Positions 1 through 44,070 of a DNA stretch of 44,070 nt are shown here, piece after piece; within the stretch, counting starts at the first letter, position 1; every line of letters starts with the position of its first letter. This stretch comes from a virus. Both the position numbers and the translations under genes were made by a program. The notes below the pieces were generated by a model that did no database searches, had not been told where the DNA came from, and was given only the letters and a program-made list of their open reading frames with translations. Location of the stretch: IMG/VR virus record IMGVR_UViG_3300021131_000013, positions 1-44,070 of that record, one strand, 5' to 3'.

Positions 1-2373
1 GATGTCGATACGAGGGCTACCTAATTGCCAAGCTACTCCTAGAGTATTTGATTCAATTCTAAATGCTAATTGTCTACCTCTAAGGCGTGTATAGACTTGA
101 CCATCAAATTGCTGGACGTTATAAACACTAACATTTTGGTAATTTTGAGAACTTTGTACTGCAGGATTATCTGCTGTTCCATAAGGTGTTCCAGAGTTAA
201 CTCTTGGGCGAATGGTCATAGTGACTTGTGGCTGGTTAACATTAGAGCCGTTAAAGTTAACGTCAGGCAATATACGCCAAACAAAACCGAAGTTGTGTCC
301 ATCACCAATATCAAAATCAGAAGACTGAACATAAGAATCTATAGGTAAAGGGGTTAATCCTGATACGTCATCTACACCATTTTCATGGTATAGAAGTTGT
401 CCTACACCACCTGTAATAGTCATACTTTCAGATGCTACAGTTTGACTGTTATTAACCGTGTAAGTTCCTACAAACCCAGTACCAGTAATAAATGAAGTAA
501 CTACTGTTCCAGATTGAATTCCAGAGCCTACTAAAGTAGCATTAACAGTAATTTCCCCAGAAGACAAATTAGAAACAGTAAGAGTAGTGCCTGATATAGA
601 ACCAGTAAATGCTGCGCTAGGTTGATAAGAAGCAGCAACAGGATACTGTTGTAAACCAGTTCCAAGCCAGAAAGAACGGCTCATAGTGCCGTAATACCAT
701 ACACGGTCTAAATAGTTGTAAATCACATATTTGTCTACTTGTGTTCCACCACTAGAATTGCTTACATAAAACCACCAAACTTCGTTATATCCTTCGTTTG
801 CACCAGCAAATACTTGGTAGGCTTGATCGGTATTAATATCGTCAAAAATATACTGTCTTAATGAACAGGGTAGGGTTTCTACTCGTCCAGAATACATATA
901 GAATTTTTCATTTCCCATCCAGTAAGTGACGTTGTTTACTGTAATCATGGCATTTGGGGACATGATAGAAATATTGTCCATCAATATTTGAAAACCCCAT
1001 ACATATGGCGTACCAAGATACTGCATTGAATAAATGGCAGAATCCGTCCAAATAAGAATCTCTTGACGGGTAGCTCTGGCTCCCATAATGAATGAGCCAT
1101 TAGTTAGTGGAAATTCACCTGATTGATTTGTTACCGCAGGAACCCATTGATAAGCATTTTGCTGGTCTGACCAGCGGACTAACATTGAGTTAAATGTGCC
1201 ACTTGTATAAGAGTTAGATCCAAATGCAATAACAAACTCTTGGATTGCTGAAGTAATGACTTGATATGTAGCTGATGGAACAGCTGACCCTGTATAGCTT
1301 GCATTGTTTGCCAAAGTAGTTAAAGATTGAGCACGGGTTCCTACGCCACTAGAATCTTGCCAATAGTATATTGGCCCACCACGAGGAGCAATAACAAGGT
1401 CTGCACCAAAGTTATCGTTAGACCATAACCTTAATTGATTAGCTATACCTGTGGTAGCACTTGTACCCCAGCCACGAGTGCCATATTGAGGATAAGCAAT
1501 AACCGCAGATCCTCCTCCAGATCCTGTAGCAGTTGCTACAAATGAACTAGGAAGTGGAATACTGTAAGTGCTGGCAGTTAAAGTAGTAATGGCAAAGGTA
1601 TTATTCAGCATAGGTGCTGGAATGCCATTAAATGTAGTAGCTCCTGAGAACGCTACATATTGGCCTGTTGCCGTAAATCCATGCGCTGGCTGGGAAACAA
1701 TAACCGTTCCGCTATTACTTGTAGATGCAAATGGGTTAGTTCCAAGGGTAACTGGAATAGTAGGTGACCATTGACCAGCACCCCATCCTGTACCAGAAGT
1801 TTCTACATCTAAACCAATAGGGTATTCATATTGAACTACTACCGCAGATCCACCTCCAGTAGTTGTAGCATTGGCTGTAGATGTAGCTGTGATGGCATAA
1901 ACAGTAGCACTACTAATAGATGTAACAGTATATTCACCAGATAAAGTTACACCAGCTACAGCTGTTGCACCAGAAATAATTAAATAATCACCTAAATTTG
2001 GGCTATAAGTTGTATCTGTAATTTTAAATATAGCTGAACCATTAGTAGATGCTATAGGACTAGCACCTAACGTAACAGTTTGATAGATAGGTGTTACATC
2101 GTTAAATGTTCCACCTTTTTCAATGTAATACTTTTTACTAGTTCCTAATCCAACATAGCTAGATCCAACACCAGAATCGCCATCTAACCATGCCCATATA
2201 GAACGGCAAATACCAATAAAAGTATTGGTAGATTGCTTTACCCAACCACCAATTTTTTCTGGAAATCCAGAACGAAAACGTACTTTATCCCCGTCATACC
2301 AACCACCCTCGTTTGAGTAATCAGTACCTTCTCGGTTAAGCCCTGGCCTAAATTGTAATTTTTGTAATGGCAT
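1..2373 (-). CDS. Tail/DNA-stabilisation virion protein, 3' end cut by window edge
   Basis: An open frame of 791 codons runs from the ATG at 2373 to base 1 without a stop, so the C-terminus is missing. The N-terminus (MPLQKLQFRPGLNREG, then a GGWYDGDKVRFR stretch) resembles short-tail proteins in the position of P22 gp10, which plug and stabilise the packaged head. I infer that role from position and resemblance. The protein is rich in Thr, Ser, Gly and aromatic residues, as expected for beta-rich virion proteins. Two stretches look like inserted beta domains: one around 1590-2110 with an 'AHGF...FSGAT' pattern, and one at about 418-625 beginning FTGSISGTTLTV. The start abuts the endolysin stop with no gap. 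If the window ends join, it ends after seven further codons at 44050. Confidence 0.75.
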   Translation of the reverse strand, partial: MPLQKLQFRPGLNREGTDYSNEGGWYDGDKVRFRSGFPEKIGGWVKQSTNTFIGICRSIWAWLDGDSGVGSSYVGLGTSKKYYIEKGGTFNDVTPIYQTVTLGASPIASTNGSAIFKITDTTYSPNLGDYLIISGATAVAGVTLSGEYTVTSISSATVYAITATSTANATTTGGGSAVVVQYEYPIGLDVETSGTGWGAGQWSPTIPVTLGTNPFASTSNSGTVIVSQPAHGFTATGQYVAFSGATTFNGIPAPMLNNTFAITTLTASTYSIPLPSSFVATATGSGGGSAVIAYPQYGTRGWGTSATTGIANQLRLWSNDNFGADLVIAPRGGPIYYWQDSSGVGTRAQSLTTLANNASYTGSAVPSATYQVITSAIQEFVIAFGSNSYTSGTFNSMLVRWSDQQNAYQWVPAVTNQSGEFPLTNGSFIMGARATRQEILIWTDSAIYSMQYLGTPYVWGFQILMDNISIMSPNAMITVNNVTYWMGNEKFYMYSGRVETLPCSLRQYIFDDINTDQAYQVFAGANEGYNEVWWFYVSNSSGGTQVDKYVIYNYLDRVWYYGTMSRSFWLGTGLQQYPVAASYQPSAAFTGSISGTTLTVSNLSSGEITVNATLVGSGIQSGTVVTSFITGTGFVGTYTVNNSQTVASESMTITGGVGQLLYHENGVDDVSGLTPLPIDSYVQSSDFDIGDGHNFGFVWRILPDVNFNGSNVNQPQVTMTIRPRVNSGTPYGTADNPAVQSSQNYQNVSVYNVQQFDGQVYTRLRGRQLAFRIESNTLGVAWQLGSPRIDI

Positions 2374-2886
2374 TTAGATCATCCCAAGTGCTGTAGCTTT
2401 GACTTCAAGAATACGTCTTTCCCAGCCAACTCCAAAAGTATTCCAAGTTGGCAAGGTTTCTAAGAATTTTAATCGATCATCGCAGTATTCTGCAATCAAA
2501 GTTTTGAGTGAATCACCTTTAAATTGGCTTAAAGCAGCCATAGTAACACTACCAATACCACCATCAGGAGTAACACCAAGGCAATTTTGAAGAATTTTGA
2601 TTCCTCTTCCGACCCCAGAATTGACAGCGCAATCAAAAACACAATAATCCAGTCCGTTGGGAAGTTCGTCAGCTCGTATAGCATCCCAATATTTCCTCTT
2701 GTAAAAAGGTGCGACATCAGAAGGGGTTAATGCTCTCATTTGTTTTTCATTAACTGGGTGTCCTACCCACATAGCCCAATTTGCTGCTGTAACGCCTAAA
2801 TTAGTCATTCCCCCAGGATCAGATGGGTGGTTAACAAAATTTCCTTCATGCTCTAACAAAAGAAACAAACACTTTTCAAAGTTCAT
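2374..2886 (-). CDS. Endolysin, glycoside hydrolase family 108 type
   Basis: 170 residues. The N-terminus carries the family signature LEHEGNFVNHPSDPGG, with Glu14 in the position of the catalytic acid of N-acetylmuramidases of the Glyco_hydro_108 family (ZliS type). The C-terminal half has the repeat-like 'GVTPDGGIGSVT' segment typical of the accompanying peptidoglycan-binding domain. It would cut the glycan backbone of the cell wall at lysis. There is no signal peptide, so export depends on the holin encoded directly upstream, with which it overlaps by 4 bases (ATGA). Length and motifs are normal for the family. Confidence 0.92.
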   Translation of the reverse strand: MNFEKCLFLLLEHEGNFVNHPSDPGGMTNLGVTAANWAMWVGHPVNEKQMRALTPSDVAPFYKRKYWDAIRADELPNGLDYCVFDCAVNSGVGRGIKILQNCLGVTPDGGIGSVTMAALSQFKGDSLKTLIAEYCDDRLKFLETLPTWNTFGVGWERRILEVKATALGMI

Positions 2887-3380
2887 TTTGCTGGTGTTGA
2901 ATCAAATAACATTTGGTCTTTAGCCCTAGATCCAGCAGAAGATCCAAAGTAAAAAGCAATAATTCCTGTCCAAGCTGTTCCTAGACTACCTAACATAATC
3001 ATTAAGGGTGTGTTCGCAGTATCCGCAGGAGTAACCATAAGGTAAGCCAATATGCCAAAAAACCCAACGGTAACAAGCAGACTAAGCAAAGGAGGGATAA
3101 TGCTTTGAGTAGTCGTTTGCATATCTCTAGCACTTTTACGATCCTCCACCGCTAGTTGTTCAAAATTTAAACCTAAAGCTTGGGTTTGTTCTTTAAAACG
3201 TATTTCTTCTTGTTGAACTGCTGCAATTTGATCTGCTGATAATTTGTTATCGTTAATCATGGACTGTACTTGGTCAGGTGCAACACCAAACAATTTAGAT
3301 AAAGCTGTTACTGCAAGACCAGCAAGCGGACCACCTAAACAAGTGGCAATAGTAGGAGCAATTTGAGTAAGCCAGTTCAT
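2883..3380 (-). CDS. Holin of three-transmembrane GTA type
   Basis: 165 residues. A weakly hydrophobic N-terminal segment (about 9-30) is followed by a charged helical middle containing 'EDRKSARDMQ', two clear membrane segments (about 94-116 and 125-147), and a tail with 'FYFGSSAGSRAKDQ'. This arrangement and the SARDMQ and FGSSxGS motifs match the 3TM holin family first described in gene-transfer agents. It would form the inner-membrane lesion that releases the endolysin, whose gene overlaps its stop by 4 bases. It also overlaps the gene upstream by 4 bases, so lysis genes are translationally coupled. Confidence 0.85.
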   Translation of the reverse strand: MNWLTQIAPTIATCLGGPLAGLAVTALSKLFGVAPDQVQSMINDNKLSADQIAAVQQEEIRFKEQTQALGLNFEQLAVEDRKSARDMQTTTQSIIPPLLSLLVTVGFFGILAYLMVTPADTANTPLMIMLGSLGTAWTGIIAFYFGSSAGSRAKDQMLFDSTPAK

Positions 3381-3610
3381 TTTTCGTTAATAATTGCTGT
3401 TGATGTTTCTCTGTCTAAAGTCAAAAATCCATAACAAACTACATTCCAATCTGTTCCACTTGGATCTATTTCACTTTGTGAAGGTACATTTAATTTAAAA
3501 TTTTTAACCAAATACTCTTTATCATTTTCAAATACACGCCAAACATGGTCAATAGTACCTCGCCCTTCTTGACCACGGGACTTGTTAAACCGAATGCGGT
3601 ATTTGTTCAT
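3377..3610 (-). CDS. Small conserved phage protein, function unknown
   Basis: 77 residues, beginning MNKYRIRFNKSRGQEGRG and ending with a 'LTLDRETSTAIINE' segment. No domain of known function is visible; the first third is basic and the rest mixed beta-like. It sits between the oxygenase and the holin with 4-base overlaps on both sides, so it is made with the lysis genes. I recall similar proteins in aquatic phages, always uncharacterised, but could not verify this. Confidence 0.8.
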   Translation of the reverse strand: MNKYRIRFNKSRGQEGRGTIDHVWRVFENDKEYLVKNFKLNVPSQSEIDPSGTDWNVVCYGFLTLDRETSTAIINEK

Positions 3611-4263
3611 ATTACTTCTACTTGTGGTTTACAAATATTTTGCGTTGTTTGTGCTTGTGCTACTGCAATATTAAAATGTATAAACCGAATCGGTTTTTTA
3701 GATTCATTTTTTGTAAAAGAATGTGGCAACCAAGAGTTGGTAAACATTAATTGGCCTTCTTTTGGTACAAAATTAATCATATTACTTGCATGAGTAACGT
3801 CTTGTAAATTTCTTTCTGGTAAGTTTGTTATTACTTTGGCATCGTTTGGATGGTGAAAAATTACTCGACTTGAATCTTTTGGTACATTAAGAAAATAAAA
3901 ACCAGAAATTACTGCGCCATTCCCATGAATATGTTTTTCCATTAAAGACATTTTATGGTGTTCTTGAGTCCACATTTCAGTAAAATAAGTTGTAAATCCA
4001 TCCATTGCATAACCTTGACTATCCAAAATATTCCACGCTATCTGGGCTATAAAATTAGAAAATTCTTGCATTTCTAAATCAAAGTTAATCGATTCTGTCA
4101 TATAGACTGGATAAATTGGATTTAATTCACATTGCTCTTTTCTTCTATCAATAAATTTTTTAGAAGTTTTTCTGGCTATATCTAAATATTCTGGCTTGTC
4201 CATCATAAATACTGGACAAGTAAAAAGAGGGATCGCTTCTAGTTGTGTTTGTTTTTTTTCCAT
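3607..4263 (-). CDS. 2OG-Fe(II) oxygenase-like protein
   Basis: 218 residues from the ATG at 4263, which overlaps the upstream stop as TAATG; the frame extends 9 bases further to a TTG with no reason to prefer it. The core shows KHIHGNGAVISGFYFLNVP (His111, His113), a loop with 'FHHPND', then 'LPHSFTKN' (His181) and 'RFIHFNI' (Arg193). This is the order of metal and 2-oxoglutarate ligands in the small 2OG-FeII_Oxy_5-type family common in aquatic phages. The enzyme would hydroxylate an unknown substrate. It lies between fibre and lysis genes, so a virion protein or host surface target is possible, but that is inference. Confidence 0.8.
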   Translation of the reverse strand: MEKKQTQLEAIPLFTCPVFMMDKPEYLDIARKTSKKFIDRRKEQCELNPIYPVYMTESINFDLEMQEFSNFIAQIAWNILDSQGYAMDGFTTYFTEMWTQEHHKMSLMEKHIHGNGAVISGFYFLNVPKDSSRVIFHHPNDAKVITNLPERNLQDVTHASNMINFVPKEGQLMFTNSWLPHSFTKNESKKPIRFIHFNIAVAQAQTTQNICKPQVEVI

Positions 4264-4703
4264 TATGTCCAAGAATTCATAGTTGTATATGCGTTCATAT
4301 TGGTAAATGCCAAATATGTTTGTTGAGTTTGTACAAATAAAGCATTTGCGGCATCTAACCCAATTGCTTCTGTATAAAGACCCGTTGTTGGATCTAATAT
4401 AAAATATTGCTTATCTGTGTTTGGTTCTTGTTGGCTTAAATCAACAACAGTCCATACCACACCACCTTCTACTACTGTTTGAAGGTTAACAACAAACAGA
4501 CTTGACTGTTGTGTTAGCCATGTTTGTTGATTAGCTAAAAGCATTGCATTAGCTTCTGGTTGTCCACCAATAGAACATAAATTTTCAGGTGGGGATTGTT
4601 GTTTATTTGGTGGAATTATTGGTCGTGAATCAATAGTTGCTTGTGAATCACAAATATATTCTGAATTAGGAACTATTGCATTAAAAATTTTATAAATTAA
4701 CAT
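4263..4703 (-). CDS. Uncharacterised protein following the glycine-rich fibre gene
   Basis: 146 residues, Gln- and Asn-rich, with a hydrophobic start (MLIYKIFNAIVPNSEYICDS), a central 'VVEGGVVWTVVDL' strand pair and a C-terminal 'FVQTQQTYLAFTNMNAY'. No signal peptide or known domain. Position immediately after the fibre tip gene suggests a fibre assembly factor or a last fibre subunit, as in many phages, but nothing in the sequence proves it. It is coupled to both neighbours by TAATG overlaps. Confidence 0.75.
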   Translation of the reverse strand: MLIYKIFNAIVPNSEYICDSQATIDSRPIIPPNKQQSPPENLCSIGGQPEANAMLLANQQTWLTQQSSLFVVNLQTVVEGGVVWTVVDLSQQEPNTDKQYFILDPTTGLYTEAIGLDAANALFVQTQQTYLAFTNMNAYTTMNSWT

Positions 4704-5605
4704 TAGCTAATGCTCCCATATCTAGTTCCTGTTCCTGTCCAAGTAATGTATGTACCAGCACCACAAGTAGCTTTACCCCCGCTACCTCCACCATAACCAC
4801 TTTGCCCTGACCCACCACTAGCTCCCCAATTTCCGCCATTCCCACCTGAAATAGGAGCAGCTACTCCACCTCCACCTCCGCTACCAGCCGAAGAATATGT
4901 ACCAGCAGTACCATTTCCACCATTGGCTCCAGAATATGAAGTACCACCGCTACCACCGCTAGAATTAGACACATTACTACTTCTTCCACCACCGCCACCA
5001 CCGCCAGCACCCCAGGTATAACAACTGTCTTGACCAATACCACCACCACCACCGCCACCGCCACCGCCAGCAATTGTTCCGACATTGTTAAACGTAACGG
5101 CAGATGTTACCTTTAAAGCTGTTCCAGCGCCAGCGCCAGCGCTTCCCCCAACTGGAGTTACACCACAACAAACAACGCAAGCATTTGTTCCACCGCCACC
5201 TCCACCACCCATACCTACAATAGTGCCATTGTTAGTTACAGTAACACCGCCTGGATATGAGCCTTGAATAGTCATGGCATTAGCGCTTGTGCTATTAGAA
5301 GAAATAATAACGCCACTATTAATATTTACTACTAATTTAGATGATCCATTCCATCCAGCGGAAACTGCACCAGCTCGCATACAGAAATTGGTTTGATTCG
5401 CAGAAACTGTATAAGTATATTGATTTGATTTTCCATAGAAATTAGTTGGCATAATAATTGTACCGCTAGGAACGCCAGCTAAAGTTCTAACAGCCGTACA
5501 ATTTAAACTAATTTGAGTTGTACCATTGCCGCCATTTTCTATTTCAATAGATTGACCTGCAGTAGTTCCTGCAAGACTAATTGGTCCAGATGCGTTTAAT
5601 GTCAT
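4703..5605 (-). CDS. Glycine-rich fibre tip / receptor-binding protein
   Basis: 300 residues. The first 60 look like a fibre attachment segment (NASGPISLAGTTAGQSIEIE, ending in 'FYGKS'). From about 120 on, the protein is dominated by glycine runs (133-139, 180-189, 201-207, 243-247) separated by short variable loops; two runs follow the same lead-in, NNGTI or NNVGTI. This pattern resembles T-even-like gp38 adhesins, where polyglycine type II helices pack into a slab that displays host-range loops. Seven cysteines are scattered through the protein. Role as host-recognition tip is inferred from composition and from its place in the fibre gene cluster. Confidence 0.8.
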   Translation of the reverse strand: MTLNASGPISLAGTTAGQSIEIENGGNGTTQISLNCTAVRTLAGVPSGTIIMPTNFYGKSNQYTYTVSANQTNFCMRAGAVSAGWNGSSKLVVNINSGVIISSNSTSANAMTIQGSYPGGVTVTNNGTIVGMGGGGGGGTNACVVCCGVTPVGGSAGAGAGTALKVTSAVTFNNVGTIAGGGGGGGGGGIGQDSCYTWGAGGGGGGGRSSNVSNSSGGSGGTSYSGANGGNGTAGTYSSAGSGGGGGVAAPISGGNGGNWGASGGSGQSGYGGGSGGKATCGAGTYITWTGTGTRYGSIS

Positions 5606-6357
5606 TATGGTGTTCCATATGCAGTTACGTTAGCTAATGTAATTAAATTACCAGAAGAATCTAAAGATGCTACATTAGTCCCATTATAATTAAAATAAAG
5701 TTTTGTACCAGAAGGAGTTACATTCCAACCACCTGAGTTTGTAATAGCTGCTGCTGAAGTTGCTGTTGTAGCTGTTGTAGCTGTTCCTGCAGTAAAACTT
5801 GCAGCTGTTCCCGTTAAACCTGTTCCTGGACCAGTAAATTGAGTAGAGGCAGTAATTGTTGTTCCACCAATAGTAGTTGCCGTTAATGGACCTGTATCTG
5901 TAATAGATGTTGCAGTCAAAGTTCCATTAACATTGAAACTACCAGCCGTTCCAGTCATTGCAGAGTAAAAATTAGAGCCGTCAGTATAGACAGTAAGTAC
6001 TACCCCACTTGGAATTGTGGCTAATGTGCCAGTTGGAGCACCAATTGTTATGGCATAACCACCAGAAGTATTATTTACTATTGTGTAAAGTTTATTTTGA
6101 CCTTGCGGTGCAATAATTTTACGAATAGCTGAGTTAGTACCACCTACTACTAAAACAGCATTACGAGCTTCATCCGATGTTCCGTTATAGTTTGAAAGAG
6201 TATAGTCAGCATTACTCATGGTAATTGATTGAACGCCAGTAATAGCTTGCTCAAGCAATGTACCTAAATTATTGTTTGTGGTTGTTCCCCAAGTACCAGA
6301 TTGATCTCCGTTACCGATAAGTTCTAGTTTTAAGCTAGTTGAGTATGTAGAAGACAT
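5605..6357 (-). CDS. Tail fibre protein
   Basis: 250 residues. The N-terminus (TSLKLELIGNGDQSGTWG followed by an NNNLGTLLEQAI stretch) is a recurring head piece of phage fibre proteins that attaches to the particle. The middle and C-terminal parts are Thr-, Ser- and Gly-rich repeats (TATSITDTGPLTATTIGGTT, then alternating TATT) ending in a 'GTKLYFNYNGTNVASLDSSG' segment typical of fibre stalks. It overlaps the next gene as TAATG. Function inferred from composition, N-terminal resemblance and neighbours. Confidence 0.8.
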   Translation of the reverse strand: MSSTYSTSLKLELIGNGDQSGTWGTTTNNNLGTLLEQAITGVQSITMSNADYTLSNYNGTSDEARNAVLVVGGTNSAIRKIIAPQGQNKLYTIVNNTSGGYAITIGAPTGTLATIPSGVVLTVYTDGSNFYSAMTGTAGSFNVNGTLTATSITDTGPLTATTIGGTTITASTQFTGPGTGLTGTAASFTAGTATTATTATSAAAITNSGGWNVTPSGTKLYFNYNGTNVASLDSSGNLITLANVTAYGTP

Positions 6358-6365
6358 AGTATTCC

Positions 6366-7223
6366 TTATTGACTATTATTTGTATTGGTCCAATTTGGCG
6401 TTTGAGTATCATCTAAACTAACCCAAGTAATTGTTTGATTGTCATTAATAATGAACCAACCACCACCAAGTGGTAAATCATTAATAGCAAAAGATTCATT
6501 TATTATAGAATTAAATGCAGCAATTGTTGTTGGTTTATCGGCTGGGTTTAAATTTTCTGTAATAGAACTTACAAAAGCTGCAATAACTGTTTTGTTATCA
6601 ATAATTGATGAATTTTCTAAAACAGATACATTCCAACCACCAATTTGGGTATTTGCTATTGTGCTACCTTCAGATACAGAAACAGCAAATGTAGGTAAAC
6701 CTAATGAATTATCTGTTAATGACGATATAGCTTCCAAAATAGTAACTGGAAATGATCCTGTTTGAGTAATTTTATCGCCAAAATTTGATATGTTTTCAAT
6801 AATTGAAAATACAAAAGTACCAAATCCAGTAGGCAAATCAGACAATGTAGAATTTTCTGTAAGAGATACATTCCAACCACCAATTACAGAATCATTCAAT
6901 GTATTTGACTCAGATATTATGCTAACAAAATTAGCAATAACTGAATTTATATCTGCAAAATTTGTAGGTTCAGAAATAGATCCAACAAAATTACCTACTC
7001 CCGCATTTACATCATTAGATGTTAAGTTTTCAGTAATTGATACAACTCCTGTATAAACAGGAAAATCTGACATTGCAGAAATAGCTTCAGTAATAGCAGT
7101 TATAAATGTTGCAATTACTATTTCACTATCTGTTTCAGCAATAATACTTTCTGATACTGATCCAGTATATACAGTACCTAATCCTGCATATGGAACACGA
7201 GAATAGGAATTTAATCCGTACAT
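6366..7223 (-). CDS. Repeat protein of fibre region, about 12 units of 18-21 residues
   Basis: 285 residues. After a short head piece (MYGLNSYSRVPYAGLGTVYTG) the chain is made of about twelve imperfect units, each starting with a strand of the type S-(I/V)-(S/T/L)-E, followed by a polar segment with an Asp six to nine residues on and a hydrophobic F-V or W-N-V strand. The tail ends in the short 'TITWVSLDDTQTPNW' motif. Units such as SITENLTSNDVNAGVGNFVG and SLTENSTLSDLPTGFGTFVF show the pattern. This suggests a stacked beta-solenoid or repeat of small strands in the fibre assembly. No known enzyme motif. Confidence 0.75.
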   Translation of the reverse strand: MYGLNSYSRVPYAGLGTVYTGSVSESIIAETDSEIVIATFITAITEAISAMSDFPVYTGVVSITENLTSNDVNAGVGNFVGSISEPTNFADINSVIANFVSIISESNTLNDSVIGGWNVSLTENSTLSDLPTGFGTFVFSIIENISNFGDKITQTGSFPVTILEAISSLTDNSLGLPTFAVSVSEGSTIANTQIGGWNVSVLENSSIIDNKTVIAAFVSSITENLNPADKPTTIAAFNSIINESFAINDLPLGGGWFIINDNQTITWVSLDDTQTPNWTNTNNSQ

Positions 7224-8185
7224 TATTTATTCCGCTTTAGTTCTTCTATTTCTTTGCGTAATTCTTTAATTGCTTCGACAAAATAAGGTGCATATCGTTC
7301 ATATCGAATAGTTAAATATTTATCACTAATAGGCGCTGGAGCAACAATTTCAGGCATTTCTTTTTGAGTAGATTGTGCAGATAAACCAACTTCACGTTTA
7401 ACTTCATAGCCAAGTGCTTGTGCAGTTTCATTGGCTTCATAATAAAAACCCTCCAAAGCGCAAACTTTGTCCAACGCATTTTCAATTTTACCAAGTTTGG
7501 TTTTTAAATTATCATCCGAATAATAAGCAGTTACGTTATTAGTAGCACGAATTTCACCACCAGTACCCGATGCCGCAGTACCTACACCTAAAGAAGAAAT
7601 TTGAGTAGATCCAAGTGAACCTACAGAAGTTAAACTAGATGCAGTAACACCTGAAGCCAATGTAGCACCAGCTAAAGAACCAGCATTAAAACCACTACAA
7701 TTTGTTAACGTACCAGAAGTAGGAGTACCTAAAACTGGAGTAACTAGAGTAGGGCTTGTACCAAATGATGTAAGACTTGATGCAGTTACGCCAGATGCTA
7801 TAGTAGCACCAGCTAAAGAACCAGCATTGTATCCACCGCAATTAGTAAGCGTTCCTGAAGCAGGAGTACCTAATACACCGCCTTGGAAAACAGTAAAGCT
7901 TGTTAAATAATCAATCCAAACAGAAACAGTTCCAGAAAATGTAACTGCAGTATTAGAGTTGCTAGATTGAGAAACAGTAGTTCGAGTTAACAATGTCCCA
8001 GCACTTGTATAAGTGCCAAGACCTGTTTCCCAGTTAGTTCCATCTGTTGCAGCATAGTAAGTAGTATTAGCATTACCTACTACAGCAAATGACTGGTAGC
8101 CAGTTACTGTTCCGCTTAATGAAAAGCTTACAGTAGTATTGGCTGTACCAGTTTGTAATACTCGGTCATAAACTACTAAAGCCAT
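7223..8185 (-). CDS. Tail fibre with C-terminal S74-type intramolecular chaperone
   Basis: 320 residues. Residues 1-100 form a beta-rich head domain. Two near-identical repeats of about 38 residues follow (104-141 and 151-188, each VLGTP..SGTLTNC..., period 47). The end (about 222-320) has the layout of the Peptidase_S74 chaperone of endosialidase and fibre proteins: YYSDDNLKTKLGKIENAL with Ser223 and Lys228, then 'GFYYEAN', 'VGLSAQ', and a terminal helix with 'YAPYFVEAIKELRKEIEEL'. In that family the domain trimerises the fibre and then cleaves itself off at the serine. Likely a trimeric receptor-binding fibre. Confidence 0.85.
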   Translation of the reverse strand: MALVVYDRVLQTGTANTTVSFSLSGTVTGYQSFAVVGNANTTYYAATDGTNWETGLGTYTSAGTLLTRTTVSQSSNSNTAVTFSGTVSVWIDYLTSFTVFQGGVLGTPASGTLTNCGGYNAGSLAGATIASGVTASSLTSFGTSPTLVTPVLGTPTSGTLTNCSGFNAGSLAGATLASGVTASSLTSVGSLGSTQISSLGVGTAASGTGGEIRATNNVTAYYSDDNLKTKLGKIENALDKVCALEGFYYEANETAQALGYEVKREVGLSAQSTQKEMPEIVAPAPISDKYLTIRYERYAPYFVEAIKELRKEIEELKRNK

Positions 8186-8199
8186 AATTGGCTCCTAAA

Positions 8200-8829
8200 T
8201 TAAGACGTTGCCGTGGTCGTGTAAGTAACCGCTAATGAATCACCGTTAGCTACAATTTTGCTACCACCAGTAAAGTTACCAGCAGAATACAAAATACCAG
8301 TAGTACCAGAATCTTTGGTAGCAGAAGCACTTGCACCAGAGTTAATAAAGCATCCAAATACAGTACCAGAGCTAGTCATTGAAAATGTCAATGCAGAAGC
8401 TGTTTTGGTAGCAATATTAGTTGGTGTTGTTCCACCATTGGTTGCAGCTGACCAGGATGGTGATTGGCGATTACCTGAGTAAGCTGGAGCATTAGTTCCA
8501 CCAACTTCAATCCAACCAGTATGGGCCGTCATTGTATCTGAGGCTGCATAAACAGCAGTTGCAGATGCACTACCTACTAAACCAAGGTAGTTAGCACCAG
8601 CAGATGTACCACCACCAGTACCAGTTGCGCCAAAATAATAATCAAACAGAGCTTGTTTGCCAACACCTGTAACTAAGTTAGGAGCAATATCTTCCCATTT
8701 TAAATCACCATTTTTGTCAAAACATTTAACATAATAATGACCTTGAATCCCTAAAGATTCTTGACCATCGCTTGCACGGGTAACAGAAGCAATGCTGCTG
8801 TCACCAAAGTTTGATAATTCTTTGCTCAT
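8200..8829 (-). CDS. Virion-associated protein of the fibre module
   Basis: 209 residues. The N-terminus is charged (SNFGDSSIASVTRASDGQES, then a 'KCFDKNGDLKWEDIAPN' strand); the rest is Ala-, Ser-, Thr- and Gly-rich with a 'YLGLVGSASATAVYAASDTM' stretch. Such proteins commonly lie between connector and fibre genes. No enzyme motif. A structural role is inferred from composition and context only. Confidence 0.72.
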   Translation of the reverse strand: MSKELSNFGDSSIASVTRASDGQESLGIQGHYYVKCFDKNGDLKWEDIAPNLVTGVGKQALFDYYFGATGTGGGTSAGANYLGLVGSASATAVYAASDTMTAHTGWIEVGGTNAPAYSGNRQSPSWSAATNGGTTPTNIATKTASALTFSMTSSGTVFGCFINSGASASATKDSGTTGILYSAGNFTGGSKIVANGDSLAVTYTTTATS

Positions 8830-8838
8830 AAAAACTCC

Positions 8839-9270
8839 TTAACTAATAGTAAGAACAGCTGTTGTTGATGTTGCTGTTGGGAAAGTAACGGTAAAATTTG
8901 ATGTACAAGTAATATCGTTACCAAAATTTAAAACAAAAATAGATGCGTTTGTGGAACTATTGTAAATTAATGCTCCCCTGGCAGTAAAACTAACTCCTGA
9001 CCAGACTGCATTATTAAACGATATCCAACCAATGTTATTAAGAGTATCTCCAGTTGGAGGATTAGAAATAGTTAAAGCTTTTCCTCCTGCTGTATATCCT
9101 GACGATACAACTTCATTGCTACTAGTGTAGGCTGTAGTTGAGTTATTTAAACTAGCTAACCCAGTATACAAAGCAATTTTGTATGTATATGGAGAAGTTA
9201 AAGTAAAGTTTTCTACTCCACTAAGCAAATTGGTTTTGAAGGTAGTTGTTTGGCATTGAATAATAGACAT
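8839..9270 (-). CDS. Conserved virion protein, probably tail-associated
   Basis: 143 residues, beta-rich, with the recurring phage pattern 'YKIALYTGLASLNN', 'SGYTAGGKALT', 'FTARGALIYNSSTN'. This pattern is widespread in phages next to fibre genes but has no assigned function that I know. It overlaps the connector gene upstream by one base (TAATG). Low charge and high Thr/Ser content agree with a particle protein. Confidence 0.75.
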   Translation of the reverse strand: MSIIQCQTTTFKTNLLSGVENFTLTSPYTYKIALYTGLASLNNSTTAYTSSNEVVSSGYTAGGKALTISNPPTGDTLNNIGWISFNNAVWSGVSFTARGALIYNSSTNASIFVLNFGNDITCTSNFTVTFPTATSTTAVLTIS

Positions 9271-10205
9271 TAAGAACGCCTTCCGCTAACATCCAGCTTA
9301 GTTTGACCATCTCTATAAGCATCACCACGCTCAAGTCCATCACCAAGACGTTTAGCCATTTCAAGTGCTTCTGTGTATTTATCTTCGTAATATTTCACTA
9401 AATCTTGTTCACCCTTCATAAAGAGCATAGCTTCACGCATAGCTCCATAAAGTAGTACTGGATCAAAGTTATCACCAAGCCAGCTATGTCCATCCGTATT
9501 ATTAACTGTAGCTACAGTAATTGCGAATCCAGATCCTGATCCACCAATATAAGTATTAGATACTGATAATATATCGTTAACAACATAAAATTGACCACCA
9601 CTATTTATCGTTACACCAGTAACAGATTGACCAGAAATAGTAAATGTCGCAGTTGCACCAGATCCTGATCCACCATTTAAAGGTACGTTTTCGTATGTAC
9701 CATTGGTATATAAAGATCCTGGAGTGTAAGAAACATTAAAAGTGGAAATAATACCTTGCACAATTGATGGTGGATAAAAGAAATAATGTAATTCAGTTGT
9801 ATAGCTTGAATCTGGTGTTGGTCCAAGTATGCAAGATAATTCATTTGGATAGCTGTATTGAGGTCCAAAAAGAGCATAGTATCTAGGAAGTCCATAATAA
9901 GCCGATCCAGCATTTGGATAAGCTTCACGGATAAAATTGACATCTTTATTAAGTAAATAACTGTAATTACCAGATGTATCTACTACAGCAATAGAATAGT
10001 TTGATAACCAATCATTTGGCAAAGATAAATATTTATTTCCAGATGTAAGTGTTCCAGTTACATTTTTACGCAATGACGGAAATTGAACAGTATTAAAAAT
10101 ACGTTCTTCCGCTTGTTGAACAAATGTAGGGATATTAGCAACAAATAACGCTTCCGTATTTTCAGAATAGTCTTGTATTGCTTGAAAAAGTTGGACGTAA
10201 TTAAT
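9270..10205 (-). CDS. Head-tail connector (gp4-like) with apparent AUU start
   Basis: Coding potential runs well upstream of the first usual start (TTG at 10073): the 44 codons from 10205 read INYVQLFQAIQDYSENTEAL and 'IPTFVQQAEERIFNTVQFPS', a typical connector N-terminus normally begun M-x-Y. The in-frame stop at 10208-10206 belongs to the homing endonuclease gene. The next codon is ATT, preceded at five bases by AGGGTGG, a passable Shine-Dalgarno sequence. With AUU as start the protein has 311 residues. The body has 'KDVNFIREAYPNAG' and 'SWLGDNFDPVLLYGAM', and an inserted Gly/Ser/Thr-rich domain at 9498-9740. It likely joins portal and short tail. The start could also be a sequencing error or mutation of ATG. 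Confidence 0.8.
   Translation of the reverse strand: MNYVQLFQAIQDYSENTEALFVANIPTFVQQAEERIFNTVQFPSLRKNVTGTLTSGNKYLSLPNDWLSNYSIAVVDTSGNYSYLLNKDVNFIREAYPNAGSAYYGLPRYYALFGPQYSYPNELSCILGPTPDSSYTTELHYFFYPPSIVQGIISTFNVSYTPGSLYTNGTYENVPLNGGSGSGATATFTISGQSVTGVTINSGGQFYVVNDILSVSNTYIGGSGSGFAITVATVNNTDGHSWLGDNFDPVLLYGAMREAMLFMKGEQDLVKYYEDKYTEALEMAKRLGDGLERGDAYRDGQTKLDVSGRRS
9498..9740 (-). other. Inserted beta domain inside the connector protein
   Basis: About 81 codons interrupt the connector between 'YPPSIVQGI' and 'SWLGDNFD'. The insert reads SYTPGSLYTNGTYENVPLNG, then 'GSGSGATATF', 'VTINSGGQFYVVNDIL' and 'GGSGSGFAI', a two-part pattern also seen in other phage virion proteins as a surface-exposed beta module. 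Composition (Gly, Ser, Thr, Asn) differs from the helical flanks. Role unknown; surface decoration or carbohydrate binding is a guess. Confidence 0.55.
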
Positions 10206-10796
10206 TTAAACCACCCTAACTAAAGTAAACTTATTAGCTACTTTACCTTTTCTTTTAATTGCTTCCGTAATAGTCGATTTAGCAAAACCAAGATATTCAG
10301 AAGCAAACTTTTGATTCAAAAATGATACTCCAAGTTCTTTGCAAAATACAGGCTTCCATTTAGCTCTTGCTGTTTTTTCTACTTCTTCTTTAGGGTGCTT
10401 TCTACCAATCTGCGCTTGTATCCATTTGTTGCGAATAAAAGGATCTTTTAAAAGGTTTTGCATAGTAGCACTTTGTTTTTTAACAGTTTCTTGCGTAGGT
10501 TTGTATCCTCTAAGACCACAACCGCCTTTGGTCATATTATATATGGGGATAAACTCTTCAACTAATAGTTTTTCTGCGTCATTAAGTTCATCTTTACCAA
10601 ATGCAATAAATAACTCTTTAAATTCAAAACTTTTAAAACCATGATGTTGCATAGCTAAAGCAAACTTAGTTTTATATTTACCAATAGAAGCTTTATGATT
10701 AGTTACCCGCCTTGTTAATTTTTTACAAGTCTGACCAATATACTGTTCCCCAGTAATCTTGTTAGTAGAAAGATAAATAACCCCAAATCGTTGCAT
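10206..10796 (-). CDS. GIY-YIG homing endonuclease with NUMOD-type DNA-binding tail
   Basis: 196 residues from the ATG at 10796, one base after the upstream stop; a longer frame to 10889 overlaps the neighbour and is not needed. The nuclease core is GVIY (5-8), YIG (19-21), an RR pair at 29-30 and a downstream 'AEKLLVEEF' helix (Glu75 to Glu81) that supplies the metal ligand. Residues 98-145 contain a Gly-Lys-Pro-rich linker like NUMOD3, and 150-186 ('ASEYLGFAKSTITEAIKRKG') resemble the NUMOD1 helix-turn-helix. It is a free-standing mobile gene that cuts homing-site DNA to spread itself. Its stop is in frame with, and directly adjacent to, the connector coding region it appears to have invaded. 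Confidence 0.88.
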   Translation of the reverse strand: MQRFGVIYLSTNKITGEQYIGQTCKKLTRRVTNHKASIGKYKTKFALAMQHHGFKSFEFKELFIAFGKDELNDAEKLLVEEFIPIYNMTKGGCGLRGYKPTQETVKKQSATMQNLLKDPFIRNKWIQAQIGRKHPKEEVEKTARAKWKPVFCKELGVSFLNQKFASEYLGFAKSTITEAIKRKGKVANKFTLVRVV

Positions 10797-10797
10797 A

Positions 10798-11091
10798 TTA
10801 GGCCATTGGTCCTCTAGCTTTAATGCCACGCTCGGCAGCACCAGTACCACGAATAACAATACCTTCAGTTTTTTCTCTGCCAATACCATATGCTACGCCA
10901 TTAGATAATGGATCTGTAATGCTGGCATCTTTAACAGATTTAGTTCTGCTATATTCACCAGATTTCATTGGAGCTTCAGCAGCAGCAACGCTTGTGCCAT
11001 TTTTAGCATATTTTACAGCTGGACCATTATCACGAGCATGACCTGTAATCATTGGAGAACTATTTTTAGTAGTAGGTTTAGGGTATTTCAT
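10798..11091 (-). CDS. Small basic protein with RG-rich C-terminus
   Basis: 97 residues from the ATG at 11091 (MKYPKPTTKNSSPMITGHAR), two bases after the upstream stop; a longer frame to 11127 runs into the previous gene. The end reads 'GIVIRGTGAAERGIKARGPMA'-like, with alternating Arg-Gly. It is rich in Lys, Ala, Ser and Gly, has no hydrophobic core pattern, and belongs by composition with the basic proteins at 11.1-16.4 kb. Function unknown; a nucleic-acid-contacting or internal head protein is possible. Confidence 0.78.
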   Translation of the reverse strand: MKYPKPTTKNSSPMITGHARDNGPAVKYAKNGTSVAAAEAPMKSGEYSRTKSVKDASITDPLSNGVAYGIGREKTEGIVIRGTGAAERGIKARGPMA

Positions 11092-11092
11092 A

Positions 11093-11320
11093 TTAACGAC
11101 CTCTTTGGTTATTAGCACGAGCCACATTACGGCCTACAGCTCTCATTGATTTGCCAGTTACTCCGCCTTTTTTAAGAGTAATTTTTGTACCTTTACCGCC
11201 TTTGTGCTCTTGAGAATCATGTTCTTTAAAAGCTTTTTTAATCATAGCAACGTCTTGTTTTTTATCCATTGCCATTTCTTTTTTTGATTCTGATTTAGAT
11301 TCTTTTTCCATCTTTGCCAT
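11093..11320 (-). CDS. Small Lys-rich protein with LKKGG motif
   Basis: 75 residues. The first 35 are a Lys/Glu/Met-rich probable helix; the end has 'HKGGKGTKITLKKGGVTGKS' and 'MRAVGRNVARANNQRGR', strongly basic. A good ribosome site (AGGAG, six bases) precedes the ATG at 11320. It shares the KGG motif with the basic protein cluster further upstream in the operon. No known domain. A DNA-binding or head-internal role is a guess from charge. Confidence 0.78.
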   Translation of the reverse strand: MAKMEKESKSESKKEMAMDKKQDVAMIKKAFKEHDSQEHKGGKGTKITLKKGGVTGKSMRAVGRNVARANNQRGR

Positions 11321-11329
11321 TTTTAGCTC

Positions 11330-11758
11330 CTAAGTTACTGATACTGTTACTGAGTTAATGTTCCCAACAGCAACTAAGCTATTAGGTGTTAATTTACGGT
11401 CAAAACCACTTGAACCACCAACTGGATACCAACCCCATTGAATCTGTCTACTACCATCAGTAGGATAACCATTTTGGGCTGTGGTATTTGCATTTCCATT
11501 TACAGTCTGCAAACCAGTTTGTCCAGCACCATAATAACTAGTATCAGGTCTTGGCTCCCTTACCGCTTGGGGGTCATTGACAGGATACATACCCAATTGT
11601 AATTGAGGTTGGTCTGGTTCCCAACACTCTGGACATACTTTAATGCTAACTTGTTTAGTCTTAATTGTTAACTTTTTTAACTGAACAAGTTTGTATCTTT
11701 GACCACAGCGGTCACATTCGGCAATTGCATGTTTACCAGAAGCAAAATTTGACGGCAT
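11330..11758 (-). CDS. Zinc-ribbon virion-region protein
   Basis: 142 residues. Four cysteines as CDRC (15, 18) and CPEC (42, 45) form a typical zinc ribbon, followed by a 'WEPDQPQLQLG' segment and a Gly/Asn/Thr-rich tail ending in 'SVTVSVT'. Found between two connector-like genes, so a structural or assembly role in head completion is plausible. The zinc site is seen in the sequence; the role is inference. Confidence 0.8.
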   Translation of the reverse strand: MPSNFASGKHAIAECDRCGQRYKLVQLKKLTIKTKQVSIKVCPECWEPDQPQLQLGMYPVNDPQAVREPRPDTSYYGAGQTGLQTVNGNANTTAQNGYPTDGSRQIQWGWYPVGGSSGFDRKLTPNSLVAVGNINSVTVSVT

Positions 11759-11761
11759 TAC

Positions 11762-12709
11762 TTACCTCGAATAGAACAAGTTTCGAGGAACCCAGCGAAC
11801 TGGGGCTGTTTCTCGGTCTTCTTGCGCTGCAAGATTAAACTGGTCTTCATAGTCTTGTTTTAAGAACATGACCCGTTGTGGGTCAATTCCTTGCAATTTA
11901 ATGCATAGGAAGTAGGCTAAACCAGCTGCCATGCAGTTAATAAAGCGGAATGGAACATCCTGTATGTTTACACCATTGCCAGCATCCTGGACTCTTCTCA
12001 TGCGCCAGTAGACCAAAGTATATGGTCCACCGCCTGAGTCTGGAGTAGGCCAGATGTTTACACAGGGTAAATACTGAGCAATTGCTGTAGCTCCAATAGC
12101 ATGACTAGTTGCTGTTGTACCGTTTTGACCACGCCAGCAGTTTTGTAATTGAGTACCAACAATGTTGGTATAAGCAATAACTTCGTTATCTAACTGAATA
12201 AAACCAGTAGAACGTAATCCAGTTAGGGTTCCTGCAGGAGATCCAAGAGTAATCGTGGTATCTGTAGAGCTAATTGCGCTACCAGTTACAGTATAAGTAG
12301 TGACATCAGCGTTACCAGACTGGCGATTGTAATAGACTTGTACAGGTCTTCCTGTTGTAAGTTTATTAGGAATGGTAGCGTAAGTGGACTCAGAAATACG
12401 GCTAAGATTAATATCTGTTTGATTCGATGTACTAGCATTACTGGTTCTGGTTTCTAAGTCTAAGATGTCAATTGTATCGTTTGGAACGGCATAAATGCCT
12501 TGGTTAGTCACCAATGGAATAGAACATTCTTCTACTGTCCATAGATTAATACCACGGTTAGCCCACTCAATGCTCATTAAATTGAGTGATCTACGGGCTG
12601 TCCTTAAATCATATCCAGAACGTAATTGTGAACCGCAACGCTCATACGCTTCCTCGACTAGCTCGGAAAGGTCTAAGTTAAATACGGTTGTACCAGAGGT
12701 ATACGCCAT
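11762..12709 (-). CDS. Connector/adaptor protein of head-tail junction
   Basis: 315 residues. The N-terminal half is helical with 'LVEEAYERCGSQLRSGYDL' and 'TARRSLNLMSIEWANRGINL', a pattern found in phage proteins placed between portal and tail. The middle holds a beta module (about 130-210, 'GSAISSTDTTITLGSPAG', then 'GFIQLDNEVIAYTN'). The C-terminal half returns to helices ('PFRFINCMAAGLAYFLCIKL'). Likely a ring protein of the head-tail joint; whether it or the gene at 9270 is the main adaptor cannot be decided here. The start overlaps the upstream small gene as TAATG. Confidence 0.72.
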   Translation of the reverse strand: MAYTSGTTVFNLDLSELVEEAYERCGSQLRSGYDLRTARRSLNLMSIEWANRGINLWTVEECSIPLVTNQGIYAVPNDTIDILDLETRTSNASTSNQTDINLSRISESTYATIPNKLTTGRPVQVYYNRQSGNADVTTYTVTGSAISSTDTTITLGSPAGTLTGLRSTGFIQLDNEVIAYTNIVGTQLQNCWRGQNGTTATSHAIGATAIAQYLPCVNIWPTPDSGGGPYTLVYWRMRRVQDAGNGVNIQDVPFRFINCMAAGLAYFLCIKLQGIDPQRVMFLKQDYEDQFNLAAQEDRETAPVRWVPRNLFYSR

Positions 12710-12834
12710 TATTTTTTCTTTGCTCTAGTAGTAGCTTTTTGTACAGTTGGTTTTTTGCGAACAGTTTTAGGAACAGGAAAATTAGCTACTTTCTTAGTTT
12801 TAAAAAATTTAGAAAACCAAGATAATAGTTTCAT
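12709..12834 (-). CDS. 41-residue very basic protein
   Basis: The frame starts at ATG 12834 (MKLLSWFSKFFKTKKVANFP) and ends TAA overlapping the next ATG. An AAAGG site lies eight bases upstream. About a third of residues are Lys or Arg, and the tail is 'KKPTVQKATTRAKKK'. An amphipathic aromatic start followed by a basic tail suggests DNA or membrane contact. Supported by the unbroken chain of overlaps (ATGA at 12831-12834, TAATG at 12707-12711). Confidence 0.7.
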   Translation of the reverse strand: MKLLSWFSKFFKTKKVANFPVPKTVRKKPTVQKATTRAKKK

Positions 12835-13007
12835 TTTTTCAAACCTTTAAGTGTCTCAGCTAATCTAGCACGTTGCCCTACTTTACCTGGCTTTTTGGCA
12901 GCAGCAGCTAACTTTTTAGCTGGTATCTTTTTGCCTTGAGGTACGCCAAGTTCTTTGTGCAATGCACCAGGCTTTTTAATGGCTTTTTGGATCCATTTTT
13001 CAGCCAT
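12831..13007 (-). CDS. 58-residue conserved basic phage protein
   Basis: MAEKWIQKAIKKPGALHKEL, then 'GKKIPAKKLAAAAKKPGK' and 'GQRARLAETLKGLKK'. I recognise this type of small Lys/Ala-rich protein from other aquatic phages, but know of no function. It is fully helical by composition and strongly positive. ATGA overlap with the 41-residue gene downstream. Confidence 0.78.
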   Translation of the reverse strand: MAEKWIQKAIKKPGALHKELGVPQGKKIPAKKLAAAAKKPGKVGQRARLAETLKGLKK

Positions 13008-13009
13008 GA

Positions 13010-13291
13010 TTATTTGTCCTCTGAAACTTCAGCAGGAGCTTCAGCTACTAAAGCTTCTTCAGCAGGAGCTACTTCAACAGGCTCTTCAACTACTGTTACT
13101 GGCTCTTCAACAACAGGAGCTACAGGAGCTTCTACAGGCGTAGTTGCAACTACATGAGCTTCTAAAGTACTAACAATGTGAGCTAATTCTGGGCTAGATG
13201 CTCCAAAAGCTTGTTCCAATTGTTGAGATCTTGCTCTAACTGCATCAAGAATTTCAACTGCGTATTCTTCTAAAGTGGTAAATAAACTCAT
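13010..13291 (-). CDS. Acidic protein with Val-Glu-Pro repeat tail
   Basis: 93 residues. Residues 1-47 form a probable helix (MSLFTTLEEYAVEILDAVRA onward); the rest is a low-complexity acidic tail of P-V-E, V-V-E-E-P and A-P-A-E units. It is the only strongly acidic product among a row of strongly basic ones, so a counter-ion or chaperone role for the basic neighbours is possible but unproven. Overlaps the upstream gene by 4 bases. Confidence 0.75.
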   Translation of the reverse strand: MSLFTTLEEYAVEILDAVRARSQQLEQAFGASSPELAHIVSTLEAHVVATTPVEAPVAPVVEEPVTVVEEPVEVAPAEEALVAEAPAEVSEDK

Positions 13292-13656
13292 TTTTTCTTC
13301 CTTGTTTTTGCGGATTTAGTAAATGCTTCTTCAGTTGGCGCACCTTTACTATTAGGTTTACGCATTTTCTCACCAGAGCCAGCTGCAATACGAGCTTGCT
13401 TTTTATGAATGTTTTCGTATAAACCACCTTTGGCAAACATATCTGAAGCTGTTAATTTGCCAGGTTGTTTAAGCATTTTTTTGACAATAGGAGCCATACT
13501 CCCAGGAACTTTAGATACTTGGATTGGTCCAGCGTGTCTAATAGTTCCACCTTTGGCGTATAAATCTACGTCATTAGGGTTATCTGTTCTATGAATAACC
13601 CTTTTCTTAGGCATTTTGGAAGGGGCTATATCACCCATTCCACGGCTGGCTCTCAT
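13288..13656 (-). CDS. Basic protein with repeated KGG motifs
   Basis: 122 residues. It begins MRASRGMGDIAPSKMPKKR, carries 'DLYAKGGTIRHAG' and 'DMFAKGGLYENIHKKQ', and ends 'GEKMRKPNSKGAPTEEAF' plus a Lys/Arg tail. The A-K-G-G motif followed by a hydrophobic residue recurs in the neighbouring genes. No known fold. Small-residue and basic composition suggest an extended, perhaps DNA-bound, head component. Start overlaps the upstream stop (TAATG). Confidence 0.78.
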   Translation of the reverse strand: MRASRGMGDIAPSKMPKKRVIHRTDNPNDVDLYAKGGTIRHAGPIQVSKVPGSMAPIVKKMLKQPGKLTASDMFAKGGLYENIHKKQARIAAGSGEKMRKPNSKGAPTEEAFTKSAKTRKKK

Positions 13657-13847
13657 TATTTAACGTACTTTCCACCACACATTTTTTCAACCATATCCAT
13701 ATGGTGTGTATGACCAGCAGCGTGTTTTTTAAACTCATGCTTATGGTGTTTATGAGTGTCAGTCTCATGTTCAGCGATAAACTCATCGTGACGTTCCATA
13801 TCTGGACCCATGCGTGGTTCCATTGATTCTTTAACTAATTTATTCAT
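13656..13847 (-). CDS. Histidine-rich small protein
   Basis: 63 residues with about a dozen His, concentrated in 'HDEFIAEHETDTHKHHKHE' and 'HAAGHTHHMDMVEKMCGG'. The spacing of His, Asp, Glu and one Cys suggests metal binding. A strong AAGGAG site precedes the ATG at 13847. No homologous domain is recognised; it could bind zinc or nickel in the particle or in the host. Confidence 0.75.
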   Translation of the reverse strand: MNKLVKESMEPRMGPDMERHDEFIAEHETDTHKHHKHEFKKHAAGHTHHMDMVEKMCGGKYVK

Positions 13848-13858
13848 TTTAATGCTCC

Positions 13859-14314
13859 TTATGCTCTAGTTTTACCACGAATTGCACAGCCGTCTGCACG
13901 GGCTGAAGCTGAAGAACGAATAACACCACCCTTTTTCTTGCCTTGTGGTGCTGGTTTTATTCCGCCCATATTATCTGGTGCTGGTTTTATTCCGCCCATA
14001 TTATCTGGTGCTGGTTTTAGCCCACCCATATTATCAGAATCTGAGGTTTTAGCATTTGGTGGAGTTTTGCTCCATTCCTTATAAATGGGGTTTCCACCCG
14101 CGCTCATTTTTCTAACTTTACCGCCACGCTTCATTCCTGTAGGTGCAGCAGGTGTAGTTACATCACCCGTAGGATTTACTTGAGGAATATTTTGTTCAGT
14201 TGTACCAAACATTTTGTAGTCTCGTTCTGCTTCTTGACGAATACCACGTTCTTTATTAGCCTTGTAATAGGCCTCACGTTTGGCTTTTTCTTTACCAGTT
14301 TCTTTGTATGGCAT
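13859..14314 (-). CDS. Basic KGG protein with RGKTRA tail and tandem repeat
   Basis: 151 residues. A charged helical start (MPYKETGKEKAKREAYYKAN) is followed by 'MKRGGKVRKMSAGG', three tandem copies of a 10-residue unit (DNMGGIKPAP) and the signature end 'KKGGVIRSSASARADG' plus CAIRGKTRA at the very C-terminus. The end is nearly identical in protein, but not in DNA, to that of the next gene upstream. TAATG overlap with that gene's stop. Confidence 0.8.
   Translation of the reverse strand: MPYKETGKEKAKREAYYKANKERGIRQEAERDYKMFGTTEQNIPQVNPTGDVTTPAAPTGMKRGGKVRKMSAGGNPIYKEWSKTPPNAKTSDSDNMGGLKPAPDNMGGIKPAPDNMGGIKPAPQGKKKGGVIRSSASARADGCAIRGKTRA
13947..14036 (-). repeat. Three tandem 30-bp repeats
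   Basis: Units at 13947-13976, 13977-14006 and 14007-14036. The first two are identical; the third differs at a few bases. Each codes for DNMGG(I/L)KPAP in frame, so copy number can change without breaking the gene. Recent duplication by slippage is the simplest reading. Confidence 0.92.
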
Positions 14315-14679
14315 TATGCCCTCGTCTTTCCACGTTGCGCTATACCATCTGCTCGCGCAGATGCTGATTTAATTTTACCGCCTTTAGCCTTATTTAATGG
14401 TTTAAAACGACTACCCATCATGCCTTTTTCAAGATCTCCGCCATCACCACCTATACCGCCAACTCTGGTATTTCCAGAATAGTTTTTGGTATAAGCATTT
14501 TTAGCTTCATTAATTGCTTTACCTTCATTGACTGACTTTTCAAGAAAATCAGCAAACTGTTTGGCCTTTTCTGGATTTGCAGTAGGATCGTTAGACATAC
14601 CCCGCTGCATTCTTTCTAAGAAAGATTTTCCATCCCCAGTTTTTGAGGTAGGATCAACAGGATTTACTGGATTAGCCAC
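14314..14679 (-). CDS. Basic KGG protein with RGKTRA tail, GTG start
   Basis: 121 residues from GTG at 14679, chosen because AAAGG lies eight bases upstream and the longer frame to 14763 runs through the previous gene. Sequence: VANPVNPVDPTSKTGDGKSF, a central helix ('PEKAKQFADFLEKSVNEG'), a Gly-rich patch ('GGIGGDGG') and the end 'KAKGGKIKSASARADG' plus IAQRGKTRA. Overlaps the previous gene by 8 bases. Same C-terminal signature as three neighbours. Confidence 0.78.
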   Translation of the reverse strand: MANPVNPVDPTSKTGDGKSFLERMQRGMSNDPTANPEKAKQFADFLEKSVNEGKAINEAKNAYTKNYSGNTRVGGIGGDGGDLEKGMMGSRFKPLNKAKGGKIKSASARADGIAQRGKTRA

Positions 14680-15220
14680 GCGTAAAGCCTTTAGTAGCAC
14701 AACCATCAGCGCGCTTGGATGCAGAAGTTCTGCCACCAGATGCCATTTTCTTAATAGCTCCACCTTTTTTAACGCCTAATTCAAAGTCTTTACCGCCAGT
14801 ACGTTGACCTTTAGCATTGAACTTAGAAAGTGGATCAGGAAGACTAATCTTCATTGAAGGCATATCAGCTTTAGATTTAGTAGCTGTTGTATTGCCACCA
14901 GCTTCTTTAAATGATTTAGGTAATGAACCTACACCAATAGATTTTTTGGCTTCTGATACAGCAGAACGCATCTTAACATCAGGATTAATGGTGTCATCAC
15001 CAGTAATTCTTGGAGTAACTTTAGTTTTAACTACAGTACGTTCTACTGCTTTAGGAGCAGATGCTGTAGGAGTCGGATTTGGTTCACGATCCATAGACAT
15101 ATCTTCAGCTGCGGGTTTTGTAAGATCATTACCTTGTGCATCAATCATGCCCATGCGATATTTAACGATTGGATCATCACCTGTATAACCACCATCATCA
15201 TAGCGTTTAGTCTTTTTCAT
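14672..15220 (-). CDS. Basic KGG protein with ATKGFTRG tail
   Basis: 182 residues. The start contains a 'RYDDGGYTGDDP' motif, the middle is Lys/Pro/Thr/Ser-rich and probably disordered, and the end reads 'GVKKGGAIKKMASGG', 'SASKRADG', 'CATKGFTRG'. This is a diverged version of the RGKTRA tail of the neighbouring genes. No enzyme motif. ATGA overlap with the gene upstream. Confidence 0.78.
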   Translation of the reverse strand: MKKTKRYDDGGYTGDDPIVKYRMGMIDAQGNDLTKPAAEDMSMDREPNPTPTASAPKAVERTVVKTKVTPRITGDDTINPDVKMRSAVSEAKKSIGVGSLPKSFKEAGGNTTATKSKADMPSMKISLPDPLSKFNAKGQRTGGKDFELGVKKGGAIKKMASGGRTSASKRADGCATKGFTRG

Positions 15221-15861
15221 ATTGTGCGTCCTTTCATTTTAGGCATCATTGCACGAGTTTTACCTCGTTCTGCAATTCCATCACCGTGTGGCTTATGGCC
15301 TCCAGAAGTTTTTACAGTACCCATCTTAGAAGCTTTAATAGTGCCGCCTTCAGCATATTTTTTAGTCCAAGATTTCATGTTTTTTTCAGATTCAATTTTT
15401 TCTTTAGAACCAGAATCACCTAAGTTAGAACCTTTAGTATGACCGCGTTTTTGAACGGCTGATTCACCAAACTTAGTTAGTTTGTTTGAACCTTTTTCTA
15501 CATCATATTTCATAGATTTAGGATCAGCTGAACCACCTTTAGCCATTTTTTTCATTGCACATCCACCTTTTTTCATTCCTGGCATACCACCCATTGGGGC
15601 TGCTGCTGGAGGAGCCATCATTGGAGCTGCTTGAACTGGGGCTGGTGTGCGTAATGCACGAGCAGCCATCATTGCCATTGCTGGATTAACTGATTTTTTC
15701 TTAATTGCCATCGCATCACCACCTTTTCTAAATGTTTTGCCTTTATCGGCTTTTGCAAAATCTTTGCCCACGGATTGTGGGATACCTACCTTCTTAGCAA
15801 AAGCCTTATTGTGGGCTACTGCTTCCATTAAATTATGCTGCGATTTTGATTTACTTGGCAT
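15217..15861 (-). CDS. Basic KGG protein, MPSKSKSQ head and RGKTRA tail
   Basis: 214 residues. The head MPSKSKSQHNLMEAVAHNKA with 'GIPQSVGKDFAKADKGK' is a module I recall as a stand-alone small protein in other phages, so this may be a fusion. It is followed by a Met/Ala/Pro-rich linker ('MMAPPAAAPMGGMPGMKKGG'), 'MKKMAKGGSADP', 'YAEGGTIKAS' and near the end 'GDGIAERGKTRAMM'. Here the tail motif is 13 residues from the C-terminus. Function unknown. Confidence 0.8.
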   Translation of the reverse strand: MPSKSKSQHNLMEAVAHNKAFAKKVGIPQSVGKDFAKADKGKTFRKGGDAMAIKKKSVNPAMAMMAARALRTPAPVQAAPMMAPPAAAPMGGMPGMKKGGCAMKKMAKGGSADPKSMKYDVEKGSNKLTKFGESAVQKRGHTKGSNLGDSGSKEKIESEKNMKSWTKKYAEGGTIKASKMGTVKTSGGHKPHGDGIAERGKTRAMMPKMKGRTI

Positions 15862-16109
15862 TATTTAAACCATCTATCCAAAATCCAAACACAAATACCA
15901 CCAGATAAACCTGCAAGAACTGTAAATACACTATGCAAAGTTTTTTTACTAGCACCTTGTTCACTAATCATTCTTTGAATATCTACAAGTGATTTCTTTA
16001 CTTCTTCCATATTACGAACAAGTTTATCCATATCTGCCTGTAAATGGTCAATTTCACTTGCATGAGTTGCTAACTCTCTTGCCGTTTCAATTGGATTAAT
16101 ATTGTTCAT
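15861..16109 (-). CDS. Coiled-coil protein with C-terminal membrane anchor
   Basis: 82 residues from the ATG at 16109, which overlaps the upstream stop as TAATG; an ATG 12 bases earlier is possible. A heptad-like helix (about 10-52, with 'HLQADMDKLVRNMEEVKKSL') precedes one membrane segment (58-77, 'LHSVFTVLAGLSGGICVWIL') and a short basic end. The layout resembles XhlA/holin-accessory proteins. It could be a second holin, a holin antagonist or an injection-related membrane protein. Confidence 0.75.
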   Translation of the reverse strand: MNNINPIETARELATHASEIDHLQADMDKLVRNMEEVKKSLVDIQRMISEQGASKKTLHSVFTVLAGLSGGICVWILDRWFK

Positions 16110-16354
16110 TAACATTTCCATTTTTTTAAACTTTTGTTTATTCTGCTGTCAGGATCTTTGGCTGTTTTTTCAGATGTTAACTTTGATTTCATACCTTCCA
16201 TTCGAGCACAGAATGATTTTTTCCTAGAGCCACCCTCTGGTTGAGGGGGCTTTAGATTCATTCCTTGCTTTTTAGCAGAAGCTCTCCCTTTGGCATTTAA
16301 ACCGCCAGTAGGACTTTTGCCTTCTTTGCGTTGCCAAGCAGGAGTTTTAGCCAT
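16109..16354 (-). CDS. Conserved small basic phage protein (MAKTPAWQRKEG type)
   Basis: 81 residues: MAKTPAWQRKEGKSPTGGLN, 'KPPQPEGGSRKKSFCARMEG', 'TAKDPDSRINKSLKKWKC'. I recognise this as a widespread uncharacterised phage family (I believe named DUF6321, unchecked). It is strongly basic with two cysteines. Because it lies among head and internal-protein candidates, DNA contact is plausible. Confidence 0.82.
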   Translation of the reverse strand: MAKTPAWQRKEGKSPTGGLNAKGRASAKKQGMNLKPPQPEGGSRKKSFCARMEGMKSKLTSEKTAKDPDSRINKSLKKWKC

Positions 16355-16355
16355 G

Positions 16356-18908
16356 TTATGCCATCGCTTCCTGACAAACTACGTTAACCTGAGTTACTGT
16401 AGATGTAGAAGTAGTAACAGCTACTGTTAGAATATCAGCTACGTTACCTTTAATGTTTGTTAATACAGGGAAGAAGCTTGATAGATCTATTTGTTGCAAT
16501 GCATTATTAGGTGTAGAGAATGAATAAACAACCTCACCACCAGTAACGCCAGTACTAGATAAATCTACTTCGGCAAATGAGTTATATGAACCCAATGTAT
16601 TAAGAGCTTTAAAGTTTGCGGCTTGTAATGATGTCTGGTTAGTTGGAGTACTTGCAATTAATTCAACCAAAGCTGTAGCACTTGTATTAATTAGCAAAGT
16701 TTGTGGCAACAACTGACCACGATCAATTAAACCAATTTGATACGCACCACTAGCTGTTGGAGAATTCATTAATGGCAAGCCAGTAATAATGTCTTGGAAT
16801 GTTAAGACGTTTACTGTATTGCTTGTAATCCTTGCTGTGTAAGGAGAACTTACAGTTACGCTACCAGCAGTAAATGTTCCAGGAGTTACGTTAGCAAAAT
16901 AAATTATCGCTCCAGTAGTTGTTGTACTTACTGATACGTTATAAGTACCGTTATAAGCAGTACTTCCAGCATTAGCAATAGTAATGACGTTACCAGTTAG
17001 CAAGTTATGAGCTGCTGCAAATCCTAAAACTACTGGGAATTGAGTAATACCGCCAATAACTGTTGCAGATCCTGGAACAGCAGTACTTAATGCTGGCAAA
17101 GCAGCTTGGTAGTAAATTGATTTACCAACAAATTGATTAACACCCCAATAAGTTGCTGTAGGGTTTGTAGTTGCTGTTACACCAGTTAATAACTGGATTG
17201 GCAGAATCATTGTTGTTGTTGTTGGCACAGATTGAATCAAATAAGTGCCAGCTGCATAAGTCGTTGTTGCAGTCAAAGTAGCAGCAAAAGTAGTTTGTGC
17301 AGAACTTACTGTATATGTACCAACACCGCCTGGAGCATAAGATGTAACTGTGCCAGATACTTGAGCTGTAAATGCTTGGCTAATGGTAATAGATGCACCA
17401 TTTACACCAGTAATGAATGATCCAGCAGGAATGCCTGTACCAGCGATTAACTGACCTACTGCAAATGATGTACCAGCTGCCAAAGTAACTACGCTTGAAC
17501 CAGCTGCACCGCCACTTGAATAAGCCTGTGAACCAACGGCAGATCCAGTAGAAGTTAATTGATTAACAATGGTAGGAGTACCAACAATACCTGTTCCAGA
17601 TAATGTTTGATTAGCTTGGAAAGCACCTGAAGTTACTGTAGTAACTGTTAAAGTAGTTCCAGAAAAACTAAAACCACCAGATGCTGATGTTCCAACTTCA
17701 GTAAATGAACTTAATGTAATGTATTGAGAAGCATTATTAGCATTAGCAGGGTTAGTTACTGCATAACCATGAGCACCGCCAAAAGTAAATAATGCTTGAC
17801 CGTTATTAGATTGTCCAACTACTGAAGAAATAGTTGTACCTCCAACCGTACCTAAGTTACCAATAGTTAAGGTGGTATTAGTTCCTGCGGTAATCGCTGA
17901 GTTTGTGTTATCAAATTGATCGGTACCAACGGTTCTCATACGGAAAGACATCATTGGATAACGAATCGCAGATGCTGGAACTGTACGAGATTGTTGAGCA
18001 GCATAGTTACCATATGAATAGGTAAATCCACGTTGTTTATCAATACCACCTTCAATTAATACTGAAACACCATAGTGGGTCATTACTGAAAGGCCAGTAG
18101 AACCATTATCACGTTGCTCATAGCGAGCTGGCAAGTTACCAGTACGGCTCCAAGGTTTAACTTGAGATACGCCATTTACTGTACCGTTACCAGTACCAAC
18201 TTGATGAACTACCCAAGGTTCGCCATTAATAACCACACCAAAGCGCAGAGCACCAGCTCCATACCAAGCGTATTCCATCCAAATCATTTGAACTTTAGTC
18301 CAATCAAGTGATTTGATAATGGCTTGATTACCGTTCCAAGCGCCCATTGGGAATACTTGATCTGTTGGCAAACCACCAGAATCTGAACGGATTACACAAT
18401 ACATTGCATAAGGATTGTCTGGTGTAGGCGTTCCTTGTTGCATAAAGAAAATACCGTTGGAATCATCAAAGATACCAACACGCTGAAACTGACCATTTAA
18501 CGATGTACCAAAGTTGACGTTAGAAGCCATGTACATTGTTTTGCCAGGCTGATAACGATGATATGGACGTGATTGACGAACAGTAATATCACCAGGTACG
18601 TTACCGCCACCAATAGTCATAGTGACACCACCTAGACCTGGATTTTGAACAATAGAAGCCTGTCCTGATACGTTAGCAATAAAGTTTTCCCAACGCAAAG
18701 GCTGAACACCGTACTCAAAGTCGGCATCATAAATATTTTGTGATTGTGAAACTTTAAGCTTACCTACAACGTCACGAAGTCGTTGAGGTGCTATAAATTG
18801 AGCTGCACCATCAATACCAGTTAAAGGTGTGCTTGGAGTTTGAACTCCCATTGCACCCGTTTGGTTATTGGGCGAGAAAAAGTTTAATAGATTCCATCCG
18901 CCTGACAT
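16356..18908 (-). CDS. Large beta-rich virion protein, 850 residues
   Basis: Begins MSGGWNLLNFFSPNNQTG. Residues about 60-330 are rich in Trp and Tyr ('GIFDDSNGIFFMQQ', 'LDWTKVQMIWMEYAWYGAGA', 'GVVINGEPWVVHQV') and look like a jelly-roll or lectin-like fold. Residues about 360-740 consist of Thr/Gly/Ala-rich beta modules, including 'SGTTLTVTTVTSGAF' and 'GTYTVSSAQT', of the same kind as in the gene at 1-2373. The C-terminus returns to a compact domain. No catalytic motif. Position after the capsid genes suggests a head fibre, decoration or spike. A clear AAGGAG precedes the start; a terminator lies just upstream. Confidence 0.78.
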   Translation of the reverse strand: MSGGWNLLNFFSPNNQTGAMGVQTPSTPLTGIDGAAQFIAPQRLRDVVGKLKVSQSQNIYDADFEYGVQPLRWENFIANVSGQASIVQNPGLGGVTMTIGGGNVPGDITVRQSRPYHRYQPGKTMYMASNVNFGTSLNGQFQRVGIFDDSNGIFFMQQGTPTPDNPYAMYCVIRSDSGGLPTDQVFPMGAWNGNQAIIKSLDWTKVQMIWMEYAWYGAGALRFGVVINGEPWVVHQVGTGNGTVNGVSQVKPWSRTGNLPARYEQRDNGSTGLSVMTHYGVSVLIEGGIDKQRGFTYSYGNYAAQQSRTVPASAIRYPMMSFRMRTVGTDQFDNTNSAITAGTNTTLTIGNLGTVGGTTISSVVGQSNNGQALFTFGGAHGYAVTNPANANNASQYITLSSFTEVGTSASGGFSFSGTTLTVTTVTSGAFQANQTLSGTGIVGTPTIVNQLTSTGSAVGSQAYSSGGAAGSSVVTLAAGTSFAVGQLIAGTGIPAGSFITGVNGASITISQAFTAQVSGTVTSYAPGGVGTYTVSSAQTTFAATLTATTTYAAGTYLIQSVPTTTTMILPIQLLTGVTATTNPTATYWGVNQFVGKSIYYQAALPALSTAVPGSATVIGGITQFPVVLGFAAAHNLLTGNVITIANAGSTAYNGTYNVSVSTTTTGAIIYFANVTPGTFTAGSVTVSSPYTARITSNTVNVLTFQDIITGLPLMNSPTASGAYQIGLIDRGQLLPQTLLINTSATALVELIASTPTNQTSLQAANFKALNTLGSYNSFAEVDLSSTGVTGGEVVYSFSTPNNALQQIDLSSFFPVLTNIKGNVADILTVAVTTSTSTVTQVNVVCQEAMA

Positions 18909-18926
18909 AATTTCTCCTTAAATTTT

Positions 18927-18949
18927 AAAAAGGGGGGCAAATACCCCCC
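18927..18949 (-). terminator. Rho-independent terminator, minus strand
   Basis: Stem of six G-C pairs (18932-18937 with 18944-18949), six-base loop, and a T5 run on the minus strand at 18927-18931. It follows the gene ending at 18959 and precedes the 850-residue protein, so it may set a lower expression step for the distal genes. Confidence 0.85.
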
Positions 18950-18958
18950 ATCGGATCA

Positions 18959-19672
18959 TTAGTCAAAGTTACCATAAGGGTACGTTGTTCCGTTACCAAT
19001 ATTTGCATCGGCTTGTGTGTATCTAACGATAAAGTTAAATTGACCAGCCGTTGGTGCTGCTGTAGCTGTTCCTGCAATAGCAATCGTAAAGACTACTTGT
19101 GAGAAAAAACTAGGTTGTTGACCGCTTTGTGGATTCTGAATATCAGATGTTGTAGCAGTTAAAGAATTTAACTGAGCAGCAGTATAAGCAGTTGTTAAAC
19201 GACCAGCAGTACCATAAGTTGTTGTACCAATTGCTGCAGTAGCATATGTTGCTCCAGCGGAAGAAGTAGTAAATTGATTACCACAATAAATATTAACAGC
19301 AGTAGTAGTGGTTGTAGCAGCTGTAATGGCAGTTGGCATGTCAACAATAATGTCTTGAATTGCACTATTAATTGGCAAATACATAACAACACCACGATAT
19401 ACAGCAGTACCTGAGTCAACTGTTGGAGTTACAACTGTTGGTCCAGTTGAACTAAATGCTGAACTTGGTGTATACAATACGCCAGCTTGGTTAGGGATAC
19501 CATTGCCCCAAGCAAAAATACCAGAGCCACCAGGATATCCAGCAGCACTAGGAGTAGTTTTTGCAAAATCAACATAACAGTTTTGAACCAATCCTGCGTA
19601 ACCTACATCACGCAATGGACCAAAACGATTATCACCAGCTAGAACTGGACCTTCAAATGTGCTACGTCCCAT
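18959..19672 (-). CDS. Conserved head/virion protein
   Basis: 237 residues from ATG 19672, fixed by AAGGAG six bases upstream; the longer frame to 19690 lacks such a site. Start MGRSTFEGPVLAGDNRFGPL, then a beta-rich Thr/Ala chain with 'GVVMYLPINSAIQDIIVDMP' and 'FNFIVRYTQADANIGNGTTY'. Strong ribosome site, own promoter and a terminator behind it suggest high expression, as for a decoration or abundant head protein. Function is inferred from these signals. Confidence 0.78.
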   Translation of the reverse strand: MGRSTFEGPVLAGDNRFGPLRDVGYAGLVQNCYVDFAKTTPSAAGYPGGSGIFAWGNGIPNQAGVLYTPSSAFSSTGPTVVTPTVDSGTAVYRGVVMYLPINSAIQDIIVDMPTAITAATTTTTAVNIYCGNQFTTSSAGATYATAAIGTTTYGTAGRLTTAYTAAQLNSLTATTSDIQNPQSGQQPSFFSQVVFTIAIAGTATAAPTAGQFNFIVRYTQADANIGNGTTYPYGNFD

Positions 19673-19761
19673 AATGGACTCCTTATGCAAAAGTACTCAT
19701 AACGGATCTTTGCATCGTCTGCTGGGGCAGTAGTGTTATGAGCGAATTCCCAGATAACATA

Positions 19762-19790
19762 TTTATACACCAAATTTACGTTGTCCACAA
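19762..19790 (-). promoter_or_regulatory. Candidate sigma70-type promoter for second late block
   Basis: On the minus strand TTGTGG (19790-19785) and TATAAA (19767-19762) are separated by 17 bases, about 90 bases before the ATG at 19672. A promoter is expected here, since the plus-strand insert and the terminator at 22.06 kb separate this block from the upstream late genes. Confidence 0.55.
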
Positions 19791-19841
19791 TAATTTTAAA
19801 AAATACTTTTACTTTTTTTTGAAAGAGTATAGAATCGCAAA

Positions 19842-21443
19842 ATGAAGAAAAAAATGAGTATATCCGTACCCCCACACATTATTAATAAATTTGACAAAGC
19901 TTTGCAATGCTTCAGTTCTGGTAAGGCTCAAGAGGCAGTTAACATTTGCCAAGAAATTATTAAAATAGTTCCAAAACATGCAGATGCATATCATCTTATT
20001 GGAGTAATTTTAAGTAATTCTGGTCAGTTTGTTAATGCTATGGAGTTTTATAACAAGTCTATAGAATTTTTTCCAGCTAATCACATGGCATTTTGTAATA
20101 GAGGAAATGCCTATCACCAACTTAAACAGCCAGAATTAGCATTAGAAGATTTAACTCAATCTATAAAACTAAAACCTGATTATGCAGAAGCTTATTACAA
20201 CAGGGGAATAGTAGTAGGTGCGCTTCATAAGACTGAAGAAGAAATAGAAATGTACAATTTAGCTCTTAAATACAAGCCTAATTTTCCAGAGGCCTATAAC
20301 AATAAAGGTATTGCGCTGCAAAAACTTCATAGAATGGAAGAAACATTAGCCAATTATGATGCTGGAATAGCCCAAAATCCGCAGTTTATTGAGGCTTTTT
20401 ACAATAATCGTGGACTTGTTTTACAAAATTTAGGTCGTATAGATGAAGCTTTAGTTGATTACAACAAAGCAATTGAGATCAAACCTAACCTTGAAGATTG
20501 TCGTTTTAATCGTTCTATGTGTCTTTTACTTAAAGGTCAATACGATACTGCTTGGAAAGAACACGAATGGAGATGGAATAGAGCTTCATATCCTAGAAAA
20601 GAATTTGCAGGAAAGCCTTGGTTAGGAGAAGAAGATCTTACTAATCAAGTATTGTTTATTTATGGAGAACAAGGTCTTGGTGATATGTTGCAATTTTGCC
20701 GTTATGTAAAATTGGCAAAAGAACGTGGTGCAATTGTATTGTTGGGAGTAGAAAATCCATTAGCTCGTATTTGCACATCATTAGAAGGTGTAGATGGAAT
20801 TATTACTCCAAATGTACAGTTACCACATATTGATTACCATATTCCTATTATTAGCCTTCCTTTAGCATTTGGAACTGATAGTTTAGATAAAATCCCAAAT
20901 AAACCCTATTTATCTGCAAGCCCAGAATCTATAGCTTATTTTGCTAAAAGATTGGGAAAAAAAACTAAAAAAAGAGTGGGTATTGTTTGGTCTGGTGGAT
21001 ATAGGCCAGATCAACCAGAAGTTTGGGCTGTTAATGAAAGGCGCAATATAGCTCTTGAAAAATTAGTTTGTTTACAGCATCCTGATATTCAATTTATTAG
21101 TCTCCAGTTAGGAGAGCCAGCAGTAACAGAGTTAGCTAATTCTAAAGATTGGGATTCTTTAATTAATTTAACCCATGAATTAAAAGACTTTGAAGATACC
21201 GCTGGTTTAATTGCAAACCTTGATTTAGTTATTGCAGTAGATACATCTACCGCCCATATAGCTGGCGCAATAGGAAAACCAGTATGGTTAATGAACCGTT
21301 TTGATACTTGTTGGCGTTGGTTAATGGATCGTTCAGATAGTCCTTGGTATCCAAGCTTTACTATTTACAGACAACCTAAATTGGGTGACTGGGATAGCGT
21401 AATAGAATCCATCAAAAATGATTTACATAAGGACTTAAAATGA
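19842..21443 (+). CDS. TPR-repeat glycosyltransferase, opposite strand to late genes
   Basis: 533 residues. About seven tetratricopeptide repeats fill residues 11-245 (helix pairs such as 'AYYNRGIVVGALHKTEEEIE'), with one residue inserted in a repeat near 'EAFYNNRG'. The C-terminal half is a GT9/GT41-like fold: 'YGEQGLGDMLQFCRYVKLA', 'RVGIVWSGG', 'DLVIAVDTSTAHIAGAIGKP', 'DTCWRWLMDRSDSPWYP'. Such fusions are common in bacterial surface polysaccharide loci. It would transfer a sugar to a glycan or protein, for example changing the host receptor or a virion protein. There is no good ribosome site before ATG 19842; ATG 19854 is an alternative. Overlaps the next gene by 4 bases. Confidence 0.87.
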   Translation: MKKKMSISVPPHIINKFDKALQCFSSGKAQEAVNICQEIIKIVPKHADAYHLIGVILSNSGQFVNAMEFYNKSIEFFPANHMAFCNRGNAYHQLKQPELALEDLTQSIKLKPDYAEAYYNRGIVVGALHKTEEEIEMYNLALKYKPNFPEAYNNKGIALQKLHRMEETLANYDAGIAQNPQFIEAFYNNRGLVLQNLGRIDEALVDYNKAIEIKPNLEDCRFNRSMCLLLKGQYDTAWKEHEWRWNRASYPRKEFAGKPWLGEEDLTNQVLFIYGEQGLGDMLQFCRYVKLAKERGAIVLLGVENPLARICTSLEGVDGIITPNVQLPHIDYHIPIISLPLAFGTDSLDKIPNKPYLSASPESIAYFAKRLGKKTKKRVGIVWSGGYRPDQPEVWAVNERRNIALEKLVCLQHPDIQFISLQLGEPAVTELANSKDWDSLINLTHELKDFEDTAGLIANLDLVIAVDTSTAHIAGAIGKPVWLMNRFDTCWRWLMDRSDSPWYPSFTIYRQPKLGDWDSVIESIKNDLHKDLK

Positions 21444-22030
21444 AATTTTACGAAGATGTACGGCATATGCTTGGAGAAAGAGCCGCTGGATTTGATGCGG
21501 CTTTTAATTATCTTAAAAATATTAAAGATCCTTTGATCATAGAAACTGGTTGTGCTAGAGAAGAAAACAATTACCTTGGTGATGGTCAAAGTAGTTTGTT
21601 ATTTGATCAATATATATCAGAATATGGTGGGCATTTTATGACTGTAGATATTTCTGATATTAGCGTTAACTATTGCAAAAGCAAAATGATTAGTAAAAAT
21701 AGTTTAGTTATTAAAAATGACAGCATACTATTTTTAAAAAAACTAAATGAAAAGCTTTTAGCAGATGGTAAAAAAATAGATTTTCTTTACTTAGATAGTT
21801 TTGATGCCCCTAGAGATCAACCAGATGTGGTTTTTAGAAGTGCTTTGCATCATATGTATGAGTTGGCTACTATCTTGCCATCTCTCAATCCTGGAGCTTT
21901 AATTGGCGTTGATGATAACTGGGTGCAAGACTATAGACGAGCTGGAAAAGGATGCATTATTGCTGATTATATGAACAGCATAGGAATTACACCTATCTTT
22001 GACCAATACCAAATTTTTTGGAAACTGTAA
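21440..22030 (+). CDS. Class I SAM-dependent methyltransferase
   Basis: 196 residues. The fold is marked by 'LIIETGCAREENN' (glycine loop, 32-44), 'MTVDIS' (Asp70, binds the ribose), 'DFLYLDSFD' (Asp119) and 'ALIGVDDNW' (153-161). It resembles the Methyltransf_24 type associated with sugar modification. Translationally coupled (ATGA) to the glycosyltransferase, so both probably act on the same glycan. Substrate unknown. Confidence 0.83.
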   Translation: MKFYEDVRHMLGERAAGFDAAFNYLKNIKDPLIIETGCAREENNYLGDGQSSLLFDQYISEYGGHFMTVDISDISVNYCKSKMISKNSLVIKNDSILFLKKLNEKLLADGKKIDFLYLDSFDAPRDQPDVVFRSALHHMYELATILPSLNPGALIGVDDNWVQDYRRAGKGCIIADYMNSIGITPIFDQYQIFWKL

Positions 22031-22056
22031 ACTTAAAAACGTAGCACTATAAAGTT

Positions 22057-22087
22057 AAAAAACCCCACCTTTTGAGTGGGGTTCTTC
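22057..22087. terminator. Bidirectional rho-independent terminator
   Basis: Stem CCCCAC/GTGGGG (22063-22068 with 22076-22081), seven-base loop. On the minus strand it is followed by T6 (22062-22057) and ends the capsid transcript; on the plus strand TTCTTC follows and it closes the glycosyltransferase-methyltransferase unit. It thus insulates two convergent units. Confidence 0.88.
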
Positions 22088-22098
22088 ATTACATCTGA

Positions 22099-23001
22099 TT
22101 AATAAGAACCGTAAAGTCCTAGTGGATCAGACCAGCCGAAGCTGTAACGCTCACGAGACTTGTAACGTACGTTACCAGTATCAAAGTCACCGTCCATGCT
22201 GTTTTGCAGCGGAGTACGAACAAAGTGCTTCAAACCGTTAGGTACATCAGTTGTCAAAAACCAAGCATTGGTAGCGGTCAAGAAGTGGTTAATTGTGTAA
22301 CCTTCTGGAACTGCACCGTTGTTTTTGATTGCGTTGATATCGTTGTTGTTTGTACCAACACGCAATTCAGTTTCGAGCAAACGAGTTGCAACGAACTGTA
22401 ATGGTGGTGGAACAACCAATTTACGAGGTTTAGCAGCGATTAACAAGCCGCGCTCATCGGTCCAACCAGCGATTTGAATAACAGCATTTTCCAATGCAGT
22501 TTCGTTCAAGTCAGCAGCTGTAGATGGAGCATTGCTGTTAGTACCACCGTTAACCAATGGGTGTGAAGCGTTGAGTAGTGATACGCCATCGCCACCTGTG
22601 TAGGCAGCGTTGAAAGCGTTATTCAATACAGCAGCAGCTTTAACTTGCTTGGTATAGGCCATAGCACGAGCCAGGCCTTTGGTGTAGCGAGCTGATAAAG
22701 AATCGTAGAGGTTGTCTTCGATTGCTTCTTCAGTCAAGCTAAAGCCAAGGGCGATAGTTTCGTGGTTGTAGCGAGCTGTCCATGCTTCTTGAGCATTGTC
22801 ATAAGCGATGGCAGAGCCTTCGTTTTTGACAGGAGCTGCAGAGAAACCTGACAGTTTTGTTTCTTCTTCAAAAGAACGCTCAGAAGTCTCAGTTTCGTAG
22901 ATCTCTTTGTGTTCTTCACCGTAGCGAGCATACTCAAGTCCGAACAATGCGTTCAGTCCAGGGAGCAACTCTTTCAGTAGTTGTGAACGTGAAATAGCCA
23001 T
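22099..23001 (-). CDS. Major capsid protein, Mu gpT-like
   Basis: 300 residues, MAISRSQLLKELLPGLNALF. The central 'YNHETIALGFSLTEEAIEDN' and 'TKGLARAMAYTKQVKAAAVL' helix, 'GVSLLNASHPLVNGG' loop and C-terminal 'GLKHFVRTPLQ...RYSFGWSDPLG' pattern match the Mu-like head subunit group with the HK97 fold. Codons here are more G/C-ending than in the neighbouring virion genes, as expected for a highly expressed gene. AAGGAG site before the start and a strong terminator behind. No cleavage site or maturation protease is evident. Confidence 0.88.
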   Translation of the reverse strand: MAISRSQLLKELLPGLNALFGLEYARYGEEHKEIYETETSERSFEEETKLSGFSAAPVKNEGSAIAYDNAQEAWTARYNHETIALGFSLTEEAIEDNLYDSLSARYTKGLARAMAYTKQVKAAAVLNNAFNAAYTGGDGVSLLNASHPLVNGGTNSNAPSTAADLNETALENAVIQIAGWTDERGLLIAAKPRKLVVPPPLQFVATRLLETELRVGTNNNDINAIKNNGAVPEGYTINHFLTATNAWFLTTDVPNGLKHFVRTPLQNSMDGDFDTGNVRYKSRERYSFGWSDPLGLYGSY

Positions 23002-23016
23002 TTAAAGCTCCTTAGA

Positions 23017-23916
23017 TTAAAGTGTCGATGCCTGACCAGCGGTGTTGTAATACTCTTGAATACCGAAGTTGAATTTAACAACAGCTTCTGGGTATTGAGT
23101 AAATACTAACGTGCTAGATGCAGGAATAGTCATTGTTGTGGATGCAGTACCAGTTGGGCTGTTTACTGTTACAGGTGCGCTATTTAGAACAACAGTAGTA
23201 ACACCAGCAGCTGCAGCAGCTGCAATGTAAGAGCCTGTACCAACGTATTGACCGTTAGTGGCAACATAGCCAACTTCTGTACCAATTACCAAAGCTGAAG
23301 GAATAGCGGAACAAGTGATTGTTACGTTACCAGCAATAGAAGTATAAGTAGCAGTAGAAGCTACAGCTGTATCAGGAACTACGTCAACGATACGCAAAGG
23401 CAACGATGCTGTATTTTCAACAGCTACTGATGGAACGATAGCATTGCTAGAGTTACCAGTATTTACGTTACCAGCCAAGTTGGAACCAGTTACGTTCAAG
23501 CCAACCATGCAAGTTGCAACAGAACCAACAGTTGTACCAGCAGCGGCTGTAACAGCAACTACTTTAAACAATGTGTCAGGATCATCACAAACTACAGCAA
23601 CAGCATCACCAGCTAAAGTGCTTGCTGGCCAATATTGGCTGAAAGTCTTTTGCTTAGTAACAGGGTTGGTGAAAGAGCAGCCTAAGAACACGCCAATAGT
23701 ACCGCCAGTTGCATAGCCAGTAATAGCTGTAGCACCAGTAGTAACAATGGAACGTGTAATGTAGCCACGGGAAATACCTACGACATCACCATAAAAAATA
23801 TTGGTTCCGAAGTTGTACTGGATCTTGATGTTACGAGTAGAACCAGCAAAAACTTGACCACCAATAAGGTTTATAGGCTTAAGACCGTATGGGGCAGAAA
23901 CGGTAGGATATGCCAT
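23017..23916 (-). CDS. Head virion protein next to capsid gene
   Basis: 299 residues. The N-terminus MAYPTVSAPYGLKPINLIGG, 'GDVVGISRGYITR' and 'GVFLGCSFTNPVTKQKTFSQ' form a beta-rich fold common in phages directly before the capsid gene; the middle is Ala/Thr/Val-rich with an insert-like stretch ('PTGTASTTMTIPASSTL'). Probably a decoration or head-completion protein. AAGGAG precedes the start. Confidence 0.75.
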   Translation of the reverse strand: MAYPTVSAPYGLKPINLIGGQVFAGSTRNIKIQYNFGTNIFYGDVVGISRGYITRSIVTTGATAITGYATGGTIGVFLGCSFTNPVTKQKTFSQYWPASTLAGDAVAVVCDDPDTLFKVVAVTAAAGTTVGSVATCMVGLNVTGSNLAGNVNTGNSSNAIVPSVAVENTASLPLRIVDVVPDTAVASTATYTSIAGNVTITCSAIPSALVIGTEVGYVATNGQYVGTGSYIAAAAAAGVTTVVLNSAPVTVNSPTGTASTTMTIPASSTLVFTQYPEAVVKFNFGIQEYYNTAGQASTL

Positions 23917-23929
23917 TTAAAACTCCTTA

Positions 23930-24385
23930 TTAAGATTGATTACCTCTGCCAAAACTTGTCGTAGATTTCCGTTCATTAAAGATCGGCATCCGCGGGTCGC
24001 TTTGGCGCATCAAATTATTATCTACAGCTTCCGTCTGTTTCCGTGTCATATCAGCATAGTAATCCTGCTGCTGTTGTACGAACTCTTCTGGAGTCTTGCA
24101 AAGTAATAACCCGCCAATCTCGATGTTGTCTTTAAAACGTCCATCGGGATCAACTAACATTTTAAATTTCGGTTGCTCTTCGATTCTTACTGGCTCCCAA
24201 CCCTCTCTGAGTTTGGCAGATAAATTGCGGGGGTCAGCTTGATTCAACATAGAAACACGAATCCAACGATAAGCAAAACCAGCCTGTTTATCAGGTTCTG
24301 GCAACAACTCAGGCGGTCTCCATGCTTTAGGACGTTCTGCTTGTTGACGATTGCTTACTTCACGGGGAACTCTATTTTCAGCCAT
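23930..24385 (-). CDS. Conserved head-assembly-region protein
   Basis: 151 residues, rich in Pro, Arg, Glu and Gln: 'PKAWRPPELLPEPDKQAGFA', 'YRWIRVSMLNQADPRNLSAK', 'EGWEPVRIEEQPKFK', then 'EIGGLLLCKTPEEFV' and a charged Gln-rich tail. It sits between scaffold and head genes in many related phages. No known function; it overlaps the scaffold gene by 8 bases, consistent with an assembly cofactor. Confidence 0.75.
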   Translation of the reverse strand: MAENRVPREVSNRQQAERPKAWRPPELLPEPDKQAGFAYRWIRVSMLNQADPRNLSAKLREGWEPVRIEEQPKFKMLVDPDGRFKDNIEIGGLLLCKTPEEFVQQQQDYYADMTRKQTEAVDNNLMRQSDPRMPIFNERKSTTSFGRGNQS

Positions 24386-25328
24386 TTTGGGACTCCAATT
24401 TAGTTAATTCCATAGCATATTGCTCTGGAGAAAGGTTAAATTTCTTAGCCAGAGCCATTTGTGTAGGCGTAAGTCTAATCTTTTTTGGGGATGTTGATCT
24501 TGTTGCCGATGCTACAACCGTGCTTGATTTCTTTTCAGATTTCTCAGGCTGTTTAGTTCCTGGCTCTTCCTCAAATTTCTCTGGGAAGCGTCTCTTGATC
24601 TCGGTGTCTACTACGTTCCAGTAATGATCGGAGCCTAGTGGGACTCCTTCTTTCTCTAGACGTCTATGTATACCTTGAGCAAGAAAACTCATATCTTCAT
24701 CAACACCGTACCACTTGTTTTTGTCAAGCCACGCTTGGGTTTTTGAGTCCAGGCGTTGAGGTTCAGGTTGCTGTTGCTGTATTTTTACTTCATTTTCTTG
24801 CCGTTGTAAAGTTTTTTCATCATATTGTGGTGTGTATCGTTCAATATCACGAGCTTTTAACTTTACATCTGTCAATTTATCTTGAGCTTCTGCTAATCGA
24901 TCAGAATCTCCAGACTCATAGGCTTCTTTCATTTCCCGCTTTGCCATTTCTAGCTCGCGAGTAATGCCTTCCTTGGCAGTACTGACGTAAACCTTCTCCC
25001 CATCGGACAAACGCCCTTTGAGTTGCCTGTTTTCTTCAATAATAAGGTTGGCAACGCGAATTGCTTCGCTATGTTCCCTTAAAGCCTGATCTTTAGCCCT
25101 ACGCTCATCGTGCATGAGCTTTTTCATTTGAATTAAACGCTCTTTTGCCTCTTGTGAGTAGGATTCTAGGTCATCATTTTCGACTTCATCAGCAATTTCC
25201 CGTGGCATAGGTTTTGAATTGACGCGATCTTCCTCTGGAACATCCTCTTCAATCTCAATTTCAAACTCTTGCGTTGGTTGATTGTCAATTTCATCAGGAA
25301 ATTTAAATTCGTTTTGTGCAATAGCCAT
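24378..25328 (-). CDS. Head scaffolding protein
   Basis: 316 residues from ATG 25328, placed six bases after AAAGGAG (the GTG just before is too close). Acidic N-terminus ('EFEIEIEEDVPEEDR'), a long charged helical middle (about 60-165, 'RLIQMKKLMHDERRAKDQAL'), a Gln-rich linker, and a basic helix-turn-helix-like end ('KKIRLTPTQMALAKKFNLSP'). This acidic-coil-basic order is typical of scaffolds, where the basic end binds capsid protein. Position between portal and capsid genes supports it. Confidence 0.8.
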   Translation of the reverse strand: MAIAQNEFKFPDEIDNQPTQEFEIEIEEDVPEEDRVNSKPMPREIADEVENDDLESYSQEAKERLIQMKKLMHDERRAKDQALREHSEAIRVANLIIEENRQLKGRLSDGEKVYVSTAKEGITRELEMAKREMKEAYESGDSDRLAEAQDKLTDVKLKARDIERYTPQYDEKTLQRQENEVKIQQQQPEPQRLDSKTQAWLDKNKWYGVDEDMSFLAQGIHRRLEKEGVPLGSDHYWNVVDTEIKRRFPEKFEEEPGTKQPEKSEKKSSTVVASATRSTSPKKIRLTPTQMALAKKFNLSPEQYAMELTKLESQNG

Positions 25329-25339
25329 CACTATCTCCT

Positions 25340-25750
25340 TTAAACGCGAGTAATTCCGCGGGGGTCTTGAACAATACCCTCAACAGAATCATCATTGATT
25401 ATTCGGAATTCCCTACCGTGGATTTTTAATCTAGTTCCCGTATTTGGACGGGCTAAAATGAAATCACCGACTTTGCACCACGGTCCATTTGGGAACCTAG
25501 CCTTGTCTTGGTAGCAATCAGGACCCATTTTGACAACAAAAAATACGGTAGAAAGGACTTCTTCCATACGCATAGTGTCATCCGCTTTAAGAATACCGCC
25601 AGCGTGTTCTTTTTCAGCGTCTGGAATAGCGCACAAAATGCGATATCCAGAAGGTTCTGGTAGTTGGTTTGCTTTTTCTTCGGGTGTTTCTGGTAATACT
25701 GTTGTTGCGGTAACGTCATCGGGGTTTGATCCCAATATCAGTTCACTCAT
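25340..25750 (-). CDS. GroES-like co-chaperonin
   Basis: 136 residues. After about 30 extra residues the Cpn10 fold is visible: 'PEPSGYRILCAIPDAEKEHA', mobile loop with GGIL (51-54), 'EEVLSTVFFVVKMGPDCYQD', 'WCKVGDFILARPNTGTRLKI' and 'GREFRIINDDSVEGIV'. The GGI tripeptide is the GroEL contact in GroES. By analogy with T4 gp31 it would cap the host GroEL to fold the capsid protein; it lies three genes upstream of the capsid gene. 40 residues longer than E. coli GroES (97), mostly at the N-terminus and in the loop before KVGD. Confidence 0.85.
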   Translation of the reverse strand: MSELILGSNPDDVTATTVLPETPEEKANQLPEPSGYRILCAIPDAEKEHAGGILKADDTMRMEEVLSTVFFVVKMGPDCYQDKARFPNGPWCKVGDFILARPNTGTRLKIHGREFRIINDDSVEGIVQDPRGITRV

Positions 25751-25937
25751 CTGAGTTCTCCAAGTTTTTACGCAAGTCTAATATATTAAGACGGGCGGTG
25801 AGCAGACCTGTAATCTCTCCACACATCCTTTGGTATTCAGCGTAGTCTTTGGCTACGCCTGTACCAAGGGCCTCTTCCAAGTCCCTAACTTTCCCTTCTG
25901 CCTGTTTGAGGAGAAGGTCTAGTATTTTGTCGTTCAT
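25743..25937 (-). CDS. Small helical protein between portal and co-chaperonin
   Basis: 64 residues (MNDKILDLLLKQAEGKVRDL, 'GVAKDYAEYQRMCGEITGLL'). All-helical, with an 'AKDYAEYxxxCGxxxGL' pattern seen in phages next to portal genes. Overlaps portal (4 bases) and co-chaperonin (8 bases). Possibly an assembly factor; unproven. Confidence 0.75.
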   Translation of the reverse strand: MNDKILDLLLKQAEGKVRDLEEALGTGVAKDYAEYQRMCGEITGLLTARLNILDLRKNLENSDE

Positions 25938-28405
25938 TTAGTTCCCTTTTTTTGTTGGGTTGAGTTATGTTTGAGTAAATCAACTCCCATACGGATTTTT
26001 TCCGTATTCATTTGCGCTTTAGCTTGACCAGTTTGCGCGCCAATTCTTAATCCTTCTAAGCGTTGTTTAGCCTCAAGATCTGCTTTATCTTTGGCAGTCT
26101 TAGCACCAACTTGCATACCAGCAATTTCTTTTTGGGCCATGATTCTGGCTTTTTCGATCTCGATTTGGTCTGCTTTAGCCGAGGCATCCATGACCATTTT
26201 TTGCTGTTTAAGCTGAACTTCTTGCTGTTTGAGCTTGAGTTCTTGCATCTGCATTTGGACAATAGGATCATTCTGAGCTTGTTGGGCCTGTTGAGCAGCC
26301 ATCGCGGTCTGGTTCTGGTTAAGCAACTGCTGGGCAACAGGAACAGCCATACGAGCAATCTGCATTTCCATTTCTGGAGACATATTCTCTTCGCCATCTT
26401 CTGAATATGGAATCTCGATACCCATTTGTTGTTGCATCTGCCGTCTATATTCCATGCCAACGTGCTCTGTAATGTGGGCTTGCATAGCTTGCATCATCAT
26501 TGGAGCCTGTGGATTTTGACCAATAACCTGTTTGATCTTAGGATCTTGCATCGCAGCCATATGAACTTTGATATGGGCTTCGTGATCTTGGTACATAAAC
26601 GCTTTTAAAGGTTTTGACTTTAGGACGTTCATGTTCTCTGTTACTGGATCGCAAGGTTTTTCATCTTCTGGCATAGGAACTAACTTAGATGCATTCTTAA
26701 TCCCAATAACTGCCAGCATTTGACGATGTAAAAATGGTAGGTTATACAGTTGAGGCGCAGTTTGAGAAAGTTGTAAAACAGCCTGATACTGAACGACCTT
26801 TTGAGACATTGTTGCTGCATTAGGGTCTGAGACAGGAACAATCGTCACCATCCCATAGTCGCTCTTTTTAGCCTTACGACTGCCTTCTGTAGGTTCGTAT
26901 GGATAATTTTCTGGACAATTATTTTGAATAATTTCTTTTAGAAGCCTAAATTCTTGCTTCATTGAATAATGGATACGCGCTTGAATAGCCGACATAACTT
27001 TTAAAGTACGTTCCAAAATTGCCAAAGTTGTGCCGACTGGAGAGTTTGCAGACATATCTGCTACTTTCAAATCTCCTGCAGAAGCAAATCTTCTGCCATC
27101 TTCAATGATTTGATTTAACAAAGTAATCAAGGTTTGGCTTGGTTCTTTGTATGGTAATGGCATGATGTTATCTTTCATCGCGCCACTTGGTACATCTACA
27201 TCTCGGAATTCGCCTGGGGCTATTGGTGTGTCATCGCCTTTGACTCGCAACCCACGGGTCTTAAAGCCGCCTGGCAGATTTGCAAGTGACCCTGCATCAA
27301 CCAGCTGCCGAAGTATGGAAGTGCCAGATTTAGCAAAAGCACCGAGAAGATGGACAATACCAAAACAGTAAAAACCGAAACCAGGAATATAGCCATAGTG
27401 GACGAAATGCTGTCTCTTTTCATGTTTTTCATCATCTTCCTTCCAGTTACGTCTAATTGAAAGAATAGTCGCGGTATTCTTTTCAATCGTGACAACGTAA
27501 GGTAGAGCGATACCAGTAGGTTCGCCATCTTCATCTGTATGCTCGAAACCTTCTAAGTCAAGGTCAACGTGCATTTCCAAAATCTTAAAGCGGTCATCTG
27601 TGGACGCTTTAAAACCTAACTTCTCTGCAATCTTTTTTTCAATTTCATCTAAAGTGTTGATTGGATCACCAAGATCTACGTCCCTGTAAAAGCCTGAGAC
27701 TTGTAGTTTTCTCATTTCATTCTCTGTTTTACGCATTACATGGGTAATGCGTTCTGCAGTTTCAAGGTTAGACGCGCCATAAGGAACGACTAGATCATCG
27801 GCTGGAACGTACATTGACACTTGACGGCCTAATTGAGGATCTTCATAAACCTTTTTAAAACCGTTACCTGATAAGCCCATACCCCAGAGCATTCTTTCAT
27901 GTTCTGGGCGGAACTCTACCATTACATCTGTTATTTGATAGTTCATGTCTTCTTCGACACGGGTAGCTGCTTCTTTTTTTACAGGGGTTTCTTTGCCAAT
28001 AATCTGAGTTCTTACAGGACCAGATGCTGGGAAAGTCTCCATAATCGTTTCGGCTTGGAACTTTACGACTGCTTCAGCTAGGATAGGATGATAAACACCG
28101 CAAGCTCCTTCCCAAGGTTCAGACCGTTCTTCAATCTTTAATCCCAAAAGTTCAAGGCCATCTACATAGGTCTGAATCCAATCTTTGCGGGAATCTACGT
28201 CATCTTCAAAACTGTCAATTAGCTCTGATCCCAAAGTTGCTAAGACGCGTTCAGAAATAATTTCGGCAAGGTTCTCACCAAAGTCTTCATCAGCTAAAAC
28301 TTCAACATCCATTTCGCCTTCGGGCGCGAGTTCAATCTCAATGTCTGGAGCCTCAATTGCAGCTAGTCCTTGTGGGAGTTCGTATAGAGCTTTATCTACT
28401 GACAT
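25934..28405 (-). CDS. Portal protein, P22-like
   Basis: 823 residues. An acidic N-terminus (1-50) precedes the portal core: 'RKDWIQTYVDGLELLGLKIE', 'EPWEGACGVYHPILAEAVVK', 'MNYQITDVMVEFRPEHERM', 'YVPADDLVVPYGASNLETAE'. The C-terminal 150 residues are a Gln/Met/Lys-rich coiled coil ('MQMQELKLKQQEVQLKQQKM'), comparable to the barrel of P22 gp1, which is also long (725 residues). It forms the dodecameric DNA entry ring and partners the terminase encoded upstream. Confidence 0.9.
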   Translation of the reverse strand: MSVDKALYELPQGLAAIEAPDIEIELAPEGEMDVEVLADEDFGENLAEIISERVLATLGSELIDSFEDDVDSRKDWIQTYVDGLELLGLKIEERSEPWEGACGVYHPILAEAVVKFQAETIMETFPASGPVRTQIIGKETPVKKEAATRVEEDMNYQITDVMVEFRPEHERMLWGMGLSGNGFKKVYEDPQLGRQVSMYVPADDLVVPYGASNLETAERITHVMRKTENEMRKLQVSGFYRDVDLGDPINTLDEIEKKIAEKLGFKASTDDRFKILEMHVDLDLEGFEHTDEDGEPTGIALPYVVTIEKNTATILSIRRNWKEDDEKHEKRQHFVHYGYIPGFGFYCFGIVHLLGAFAKSGTSILRQLVDAGSLANLPGGFKTRGLRVKGDDTPIAPGEFRDVDVPSGAMKDNIMPLPYKEPSQTLITLLNQIIEDGRRFASAGDLKVADMSANSPVGTTLAILERTLKVMSAIQARIHYSMKQEFRLLKEIIQNNCPENYPYEPTEGSRKAKKSDYGMVTIVPVSDPNAATMSQKVVQYQAVLQLSQTAPQLYNLPFLHRQMLAVIGIKNASKLVPMPEDEKPCDPVTENMNVLKSKPLKAFMYQDHEAHIKVHMAAMQDPKIKQVIGQNPQAPMMMQAMQAHITEHVGMEYRRQMQQQMGIEIPYSEDGEENMSPEMEMQIARMAVPVAQQLLNQNQTAMAAQQAQQAQNDPIVQMQMQELKLKQQEVQLKQQKMVMDASAKADQIEIEKARIMAQKEIAGMQVGAKTAKDKADLEAKQRLEGLRIGAQTGQAKAQMNTEKIRMGVDLLKHNSTQQKKGTK

Positions 28406-28414
28406 AAATTTTCC

Positions 28415-28972
28415 TTAAATTAACTTCATTCCACCGTTTAACGGTTTATCTATTGTTCCGCCAGACGCTTTGGTTGTCATATACGTCTTTAGTTCTTCTA
28501 ACTTTTTGGTTTGTTCTGGCCTGTATTTTAGTTCTTTATTAATACTGTTAGGCCATTGTTTTAAAGCGTATCCGCGCATGGCTGCATCAGTAGCATTCCG
28601 AATGGCGTGTTCTACAGGACGGCCTTCTTCTAAGGTTGCGTTGTAATCTAATGCTCGTTTTTCCAAAACCTTTAACTGTTTAGGACTCCAAGTTCCCATT
28701 AAATCTTCACGGATCTGGTTTGACATAGGATCAACGTGCAGAAGTTCACCAGCTAAATCATGGTGGCTAAATTCCCCTGGCCTTCTAATCTCAATAACAT
28801 GGCGATCAATTGGAAAATGTTCTGGGCGCGGAGAATCTGGTGGGCCAATTTCACCTACAGGCCAAGTTTCGGCATAGCCTTTTCCTTCACCTATTGTTAC
28901 CATAGGATCATGCTGTTTAATAAAAGGATACTCTTGTATCGCTTTATTAAGAATATTTTCAGAATAATCCAT
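28415..28972 (-). CDS. Uncharacterised protein between terminase and portal
   Basis: 185 residues. Middle part 'DRHVIEIRRPGEFSHHDLAG' followed by 'ELLHVDPMSNQIREDLM', with several His, Asp and Glu that could bind metal, and helices after it. The C-terminus 'ASGGTIDKPLNGGMKLI' is related to the KGG motifs of the 11-16 kb cluster. Function unknown; the head-gene position would fit an internal or maturation protein. Overlaps the terminase stop-start by one base. Confidence 0.75.
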   Translation of the reverse strand: MDYSENILNKAIQEYPFIKQHDPMVTIGEGKGYAETWPVGEIGPPDSPRPEHFPIDRHVIEIRRPGEFSHHDLAGELLHVDPMSNQIREDLMGTWSPKQLKVLEKRALDYNATLEEGRPVEHAIRNATDAAMRGYALKQWPNSINKELKYRPEQTKKLEELKTYMTTKASGGTIDKPLNGGMKLI

Positions 28973-30471
28973 TAGTAATATGCTACCTTTCTGCGAAATT
29001 CTCTTGGTTCATCTCGTTCATCCGAAGGCAGGGGAATAAATCCTCCCTTACGGAATCTTAATAGTGCTTGGGTAGTCGAGTCCACTAAGTCATCGTGGTC
29101 TGAATTTGGGAACGCAGCAAGCTCTTCCACGACTTCTTCAGCCCATCGTTTTCGGGGACACCAGACTTTACCTGACGCGAATAAATCGGAAATTGCATTA
29201 ACCCTTGAGATCTTATCATTTCCTCGCGTTGGTGTATATTCCTGCACGGGAACTCCCATCCTTCGCATTTCAAAGATGAGGGGCGCGCCAGAAGCTTTGG
29301 CCTCCACGATACACGCATCAGGCTCCCATTCACGGTACATTTGTAATGCCCGTTCCTTTAATTGGGGAAATTCCATGCGTTCTTTAAAAGCATCTAAAAG
29401 AATAATGTTTACGTCATTTACGTCTTCGTCTTTATAAAAAACTCCCCAAGTCGTACAGGCAGAATAGTCTGATCTTTCATTCTTAGTAAAGGCGGTATCC
29501 CAAGACTGAATAATGAAGTTACATTGGGGCGGTCTTTCGTGATCCCATTCCTTCCACCATTCCCTTTTGACTATCGCGCCCTCTTCCGAGGTAGGATCTT
29601 GTTGGTACTGAGCTTGCCATTTGGGTAAAGGAAGTTCGTCCCGTAGAGCGTCAAGTTCTTTAAAACTCCAGAACTCAGGCCATAAAGGTCTGCCGTTAGG
29701 TAGGATCGCTGGCAGACTAATCATGTCCCAGACTTCCCCGTCCCTGTCGATAATTGACTGACAAATCTTTCCCGTAAGGTCCCTTTTAGCCCAGCGGGTC
29801 ATCACGATAACAATTGACCCTCCTGGCTGGAGACGTTGACGCGGACCAGATGTATACCATTCAAAGACCTTATCAAAGACCGATGGATCGTTAGAAGCTA
29901 GGGCTGCTTCTTGTTCTGAGTGAGGATCGTCAATAATGAGTAGATCCGCGCCCTTACCTGTGACAGTACCCCCAACACCAATAGCGAAGTAATCACCATT
30001 AGCATTAGTGGCCCAACGACCAGCAGCCTTGGAATCTGACCTAAGAGCGACATTAGGGAATATTTTGGCATATGGCTCCGAGTCAACTAAGTTACGAACC
30101 TTTCGTCCAAAACCTACGGCTAGTTCAGCCGTATTAGAACATTGGATAATCTTACGATCAGGGTAACGCCCAAGATACCAAGCAGGAAGAAGATAAGAAG
30201 CAAACTCCGACTTTGTGTGACGCGGTGGCATATTGATAATCAGTCGTTTGGATTTTCCATTTGCGATGTCCTCAAACTTTTGAGCCATTAAAGCATGGTG
30301 TCTGCCATAGATAAACCCAGGCCAGACGGATTGCACAAAGGATAGGAAGTCATCCTGCCCTGCCTCGCGCTCCTCCGCACCTGTAAAAGACTCAGCCAAA
30401 GGAAGAAGGGGTTTTCGTTCCTCTTCTGGAAGAAGCTCAATTAACTGAGCTAGTATTTCTTCTACCTTCAC
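28972..30471 (-). CDS. terL: Terminase large subunit
   Basis: 499 residues. ATPase: Walker A-like PPRHTKS (82-88), Walker B 'LLIIDDPH' (177-184), coupling motif 'VIVMTRW' (221-227). Nuclease: 'SWDTAF' (Asp325), 'IVEAKASG' (Glu390), 'NSDHDDLVDS' (Asp460, 461, 464). This is the PPRH(G/T)KS group of large terminases, often linked to headful packaging. It pumps DNA through the portal and cuts it. ATGA overlap with the winged-helix gene. Confidence 0.95.
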   Translation of the reverse strand: MKVEEILAQLIELLPEEERKPLLPLAESFTGAEEREAGQDDFLSFVQSVWPGFIYGRHHALMAQKFEDIANGKSKRLIINMPPRHTKSEFASYLLPAWYLGRYPDRKIIQCSNTAELAVGFGRKVRNLVDSEPYAKIFPNVALRSDSKAAGRWATNANGDYFAIGVGGTVTGKGADLLIIDDPHSEQEAALASNDPSVFDKVFEWYTSGPRQRLQPGGSIVIVMTRWAKRDLTGKICQSIIDRDGEVWDMISLPAILPNGRPLWPEFWSFKELDALRDELPLPKWQAQYQQDPTSEEGAIVKREWWKEWDHERPPQCNFIIQSWDTAFTKNERSDYSACTTWGVFYKDEDVNDVNIILLDAFKERMEFPQLKERALQMYREWEPDACIVEAKASGAPLIFEMRRMGVPVQEYTPTRGNDKISRVNAISDLFASGKVWCPRKRWAEEVVEELAAFPNSDHDDLVDSTTQALLRFRKGGFIPLPSDERDEPREFRRKVAYY

Positions 30472-30710
30472 TTGAGGTTTCTAAGCTTAATATGGGCAGG
30501 ACGGATAGATCTTGCTCTACCAGCGATACCTTTACAGACTCCAATTTCAATCAAAGTCCTCATCTTCCTTGCTACATTCCCGCGACCTTTCTCGCCAGTC
30601 ATTTTCATAATATCGTCAATAGTTGGGCCAAAACCAAAGTTCTGCCAGTATTCATCAATAATCAGAAACGTCTCTTTTTGCGCGGGACTCATTTCTCTTT
30701 TCTTTCGCAT
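30468..30710 (-). CDS. LexA-like winged helix protein
   Basis: 80 residues. 'MSPAQKETFLIIDEYWQNFG', 'FGPTIDDIMKMTGEKGRGNV' and 'ARKMRTLIEIGVCKGI' follow the LexA N-terminal DNA-binding domain (helix, 'G-x-x-P-T-I' turn, recognition helix, wing), without the LexA protease part. Located right before terL and translationally coupled to it, so it could regulate late genes or serve in packaging-site recognition. The fold assignment is good, the role inferred. Confidence 0.8.
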   Translation of the reverse strand: MRKKREMSPAQKETFLIIDEYWQNFGFGPTIDDIMKMTGEKGRGNVARKMRTLIEIGVCKGIAGRARSIRPAHIKLRNLK

Positions 30711-30856
30711 AATCTTTCCAATAGTTTTTCAGTCTGGATTTCTGCACTTACCCTACGACCCTCTTCAATCTTTTCCATTAAACACTTTTTATGGATAAGC
30801 AGATTTAAGTAACTGGCAACTTCATTAATCCGATAATCTAACTCTTCCATAGTCAT
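30689..30856 (-). CDS. 55-residue helical protein
   Basis: Frame from ATG 30856 (MTMEELDYRINEVASYLNLL) to TGA 30689, ending 'EIQTEKLLERLCERKEK'. ATGA overlap with the preceding gene, and 22-base overlap with the next. Amphipathic, Glu/Leu-rich; no domain known. Supported by tight coupling on both sides. Confidence 0.68.
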   Translation of the reverse strand: MTMEELDYRINEVASYLNLLIHKKCLMEKIEEGRRVSAEIQTEKLLERLCERKEK

Positions 30857-31071
30857 TTGCCACAATCCTCCATGCCAGGTTTATAAGAACTAGCTGGTTC
30901 TCCTGATACCCAGTTGTCAAAGGGTTGTTTCTTACGGATACCTAAATTTGAAAGCCCCCCTGGATAAGACGAAATTGCAGCTGCATCCCTGAACATCTTA
31001 AGGATATCCATTACTTTATCCAATGCCGCTATTTCCATATCGTTTTGTTTTTTCCAGTCCTCGAAGTTCAT
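30853..31071 (-). CDS. 72-residue hypothetical protein
   Basis: MNFEDWKKQNDMEIAALDKV, then 'MFRDAAAISSYPGGLSNLGI'. A helical start and a Gly/Ser/Pro-rich end. No known domain. ATGA overlaps on both sides place it firmly in the operon. Confidence 0.7.
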   Translation of the reverse strand: MNFEDWKKQNDMEIAALDKVMDILKMFRDAAAISSYPGGLSNLGIRKKQPFDNWVSGEPASSYKPGMEDCGK

Positions 31072-31214
31072 TTAAATCTGTCCCAGACATATTTAGGCCA
31101 GCCACAACGACAAATCCATTTGCCAAAATACTTATTAGCCAGTAGGTGATACCACACGCCAAACACAATACGCTTGTTGCAATGGTTACAGACCATCGGT
31201 TTTTCAAACCTCAT
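31068..31214 (-). CDS. 48-residue zinc-ribbon protein
   Basis: MRFEKPMVCNHCNKRIVFGV, then 'GKWICRCGWPKYVWDRFK'. CNHC (9-12) and CRC (35-37) pairs form a small zinc ribbon. It starts ATGA-coupled to the gene upstream and ends ATGA-coupled to the gene downstream, which makes it preferable to a 63-codon frame over the same DNA. Probably nucleic-acid or protein binding. Confidence 0.75.
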   Translation of the reverse strand: MRFEKPMVCNHCNKRIVFGVWYHLLANKYFGKWICRCGWPKYVWDRFK

Positions 31215-31453
31215 AACTCCATCCTTTCAATAAAGACGGGAGTAGACTCTCCTACCCACGCGCCAGCAATATTAAACTCGTAGTACTCCCAAGCCTCTTC
31301 CTCATCCATCCCATCTCTGGTCATCAGAATCTCTATTACCTTATGTAGGTCATAACAGATCACTTCTAAGCCAATTCTATGGGCTATGCCAATAACAGCT
31401 TCATCAAAGCCATCTGCCTTAAGTAGGTCTGGGTACTCTTCAGAAATTTTCAT
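31211..31453 (-). CDS. Conserved small phage protein (80 residues)
   Basis: Begins 'ISEEYPDLLKADGFDEAVIG', then 'ICYDLHKVIEILMTRDGMDE' and 'WEYYEFNIAGAWVGESTPVF'. I recall this type from other phages (GFDEAxIGI and FNxxGAxVGExTPVF), without function. Acidic, alpha/beta. ATGA coupling to the small terminase gene. Confidence 0.75.
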   Translation of the reverse strand: MKISEEYPDLLKADGFDEAVIGIAHRIGLEVICYDLHKVIEILMTRDGMDEEEAWEYYEFNIAGAWVGESTPVFIERMEL

Positions 31454-32370
31454 ATATTTTTTTCCTCATTTTGTTTTAAATTGTTAAGGGGGGTGTTTTC
31501 TATAGATTCTTTACTGTTACTCTGTGGATTTTTTATACCCCCTACCCCCTCTGAATCATCTTTAAATGAATGCGGGTTTACCCCTATGGACACGGAAGTG
31601 TTTGATTCTAAAGGATTTGTCACTATAACAGGTGTTATAGTGAGATTTGAAGAAATGGGTACGGAATCGGATTGATTGTGTGGAATAGTATGCATAGCCC
31701 CAACCTCGGAATCACTAAAATTTGGGTGGGTCGGGGTGGGTGGGGTCGCGGTTTCTGCGATTGTTGGCGGGTCGGCCTCGATTGTTTGCGCGTCTTCTAG
31801 CTCTATCAGTAGGGATTGCGCCTTGCGCTTGGCTAGATCATTGATGGAGCGTGAACTCTGGAAGGCCACGCGTAAGGACTCCAAGAGCTTGCCCTTTAGA
31901 TCAATGGAAGAGTGTAAGTGGATATGCTCCTTACGCTCTGAGAATAGCTGGACATCGTTTAGCTTGCCGATTAACTCTAAGGCCTTGAGCTGTGCCGAGT
32001 GTTTAGCGTCTTCGCTTGTGGCTATCTCTACCAGCTTTTGTATGGTTAGAGTTCGTAATTGTTCGGGTAAAAGATATTCCCTAGCACTATTAGCCACCTT
32101 GAAGGCATCTATCATCGTGGATATAGTTGGGTGCTTTGCGAGCTTGTGGCCTTCATTCGATTGTGTAGATGGTTTCGCCTTGCTGTTATAACTCTCTCTA
32201 TACGCTTGTGCCTTGGGTAATCCATCGGCAACTTTACGCGCAAAAGCCTTTTGTTTTGAGGTGAGATTAACCTTGGCGGGATTCCCTGCGCCTAAGAGTA
32301 TCTGCTCTATTGGGGTTTGCTTTAGGCCTTCTTTGATCTGAGCGCGGGTCAGTTTAATTGGTTTTGTCAT
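31450..32370 (-). CDS. Probable terminase small subunit with long disordered tail
   Basis: 306 residues from ATG 32370; the frame extends to a TTG at 32424 that has no support. Residues 1-150 resemble small terminases: 'VNLTSKQKAFARKVADGLPK', 'AQAYRESYNSKAK', 'KLAKHPTISTMIDAF', i.e. a DNA-binding helix pair followed by an oligomerisation region. Residues from about 195 on are low-complexity Pro/Thr/Ser/Asn with no visible fold, unusual for a small terminase. First gene of the late unit. No clear Shine-Dalgarno at the chosen start. Confidence 0.68.
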   Translation of the reverse strand: MTKPIKLTRAQIKEGLKQTPIEQILLGAGNPAKVNLTSKQKAFARKVADGLPKAQAYRESYNSKAKPSTQSNEGHKLAKHPTISTMIDAFKVANSAREYLLPEQLRTLTIQKLVEIATSEDAKHSAQLKALELIGKLNDVQLFSERKEHIHLHSSIDLKGKLLESLRVAFQSSRSINDLAKRKAQSLLIELEDAQTIEADPPTIAETATPPTPTHPNFSDSEVGAMHTIPHNQSDSVPISSNLTITPVIVTNPLESNTSVSIGVNPHSFKDDSEGVGGIKNPQSNSKESIENTPLNNLKQNEEKNI

Positions 32371-32518
32371 AGGGTATAAGTTAAGTATTCCCCGAAGTTT
32401 AGGACATTCTGAAGAATAGCGCAATAGTGAGGGTTATATCCCCTTGTATTAGATAAGCCTATGGGCTGTTTCCCTTCGGGACTACTTGCCCGCTTTTAGC
32501 CCTTGCCCGCGCCATTGA

Positions 32519-32552
32519 TACCCTGATATCTAAGGGTAAACCATTAAGGGTA
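32519..32552. repeat. TAAGGGTA direct repeats with an inverted half-site
   Basis: TAAGGGTA at 32531-32538 and 32545-32552 (14 bases apart), and TACCCT at 32519-32524 facing the first copy. They lie 30-60 bases upstream of the early -35 box. Candidate operators. Confidence 0.5.
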
Positions 32553-32581
32553 TGTCATAAGTAAATAAATGATTAAAACAC

Positions 32582-32609
32582 TTGACAAGCAAGTATAAGA
32601 GCCTAAAAT
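32582..32609 (+). promoter_or_regulatory. Strong sigma70-type early promoter
   Basis: Perfect -35 TTGACA (32582-32587), 16-base spacer, -10 TAAAAT (32604-32609). Start point expected near 32616, about 75 bases before the first early gene. No other equally good promoter was seen in the plus-strand gene row, so it probably serves much of the early unit. Confidence 0.8.
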
Positions 32610-32616
32610 CACGCAT

Positions 32617-32650
32617 ATAGTAGGTGGTTAATTAGCTTTATACCTACTAT
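32617..32650 (+). promoter_or_regulatory. Inverted repeat at early transcription start
   Basis: Nine-base arms ATAGTAGGT (32617-32625) and ACCTACTAT (32642-32650) with a 16-base spacer. Placed at about +1 to +35 of the early transcript: either an operator for a dimeric repressor or a 5' hairpin that protects the mRNA. Confidence 0.6.
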
Positions 32651-32691
32651 GATTATAACCCGCTAACCCTTATAAATAAAGGATTATCACA

Positions 32692-33048
32692 ATGAAATTA
32701 AACTACAAGGCCTTTTGCTTTTCCTGTAAGCAAGGGGAACAAGATAACATTCCCGCACAATGGCATATAACAGGGCATGACGGCCTTAAACCATTTCGCG
32801 GATATGTATGTGGTGATCATTACGAAATGATGGCTAATGACTGGAATATCACTACCGCAAAATGGATTGATATAGACGCTATCACAAATTACTACACCGC
32901 TTATAGTAATTTTGACCGCATGATCCGCGCTTACATCGGGACACCTTATACCCCAACCCTACGCGCTGAAGTAGAGCCTGATTTAGCTATTCTAAAGCGC
33001 GCATTTAATGACCGCATGGCAGAACTAGGACAGGAAAACCGCGCATAG
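32692..33048 (+). CDS. First early protein, zinc-finger-like
   Basis: 118 residues. C9/C12 (CFSC) and C40/H43 (CGDH) could form one zinc site around 'WHITGHDGLKPFRGYVCGDH'; the C-terminal half is helical. A good AAAGGA site precedes the ATG. As first gene behind the strong promoter it may act on host functions early in infection, but no partner is visible. Confidence 0.78.
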   Translation: MKLNYKAFCFSCKQGEQDNIPAQWHITGHDGLKPFRGYVCGDHYEMMANDWNITTAKWIDIDAITNYYTAYSNFDRMIRAYIGTPYTPTLRAEVEPDLAILKRAFNDRMAELGQENRA

Positions 33049-33058
33049 AGCCACCTTT

Positions 33059-33077
33059 AAACCCTTTACGAGGGTTT
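33059..33077 (+). other. Small hairpin between early genes
   Basis: AAACCC (33059-33064) pairs with GGGTTT (33072-33077) over a seven-base loop. No T-run follows, so it is more likely an mRNA processing or stability hairpin than a terminator. Confidence 0.4.
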
Positions 33078-33127
33078 AGGGATTGCCTCTAGGTAATCAT
33101 TTAATCAACTGCTAGGAGTTTAAAACC

Positions 33128-33289
33128 ATGACAAGAAAAGAGTATTTAATCGGAGTAGCTGAAGATTTTGGTATTAGGCGCGCTGACGTGTTTGCAATCG
33201 CTGATCTACTAGGGGAGAGTGAAGATTATGACGGCCTTCTCTCTATGCTTGCTGACTATTCAGACGATTTAGAAGATTTTGACGAGTGA
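33128..33289 (+). CDS. 53-residue acidic early protein
   Basis: MTRKEYLIGVAEDFGIRRAD, ending 'MLADYSDDLEDFDE'. AGGAG lies nine bases upstream, inside the repeated word AACTGCTAGGAG. Helical start and highly acidic end. Such small acidic early proteins sometimes mimic DNA, but there is no specific evidence. Confidence 0.75.
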   Translation: MTRKEYLIGVAEDFGIRRADVFAIADLLGESEDYDGLLSMLADYSDDLEDFDE

Positions 33290-33326
33290 AAGGGGATAGG
33301 CCGAGAATATCGGCCTACTTAAAAAA

Positions 33327-33533
33327 ATGATCTATTTAAACCGAAAATTTACGCAATTAGAACTAAACCAAATCACTAGCGCGCTTTTTAATCTAGTGCA
33401 TTTAAAGGCCGACCAATTTCAAGAGGATAACGGGGAAAACCTTTATCTAGGTAGTGAGGCGCATTTAAAGGCCTTAAACCTTTACGAATACTTTAGCGAT
33501 GTCGCTAGAGATGAATTATTGATTGAGGAATAA
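33327..33533 (+). CDS. 68-residue helical early protein
   Basis: MIYLNRKFTQLELNQITSAL and 'GSEAHLKALNLYEYFSDVAR'. Helical, mildly acidic, no known domain. No clear ribosome site, only an A-rich leader. Its 3' end supplies the GAGG used by the next gene. Confidence 0.65.
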   Translation: MIYLNRKFTQLELNQITSALFNLVHLKADQFQEDNGENLYLGSEAHLKALNLYEYFSDVARDELLIEE

Positions 33534-33537
33534 AAAA

Positions 33538-33720
33538 ATGAATACAACCGCAATAGTAGAAATTCGCGAAGTTTACGGAAATAGGACTATTTACCCTGTA
33601 AACGATACCGCGCTATATCTTGCCCGAATCGCGGGGACTAAAACGCTCACAGAGCCGACTATCCGCCACGCCAAGGGATTGGGCTTTACTTTTGAAATTA
33701 AACAAACCGCAACCATATAA
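33538..33720 (+). CDS. 60-residue early protein
   Basis: ATG 33538 is favoured because GAGGA lies eight bases upstream; the frame opens 15 bases earlier. Sequence MNTTAIVEIREVYGNRTIYP, 'HAKGLGFTFEIKQTATI': a small beta-alpha-beta-like chain. Function unknown. Confidence 0.72.
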   Translation: MNTTAIVEIREVYGNRTIYPVNDTALYLARIAGTKTLTEPTIRHAKGLGFTFEIKQTATI

Positions 33721-33730
33721 AAGGCCTTTT

Positions 33731-33847
33731 ATGTTTCCAAAATTCGATTTTCTTTTTAATATCGCGCTTGTTTGCGCTTTTGCTTACATCGGCCTAGTGC
33801 TAGGGAATGCTCTATTCCATTTTGCTTTAACTATCTTGGGAGTATAA
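33731..33847 (+). CDS. 38-residue single-span membrane protein
   Basis: MFPKFDFLFN followed by a hydrophobic stretch with 'IALVCAFAYIGLVLGNALF'. AAAGG six bases upstream of ATG 33731 decides the start; a longer in-frame reading overlaps the previous gene. A tiny inner-membrane protein, possibly for superinfection exclusion or membrane takeover (guess). Confidence 0.7.
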   Translation: MFPKFDFLFNIALVCAFAYIGLVLGNALFHFALTILGV

Positions 33848-33850
33848 AAA

Positions 33851-33988
33851 ATGACTACTTTTATCGTGTGGGTGGGTGGTTTTGCTGATTATGAGGGCAA
33901 CTCATTAAAAGAGGCTAAGGCCATTAAATATAGCTGGCTCGCGCTAGGTTATGACGATGTAATTTTACAAACAATCGCGGGGGTTTAA
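33851..33988 (+). CDS. 45-residue early protein
   Basis: MTTFIVWVGGFADYEGNSLK, 'AIKYSWLALGYDDVILQTIA'. GGGAG eight bases upstream. Its pattern of strand, 'A-x-x-A' helix and strand recurs in several of the small proteins that follow, which may be related. Stop directly abuts the next ATG. Confidence 0.7.
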   Translation: MTTFIVWVGGFADYEGNSLKEAKAIKYSWLALGYDDVILQTIAGV

Positions 33989-34273
33989 ATGGTTAATTCT
34001 GACAGTTTTACAAAAGTAAAACACGACATCAACGGCAACCCGCGCTATGTTATCCACTTTTTACATTTTGTAAGGGATAACGAGGTATCACGCGATAACC
34101 CCGATTTTGTAACCAAGAAATACGAAATAGCCCTAAAGCGGGCTAAAGGTGCGCCCTTTTATGGTCGCAAATTCCACAATAAACAATATGGGGGCGGGAT
34201 TGTATTTTGCACCTATAACCTAAGCGGCCTTATCCGCGATATCAACGAACTAATGGAAGAGGTGACAGTATGA
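33989..34273 (+). CDS. 94-residue early protein
   Basis: 'KHDINGNPRYVIHFLHFV', 'KKYEIALKRAKGAPFYGRKF', 'GGGIVFCTYNLSGLIRDINE'. Alpha/beta, basic in the middle. No recognised domain. ATGA overlap with the next gene. Translated from an in-gene GGGGG site. Confidence 0.75.
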   Translation: MVNSDSFTKVKHDINGNPRYVIHFLHFVRDNEVSRDNPDFVTKKYEIALKRAKGAPFYGRKFHNKQYGGGIVFCTYNLSGLIRDINELMEEVTV

Positions 34274-34569
34274 GCGATAGACAGAATCTAAACAACGCGG
34301 GATTTTCCGATTATCGCGCTATTGAGGCCAACAACGGCATGAAACCTATTGAAGTAAGCGAGGCCTTTTATTGGGAAATGCTCGAAGTTCTCCCGCCTTG
34401 TAAATGGACAAGAGGCCACGATAACGAGTCATTTTATGTAAGTGAACCATTAACAGGGGTTTTGCACGAATGGATTGCTCGCGTAGGCAAAAAATACTAT
34501 GCCCTGATCGCGCCACGCTCTAGCAACCATGAACAAATTATCAACCAAATTAAAGAGGCCACCGCATGA
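34270..34569 (+). CDS. 99-residue early protein, DUF1419-like
   Basis: 'FYWEMLEVLPPCKWTRGHDN' followed by 'ESFYVSEPLTGVLHEWIARV' and 'GKKYYALIAPRS'. This resembles a small phage/plasmid family I associate with the name DUF1419; no function known. Coupled to both neighbours by 4-base overlaps. Confidence 0.75.
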   Translation: MSDRQNLNNAGFSDYRAIEANNGMKPIEVSEAFYWEMLEVLPPCKWTRGHDNESFYVSEPLTGVLHEWIARVGKKYYALIAPRSSNHEQIINQIKEATA

Positions 34570-34781
34570 AAACCGAAGACTTAACTCTATCAATAACTCA
34601 CAACGGCTATGCCCTGATTTATCAGGGTTTGCCATTGTGTAACGATAAGCAAACACTAGACGAGATATTCCTAGTCGCGAAAATGTATAAATGCGACTTA
34701 CCCGCTATCGCGTGGGACGGAATGCGCGGGACTTGGGTAACAACTTTAAACAATATTCCATTAAACGAGGCTATCGCATGA
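34566..34781 (+). CDS. 71-residue early protein
   Basis: 'LSITHNGYALIYQGLPLC', 'KMYKCDLPAIAWDGMRGTWV'. Small alpha/beta protein without known domain. ATGA overlaps at both ends; GAGG cassette seven bases before the ATG. Confidence 0.72.
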   Translation: MKTEDLTLSITHNGYALIYQGLPLCNDKQTLDEIFLVAKMYKCDLPAIAWDGMRGTWVTTLNNIPLNEAIA

Positions 34782-34993
34782 GAACCTATCTAATTGATTG
34801 CTTACAGGGGACAGGCTTTTGCTCATGGTCTTATGACAACCCGCCAACACGCGCCCAAATACTAGCGCATTTTAATTGTTTACGAGAAACCGAAGGAATG
34901 CAATTCCCTAGAAAAATGCTTAATTTGCGCTTTATCTCTGAATTTTGGGAAGTAAGCATAAACCCAACTACTAAACACGAGGCCACACAATGA
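34778..34993 (+). CDS. 71-residue early protein
   Basis: The ATG at 34778 with its GAGG cassette is preferred over an upstream start in the same frame that overlaps the previous gene. MRTYLIDCLQGTGFCSWSYD, 'MLNLRFISEFWEVSINPTTK'. No recognised domain; a strand-helix-strand layout is likely. Confidence 0.7.
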   Translation: MRTYLIDCLQGTGFCSWSYDNPPTRAQILAHFNCLRETEGMQFPRKMLNLRFISEFWEVSINPTTKHEATQ

Positions 34994-35175
34994 GCTTATT
35001 ACAAGAAATGCAACAGCATGGGCTTGCCTATTGCCCTTTTAATCAAGCCCTCTTAGCCGTAGATCAAGGCCTTAAAGAGGGTATTTTCAAGCAATACTAC
35101 ATAGAGAAGGGTTCGATCATTGTTGAATCAGATCAAGGCTTTTCTGTATTTTATAGAGATGGCGAGGCCGAATAA
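34990..35175 (+). CDS. 61-residue early protein
   Basis: MSLLQEMQQHGLAYCPFNQA, 'FKQYYIEKGSIIVESDQGFS'. Helix then beta hairpin. Function unknown. ATGA overlap upstream, TAATG overlap downstream. Confidence 0.7.
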   Translation: MSLLQEMQQHGLAYCPFNQALLAVDQGLKEGIFKQYYIEKGSIIVESDQGFSVFYRDGEAE

Positions 35176-35354
35176 TGACATATTACCTATACCGCAACAC
35201 CACCCAAAAGAGCGAGGTAATAGCGCAATTTTCCGACAGGGAAAGCGCGCTAGAACTAATGGAGCAACTAGCCACACGCGAGAATGACCCGCTTGTGTCG
35301 GGTTATTCTGTGCGCGATTATTCCCTAAAAGTTTATGCAGATTTTGAAATTTAA
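35175..35354 (+). CDS. 59-residue early protein
   Basis: MTYYLYRNTTQKSEVIAQFS, 'RESALELMEQLATRENDPLV', 'GYSVRDYSLKVYADFEI'. Strand-helix-strand layout like its neighbours. GAGG cassette present; TAATG overlap with the previous stop. Confidence 0.7.
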   Translation: MTYYLYRNTTQKSEVIAQFSDRESALELMEQLATRENDPLVSGYSVRDYSLKVYADFEI

Positions 35355-35365
35355 GAGGCCGAACA

Positions 35366-35527
35366 ATGAGAGCATATAAGTTAGAAATAGAGATCAACCT
35401 AGATGACGAGGGTGATACTCTCGAAAATAATTGGATTCTTAACGCAATCCAAGAGCAATTAGAAGGTGACGAGAAAATTGTGCGCTATCGCATAAATCCA
35501 ATACTTGAAAACGAGGCCACACCATGA
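35366..35527 (+). CDS. 53-residue early protein
   Basis: MRAYKLEIEINLDDEGDTLE, 'NAIQEQLEGDEKIVRYRINP'. Acidic, small beta-alpha-beta. GAGG cassette seven bases before the ATG; ATGA overlap downstream. Confidence 0.7.
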   Translation: MRAYKLEIEINLDDEGDTLENNWILNAIQEQLEGDEKIVRYRINPILENEATP

Positions 35528-35718
35528 CGCTATCTTATGGAGTTTATTTAGGCGATAAGCTATTAAGGGCATTTTCTTATGACACGCGCATAGAAGGAGA
35601 TAAAGAGCGCGCTCTTAGACTTGCAAAAAGACTAGTAAACGATAACAAAATATTTGAATGCGATTGCACCATTGAGCATTTTGGCTTAAGTGGTGTAGGA
35701 ACAACTGTAAACCACTAA
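35524..35718 (+). CDS. 64-residue early protein
   Basis: MTLSYGVYLGDKLLRAFSYD, 'ERALRLAKRLVNDNKIFECD', 'IEHFGLSGVGT'. Strand-helix-strand again, with two cysteines in the last strand. No known domain. Confidence 0.7.
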   Translation: MTLSYGVYLGDKLLRAFSYDTRIEGDKERALRLAKRLVNDNKIFECDCTIEHFGLSGVGTTVNH

Positions 35719-35732
35719 ACACGAGGCCAAAA

Positions 35733-35906
35733 ATGAACGGATATATAGCCCTATACAAGGGTAAACAGATAGAAGTTTACGCAAATACTAGCTATGAGGC
35801 GCAACAGAAGGCCAGCGCGCAGTTTAAGGCCAAGAAATCTTACGAGGTATCAGTTTACCTATGCGAATTACAGGGTAAGCAAGTTATCACCACATTAACC
35901 AATTAA
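35733..35906 (+). CDS. 57-residue early protein
   Basis: MNGYIALYKGKQIEVYANTS, 'YEAQQKASAQFKAKKSYEVS', 'ELQGKQVITTL'. Basic. The 'T-S-Y-E-A-Q-Q-K-A' helix after two strands is a pattern I associate with small phage and plasmid proteins of unknown function. GAGG cassette present. Confidence 0.72.
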   Translation: MNGYIALYKGKQIEVYANTSYEAQQKASAQFKAKKSYEVSVYLCELQGKQVITTLTN

Positions 35907-35919
35907 TACGAGGCTAATT

Positions 35920-36396
35920 ATGCGAGTAGTAGAAGAGAAGATTTACCTATTTCACGAATTAAATGATGACGCAAAAGATAAGGCGCGTGAATGGTATCGC
36001 GATGGTATGGAATATTTTTGGTGGGAAGATAGCTTGTCTTCTATCAAAAAATTCTGTAATCACTTTAATGTAGGGATTAAGAATTACGAGGTAGGCGCAT
36101 TTTGTAACTCTTATATGACTACAACGGCAGAAGGCCAACACTTTAGAGGCCTAAAGTTAAAAGATCACGACCCCGACAAAATGCAACAGGGTTATTACCT
36201 TGATTTTGATCTATGGCGGGAGTTTTACGAGGTCTGGAAGGACTCTAGCGACCCGCTAAAGGCCTTTAATGACGCAATAGATAGCGCGATTATGTCCATT
36301 CAGAAGGATTGGGAATACCAATACACCGATGAATCAGTAGATGAAAACATCACCATTAACGAATACGAGTTTACCGAAGATGGTAAACGATATTAA
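35920..36396 (+). CDS. 158-residue early protein of a phage/plasmid family
   Basis: 'YLFHELNDDAKDKAREWYRD', 'EYFWWEDSLSSIKKFCNHFN' and a C-terminal 'WEYQYTDESVDENITINEYE'. The 'LxDxAKxKAREWYR ... WW' start is shared by many phage and plasmid proteins of unknown function. Very acidic end. The largest product of the early array. Confidence 0.78.
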   Translation: MRVVEEKIYLFHELNDDAKDKAREWYRDGMEYFWWEDSLSSIKKFCNHFNVGIKNYEVGAFCNSYMTTTAEGQHFRGLKLKDHDPDKMQQGYYLDFDLWREFYEVWKDSSDPLKAFNDAIDSAIMSIQKDWEYQYTDESVDENITINEYEFTEDGKRY

Positions 36397-36418
36397 CCAC
36401 TTAATACGAGGCTAAAAA

Positions 36419-36718
36419 ATGTATTCAATAAAGACAGAAGTTTGCGGGAATCCTGATTTTGGGCAAGACCCGAACAAACCACCTTATGGAGTGAAAAGCA
36501 CTCAGCTCAAGGCTAAAAACTTTGAGGACTTAAAAACGAAGGTGCGCAAATGGATGTATGTAAACGATATTGGTGGTGGTAATTGGCAAGACCCGCCATT
36601 GTTAGTAGATGGTGAAGTAGTGGGCTATATGTCTTACAACGGGAAAGTATGGGCAGATCGTAGCTGGACACCTGAAACCCGTCAAATTTACTTTTATAAG
36701 GAGAATCAAGATGTCTAA
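36419..36718 (+). CDS. 99-residue early protein
   Basis: 'PPYGVKSTQLKAKNFEDLKT', 'KVRKWMYVNDIGGGNWQDPP', 'VVGYMSYNGKVWADRSW'. Aromatic-rich, mixed alpha/beta. Function unknown. Overlaps the next gene by 8 bases; last member of the GAGG cassette row. Confidence 0.75.
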   Translation: MYSIKTEVCGNPDFGQDPNKPPYGVKSTQLKAKNFEDLKTKVRKWMYVNDIGGGNWQDPPLLVDGEVVGYMSYNGKVWADRSWTPETRQIYFYKENQDV

Positions 36719-36938
36719 TATTAAAGACCCTGTATTGCAATACAAAACTGTAAACGCTACATGGATTGTTGATGTAGATGGTACGAAAATTGAGGTTGTC
36801 TATTGGTACAACTTAGATGACATACAAGAGGGTGGATGGGATTACGATCTGACCCCTTGTTATGAGGGCTTGACCGATGAAGAGATTGAGGATTTAGAGG
36901 AAGAGTTTGAACTTGTTATTGAAGATTTGGGAGTATGA
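36711..36938 (+). CDS. 75-residue acidic early protein
   Basis: 'VNATWIVDVDGTKIEVVYWY', then 'LTDEEIEDLEEEFELVIEDL'. Strand-rich start and very acidic helical end; could mimic nucleic acid, unproven. A purine-rich site (AAGGAGAA) precedes the ATG. Confidence 0.75.
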   Translation: MSNIKDPVLQYKTVNATWIVDVDGTKIEVVYWYNLDDIQEGGWDYDLTPCYEGLTDEEIEDLEEEFELVIEDLGV

Positions 36939-37273
36939 AAATGAATAACTTAGATTGGGAAGATGAACTAAACGCATGGGAGGCCAAGTATCGGCCTATT
37001 GAGAACCATATAGATAAGGGTAATGATAAGTTTGAAACCTATGGAGAAGAACTTGAATTTGTGCGCTCTATACACGCGACTGAACCTAATAGAGTTTGGA
37101 CTTTGATCGAAGGTGATAGCGGGAATTTATGGATTACCAATGGTTATCACTTTGTTAATAGACTTAATTACTTTATTACCGAAGTGCCATTCGAGGGTAG
37201 CGATGTAGAAATACCCTATTTTATGTTTGATGAAGAACCTGATGAAGAGGATATTGAAAATGAAAAGATATAA
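36935..37273 (+). CDS. 112-residue acidic early protein
   Basis: 'WEDELNAWEAKYRPIENHID', 'NRVWTLIEGDSGNLWITNGY', 'HFVNRLNYFITEVPFE', then 'EEPDEEDIENEK'. The central 'WTLIEGD...YHFVNRxxYFIT' stretch occurs in phage and plasmid proteins of unknown function. Start is ATG 36935 or 36941. Confidence 0.75.
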   Translation: MKMNNLDWEDELNAWEAKYRPIENHIDKGNDKFETYGEELEFVRSIHATEPNRVWTLIEGDSGNLWITNGYHFVNRLNYFITEVPFEGSDVEIPYFMFDEEPDEEDIENEKI

Positions 37274-37427
37274 AGCCTATGCCACGATTAGTTACGATTT
37301 AGAGTGCGAATTTGAAGTCGAAGATGATGAAGATGCTTGGGATGTTGCTAGAGATCTCGATGGTGGAGATTTTAAAGAATTAGATGGATCAGGCGATTGG
37401 AAAGTTTATGAAGTGGAGGAATTATGA
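37260..37427 (+). CDS. 55-residue early protein
   Basis: ATG 37260 is preferred, with GAGG nine bases upstream; a longer frame lies inside the previous gene. MKRYKAYATISYDLECEFEV, 'DEDAWDVARDLDGGDFKELD'. Strand-helix-strand with a 'DEDAWDVA' helix as in small phage proteins of unknown role. Confidence 0.72.
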   Translation: MKRYKAYATISYDLECEFEVEDDEDAWDVARDLDGGDFKELDGSGDWKVYEVEEL

Positions 37428-37606
37428 GTTATGACATGAACTATTACTTAATTGAGTATCACCATGATTCAGAAGGTTATAAGTATGAGGAGTTTTTAGC
37501 AGAGGATCAATTTGAGGCAGTTGAGTTGTGCAAAGCAATACCATTTTGCGGATATATCCAAAATGTTTATATGCAAGTTAAACAATGGGAAAGGGATGAA
37601 GCATGA
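37424..37606 (+). CDS. 60-residue early protein
   Basis: MSYDMNYYLIEYHHDSEGYK, 'YEEFLAEDQFEAVELCKAIP'. Again strand, 'A-x-D-x-F-E-A-V' helix, strand. Acidic. 4-base overlaps on both sides. Confidence 0.72.
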   Translation: MSYDMNYYLIEYHHDSEGYKYEEFLAEDQFEAVELCKAIPFCGYIQNVYMQVKQWERDEA

Positions 37607-37899
37607 AAGTAACTATTGAAATAGATTTGCCAAAAGGTGTAACTAAGGCCGAGGCCGAAGGAGCAGTTAAGCGCGCTTTTGATCCTGATTGGATAGCGTC
37701 ATGGTGGCATATATCAGATGTCCATACGCAAGCAAATATTTTAGAAGATAGCGATAGCGATGAAGCTGAAGAGATCACAGATGAAGAGGCGCGGGAAGTA
37801 TTGCGCCTAATGAATAAGTATCACGATAGCGAAGTAGGCCTTAATTGGGATGTAATCGATAACTGGATTGACCATGTTAAAAACAACGTGAGGAGGTAG
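37603..37899 (+). CDS. 98-residue early protein
   Basis: MKVTIEIDLPKGVTKAEAEG, 'VKRAFDPDWIASWWHISDVH', then an acidic stretch 'DSDSDEAEEITDEEAREVLR' and a helical end. No known function. The acidic segment may be disordered. Confidence 0.75.
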   Translation: MKVTIEIDLPKGVTKAEAEGAVKRAFDPDWIASWWHISDVHTQANILEDSDSDEAEEITDEEAREVLRLMNKYHDSEVGLNWDVIDNWIDHVKNNVRR

Positions 37900-37900
37900 C

Positions 37901-38098
37901 ATGATTACTAAAGACGAAGTTATTAAGAATGGCTATACAGTTTTGCCTAAAGGCGGGTGGATATTCATTAACCCTGAGATCATGCCAAGAGATTGGGATG
38001 ATGTTTGTAAGGATTTTGGAATTGATCCAAGCGCGAGAGGCGCATATCTTTGCGTAGTGGGAGTTAAAGAAGAGTCATGGGAGGATTCTGATGATTGA
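37901..38098 (+). CDS. 65-residue early protein
   Basis: MITKDEVIKNGYTVLPKGGW, 'MPRDWDDVCKDFGIDPSARG'. Compact alpha/beta with many Trp and Asp. GAGGAGG stands just before the ATG region, a strong ribosome site. Overlaps the next gene by 8 bases. Confidence 0.72.
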   Translation: MITKDEVIKNGYTVLPKGGWIFINPEIMPRDWDDVCKDFGIDPSARGAYLCVVGVKEESWEDSDD

Positions 38099-38252
38099 TA
38101 AATTGGGAATAGCAAGTGATTTAAGAATAGCTATTGAATACTATACAGAACTAACAGTTAATGAGCATTTAACTCAAACTTTAAATAAAGACGCTGATAA
38201 AGCATGGAAAAAAGTTGATAAGTTAATTAAACAATTAGCGGAGGCAAAATGA
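38091..38252 (+). CDS. 53-residue helical early protein
   Basis: MIDKLGIASDLRIAIEYYTE, 'LNKDADKAWKKVDKLIKQLA'. All helical, basic end. GGGAGGA lies just upstream of ATG 38091. ATGA overlap with the next gene. Confidence 0.7.
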   Translation: MIDKLGIASDLRIAIEYYTELTVNEHLTQTLNKDADKAWKKVDKLIKQLAEAK

Positions 38253-38641
38253 ATAGCGATCTATTGGATGAGTATTGCGAGGCAAACTTTGGTCATACAG
38301 ATTGGGTAATTTCTTTTGATGAAAATGAAAACATAACAGTAACCTTTTTGAAAAATGCTAGGGTTGAATATTTGGTCGATCAAGAATCAGAGGAAGAACC
38401 TATGCGAATGAGAAAGGATCTGGCTAGGGAAGGAATACAAATACCAGCTTGTTTTTCATATTCAAACTATGACACGATGGACGAGCCAGTTATCTACTTA
38501 TCTGCAGAAGATATGGACGGAGCCGTTAGTTTTGACAATGGAGTAGATACCGATGACCATGCGTTTTGTGTAGTTAAGTTAAAAGATGGCAAGGTAGTTT
38601 ATATGCTTGGAATTGATTTAGATTGGGGGGACATAGATTGA
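38249..38641 (+). CDS. 130-residue acidic early protein
   Basis: 'WVISFDENENITVTFLKNAR', 'PACFSYSNYDTMDEPVIYLS', 'DDHAFCVVKLKDGKVVYML'. Strongly acidic beta-rich protein, no known domain. GGAGG precedes the start. Confidence 0.75.
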   Translation: MNSDLLDEYCEANFGHTDWVISFDENENITVTFLKNARVEYLVDQESEEEPMRMRKDLAREGIQIPACFSYSNYDTMDEPVIYLSAEDMDGAVSFDNGVDTDDHAFCVVKLKDGKVVYMLGIDLDWGDID

Positions 38642-38823
38642 ATAAGAACTTCAATATTAACGAGCAAAAGGCAGTATTCAGTCTGTTATCAAATGCCTAT
38701 GGAATATTGTTAGGAGATACCCATAAAAGAATGACTTTAAAGGAACAAGATCGAGTGCTGGAGATGGTTCAGACTGCCAGAATGATAATGATCGGAAATT
38801 ATCAAGAAGGTAAATATGACTAA
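38638..38823 (+). CDS. 61-residue early protein, TTG start
   Basis: TTG 38638 overlaps the previous stop (TTGA) and has a G6 run seven bases upstream; a TTG at 38623 is a poorer alternative. Reads LNKNFNINEQKAVFSLLSNA, 'KEQDRVLEMVQTARMIMIGN'. Helical, function unknown. Confidence 0.62.
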   Translation: MNKNFNINEQKAVFSLLSNAYGILLGDTHKRMTLKEQDRVLEMVQTARMIMIGNYQEGKYD

Positions 38824-38944
38824 TGTAGAACGCATGGATTTTGTTATATGGGCAAGCCCAAAATACCCAAGATTTACAACTGACTATAGAACAGCAGTTC
38901 AAGCACGATGGGACTATCGTAAACATTTAAGGAGCCAGAAATGA
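38816..38944 (+). CDS. 42-residue basic early protein
   Basis: MTNVERMDFVIWASPKYPRF, 'DYRTAVQARWDYRKHLRSQK'. AGAAGG just upstream of ATG 38816. Overlaps both neighbours (8 and 4 bases). Function unknown. Confidence 0.66.
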   Translation: MTNVERMDFVIWASPKYPRFTTDYRTAVQARWDYRKHLRSQK

Positions 38945-39096
38945 ATCAAGCAGATAAAGATGCACAGAAGTGGATGGAAATGAATCAGAAGGTTCAATAT
39001 CGCAACCTGATTAAGGCTAAAGAACTAGGCGATCTGTATTACATAGACCAAAACGGGGATATTATTATCCATAAAGAGGAAAAAGATGAATCTTAA
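38941..39096 (+). CDS. 51-residue early protein
   Basis: MNQADKDAQKWMEMNQKVQY, 'LYYIDQNGDIIIHKEEKDES'. AAGGAG seven bases upstream. Helical start and beta hairpin end. Overlaps the sigma-like gene by 11 bases, which couples their translation. Confidence 0.7.
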   Translation: MNQADKDAQKWMEMNQKVQYRNLIKAKELGDLYYIDQNGDIIIHKEEKDES

Positions 39097-39445
39097 AGAC
39101 GGGGACGGGCGCGTTCCAATTAGAAATAGCACTCAGCATGAGGCCACGCCTTATTTACTTGTGGACTTTCCATTGGGAAAAGACTTTGATGCCCTGTATC
39201 CACGCATAAAGCTACGCTCTGTTATTGAAAAGTATTGGGTAATCCTATCGGATCGTTCTGCTGGTAAAACTTTAGCCGAGTCTGGAAAAAGGTTTGGCCT
39301 GACGCGGGAGCGAGTCCGTCAAATCGAGGCCAAGTTTCAACGATTAGTAGGTGAGCAGTATTGGCGCGGTGTAGAAAAAGATTTGGCTAGGATATGTGAA
39401 CTCCAGCATTTAGCAGAGCCTTTTTTAAATTCTGAGAAGCCTTGA
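39086..39445 (+). CDS. Stand-alone sigma70 region-4-like protein
   Basis: 119 residues. Residues 60-88 (GKTLAESGKRFGLTRERVRQ then IEAKFQRL) match sigma70 region 4.2, the helix-turn-helix that reads the -35 box, including the hallmark RERVRQIEAK. Regions 1-3 and the -10-binding region 2 are absent, and the first 55 residues show no known domain. It could recruit or redirect host RNA polymerase to late promoters, as other phage sigma-like factors do; a general HTH regulator is the alternative. Last gene of the early unit; its 3' end overlaps the primase gene tail to tail by 59 bases. Confidence 0.82.
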   Translation: MNLKDGDGRVPIRNSTQHEATPYLLVDFPLGKDFDALYPRIKLRSVIEKYWVILSDRSAGKTLAESGKRFGLTRERVRQIEAKFQRLVGEQYWRGVEKDLARICELQHLAEPFLNSEKP

Positions 39446-40220
39446 ACTTCCCTACACGCTTATGATAATCATTGAAGTCTTCCCCAATTGTGTCGGAGAG
39501 CCAATAAGGTTTGCCTGTTTCTTTGGCAACAGACTCTCCGATATGGTTGGGGTCATTGTCAGCAACGATGATCCCATCCCTGATGTTCCGCGCTATGAAC
39601 TTCATATTACTTGCACTAAAGCAAACATAGATCGAATACTTGATGTTGTTGGCCTTCATACACTCCCGAATGCTGATGCCTGTCGCGTAACCCTCGCAAA
39701 AAATAGGAATGCCTTTTGCATTCATGCAGAACGATGCGCCTTTGGTCGTTTGTCCATGCAAGAACTTTTTATTCCCCTCATTATCGATGAGTTGCACTCC
39801 CACCAACCTGTTATCCCGCCTCATTGGTATAACTAAGATATCTTTGCCATCCTTAGTCCATACATTACCCTGTTCGTCAGGGAAACCTTTGCCTACTAGG
39901 TATGGGTGGGTCTTTAACTCAGTCTGATGCAAAATCCAGCCAGCTTTCTTAGACGCTCTTTCAGCAGACTCCAAAGCCTGATTCTTGGACTGCTCAATCC
40001 TTTGCCTGATGTCAGGGCTATCCATAGTCTTACCATCTTCAAACCAAGTAGCGGGCTTATCCATCGTAGCCCAATTCTGAACCCATCCTACATTACCAAG
40101 AAACTTATATCTCCCGTTGCTACTTCGCGGTTTATCTTCTGTTGGAGTTGGCATCCAGCGATCTAATTGGATACCACTCAATATGAGGCCATGCGACCTA
40201 GCGAAGTCTTCAAATCTCAT
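39387..40220 (-). CDS. Toprim-type DNA primase
   Basis: 277 residues. N-terminal 'LDRWMPTPTEDKPRSSNGRY' and 'GNVGWVQNW' segment, a helical middle, then the Toprim fold: 'IPIFCEGYATGISI' (Glu176), 'DGIIVADNDPN' (Asp221, Asp223) and 'DFNDY'. This is the TraC/phage alpha type of primase core, lacking a helicase domain and a CHC2 zinc finger. It would make RNA primers alongside the helicase encoded two genes upstream. It starts inside the previous gene (11-base overlap). Confidence 0.85.
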   Translation of the reverse strand: MRFEDFARSHGLILSGIQLDRWMPTPTEDKPRSSNGRYKFLGNVGWVQNWATMDKPATWFEDGKTMDSPDIRQRIEQSKNQALESAERASKKAGWILHQTELKTHPYLVGKGFPDEQGNVWTKDGKDILVIPMRRDNRLVGVQLIDNEGNKKFLHGQTTKGASFCMNAKGIPIFCEGYATGISIRECMKANNIKYSIYVCFSASNMKFIARNIRDGIIVADNDPNHIGESVAKETGKPYWLSDTIGEDFNDYHKRVGKFKASQNLKKALLNAGVHIS

Positions 40221-40371
40221 TCTTATTCCTCTTAGGATTATCTAGTAGCACCGCCTTCATACGCTCCTCGTATTGCTTCTTAGGAGATTTGAATATCTCA
40301 TCCCAATTCTTTTCAAATTGTTCTTTATCAGGGATCGGTCTTGGCTTATGCCCTTTTCCACCATCTCTCAT
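40210..40371 (-). CDS. 53-residue conserved phage protein (GKGxKPRPI type)
   Basis: MRDGGKGHKPRPIPDKEQFE, 'NWDEIFKSPKKQYEERMKAV'. The 'GKGxxPRPxxxxxxFxxNWDxIF' pattern recurs in many phages, usually near replication genes, with no known function. ATGA overlap with the helicase gene. Confidence 0.75.
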   Translation of the reverse strand: MRDGGKGHKPRPIPDKEQFEKNWDEIFKSPKKQYEERMKAVLLDNPKRNKNEI

Positions 40372-41846
40372 TTTCTTTTCTCCATTCCTTTAACCCAGCG
40401 TATGTTCTTATGCTTTACCCAATTGATCGTAGTCAATGAGGGTATGCGCGGTGTATGGATCAAGCCTTTAGGCCAGACTCCAAACTTCTCACGATACTTA
40501 TGGCTTGCCCAATTAGGGTTGTAGTTCTTGTCATTGGCGATATGCAGTAGCTCAGAGTAAAAGAATTGCTTCTCTGTCTTTTGTGCATTGTGAGTATCAC
40601 CCAACGCGACTAATTCACCAGCAACTGCACCTACCTGTTTCTTTAGTTTGACATGACCGCATTGAGCGCAAGTGTCACTATGTCTAGGCCAAAGAGAAGC
40701 GCATACAGGACATTTTTGTTCTGTCTTTTCTTTATCAGTAGGTTCTTTTTTAGTTTTCTCTTCTTTGTTGTGAAGGTCTTTAACTCCATCTGCGTAGATC
40801 TGCTCCCATTCGTCTCTGAAACGAATGTAATTACCTGAGTGATCTAGCCATAGGGCAAACTCTTTGCCTTCATATGGACGCATGACGCGCCCTAGCTGTT
40901 GAATATGTGAACTAAGAGACTTAGAAAATGGCCTAGCTGATACCCCAACCATAACATCAGGGACATCAAACCCCCTAGTAAGAATATCAGTAGCGATAAG
41001 CCCATGAATATCTGTATCGGGCTTGGCGAAATCCTCGATGGCAGCTTTCTTAAATTCATCATTGTCCTTATAAGAAATTGAAACAAAGTTATAACCTTTA
41101 TTTGCAAACTGTTGAACGAGGTCTGCTCCGTGTGCTACACCAGCGCAGAACACAATGGTTTTGCGAGGCCGTCCATATAATTCATGGCATTTCTTTATCC
41201 ATTCCTCAACGATATCGCCTGTGATCTGCATCCCGCGCTCTGTTACTTGGTCAGGACTCCATTCACCAGCAACCTTCTTTACCCCTGTCATATTGATCTC
41301 TTTAGCAATATAAACTTTAAGAGGTGTAAGCCATGACTTATCAACTAGGGCTTCAGTTGTAGAAGCGCAGACTACATTGGAATAGATGTTTCCTAACCCT
41401 TTGGTAAAAGGGGTCGCGGTTAGGCCAATGACTTTGAGTTTAGGGTTATCTTGGATTAGTTCTGTAATCTTCTTACGGGCTATGTGGCATTCGTCCACAA
41501 TAAGAAGGTCGATATCTGGAAACTTGTTACGCTTTTCTAAGGTCTGCGCGGAGCATACTTGGATACGCTCTGAGGTATCGTACTTCCAATGGTTAGCCTG
41601 ATAGACTCCATGATTGATTCTATATTTAGATAGCCGTCCGCTAGTCTGATCTACTAAGACAATCCGATCTAAGATCATGGCTGATTTTTTGTAGTTATCT
41701 GAGGTAGCTTTCATTAGAGAGATAGCTACTTCAGTTTTACCAAATCCTGTTGGTGCGTAGAGTAATTGCGCCCGATGCCCATCTTTAAATCCATCCCTCA
41801 AAGCACCAATTACCCATTCTTGATGCTCCCTTAATTCTAATTCCAT
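40368..41846 (-). CDS. SF2 DNA helicase with C-terminal zinc finger
   Basis: 492 residues from ATG 41846, preceded by AAGGAGAG; an upstream TTG in frame is not needed. Motifs: Walker A 'APTGFGKT' (31-38), 'DECH' (118-121), 'TATP' (143-146), motif VI 'QQLGRVMRP' (316-324). A CPVC...CAQC zinc finger (379-396) follows, then a basic end. Resembles phage UvsW/RecG-like or DEAD/H helicases that remodel or open DNA for replication. Operon with primase and ParB-like gene. Confidence 0.9.
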   Translation of the reverse strand: MELELREHQEWVIGALRDGFKDGHRAQLLYAPTGFGKTEVAISLMKATSDNYKKSAMILDRIVLVDQTSGRLSKYRINHGVYQANHWKYDTSERIQVCSAQTLEKRNKFPDIDLLIVDECHIARKKITELIQDNPKLKVIGLTATPFTKGLGNIYSNVVCASTTEALVDKSWLTPLKVYIAKEINMTGVKKVAGEWSPDQVTERGMQITGDIVEEWIKKCHELYGRPRKTIVFCAGVAHGADLVQQFANKGYNFVSISYKDNDEFKKAAIEDFAKPDTDIHGLIATDILTRGFDVPDVMVGVSARPFSKSLSSHIQQLGRVMRPYEGKEFALWLDHSGNYIRFRDEWEQIYADGVKDLHNKEEKTKKEPTDKEKTEQKCPVCASLWPRHSDTCAQCGHVKLKKQVGAVAGELVALGDTHNAQKTEKQFFYSELLHIANDKNYNPNWASHKYREKFGVWPKGLIHTPRIPSLTTINWVKHKNIRWVKGMEKRK

Positions 41847-41882
41847 ATCTCTCCTTAACTTCCGCAAACCCTGCGGTGTGGG

Positions 41883-42059
41883 TCAAACTACTTGTTTTTG
41901 TAATTCCTTATTTACTAATGATTCATAAAGCATTTCAGATAACTCTTTTAGAGCATAAGAATAATCGGCTGCCTGTTCATAACTTTGTTTGTTTGCTTCT
42001 TCAAGAATACGATTTAATAACTTTTGTGCTTTGATTAAATAGAGTGAATGGTCTTCCAT
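41883..42059 (-). CDS. 58-residue helical protein
   Basis: MEDHSLYLIKAQKLLNRILE, 'KQSYEQAADYSYALKELSEM'. All-helical with a TPR-like helix pair; starts as TAATG on the ParB-like gene's stop. Possibly a helicase or ParB partner. Confidence 0.7.
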   Translation of the reverse strand: MEDHSLYLIKAQKLLNRILEEANKQSYEQAADYSYALKELSEMLYESLVNKELQKQVV

Positions 42060-42895
42060 TATTTTTCTTTTCTTTTCATGGAGTTGATAATTTTAACCGC
42101 TTCCGCGTGGCGGTTCTGATACATATCGCGACTTTCTCGAAGTGCTTTATTGTCAATTTCCAAAACACGGATTTGTTCTCTAAGATTCGCAACAGTCTCC
42201 TCGATGTCAATCTTCTCGATCTCGGAGGCATTCCATTGACCAATCGCGATCTTATCTCTGAGAATCGTATTCTCTTCAGAGAGCTGTTCAATCGTGTGGC
42301 AAAGTTCGCGAATTTTCTCCTCGTCTTCATCGTAATCATCAGGCACTCCCGTTGGTTGAGGATTATCTGCTGGCTTGGGCTTTTTACCAATGTTAGTGGT
42401 ATCCATCTTAGATTGTTTGCCATGCTTATCTACATAAGTCGTTGGGGTTTTTACTGGTTGTTTTACTGGTTCTTTTTCTTTCTTTACGCGCCCGACTGTC
42501 ATGGCTGAAACGCCTATGTGCCTAGCTATCTGCGCGTTAGACCAATTACTCCATACTGGATGGCCTAACATGATCTCTACTGATCTGCGATAGTCTTCCG
42601 CAGTCATGTTAAGCCCGTGCTTATTGTCTCCCAGAGCAAAAAGCGTAGCTTCTTCTATGGTTCCTTGCTTAACATCGGCATCGATTGTTTCGTTGCCAAT
42701 CTTTTGAGTTGCAAAGTAGCGGTGAAATCCTGACGCAAGCCAATAGCTTGAGCCGTCAAAGAATACGGTGATTGGAGGAAACACTTCTCCGTCCATCATC
42801 TGTGCCGCGTATTCGTCTACTTTGTCTTGATTTAATTGTTTGCGGATTTGAGTCCCGCCATCAATACGAATGTCTGATACGTTAAGTTTTTTCAC
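42059..42895 (-). CDS. ParB/sulfiredoxin-fold DNA-binding protein
   Basis: 278 residues from GTG 42895, five bases after AGGAG. N-terminal ParB-like domain with 'YWLASGFHRYFATQKIG' in place of the usual GxxRxxA box, a helix-turn-helix ('SNWSNAQIARHIGVSAMTVG', 117-136), a Pro/Lys linker and a C-terminal coiled coil (about 198-262). Phage versions act as regulators, nucleases or replication factors. It is next to the palindrome-rich region, a plausible binding site, and heads the helicase-primase operon. Confidence 0.85.
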   Translation of the reverse strand: MKKLNVSDIRIDGGTQIRKQLNQDKVDEYAAQMMDGEVFPPITVFFDGSSYWLASGFHRYFATQKIGNETIDADVKQGTIEEATLFALGDNKHGLNMTAEDYRRSVEIMLGHPVWSNWSNAQIARHIGVSAMTVGRVKKEKEPVKQPVKTPTTYVDKHGKQSKMDTTNIGKKPKPADNPQPTGVPDDYDEDEEKIRELCHTIEQLSEENTILRDKIAIGQWNASEIEKIDIEETVANLREQIRVLEIDNKALRESRDMYQNRHAEAVKIINSMKRKEK

Positions 42896-42921
42896 TTTCT
42901 CTCCTAGCAGTTGGACTTCTT

Positions 42922-42962
42922 AGTATAACAAAGTTGTAACGCGGTTTCTACAATTTTCTACA
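42922..42962 (-). promoter_or_regulatory. ParB-operon promoter with direct repeats
   Basis: Minus-strand -10 TATACT (42927-42922) with only a weak -35; directly upstream, TTCTACA occurs twice on the plus strand (42946-42952, 42956-42962), ten bases apart, i.e. on the same helix face. This would suit an activator or autoregulatory ParB-like protein. Confidence 0.5.
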
Positions 42963-43021
42963 TAGCGCGGTAAGTAACATTGCGCGATGTTGAGATATGA
43001 AGCATGATGCTGATTGGTGAA

Positions 43022-43255
43022 CGCACTCCAGCCTCCCAGAGTGCGCCTTTAACTGTATGCTTATTGGAGCCACAGCACTCGCCAGACTTTCGTAGAATCG
43101 GATCTAAGCTTCGCCACCGATTTGTGCGCTGTTACATCTACTATCCCCCAGTTGCGCTTGTATCTATATCGCTGATGTTTTTAGCCGTCCGATATAAACC
43201 ACCGCTAGGAGTAACTCCTCTTTTGAAGAGGACACAATACACACCATCTGATGGT
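43022..43255. repeat. Cluster of six short inverted repeats
   Basis: CGCACTC/GAGTGCG (43022-43028, 43039-43045); AATCGG/CCGATT (43096-43101, 43117-43122); TATATCG/CGATATA (43165-43171, 43190-43196); GGAGTAACTCC (43208-43218); TCCTCTT/AAGAGGA (43216-43222, 43226-43232); ACCATC/GATGGT (43243-43248, 43250-43255). Such density in 234 non-coding bases suggests a folded RNA or a protein-binding origin. Confidence 0.65.
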
Positions 43256-43294
43256 ATGAATAAAACTCTAATTGTGAAGTAGGGAAATTTCTTT

Positions 43295-43461
43295 CGCTAC
43301 TTGGTTACTCCTAGCAGTTCCGTTAGATTAAATCAGAACAAAATTATTTGCAACAGAAATTTAATAAAGGAAAACCCCTAGTTTTTTAGGCTAGGGGTTT
43401 TGGGGATCGTGGATCCGTGGGCTTGCTTTGCACAAGTCAACTGCTAGGCTAACCAAGTGCG
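43295..43461. repeat. Imperfect long inverted repeat around a terminator
   Basis: The minus-strand sequence of 43319-43295 and the plus-strand sequence of 43439-43461 read AACTGCTAGG, then AG or C, then TAACCAAGT, then GCG (with one extra A in one arm). The arms enclose the hairpin at 43371-43401. Confidence 0.6.
43371..43401 (-). terminator. Strong hairpin terminator
   Basis: Eleven-base stem AAAACCCCTAG/CTAGGGGTTTT (43371-43381 with 43391-43401), nine-base loop. The T-rich ends allow termination in both directions. On the minus strand it follows the HNH gene and would end the late unit if the window ends join. Confidence 0.8.
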
Positions 43462-43513
43462 TGTCAGATTGGGCAATCGACCTACTAAATATACCACCAG
43501 AAGTCAAGAAAAG

Positions 43514-43804
43514 TCAAGATGTAGTATTAATGTGGTTATTTTCAAACAACCAACCTATGGTGGCGCGGTGAGCTTCTTCCCACATTTCTACCCTTTGTGC
43601 TTTTGATAGGTTCTTGCCTTGATCGAGTTCCGCGTGGCAAGTAAAGCAGAGGCTCGCGACTCGGTAATCATGGCACTTAATTCCTCGGCCTTTACCGTCT
43701 CGAAGCTGGTTACTGTGCGCTGCAACCACCGTTCCATCGTCTCTTCCACAATGCTGACAGGGGGATTGTCTAAGGATTTCAAGTAGTTTCCTATTCCTAT
43801 ACAT
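43514..43804 (-). CDS. HNH nuclease, YbcO/DUF1364-like
   Basis: 96 residues, the same length as I recall for E. coli YbcO. CQHC (16, 19) and CFTC with His (53, 56, 57) form the zinc site, with 'VVAAHSNQLRDGKGRGIKCHD' carrying the catalytic-type His30, and 'GWLFENNHI' at the end. Family members are small lambdoid-region nucleases acting on branched or nicked DNA. Could assist recombination or packaging. Confidence 0.85.
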   Translation of the reverse strand: MYRNRKLLEILRQSPCQHCGRDDGTVVAAHSNQLRDGKGRGIKCHDYRVASLCFTCHAELDQGKNLSKAQRVEMWEEAHRATIGWLFENNHINTTS

Positions 43805-44025
43805 TAACAGCGACCATCTATGTCTTCATCATCTTTATTAAAACGAACACTTTTGGATATATTGTGGTTTAGAAGCGCGGAATAGGCCATTTGATAGGCA
43901 TCGCGCTCTTTTTCCACAACCAATATCCTACCATTAAGACGGTCTATCTCATTTTGTTGGATACGGATCTGCTTACGAAGGTAATCATCGGCCTCTTCCC
44001 GATCATCGGTAGTAAATGTAGTCAT
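43804..44025 (-). CDS. Coiled-coil protein, 73 residues
   Basis: MTTFTTDDREEADDYLRKQI followed by heptads 'QQNEIDRLNGRILVVEKERD'. Acidic ends. AAGAGAA precedes the ATG; TAATG overlap with the HNH gene. Reminiscent of small coiled-coil phage proteins of unknown function. The 45 bases beyond it to the window edge hold the likely stop of the gene at base 1. Confidence 0.7.
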   Translation of the reverse strand: MTTFTTDDREEADDYLRKQIRIQQNEIDRLNGRILVVEKERDAYQMAYSALLNHNISKSVRFNKDDEDIDGRC

Positions 44026-44070
44026 TTCTCTTGTGCCTTTCCCATTGGTTCAATTGTTATTGTTCCCCAT

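Follow-up and report, generated by a model that had tools for sequence, protein, structure and literature searches.

A short C-terminal peptide is shared by four adjacent genes for small, otherwise unrelated proteins in the stretch of viral DNA analyzed here (IMG/VR record IMGVR_UViG_3300021131_000013, 44,070 nucleotides, hereafter the window), and this tail recurs throughout a sizeable group of aquatic bacteriophages. It is modular, selected at the protein level, co-varies within genomes and is tied to one clade and to one operon position. We consider the chances about even that it serves as a docking tag by which diverse small proteins are loaded into or onto the assembling head.

The tail was recovered with a profile built from 137 tails of other contigs, the window itself being left out. 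Exactly four of the 463 open reading frames (ORFs) of the window scored above 5 bits, and these were the genes 13859, 14314, 14672 and 15217 for which a preliminary description had claimed a common tail (Table 1); the next best ORF reached 4.4 bits and the reversed maximum was 2.9 bits. All four lie on the minus strand. That the tail finishes each of them is correct for the first three, while in gene 15217 a diverged copy is followed by 10 further residues before the stop, a longer-ended variant that recurs among the orthologues of this gene. Gene 10798, formerly grouped with the tail family, lacks the tail itself and ends in a related second signature, RGxGAAxxGxxARGPMA-stop, which is common to its orthologues. 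Tail features had also been ascribed to genes 11093, 13288 and 28415, none of which matched the profile; some orthologues of 11093 carry a copy of the motif at the N-terminus, and 28415 merely displays a GGxI plus terminal KLI pattern common only to its own orthologues.

Table 1. Tagged genes, tails and neighboring genes of the window (tail scores in bits from the leave-window-out profile unless stated otherwise)
Feature	Position	Strand	Remarks
Tagged gene	13859..14314	-	Ends in KKKGGVIRSSASARADGCAIRGKTRA-stop; N-terminal helix, remainder disordered, DNMGGIKPAP repeats
C-terminal tag of 13859 (KKGGVIRSSASARADGCAIRGKTRA-stop)	13862..13936	-	43.6 bits, i-Evalue 4e-13
Tagged gene	14314..14679 (ORF 14314-14763)	-	Probable GTG start at 14679, because homologues open with MTKPVEPV
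C-terminal tag of 14314 (AKGGKIKSASARADGIAQRGKTRA-stop)	14317..14388	-	42.5 bits
Tagged gene	14672..15220	-	Ends in ASGGRTSASKRADGCATKGFTRG-stop; KKTKRYDDGG motif at N-terminus
C-terminal tag of 14672 (KKGGAIKKMASGGRTSASKRADGCATKGFTRG-stop)	14675..14770	-	27.8 bits
Tagged gene	15217..15861	-	N-terminal 45-residue helical module, phrog_16759
Diverged near-terminal tag copy of 15217 (GGHKPHGDGIAERGKTRA)	15244..15285	-	18.4 bits
Second, related C-terminal signature of 10798 (VIRGTGAAERGIKARGPMA-stop)	10801..10857	-	8.9 bits, VRG profile
SU10-type head-tail adaptor	11762..12709	-	3' border of tagged region; PF24175 above cut-off
phrog_16028 protein (MRASRGMG..KSAKTRKKK)	13288..13656	-	Position conserved, untagged
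His-rich small protein	13656..13847	-	After tagged genes; position conserved
Small coiled-coil/transmembrane protein	15861..16121	-	Position conserved
DUF6321 protein	16109..16354	-	5' border of tagged region; untagged here, tagged in 17/155 orthologues
Major capsid protein (MCP)	22099..23001	-	PF25209 above cut-off; phrog_371

The bodies that carry the tail are indeed unrelated, as proposed before, and 203 tagged proteins fell into 78 unrelated body clusters; the bodies are disordered or low in complexity. In 168 of the 212 motif-bearing ORFs the distance between motif and stop codon is fixed at 1 or 4 residues, and a small number of copies occupy internal or N-terminal positions. On one conserved protein, DUF6321, the tail has been gained or lost: it directly follows the conserved W[KN]C end in 17 orthologues and is absent in 138. 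Since DUF6321 proteins are mostly untagged, the tag is not necessary for everything in the region. In AlphaFold models both body and tail are predicted to be disordered, and confidence is confined to an N-terminal helix or helical module; the predicted disorder of the tail fits what a linear motif would show. A fold search with the modeled N-terminal helical module returned no significant match. When 70 tagged proteins were scanned, Pfam gave no matches, PHROG matched one protein through another module and PADLOC gave one weak match.

A tail profile matched 441 ORFs in the first loci and no reversed ORF, so that the tail is not found by chance only, and linkage to head genes was apparent as anticipated: among loci fetched by the MCP alone, 52/66 are tagged with 1–5 tails each, and 104 of their 117 tags fall in the interval from the MCP to the SU10-type adaptor. 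Tags are encoded on the same strand as the head genes in 687 cases and on the opposite strand in one. Copy number ranges from 0 to 6 per locus, and a close relative whose MCP is 91% identical (L128) has no tail above threshold. The tag is confined to one clade of capsid genes, of which the Phage_capsid_4 MCP, the SU10-type adaptor and a GroES-like gene were found, as were the homology and gene order TerL-portal-GroES-scaffold-MCP-adaptor. Phage_capsid_4 and Mu-like gpT both match the MCP with scores above cut-off, and no match to it came from PDB sequences. A second form of the tail, GG.VRG.G.A.[RK]G......-stop (VRG form), is connected to the first (ADG form) by hybrids and extends the system across a wider clade; it is encoded between TerL and portal, between MCP and adaptor, or just downstream. 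One cultured phage is tagged, namely Planktothrix phage Pag-Yong1 (UMO75986.1, between MCP and adaptor). An Arthrobacter locus (L112) was rejected as a clade member, the pattern there occurring by chance and clade genes being absent.

Selection acts on the tail at the protein level. Its codons show a pS of 0.67 versus a pN of 0.26. Synonymous sites are near saturation both inside single genomes and across genomes, and every tail position is free in its codon choice. In the window, 12 of 13.5 synonymous sites differ between the tails of 14314 and 13859, which bears out the earlier view that the tails are held by selection without recent copying. Tail identity is nevertheless higher within genomes (0.785) than between genomes (0.726; permutation mean 0.727, sd 0.009, maximum 0.756), and the same holds for tail pairs that differ at at least 50% of same-residue codons (0.792 versus 0.730). 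Examples of this genome-by-genome co-variation are ADGCC[IV], present in each of the three L065 tails, and RGDGCATKGHT of L090/L093. Since this likeness persists despite near-saturated synonymous sites, we infer that the tagged proteins bind a common, co-evolving partner, and even without packaging the within-genome co-variation would point to such a partner.

The head operon would produce small accessory proteins with unrelated bodies and the same tail, which would be bound by one phage-encoded head partner, either the MCP, the portal/adaptor or the scaffold. Tagged proteins bound in this way might be taken into or onto the procapsid, comparable to the capsid-targeting sequence (CTS) of T4 internal proteins, and the bodies would represent variable cargo that perhaps reaches the host together with the DNA. 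A bolder version, in which ADG and VRG forms make up one peptide family that serves a widespread aquatic phage clade as a C-terminal address code, directing a multitude of unrelated protein families into the particle, betraying an injected arsenal from the sequence by itself and co-evolving with its receptor in each phage, is possible, although we lean against it. Elsewhere, proteins of virions or head modules resemble the modules neighboring the tags, i.e. CBB_322 and the cyanophage structural protein GC0119, and in HTVC120P a related module lies between scaffold and capsid genes. CBB_322 of jumbo phage CBB was detected in the virion by mass spectrometry with 30 unique peptides (PMC5259590).

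With a net charge of about +7, the tail might instead be a nucleic-acid-binding peptide whose partner is DNA, the proteins coating or condensing packaged DNA or binding RNA. The genes next door encode very basic small proteins, and gene 12831 has a sub-threshold match (E 0.0012) to VP2 of fuselloviruses, a DNA-binding capsid protein. Yet G, D, A and T are invariant in the tail while R and K exchange freely, and the genome-by-genome co-variation would not be imposed by generic DNA and favors a protein partner. The bodies, described before as those of small basic proteins, are only mildly basic (mean charge +0.058 per residue), not strongly so as in DNA-condensing internal or nucleoid proteins, and 12% are neutral or acidic. 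Nucleic-acid binding is the foremost competing reading, and we regard it as unlikely. It is less probable still that the tail docks to the head exterior, the adaptor/neck or an assembly intermediate, so that the tagged proteins would not be cargo but assembly factors or minor decoration. The genes directly precede the adaptor gene, further copies neighbor TerL and portal, and the four-gene subset gave its best tail-distance correlation for the adaptor (r 0.22). In other subsets, however, the MCP correlation was equal or better, so that the Mantel tests favored neither partner consistently, and copy number and body turnover are too high for a fixed assembly role.

Reading of the tail by a host factor, as a degradation or stability signal or by a host machine unrelated to particles, would agree with its fixed C-terminal position, and adaptation to one host would likewise give within-genome co-variation. 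We consider this very unlikely, as almost every copy shows linkage to head genes and shares their strand, some are N-terminal or internal, and the tag is limited to one capsid-gene clade. An effect at the DNA level, whether the tails were copied recently or represent a recombination site or a ribosome-binding or coupling signal for the next gene, is almost certainly not the explanation: the tails stand in tandem and several of their codons extend into the start of the following gene, but near-saturated synonymous sites contradict such an effect, and free codon use rules out a ribosome-binding or recombination element.

The proposal of a docking tag concerns a system that had been called undescribed, and the tail is indeed without description in Pfam, PHROG, PDB or the literature searched. 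The bare 27-residue tail gave no tblastn match in GenBank phages, the profile found only a chance-level photosystem II match among PDB sequences, and motif strings retrieved nothing relevant from the literature searched, in which no proteomic or structural record of a tagged protein turned up either. HTVC027P/023Pt-type phages encode small, basic, GG-rich and KGG-rich low-complexity proteins in the same gene block; their complete genomes gave no tail match, and the HTVC027P transcriptome paper contains nothing on these genes. The phrog_16759/22033/25121 module (MPSKSKxQHNLM..), to which residues 1-45 of the gene 15217 product belong and which opens CBB_322, differs from the tail in being N-terminal and absent from most tagged proteins.

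Encapsulins take up unrelated cargo by means of cargo-loading peptides, short tails that attach to the interior of the shell. The C-terminal peptide common to unrelated proteins found here resembles them, whereas the shell protein is a Phage_capsid_4 protein with no encapsulin model reported, no sequence relation was shown and loading would be by analogy (for cargo loading in general, see PMC7355545). There is also a likeness to T-even phages, in which a short sequence is also common to small diverse proteins, with variable gene content and head-tied genes. The T4 CTS stands at the N-terminus and undergoes processing by the prohead protease, whereas the tail is C-terminal. The T-even internal proteins are highly diverse and the CTS alone is conserved (PMC3012670); PMC9391042 cites Mullaney and Black 1996 for CTS processing. 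For the tag, a hydrophobic-x-E (LxE-type) cleavage site was not enriched upstream (0.022 versus 0.026), and no protease was recognized among the head genes tested. Of the two systems, packaging is proven for that of T4 alone. If the tail is a packaging tag, its 27-residue profile would detect virion-carried proteins of unassigned function in mostly metagenomic viruses. The system would then be a C-terminal counterpart to the T4 internal proteins, would account for the arrival of widely differing small proteins in a single compartment, and would supply a short tag with which phage heads could be loaded with foreign proteins.

The RGKTRA-type tail forms the end of three window genes and recurs in a fourth as a diverged copy located 10 residues short of its end. 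When the 463 window ORFs were scanned with a profile of 137 tails, all from contigs other than the window, these four scored highest (43.6, 42.5, 27.8 and 18.4 bits; fifth-ranked ORF 4.4, reversed maximum 2.9), and they are exactly the four adjacent genes (13859, 14314, 14672 and 15217) for which a preliminary description had claimed a shared tail. That description had also ascribed KGG or RG features to genes 10798, 11093 and 13288 and a similar terminal motif to 28415. Genes 11093, 13288 and 28415 did not match the profile. Gene 10798 does carry a terminal signature common to its orthologues, albeit one of its own (RGxGAAxxGxxARGPMA before the stop) that differs from the tail; its loose pattern is matched by 67 non-redundant ORFs. 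Gene 14314 probably starts at the GTG at 14679. The terminus of gene 28415, GG-x-I..KLI, is distinct from the tag and also found in loci L180 and L109.

The window, 44,070 bases long, is a single virus record in IMG/VR and carries its head operon on the minus strand (see table). The closest GenBank phages are 023Pt_psg01, DSL-LC04, HTVC023P and HTVC027P by TerL (54-57% identity) and Planktothrix phage Pag-Yong1 by the major capsid protein (MCP, 69.5%). Among tagged phages, MCP identity is about 77-95%, that of TerL mostly 55-65%, and the adaptor is also far less conserved than the MCP.

Features of the window and N-terminal motif copies in related loci
Feature	Coordinates	Strand	Remark
TerL	28972-30471	minus	
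Gene 28415	28415-28972	minus	between TerL and portal homologue
Large protein	25934-28405	minus	homologous to portals
GroES-like	25340	minus	
Scaffold-like	24378	minus	
Gene 23930		minus	between scaffold-like gene and 23017
Gene 23017		minus	between 23930 and MCP
MCP	22099-23001	minus	Phage_capsid_4 match above curated cut-off
TPR protein and second gene	19842-22030	plus	pair within head operon; TPR protein has weak glycosyltransferase family 9 match
Gene 18959		minus	after MCP, before structural protein
Structural protein	16356-18908	minus	
DUF6321	16109-16354	minus	recurring module
Small membrane protein	15861	minus	between DUF6321 and tagged block
MPSKSK	15217-15861		recurring module
His-rich small protein	13656-13847		directly after tagged genes; position conserved
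phrog_16028	13288-13656		recurring module
Basic protein, 58 residues	12831-13007		match below threshold (E 0.0012) to VP2, a fusellovirus capsid protein
SU10-type adaptor	11762-12709	minus	SU10_adaptor match above curated cut-off; 3' of tagged block, further genes downstream
Second signature of gene 10798	10801-10857		MRGxGAATKGxMARGPMA-stop; one gene per genome, conserved body; resembles VRG tail
GIY-YIG endonuclease ORF	10206-10889		likely homing gene; overlaps end of gene 10798
11093 orthologue, locus L017	10099-10290		N-terminal motif copy
11093 orthologue, locus L065	4477-4674		N-terminal motif copy
11093 orthologue, locus L110	3607-3792		N-terminal motif copy

Alignment searches with the tail gave at least 600 matching stretches in viral contigs, 191 of them confirmed; genomes of bacteria and archaea, 257 Gb in all, yielded 31, four of them confirmed. 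Three of these four (L109-L111) appear to be phage contigs binned into MAGs, as they have the phage gene order of the window; the fourth, L112, was taken as chance, clade genes being absent. A search with one tagged protein also retrieved loci that resemble the window by the tail alone. A profile search of the kind proposed in the preliminary description argues against a chance finding, with 441 matches at 15 bits or more in the 34,652 ORFs of the loci gathered by then and 0 in reversed ORFs, the control on which we relied as E-values are rough for short profiles. Linkage to head genes, likewise anticipated, was borne out by tail-independent sampling, in which loci were fetched with the capsid protein only: 52 of the 66 such loci spanning MCP to adaptor hold 1-5 tails; of 117 tails, 104 fall in the interval from MCP to adaptor and 13 beyond the adaptor, and 132 of 133 share the MCP strand. 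Across all loci, which are mostly fragments, the tail is on the same strand in 687 cases and on the opposite in 1. No description of the tail was found in the open-access literature searched.

The proteins that carry the tail are otherwise unrelated, as had been claimed, since 203 bodies fall into 78 single-linkage clusters. In 168 of 212 ORFs, the motif is separated from the stop codon by 1 residue (..RGKTRA) or by 4 (..RGKTRGKMV), and most others have a longer-ended variant, ..GKTKGxxVxMxxGGxC. The clearest case of modularity is DUF6321, which bears the tail in 17 non-redundant orthologues and lacks it in 138; the latter typically end in W[KN]C, directly behind which the tail is joined in the tagged examples read. 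Some orthologues of gene 11093 open with a copy of the motif, KSAADGxTKKGKTKGKNLGD, which indicates that the C terminus is preferred but not obligatory and that the motif may also work or survive at the N terminus. The proteins had been described as small and basic; their bodies are mildly basic, with 12% neutral or acidic, and the tail segment carries about +7. Among 70 tagged proteins, Pfam gave 0 matches, PHROGs one, via the MPSKSK module, and PADLOC one weak match. AlphaFold predicts an N-terminal helix and otherwise disorder for 13859 (single sequence, mean pLDDT 57), and for 15217 a confident helical start of 40 residues with a tail below 55.

Similar tails could arise by recent copying, which the preliminary description had dismissed because the tails differ at synonymous sites. 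Over the 16-codon core, pS is 0.67 within and 0.73 between genomes against a pN of 0.26-0.27, which is biased low as tails were selected by protein motif; synonymous saturation is unaffected by this selection and excludes recent copying. Tail protein identity is nevertheless higher within genomes (0.785) than between them (0.726). Over 2000 permutations, the mean was 0.727 (sd 0.009) and the maximum 0.756. The excess persists in pairs with at least half of the same-residue codons different (0.792 versus 0.730). The rare ADGCC occurs in three tails of locus L065, and RGDGCATKGHT in three tails each of L090 and L093. Such likeness would be the expected product of a shared partner changing from phage to phage; an old clade-specific duplication could contribute. 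In Mantel tests of tail distance against candidate partners, the MCP leads in some subsets and the adaptor in others.

Loci of more distant capsid relatives lack this ADG form of the tail, and several end in KGGKVRGAGCAKKGVRPCKMM or similar. A scan with a single rigid pattern for this VRG form, GG.VRG.G.A.[RK]G, gave 85 ORFs spread over 78 newly listed contigs, 71 of which hold genes of the same phage clade; the stop follows exactly seven residues past the pattern in 58 of the 85, and 80 of 80 lie on their neighbours' strand, in the MCP/DUF6321-adaptor interval, the TerL-portal interval or behind 11330. Hybrid tails such as KKGGIVRGSGCAKRGKTRGKMV (L310) and KEGGSVRGDGCEIRGKTRGKIV (L049) link the two forms. 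Profile comparison, with hand-picked sequences that include the hybrids, gave a probability of 96.7 (E 4.5e-10), and a VRG-only profile at 8 bits matched 103 of 366 ADG ORFs versus 2 in reversed ORFs. Among loci holding both genes, fetched by several routes, the ADG form is present in 62 of 63 at an MCP identity of at least 85%, and mostly the VRG form or none at 75-80%. In the named isolate Pag-Yong1, the tagged protein UMO75986.1, encoded between the MCP and the portal-adaptor, ends in YASGGMIGRDGCAKRGRTKGRFI.

In unrelated phages, the modules around the tagged genes occur in virion or head-gene contexts. CBB_322, a protein identified in virions of CBB (30 unique peptides, 43.6% coverage; PMC5259590), opens with the N-terminal module of 15217, DUF6321 is the end of the cyanophage protein GC0119, annotated as structural, and in HTVC120P the 13288 module is flanked by scaffold and capsid genes. 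The small modules MPSKSK, DUF6321 and phrog_16028 are shared with jumbo phages, T4-like cyanophages and T7-like pelagiphages, in part as segments of large structural proteins. Because of these contexts, the operon position, the modularity and the co-variation, the best reading, in which our confidence is evenly balanced, is that the tail may be a docking tag through which the tagged proteins would dock onto the assembling head. Neither a cleavage motif by the tail, in the tagged proteins examined, nor a recognisable protease among the head genes was found, and the position of the tag differs from that in the T-even phages; hence, we do not claim membership in the T-even internal-protein system. 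The T-even internal proteins are the closest working model: they are likewise diverse with the targeting sequence alone conserved, and at least one of them counters a host defence (PMC3012670, PMC9391042).
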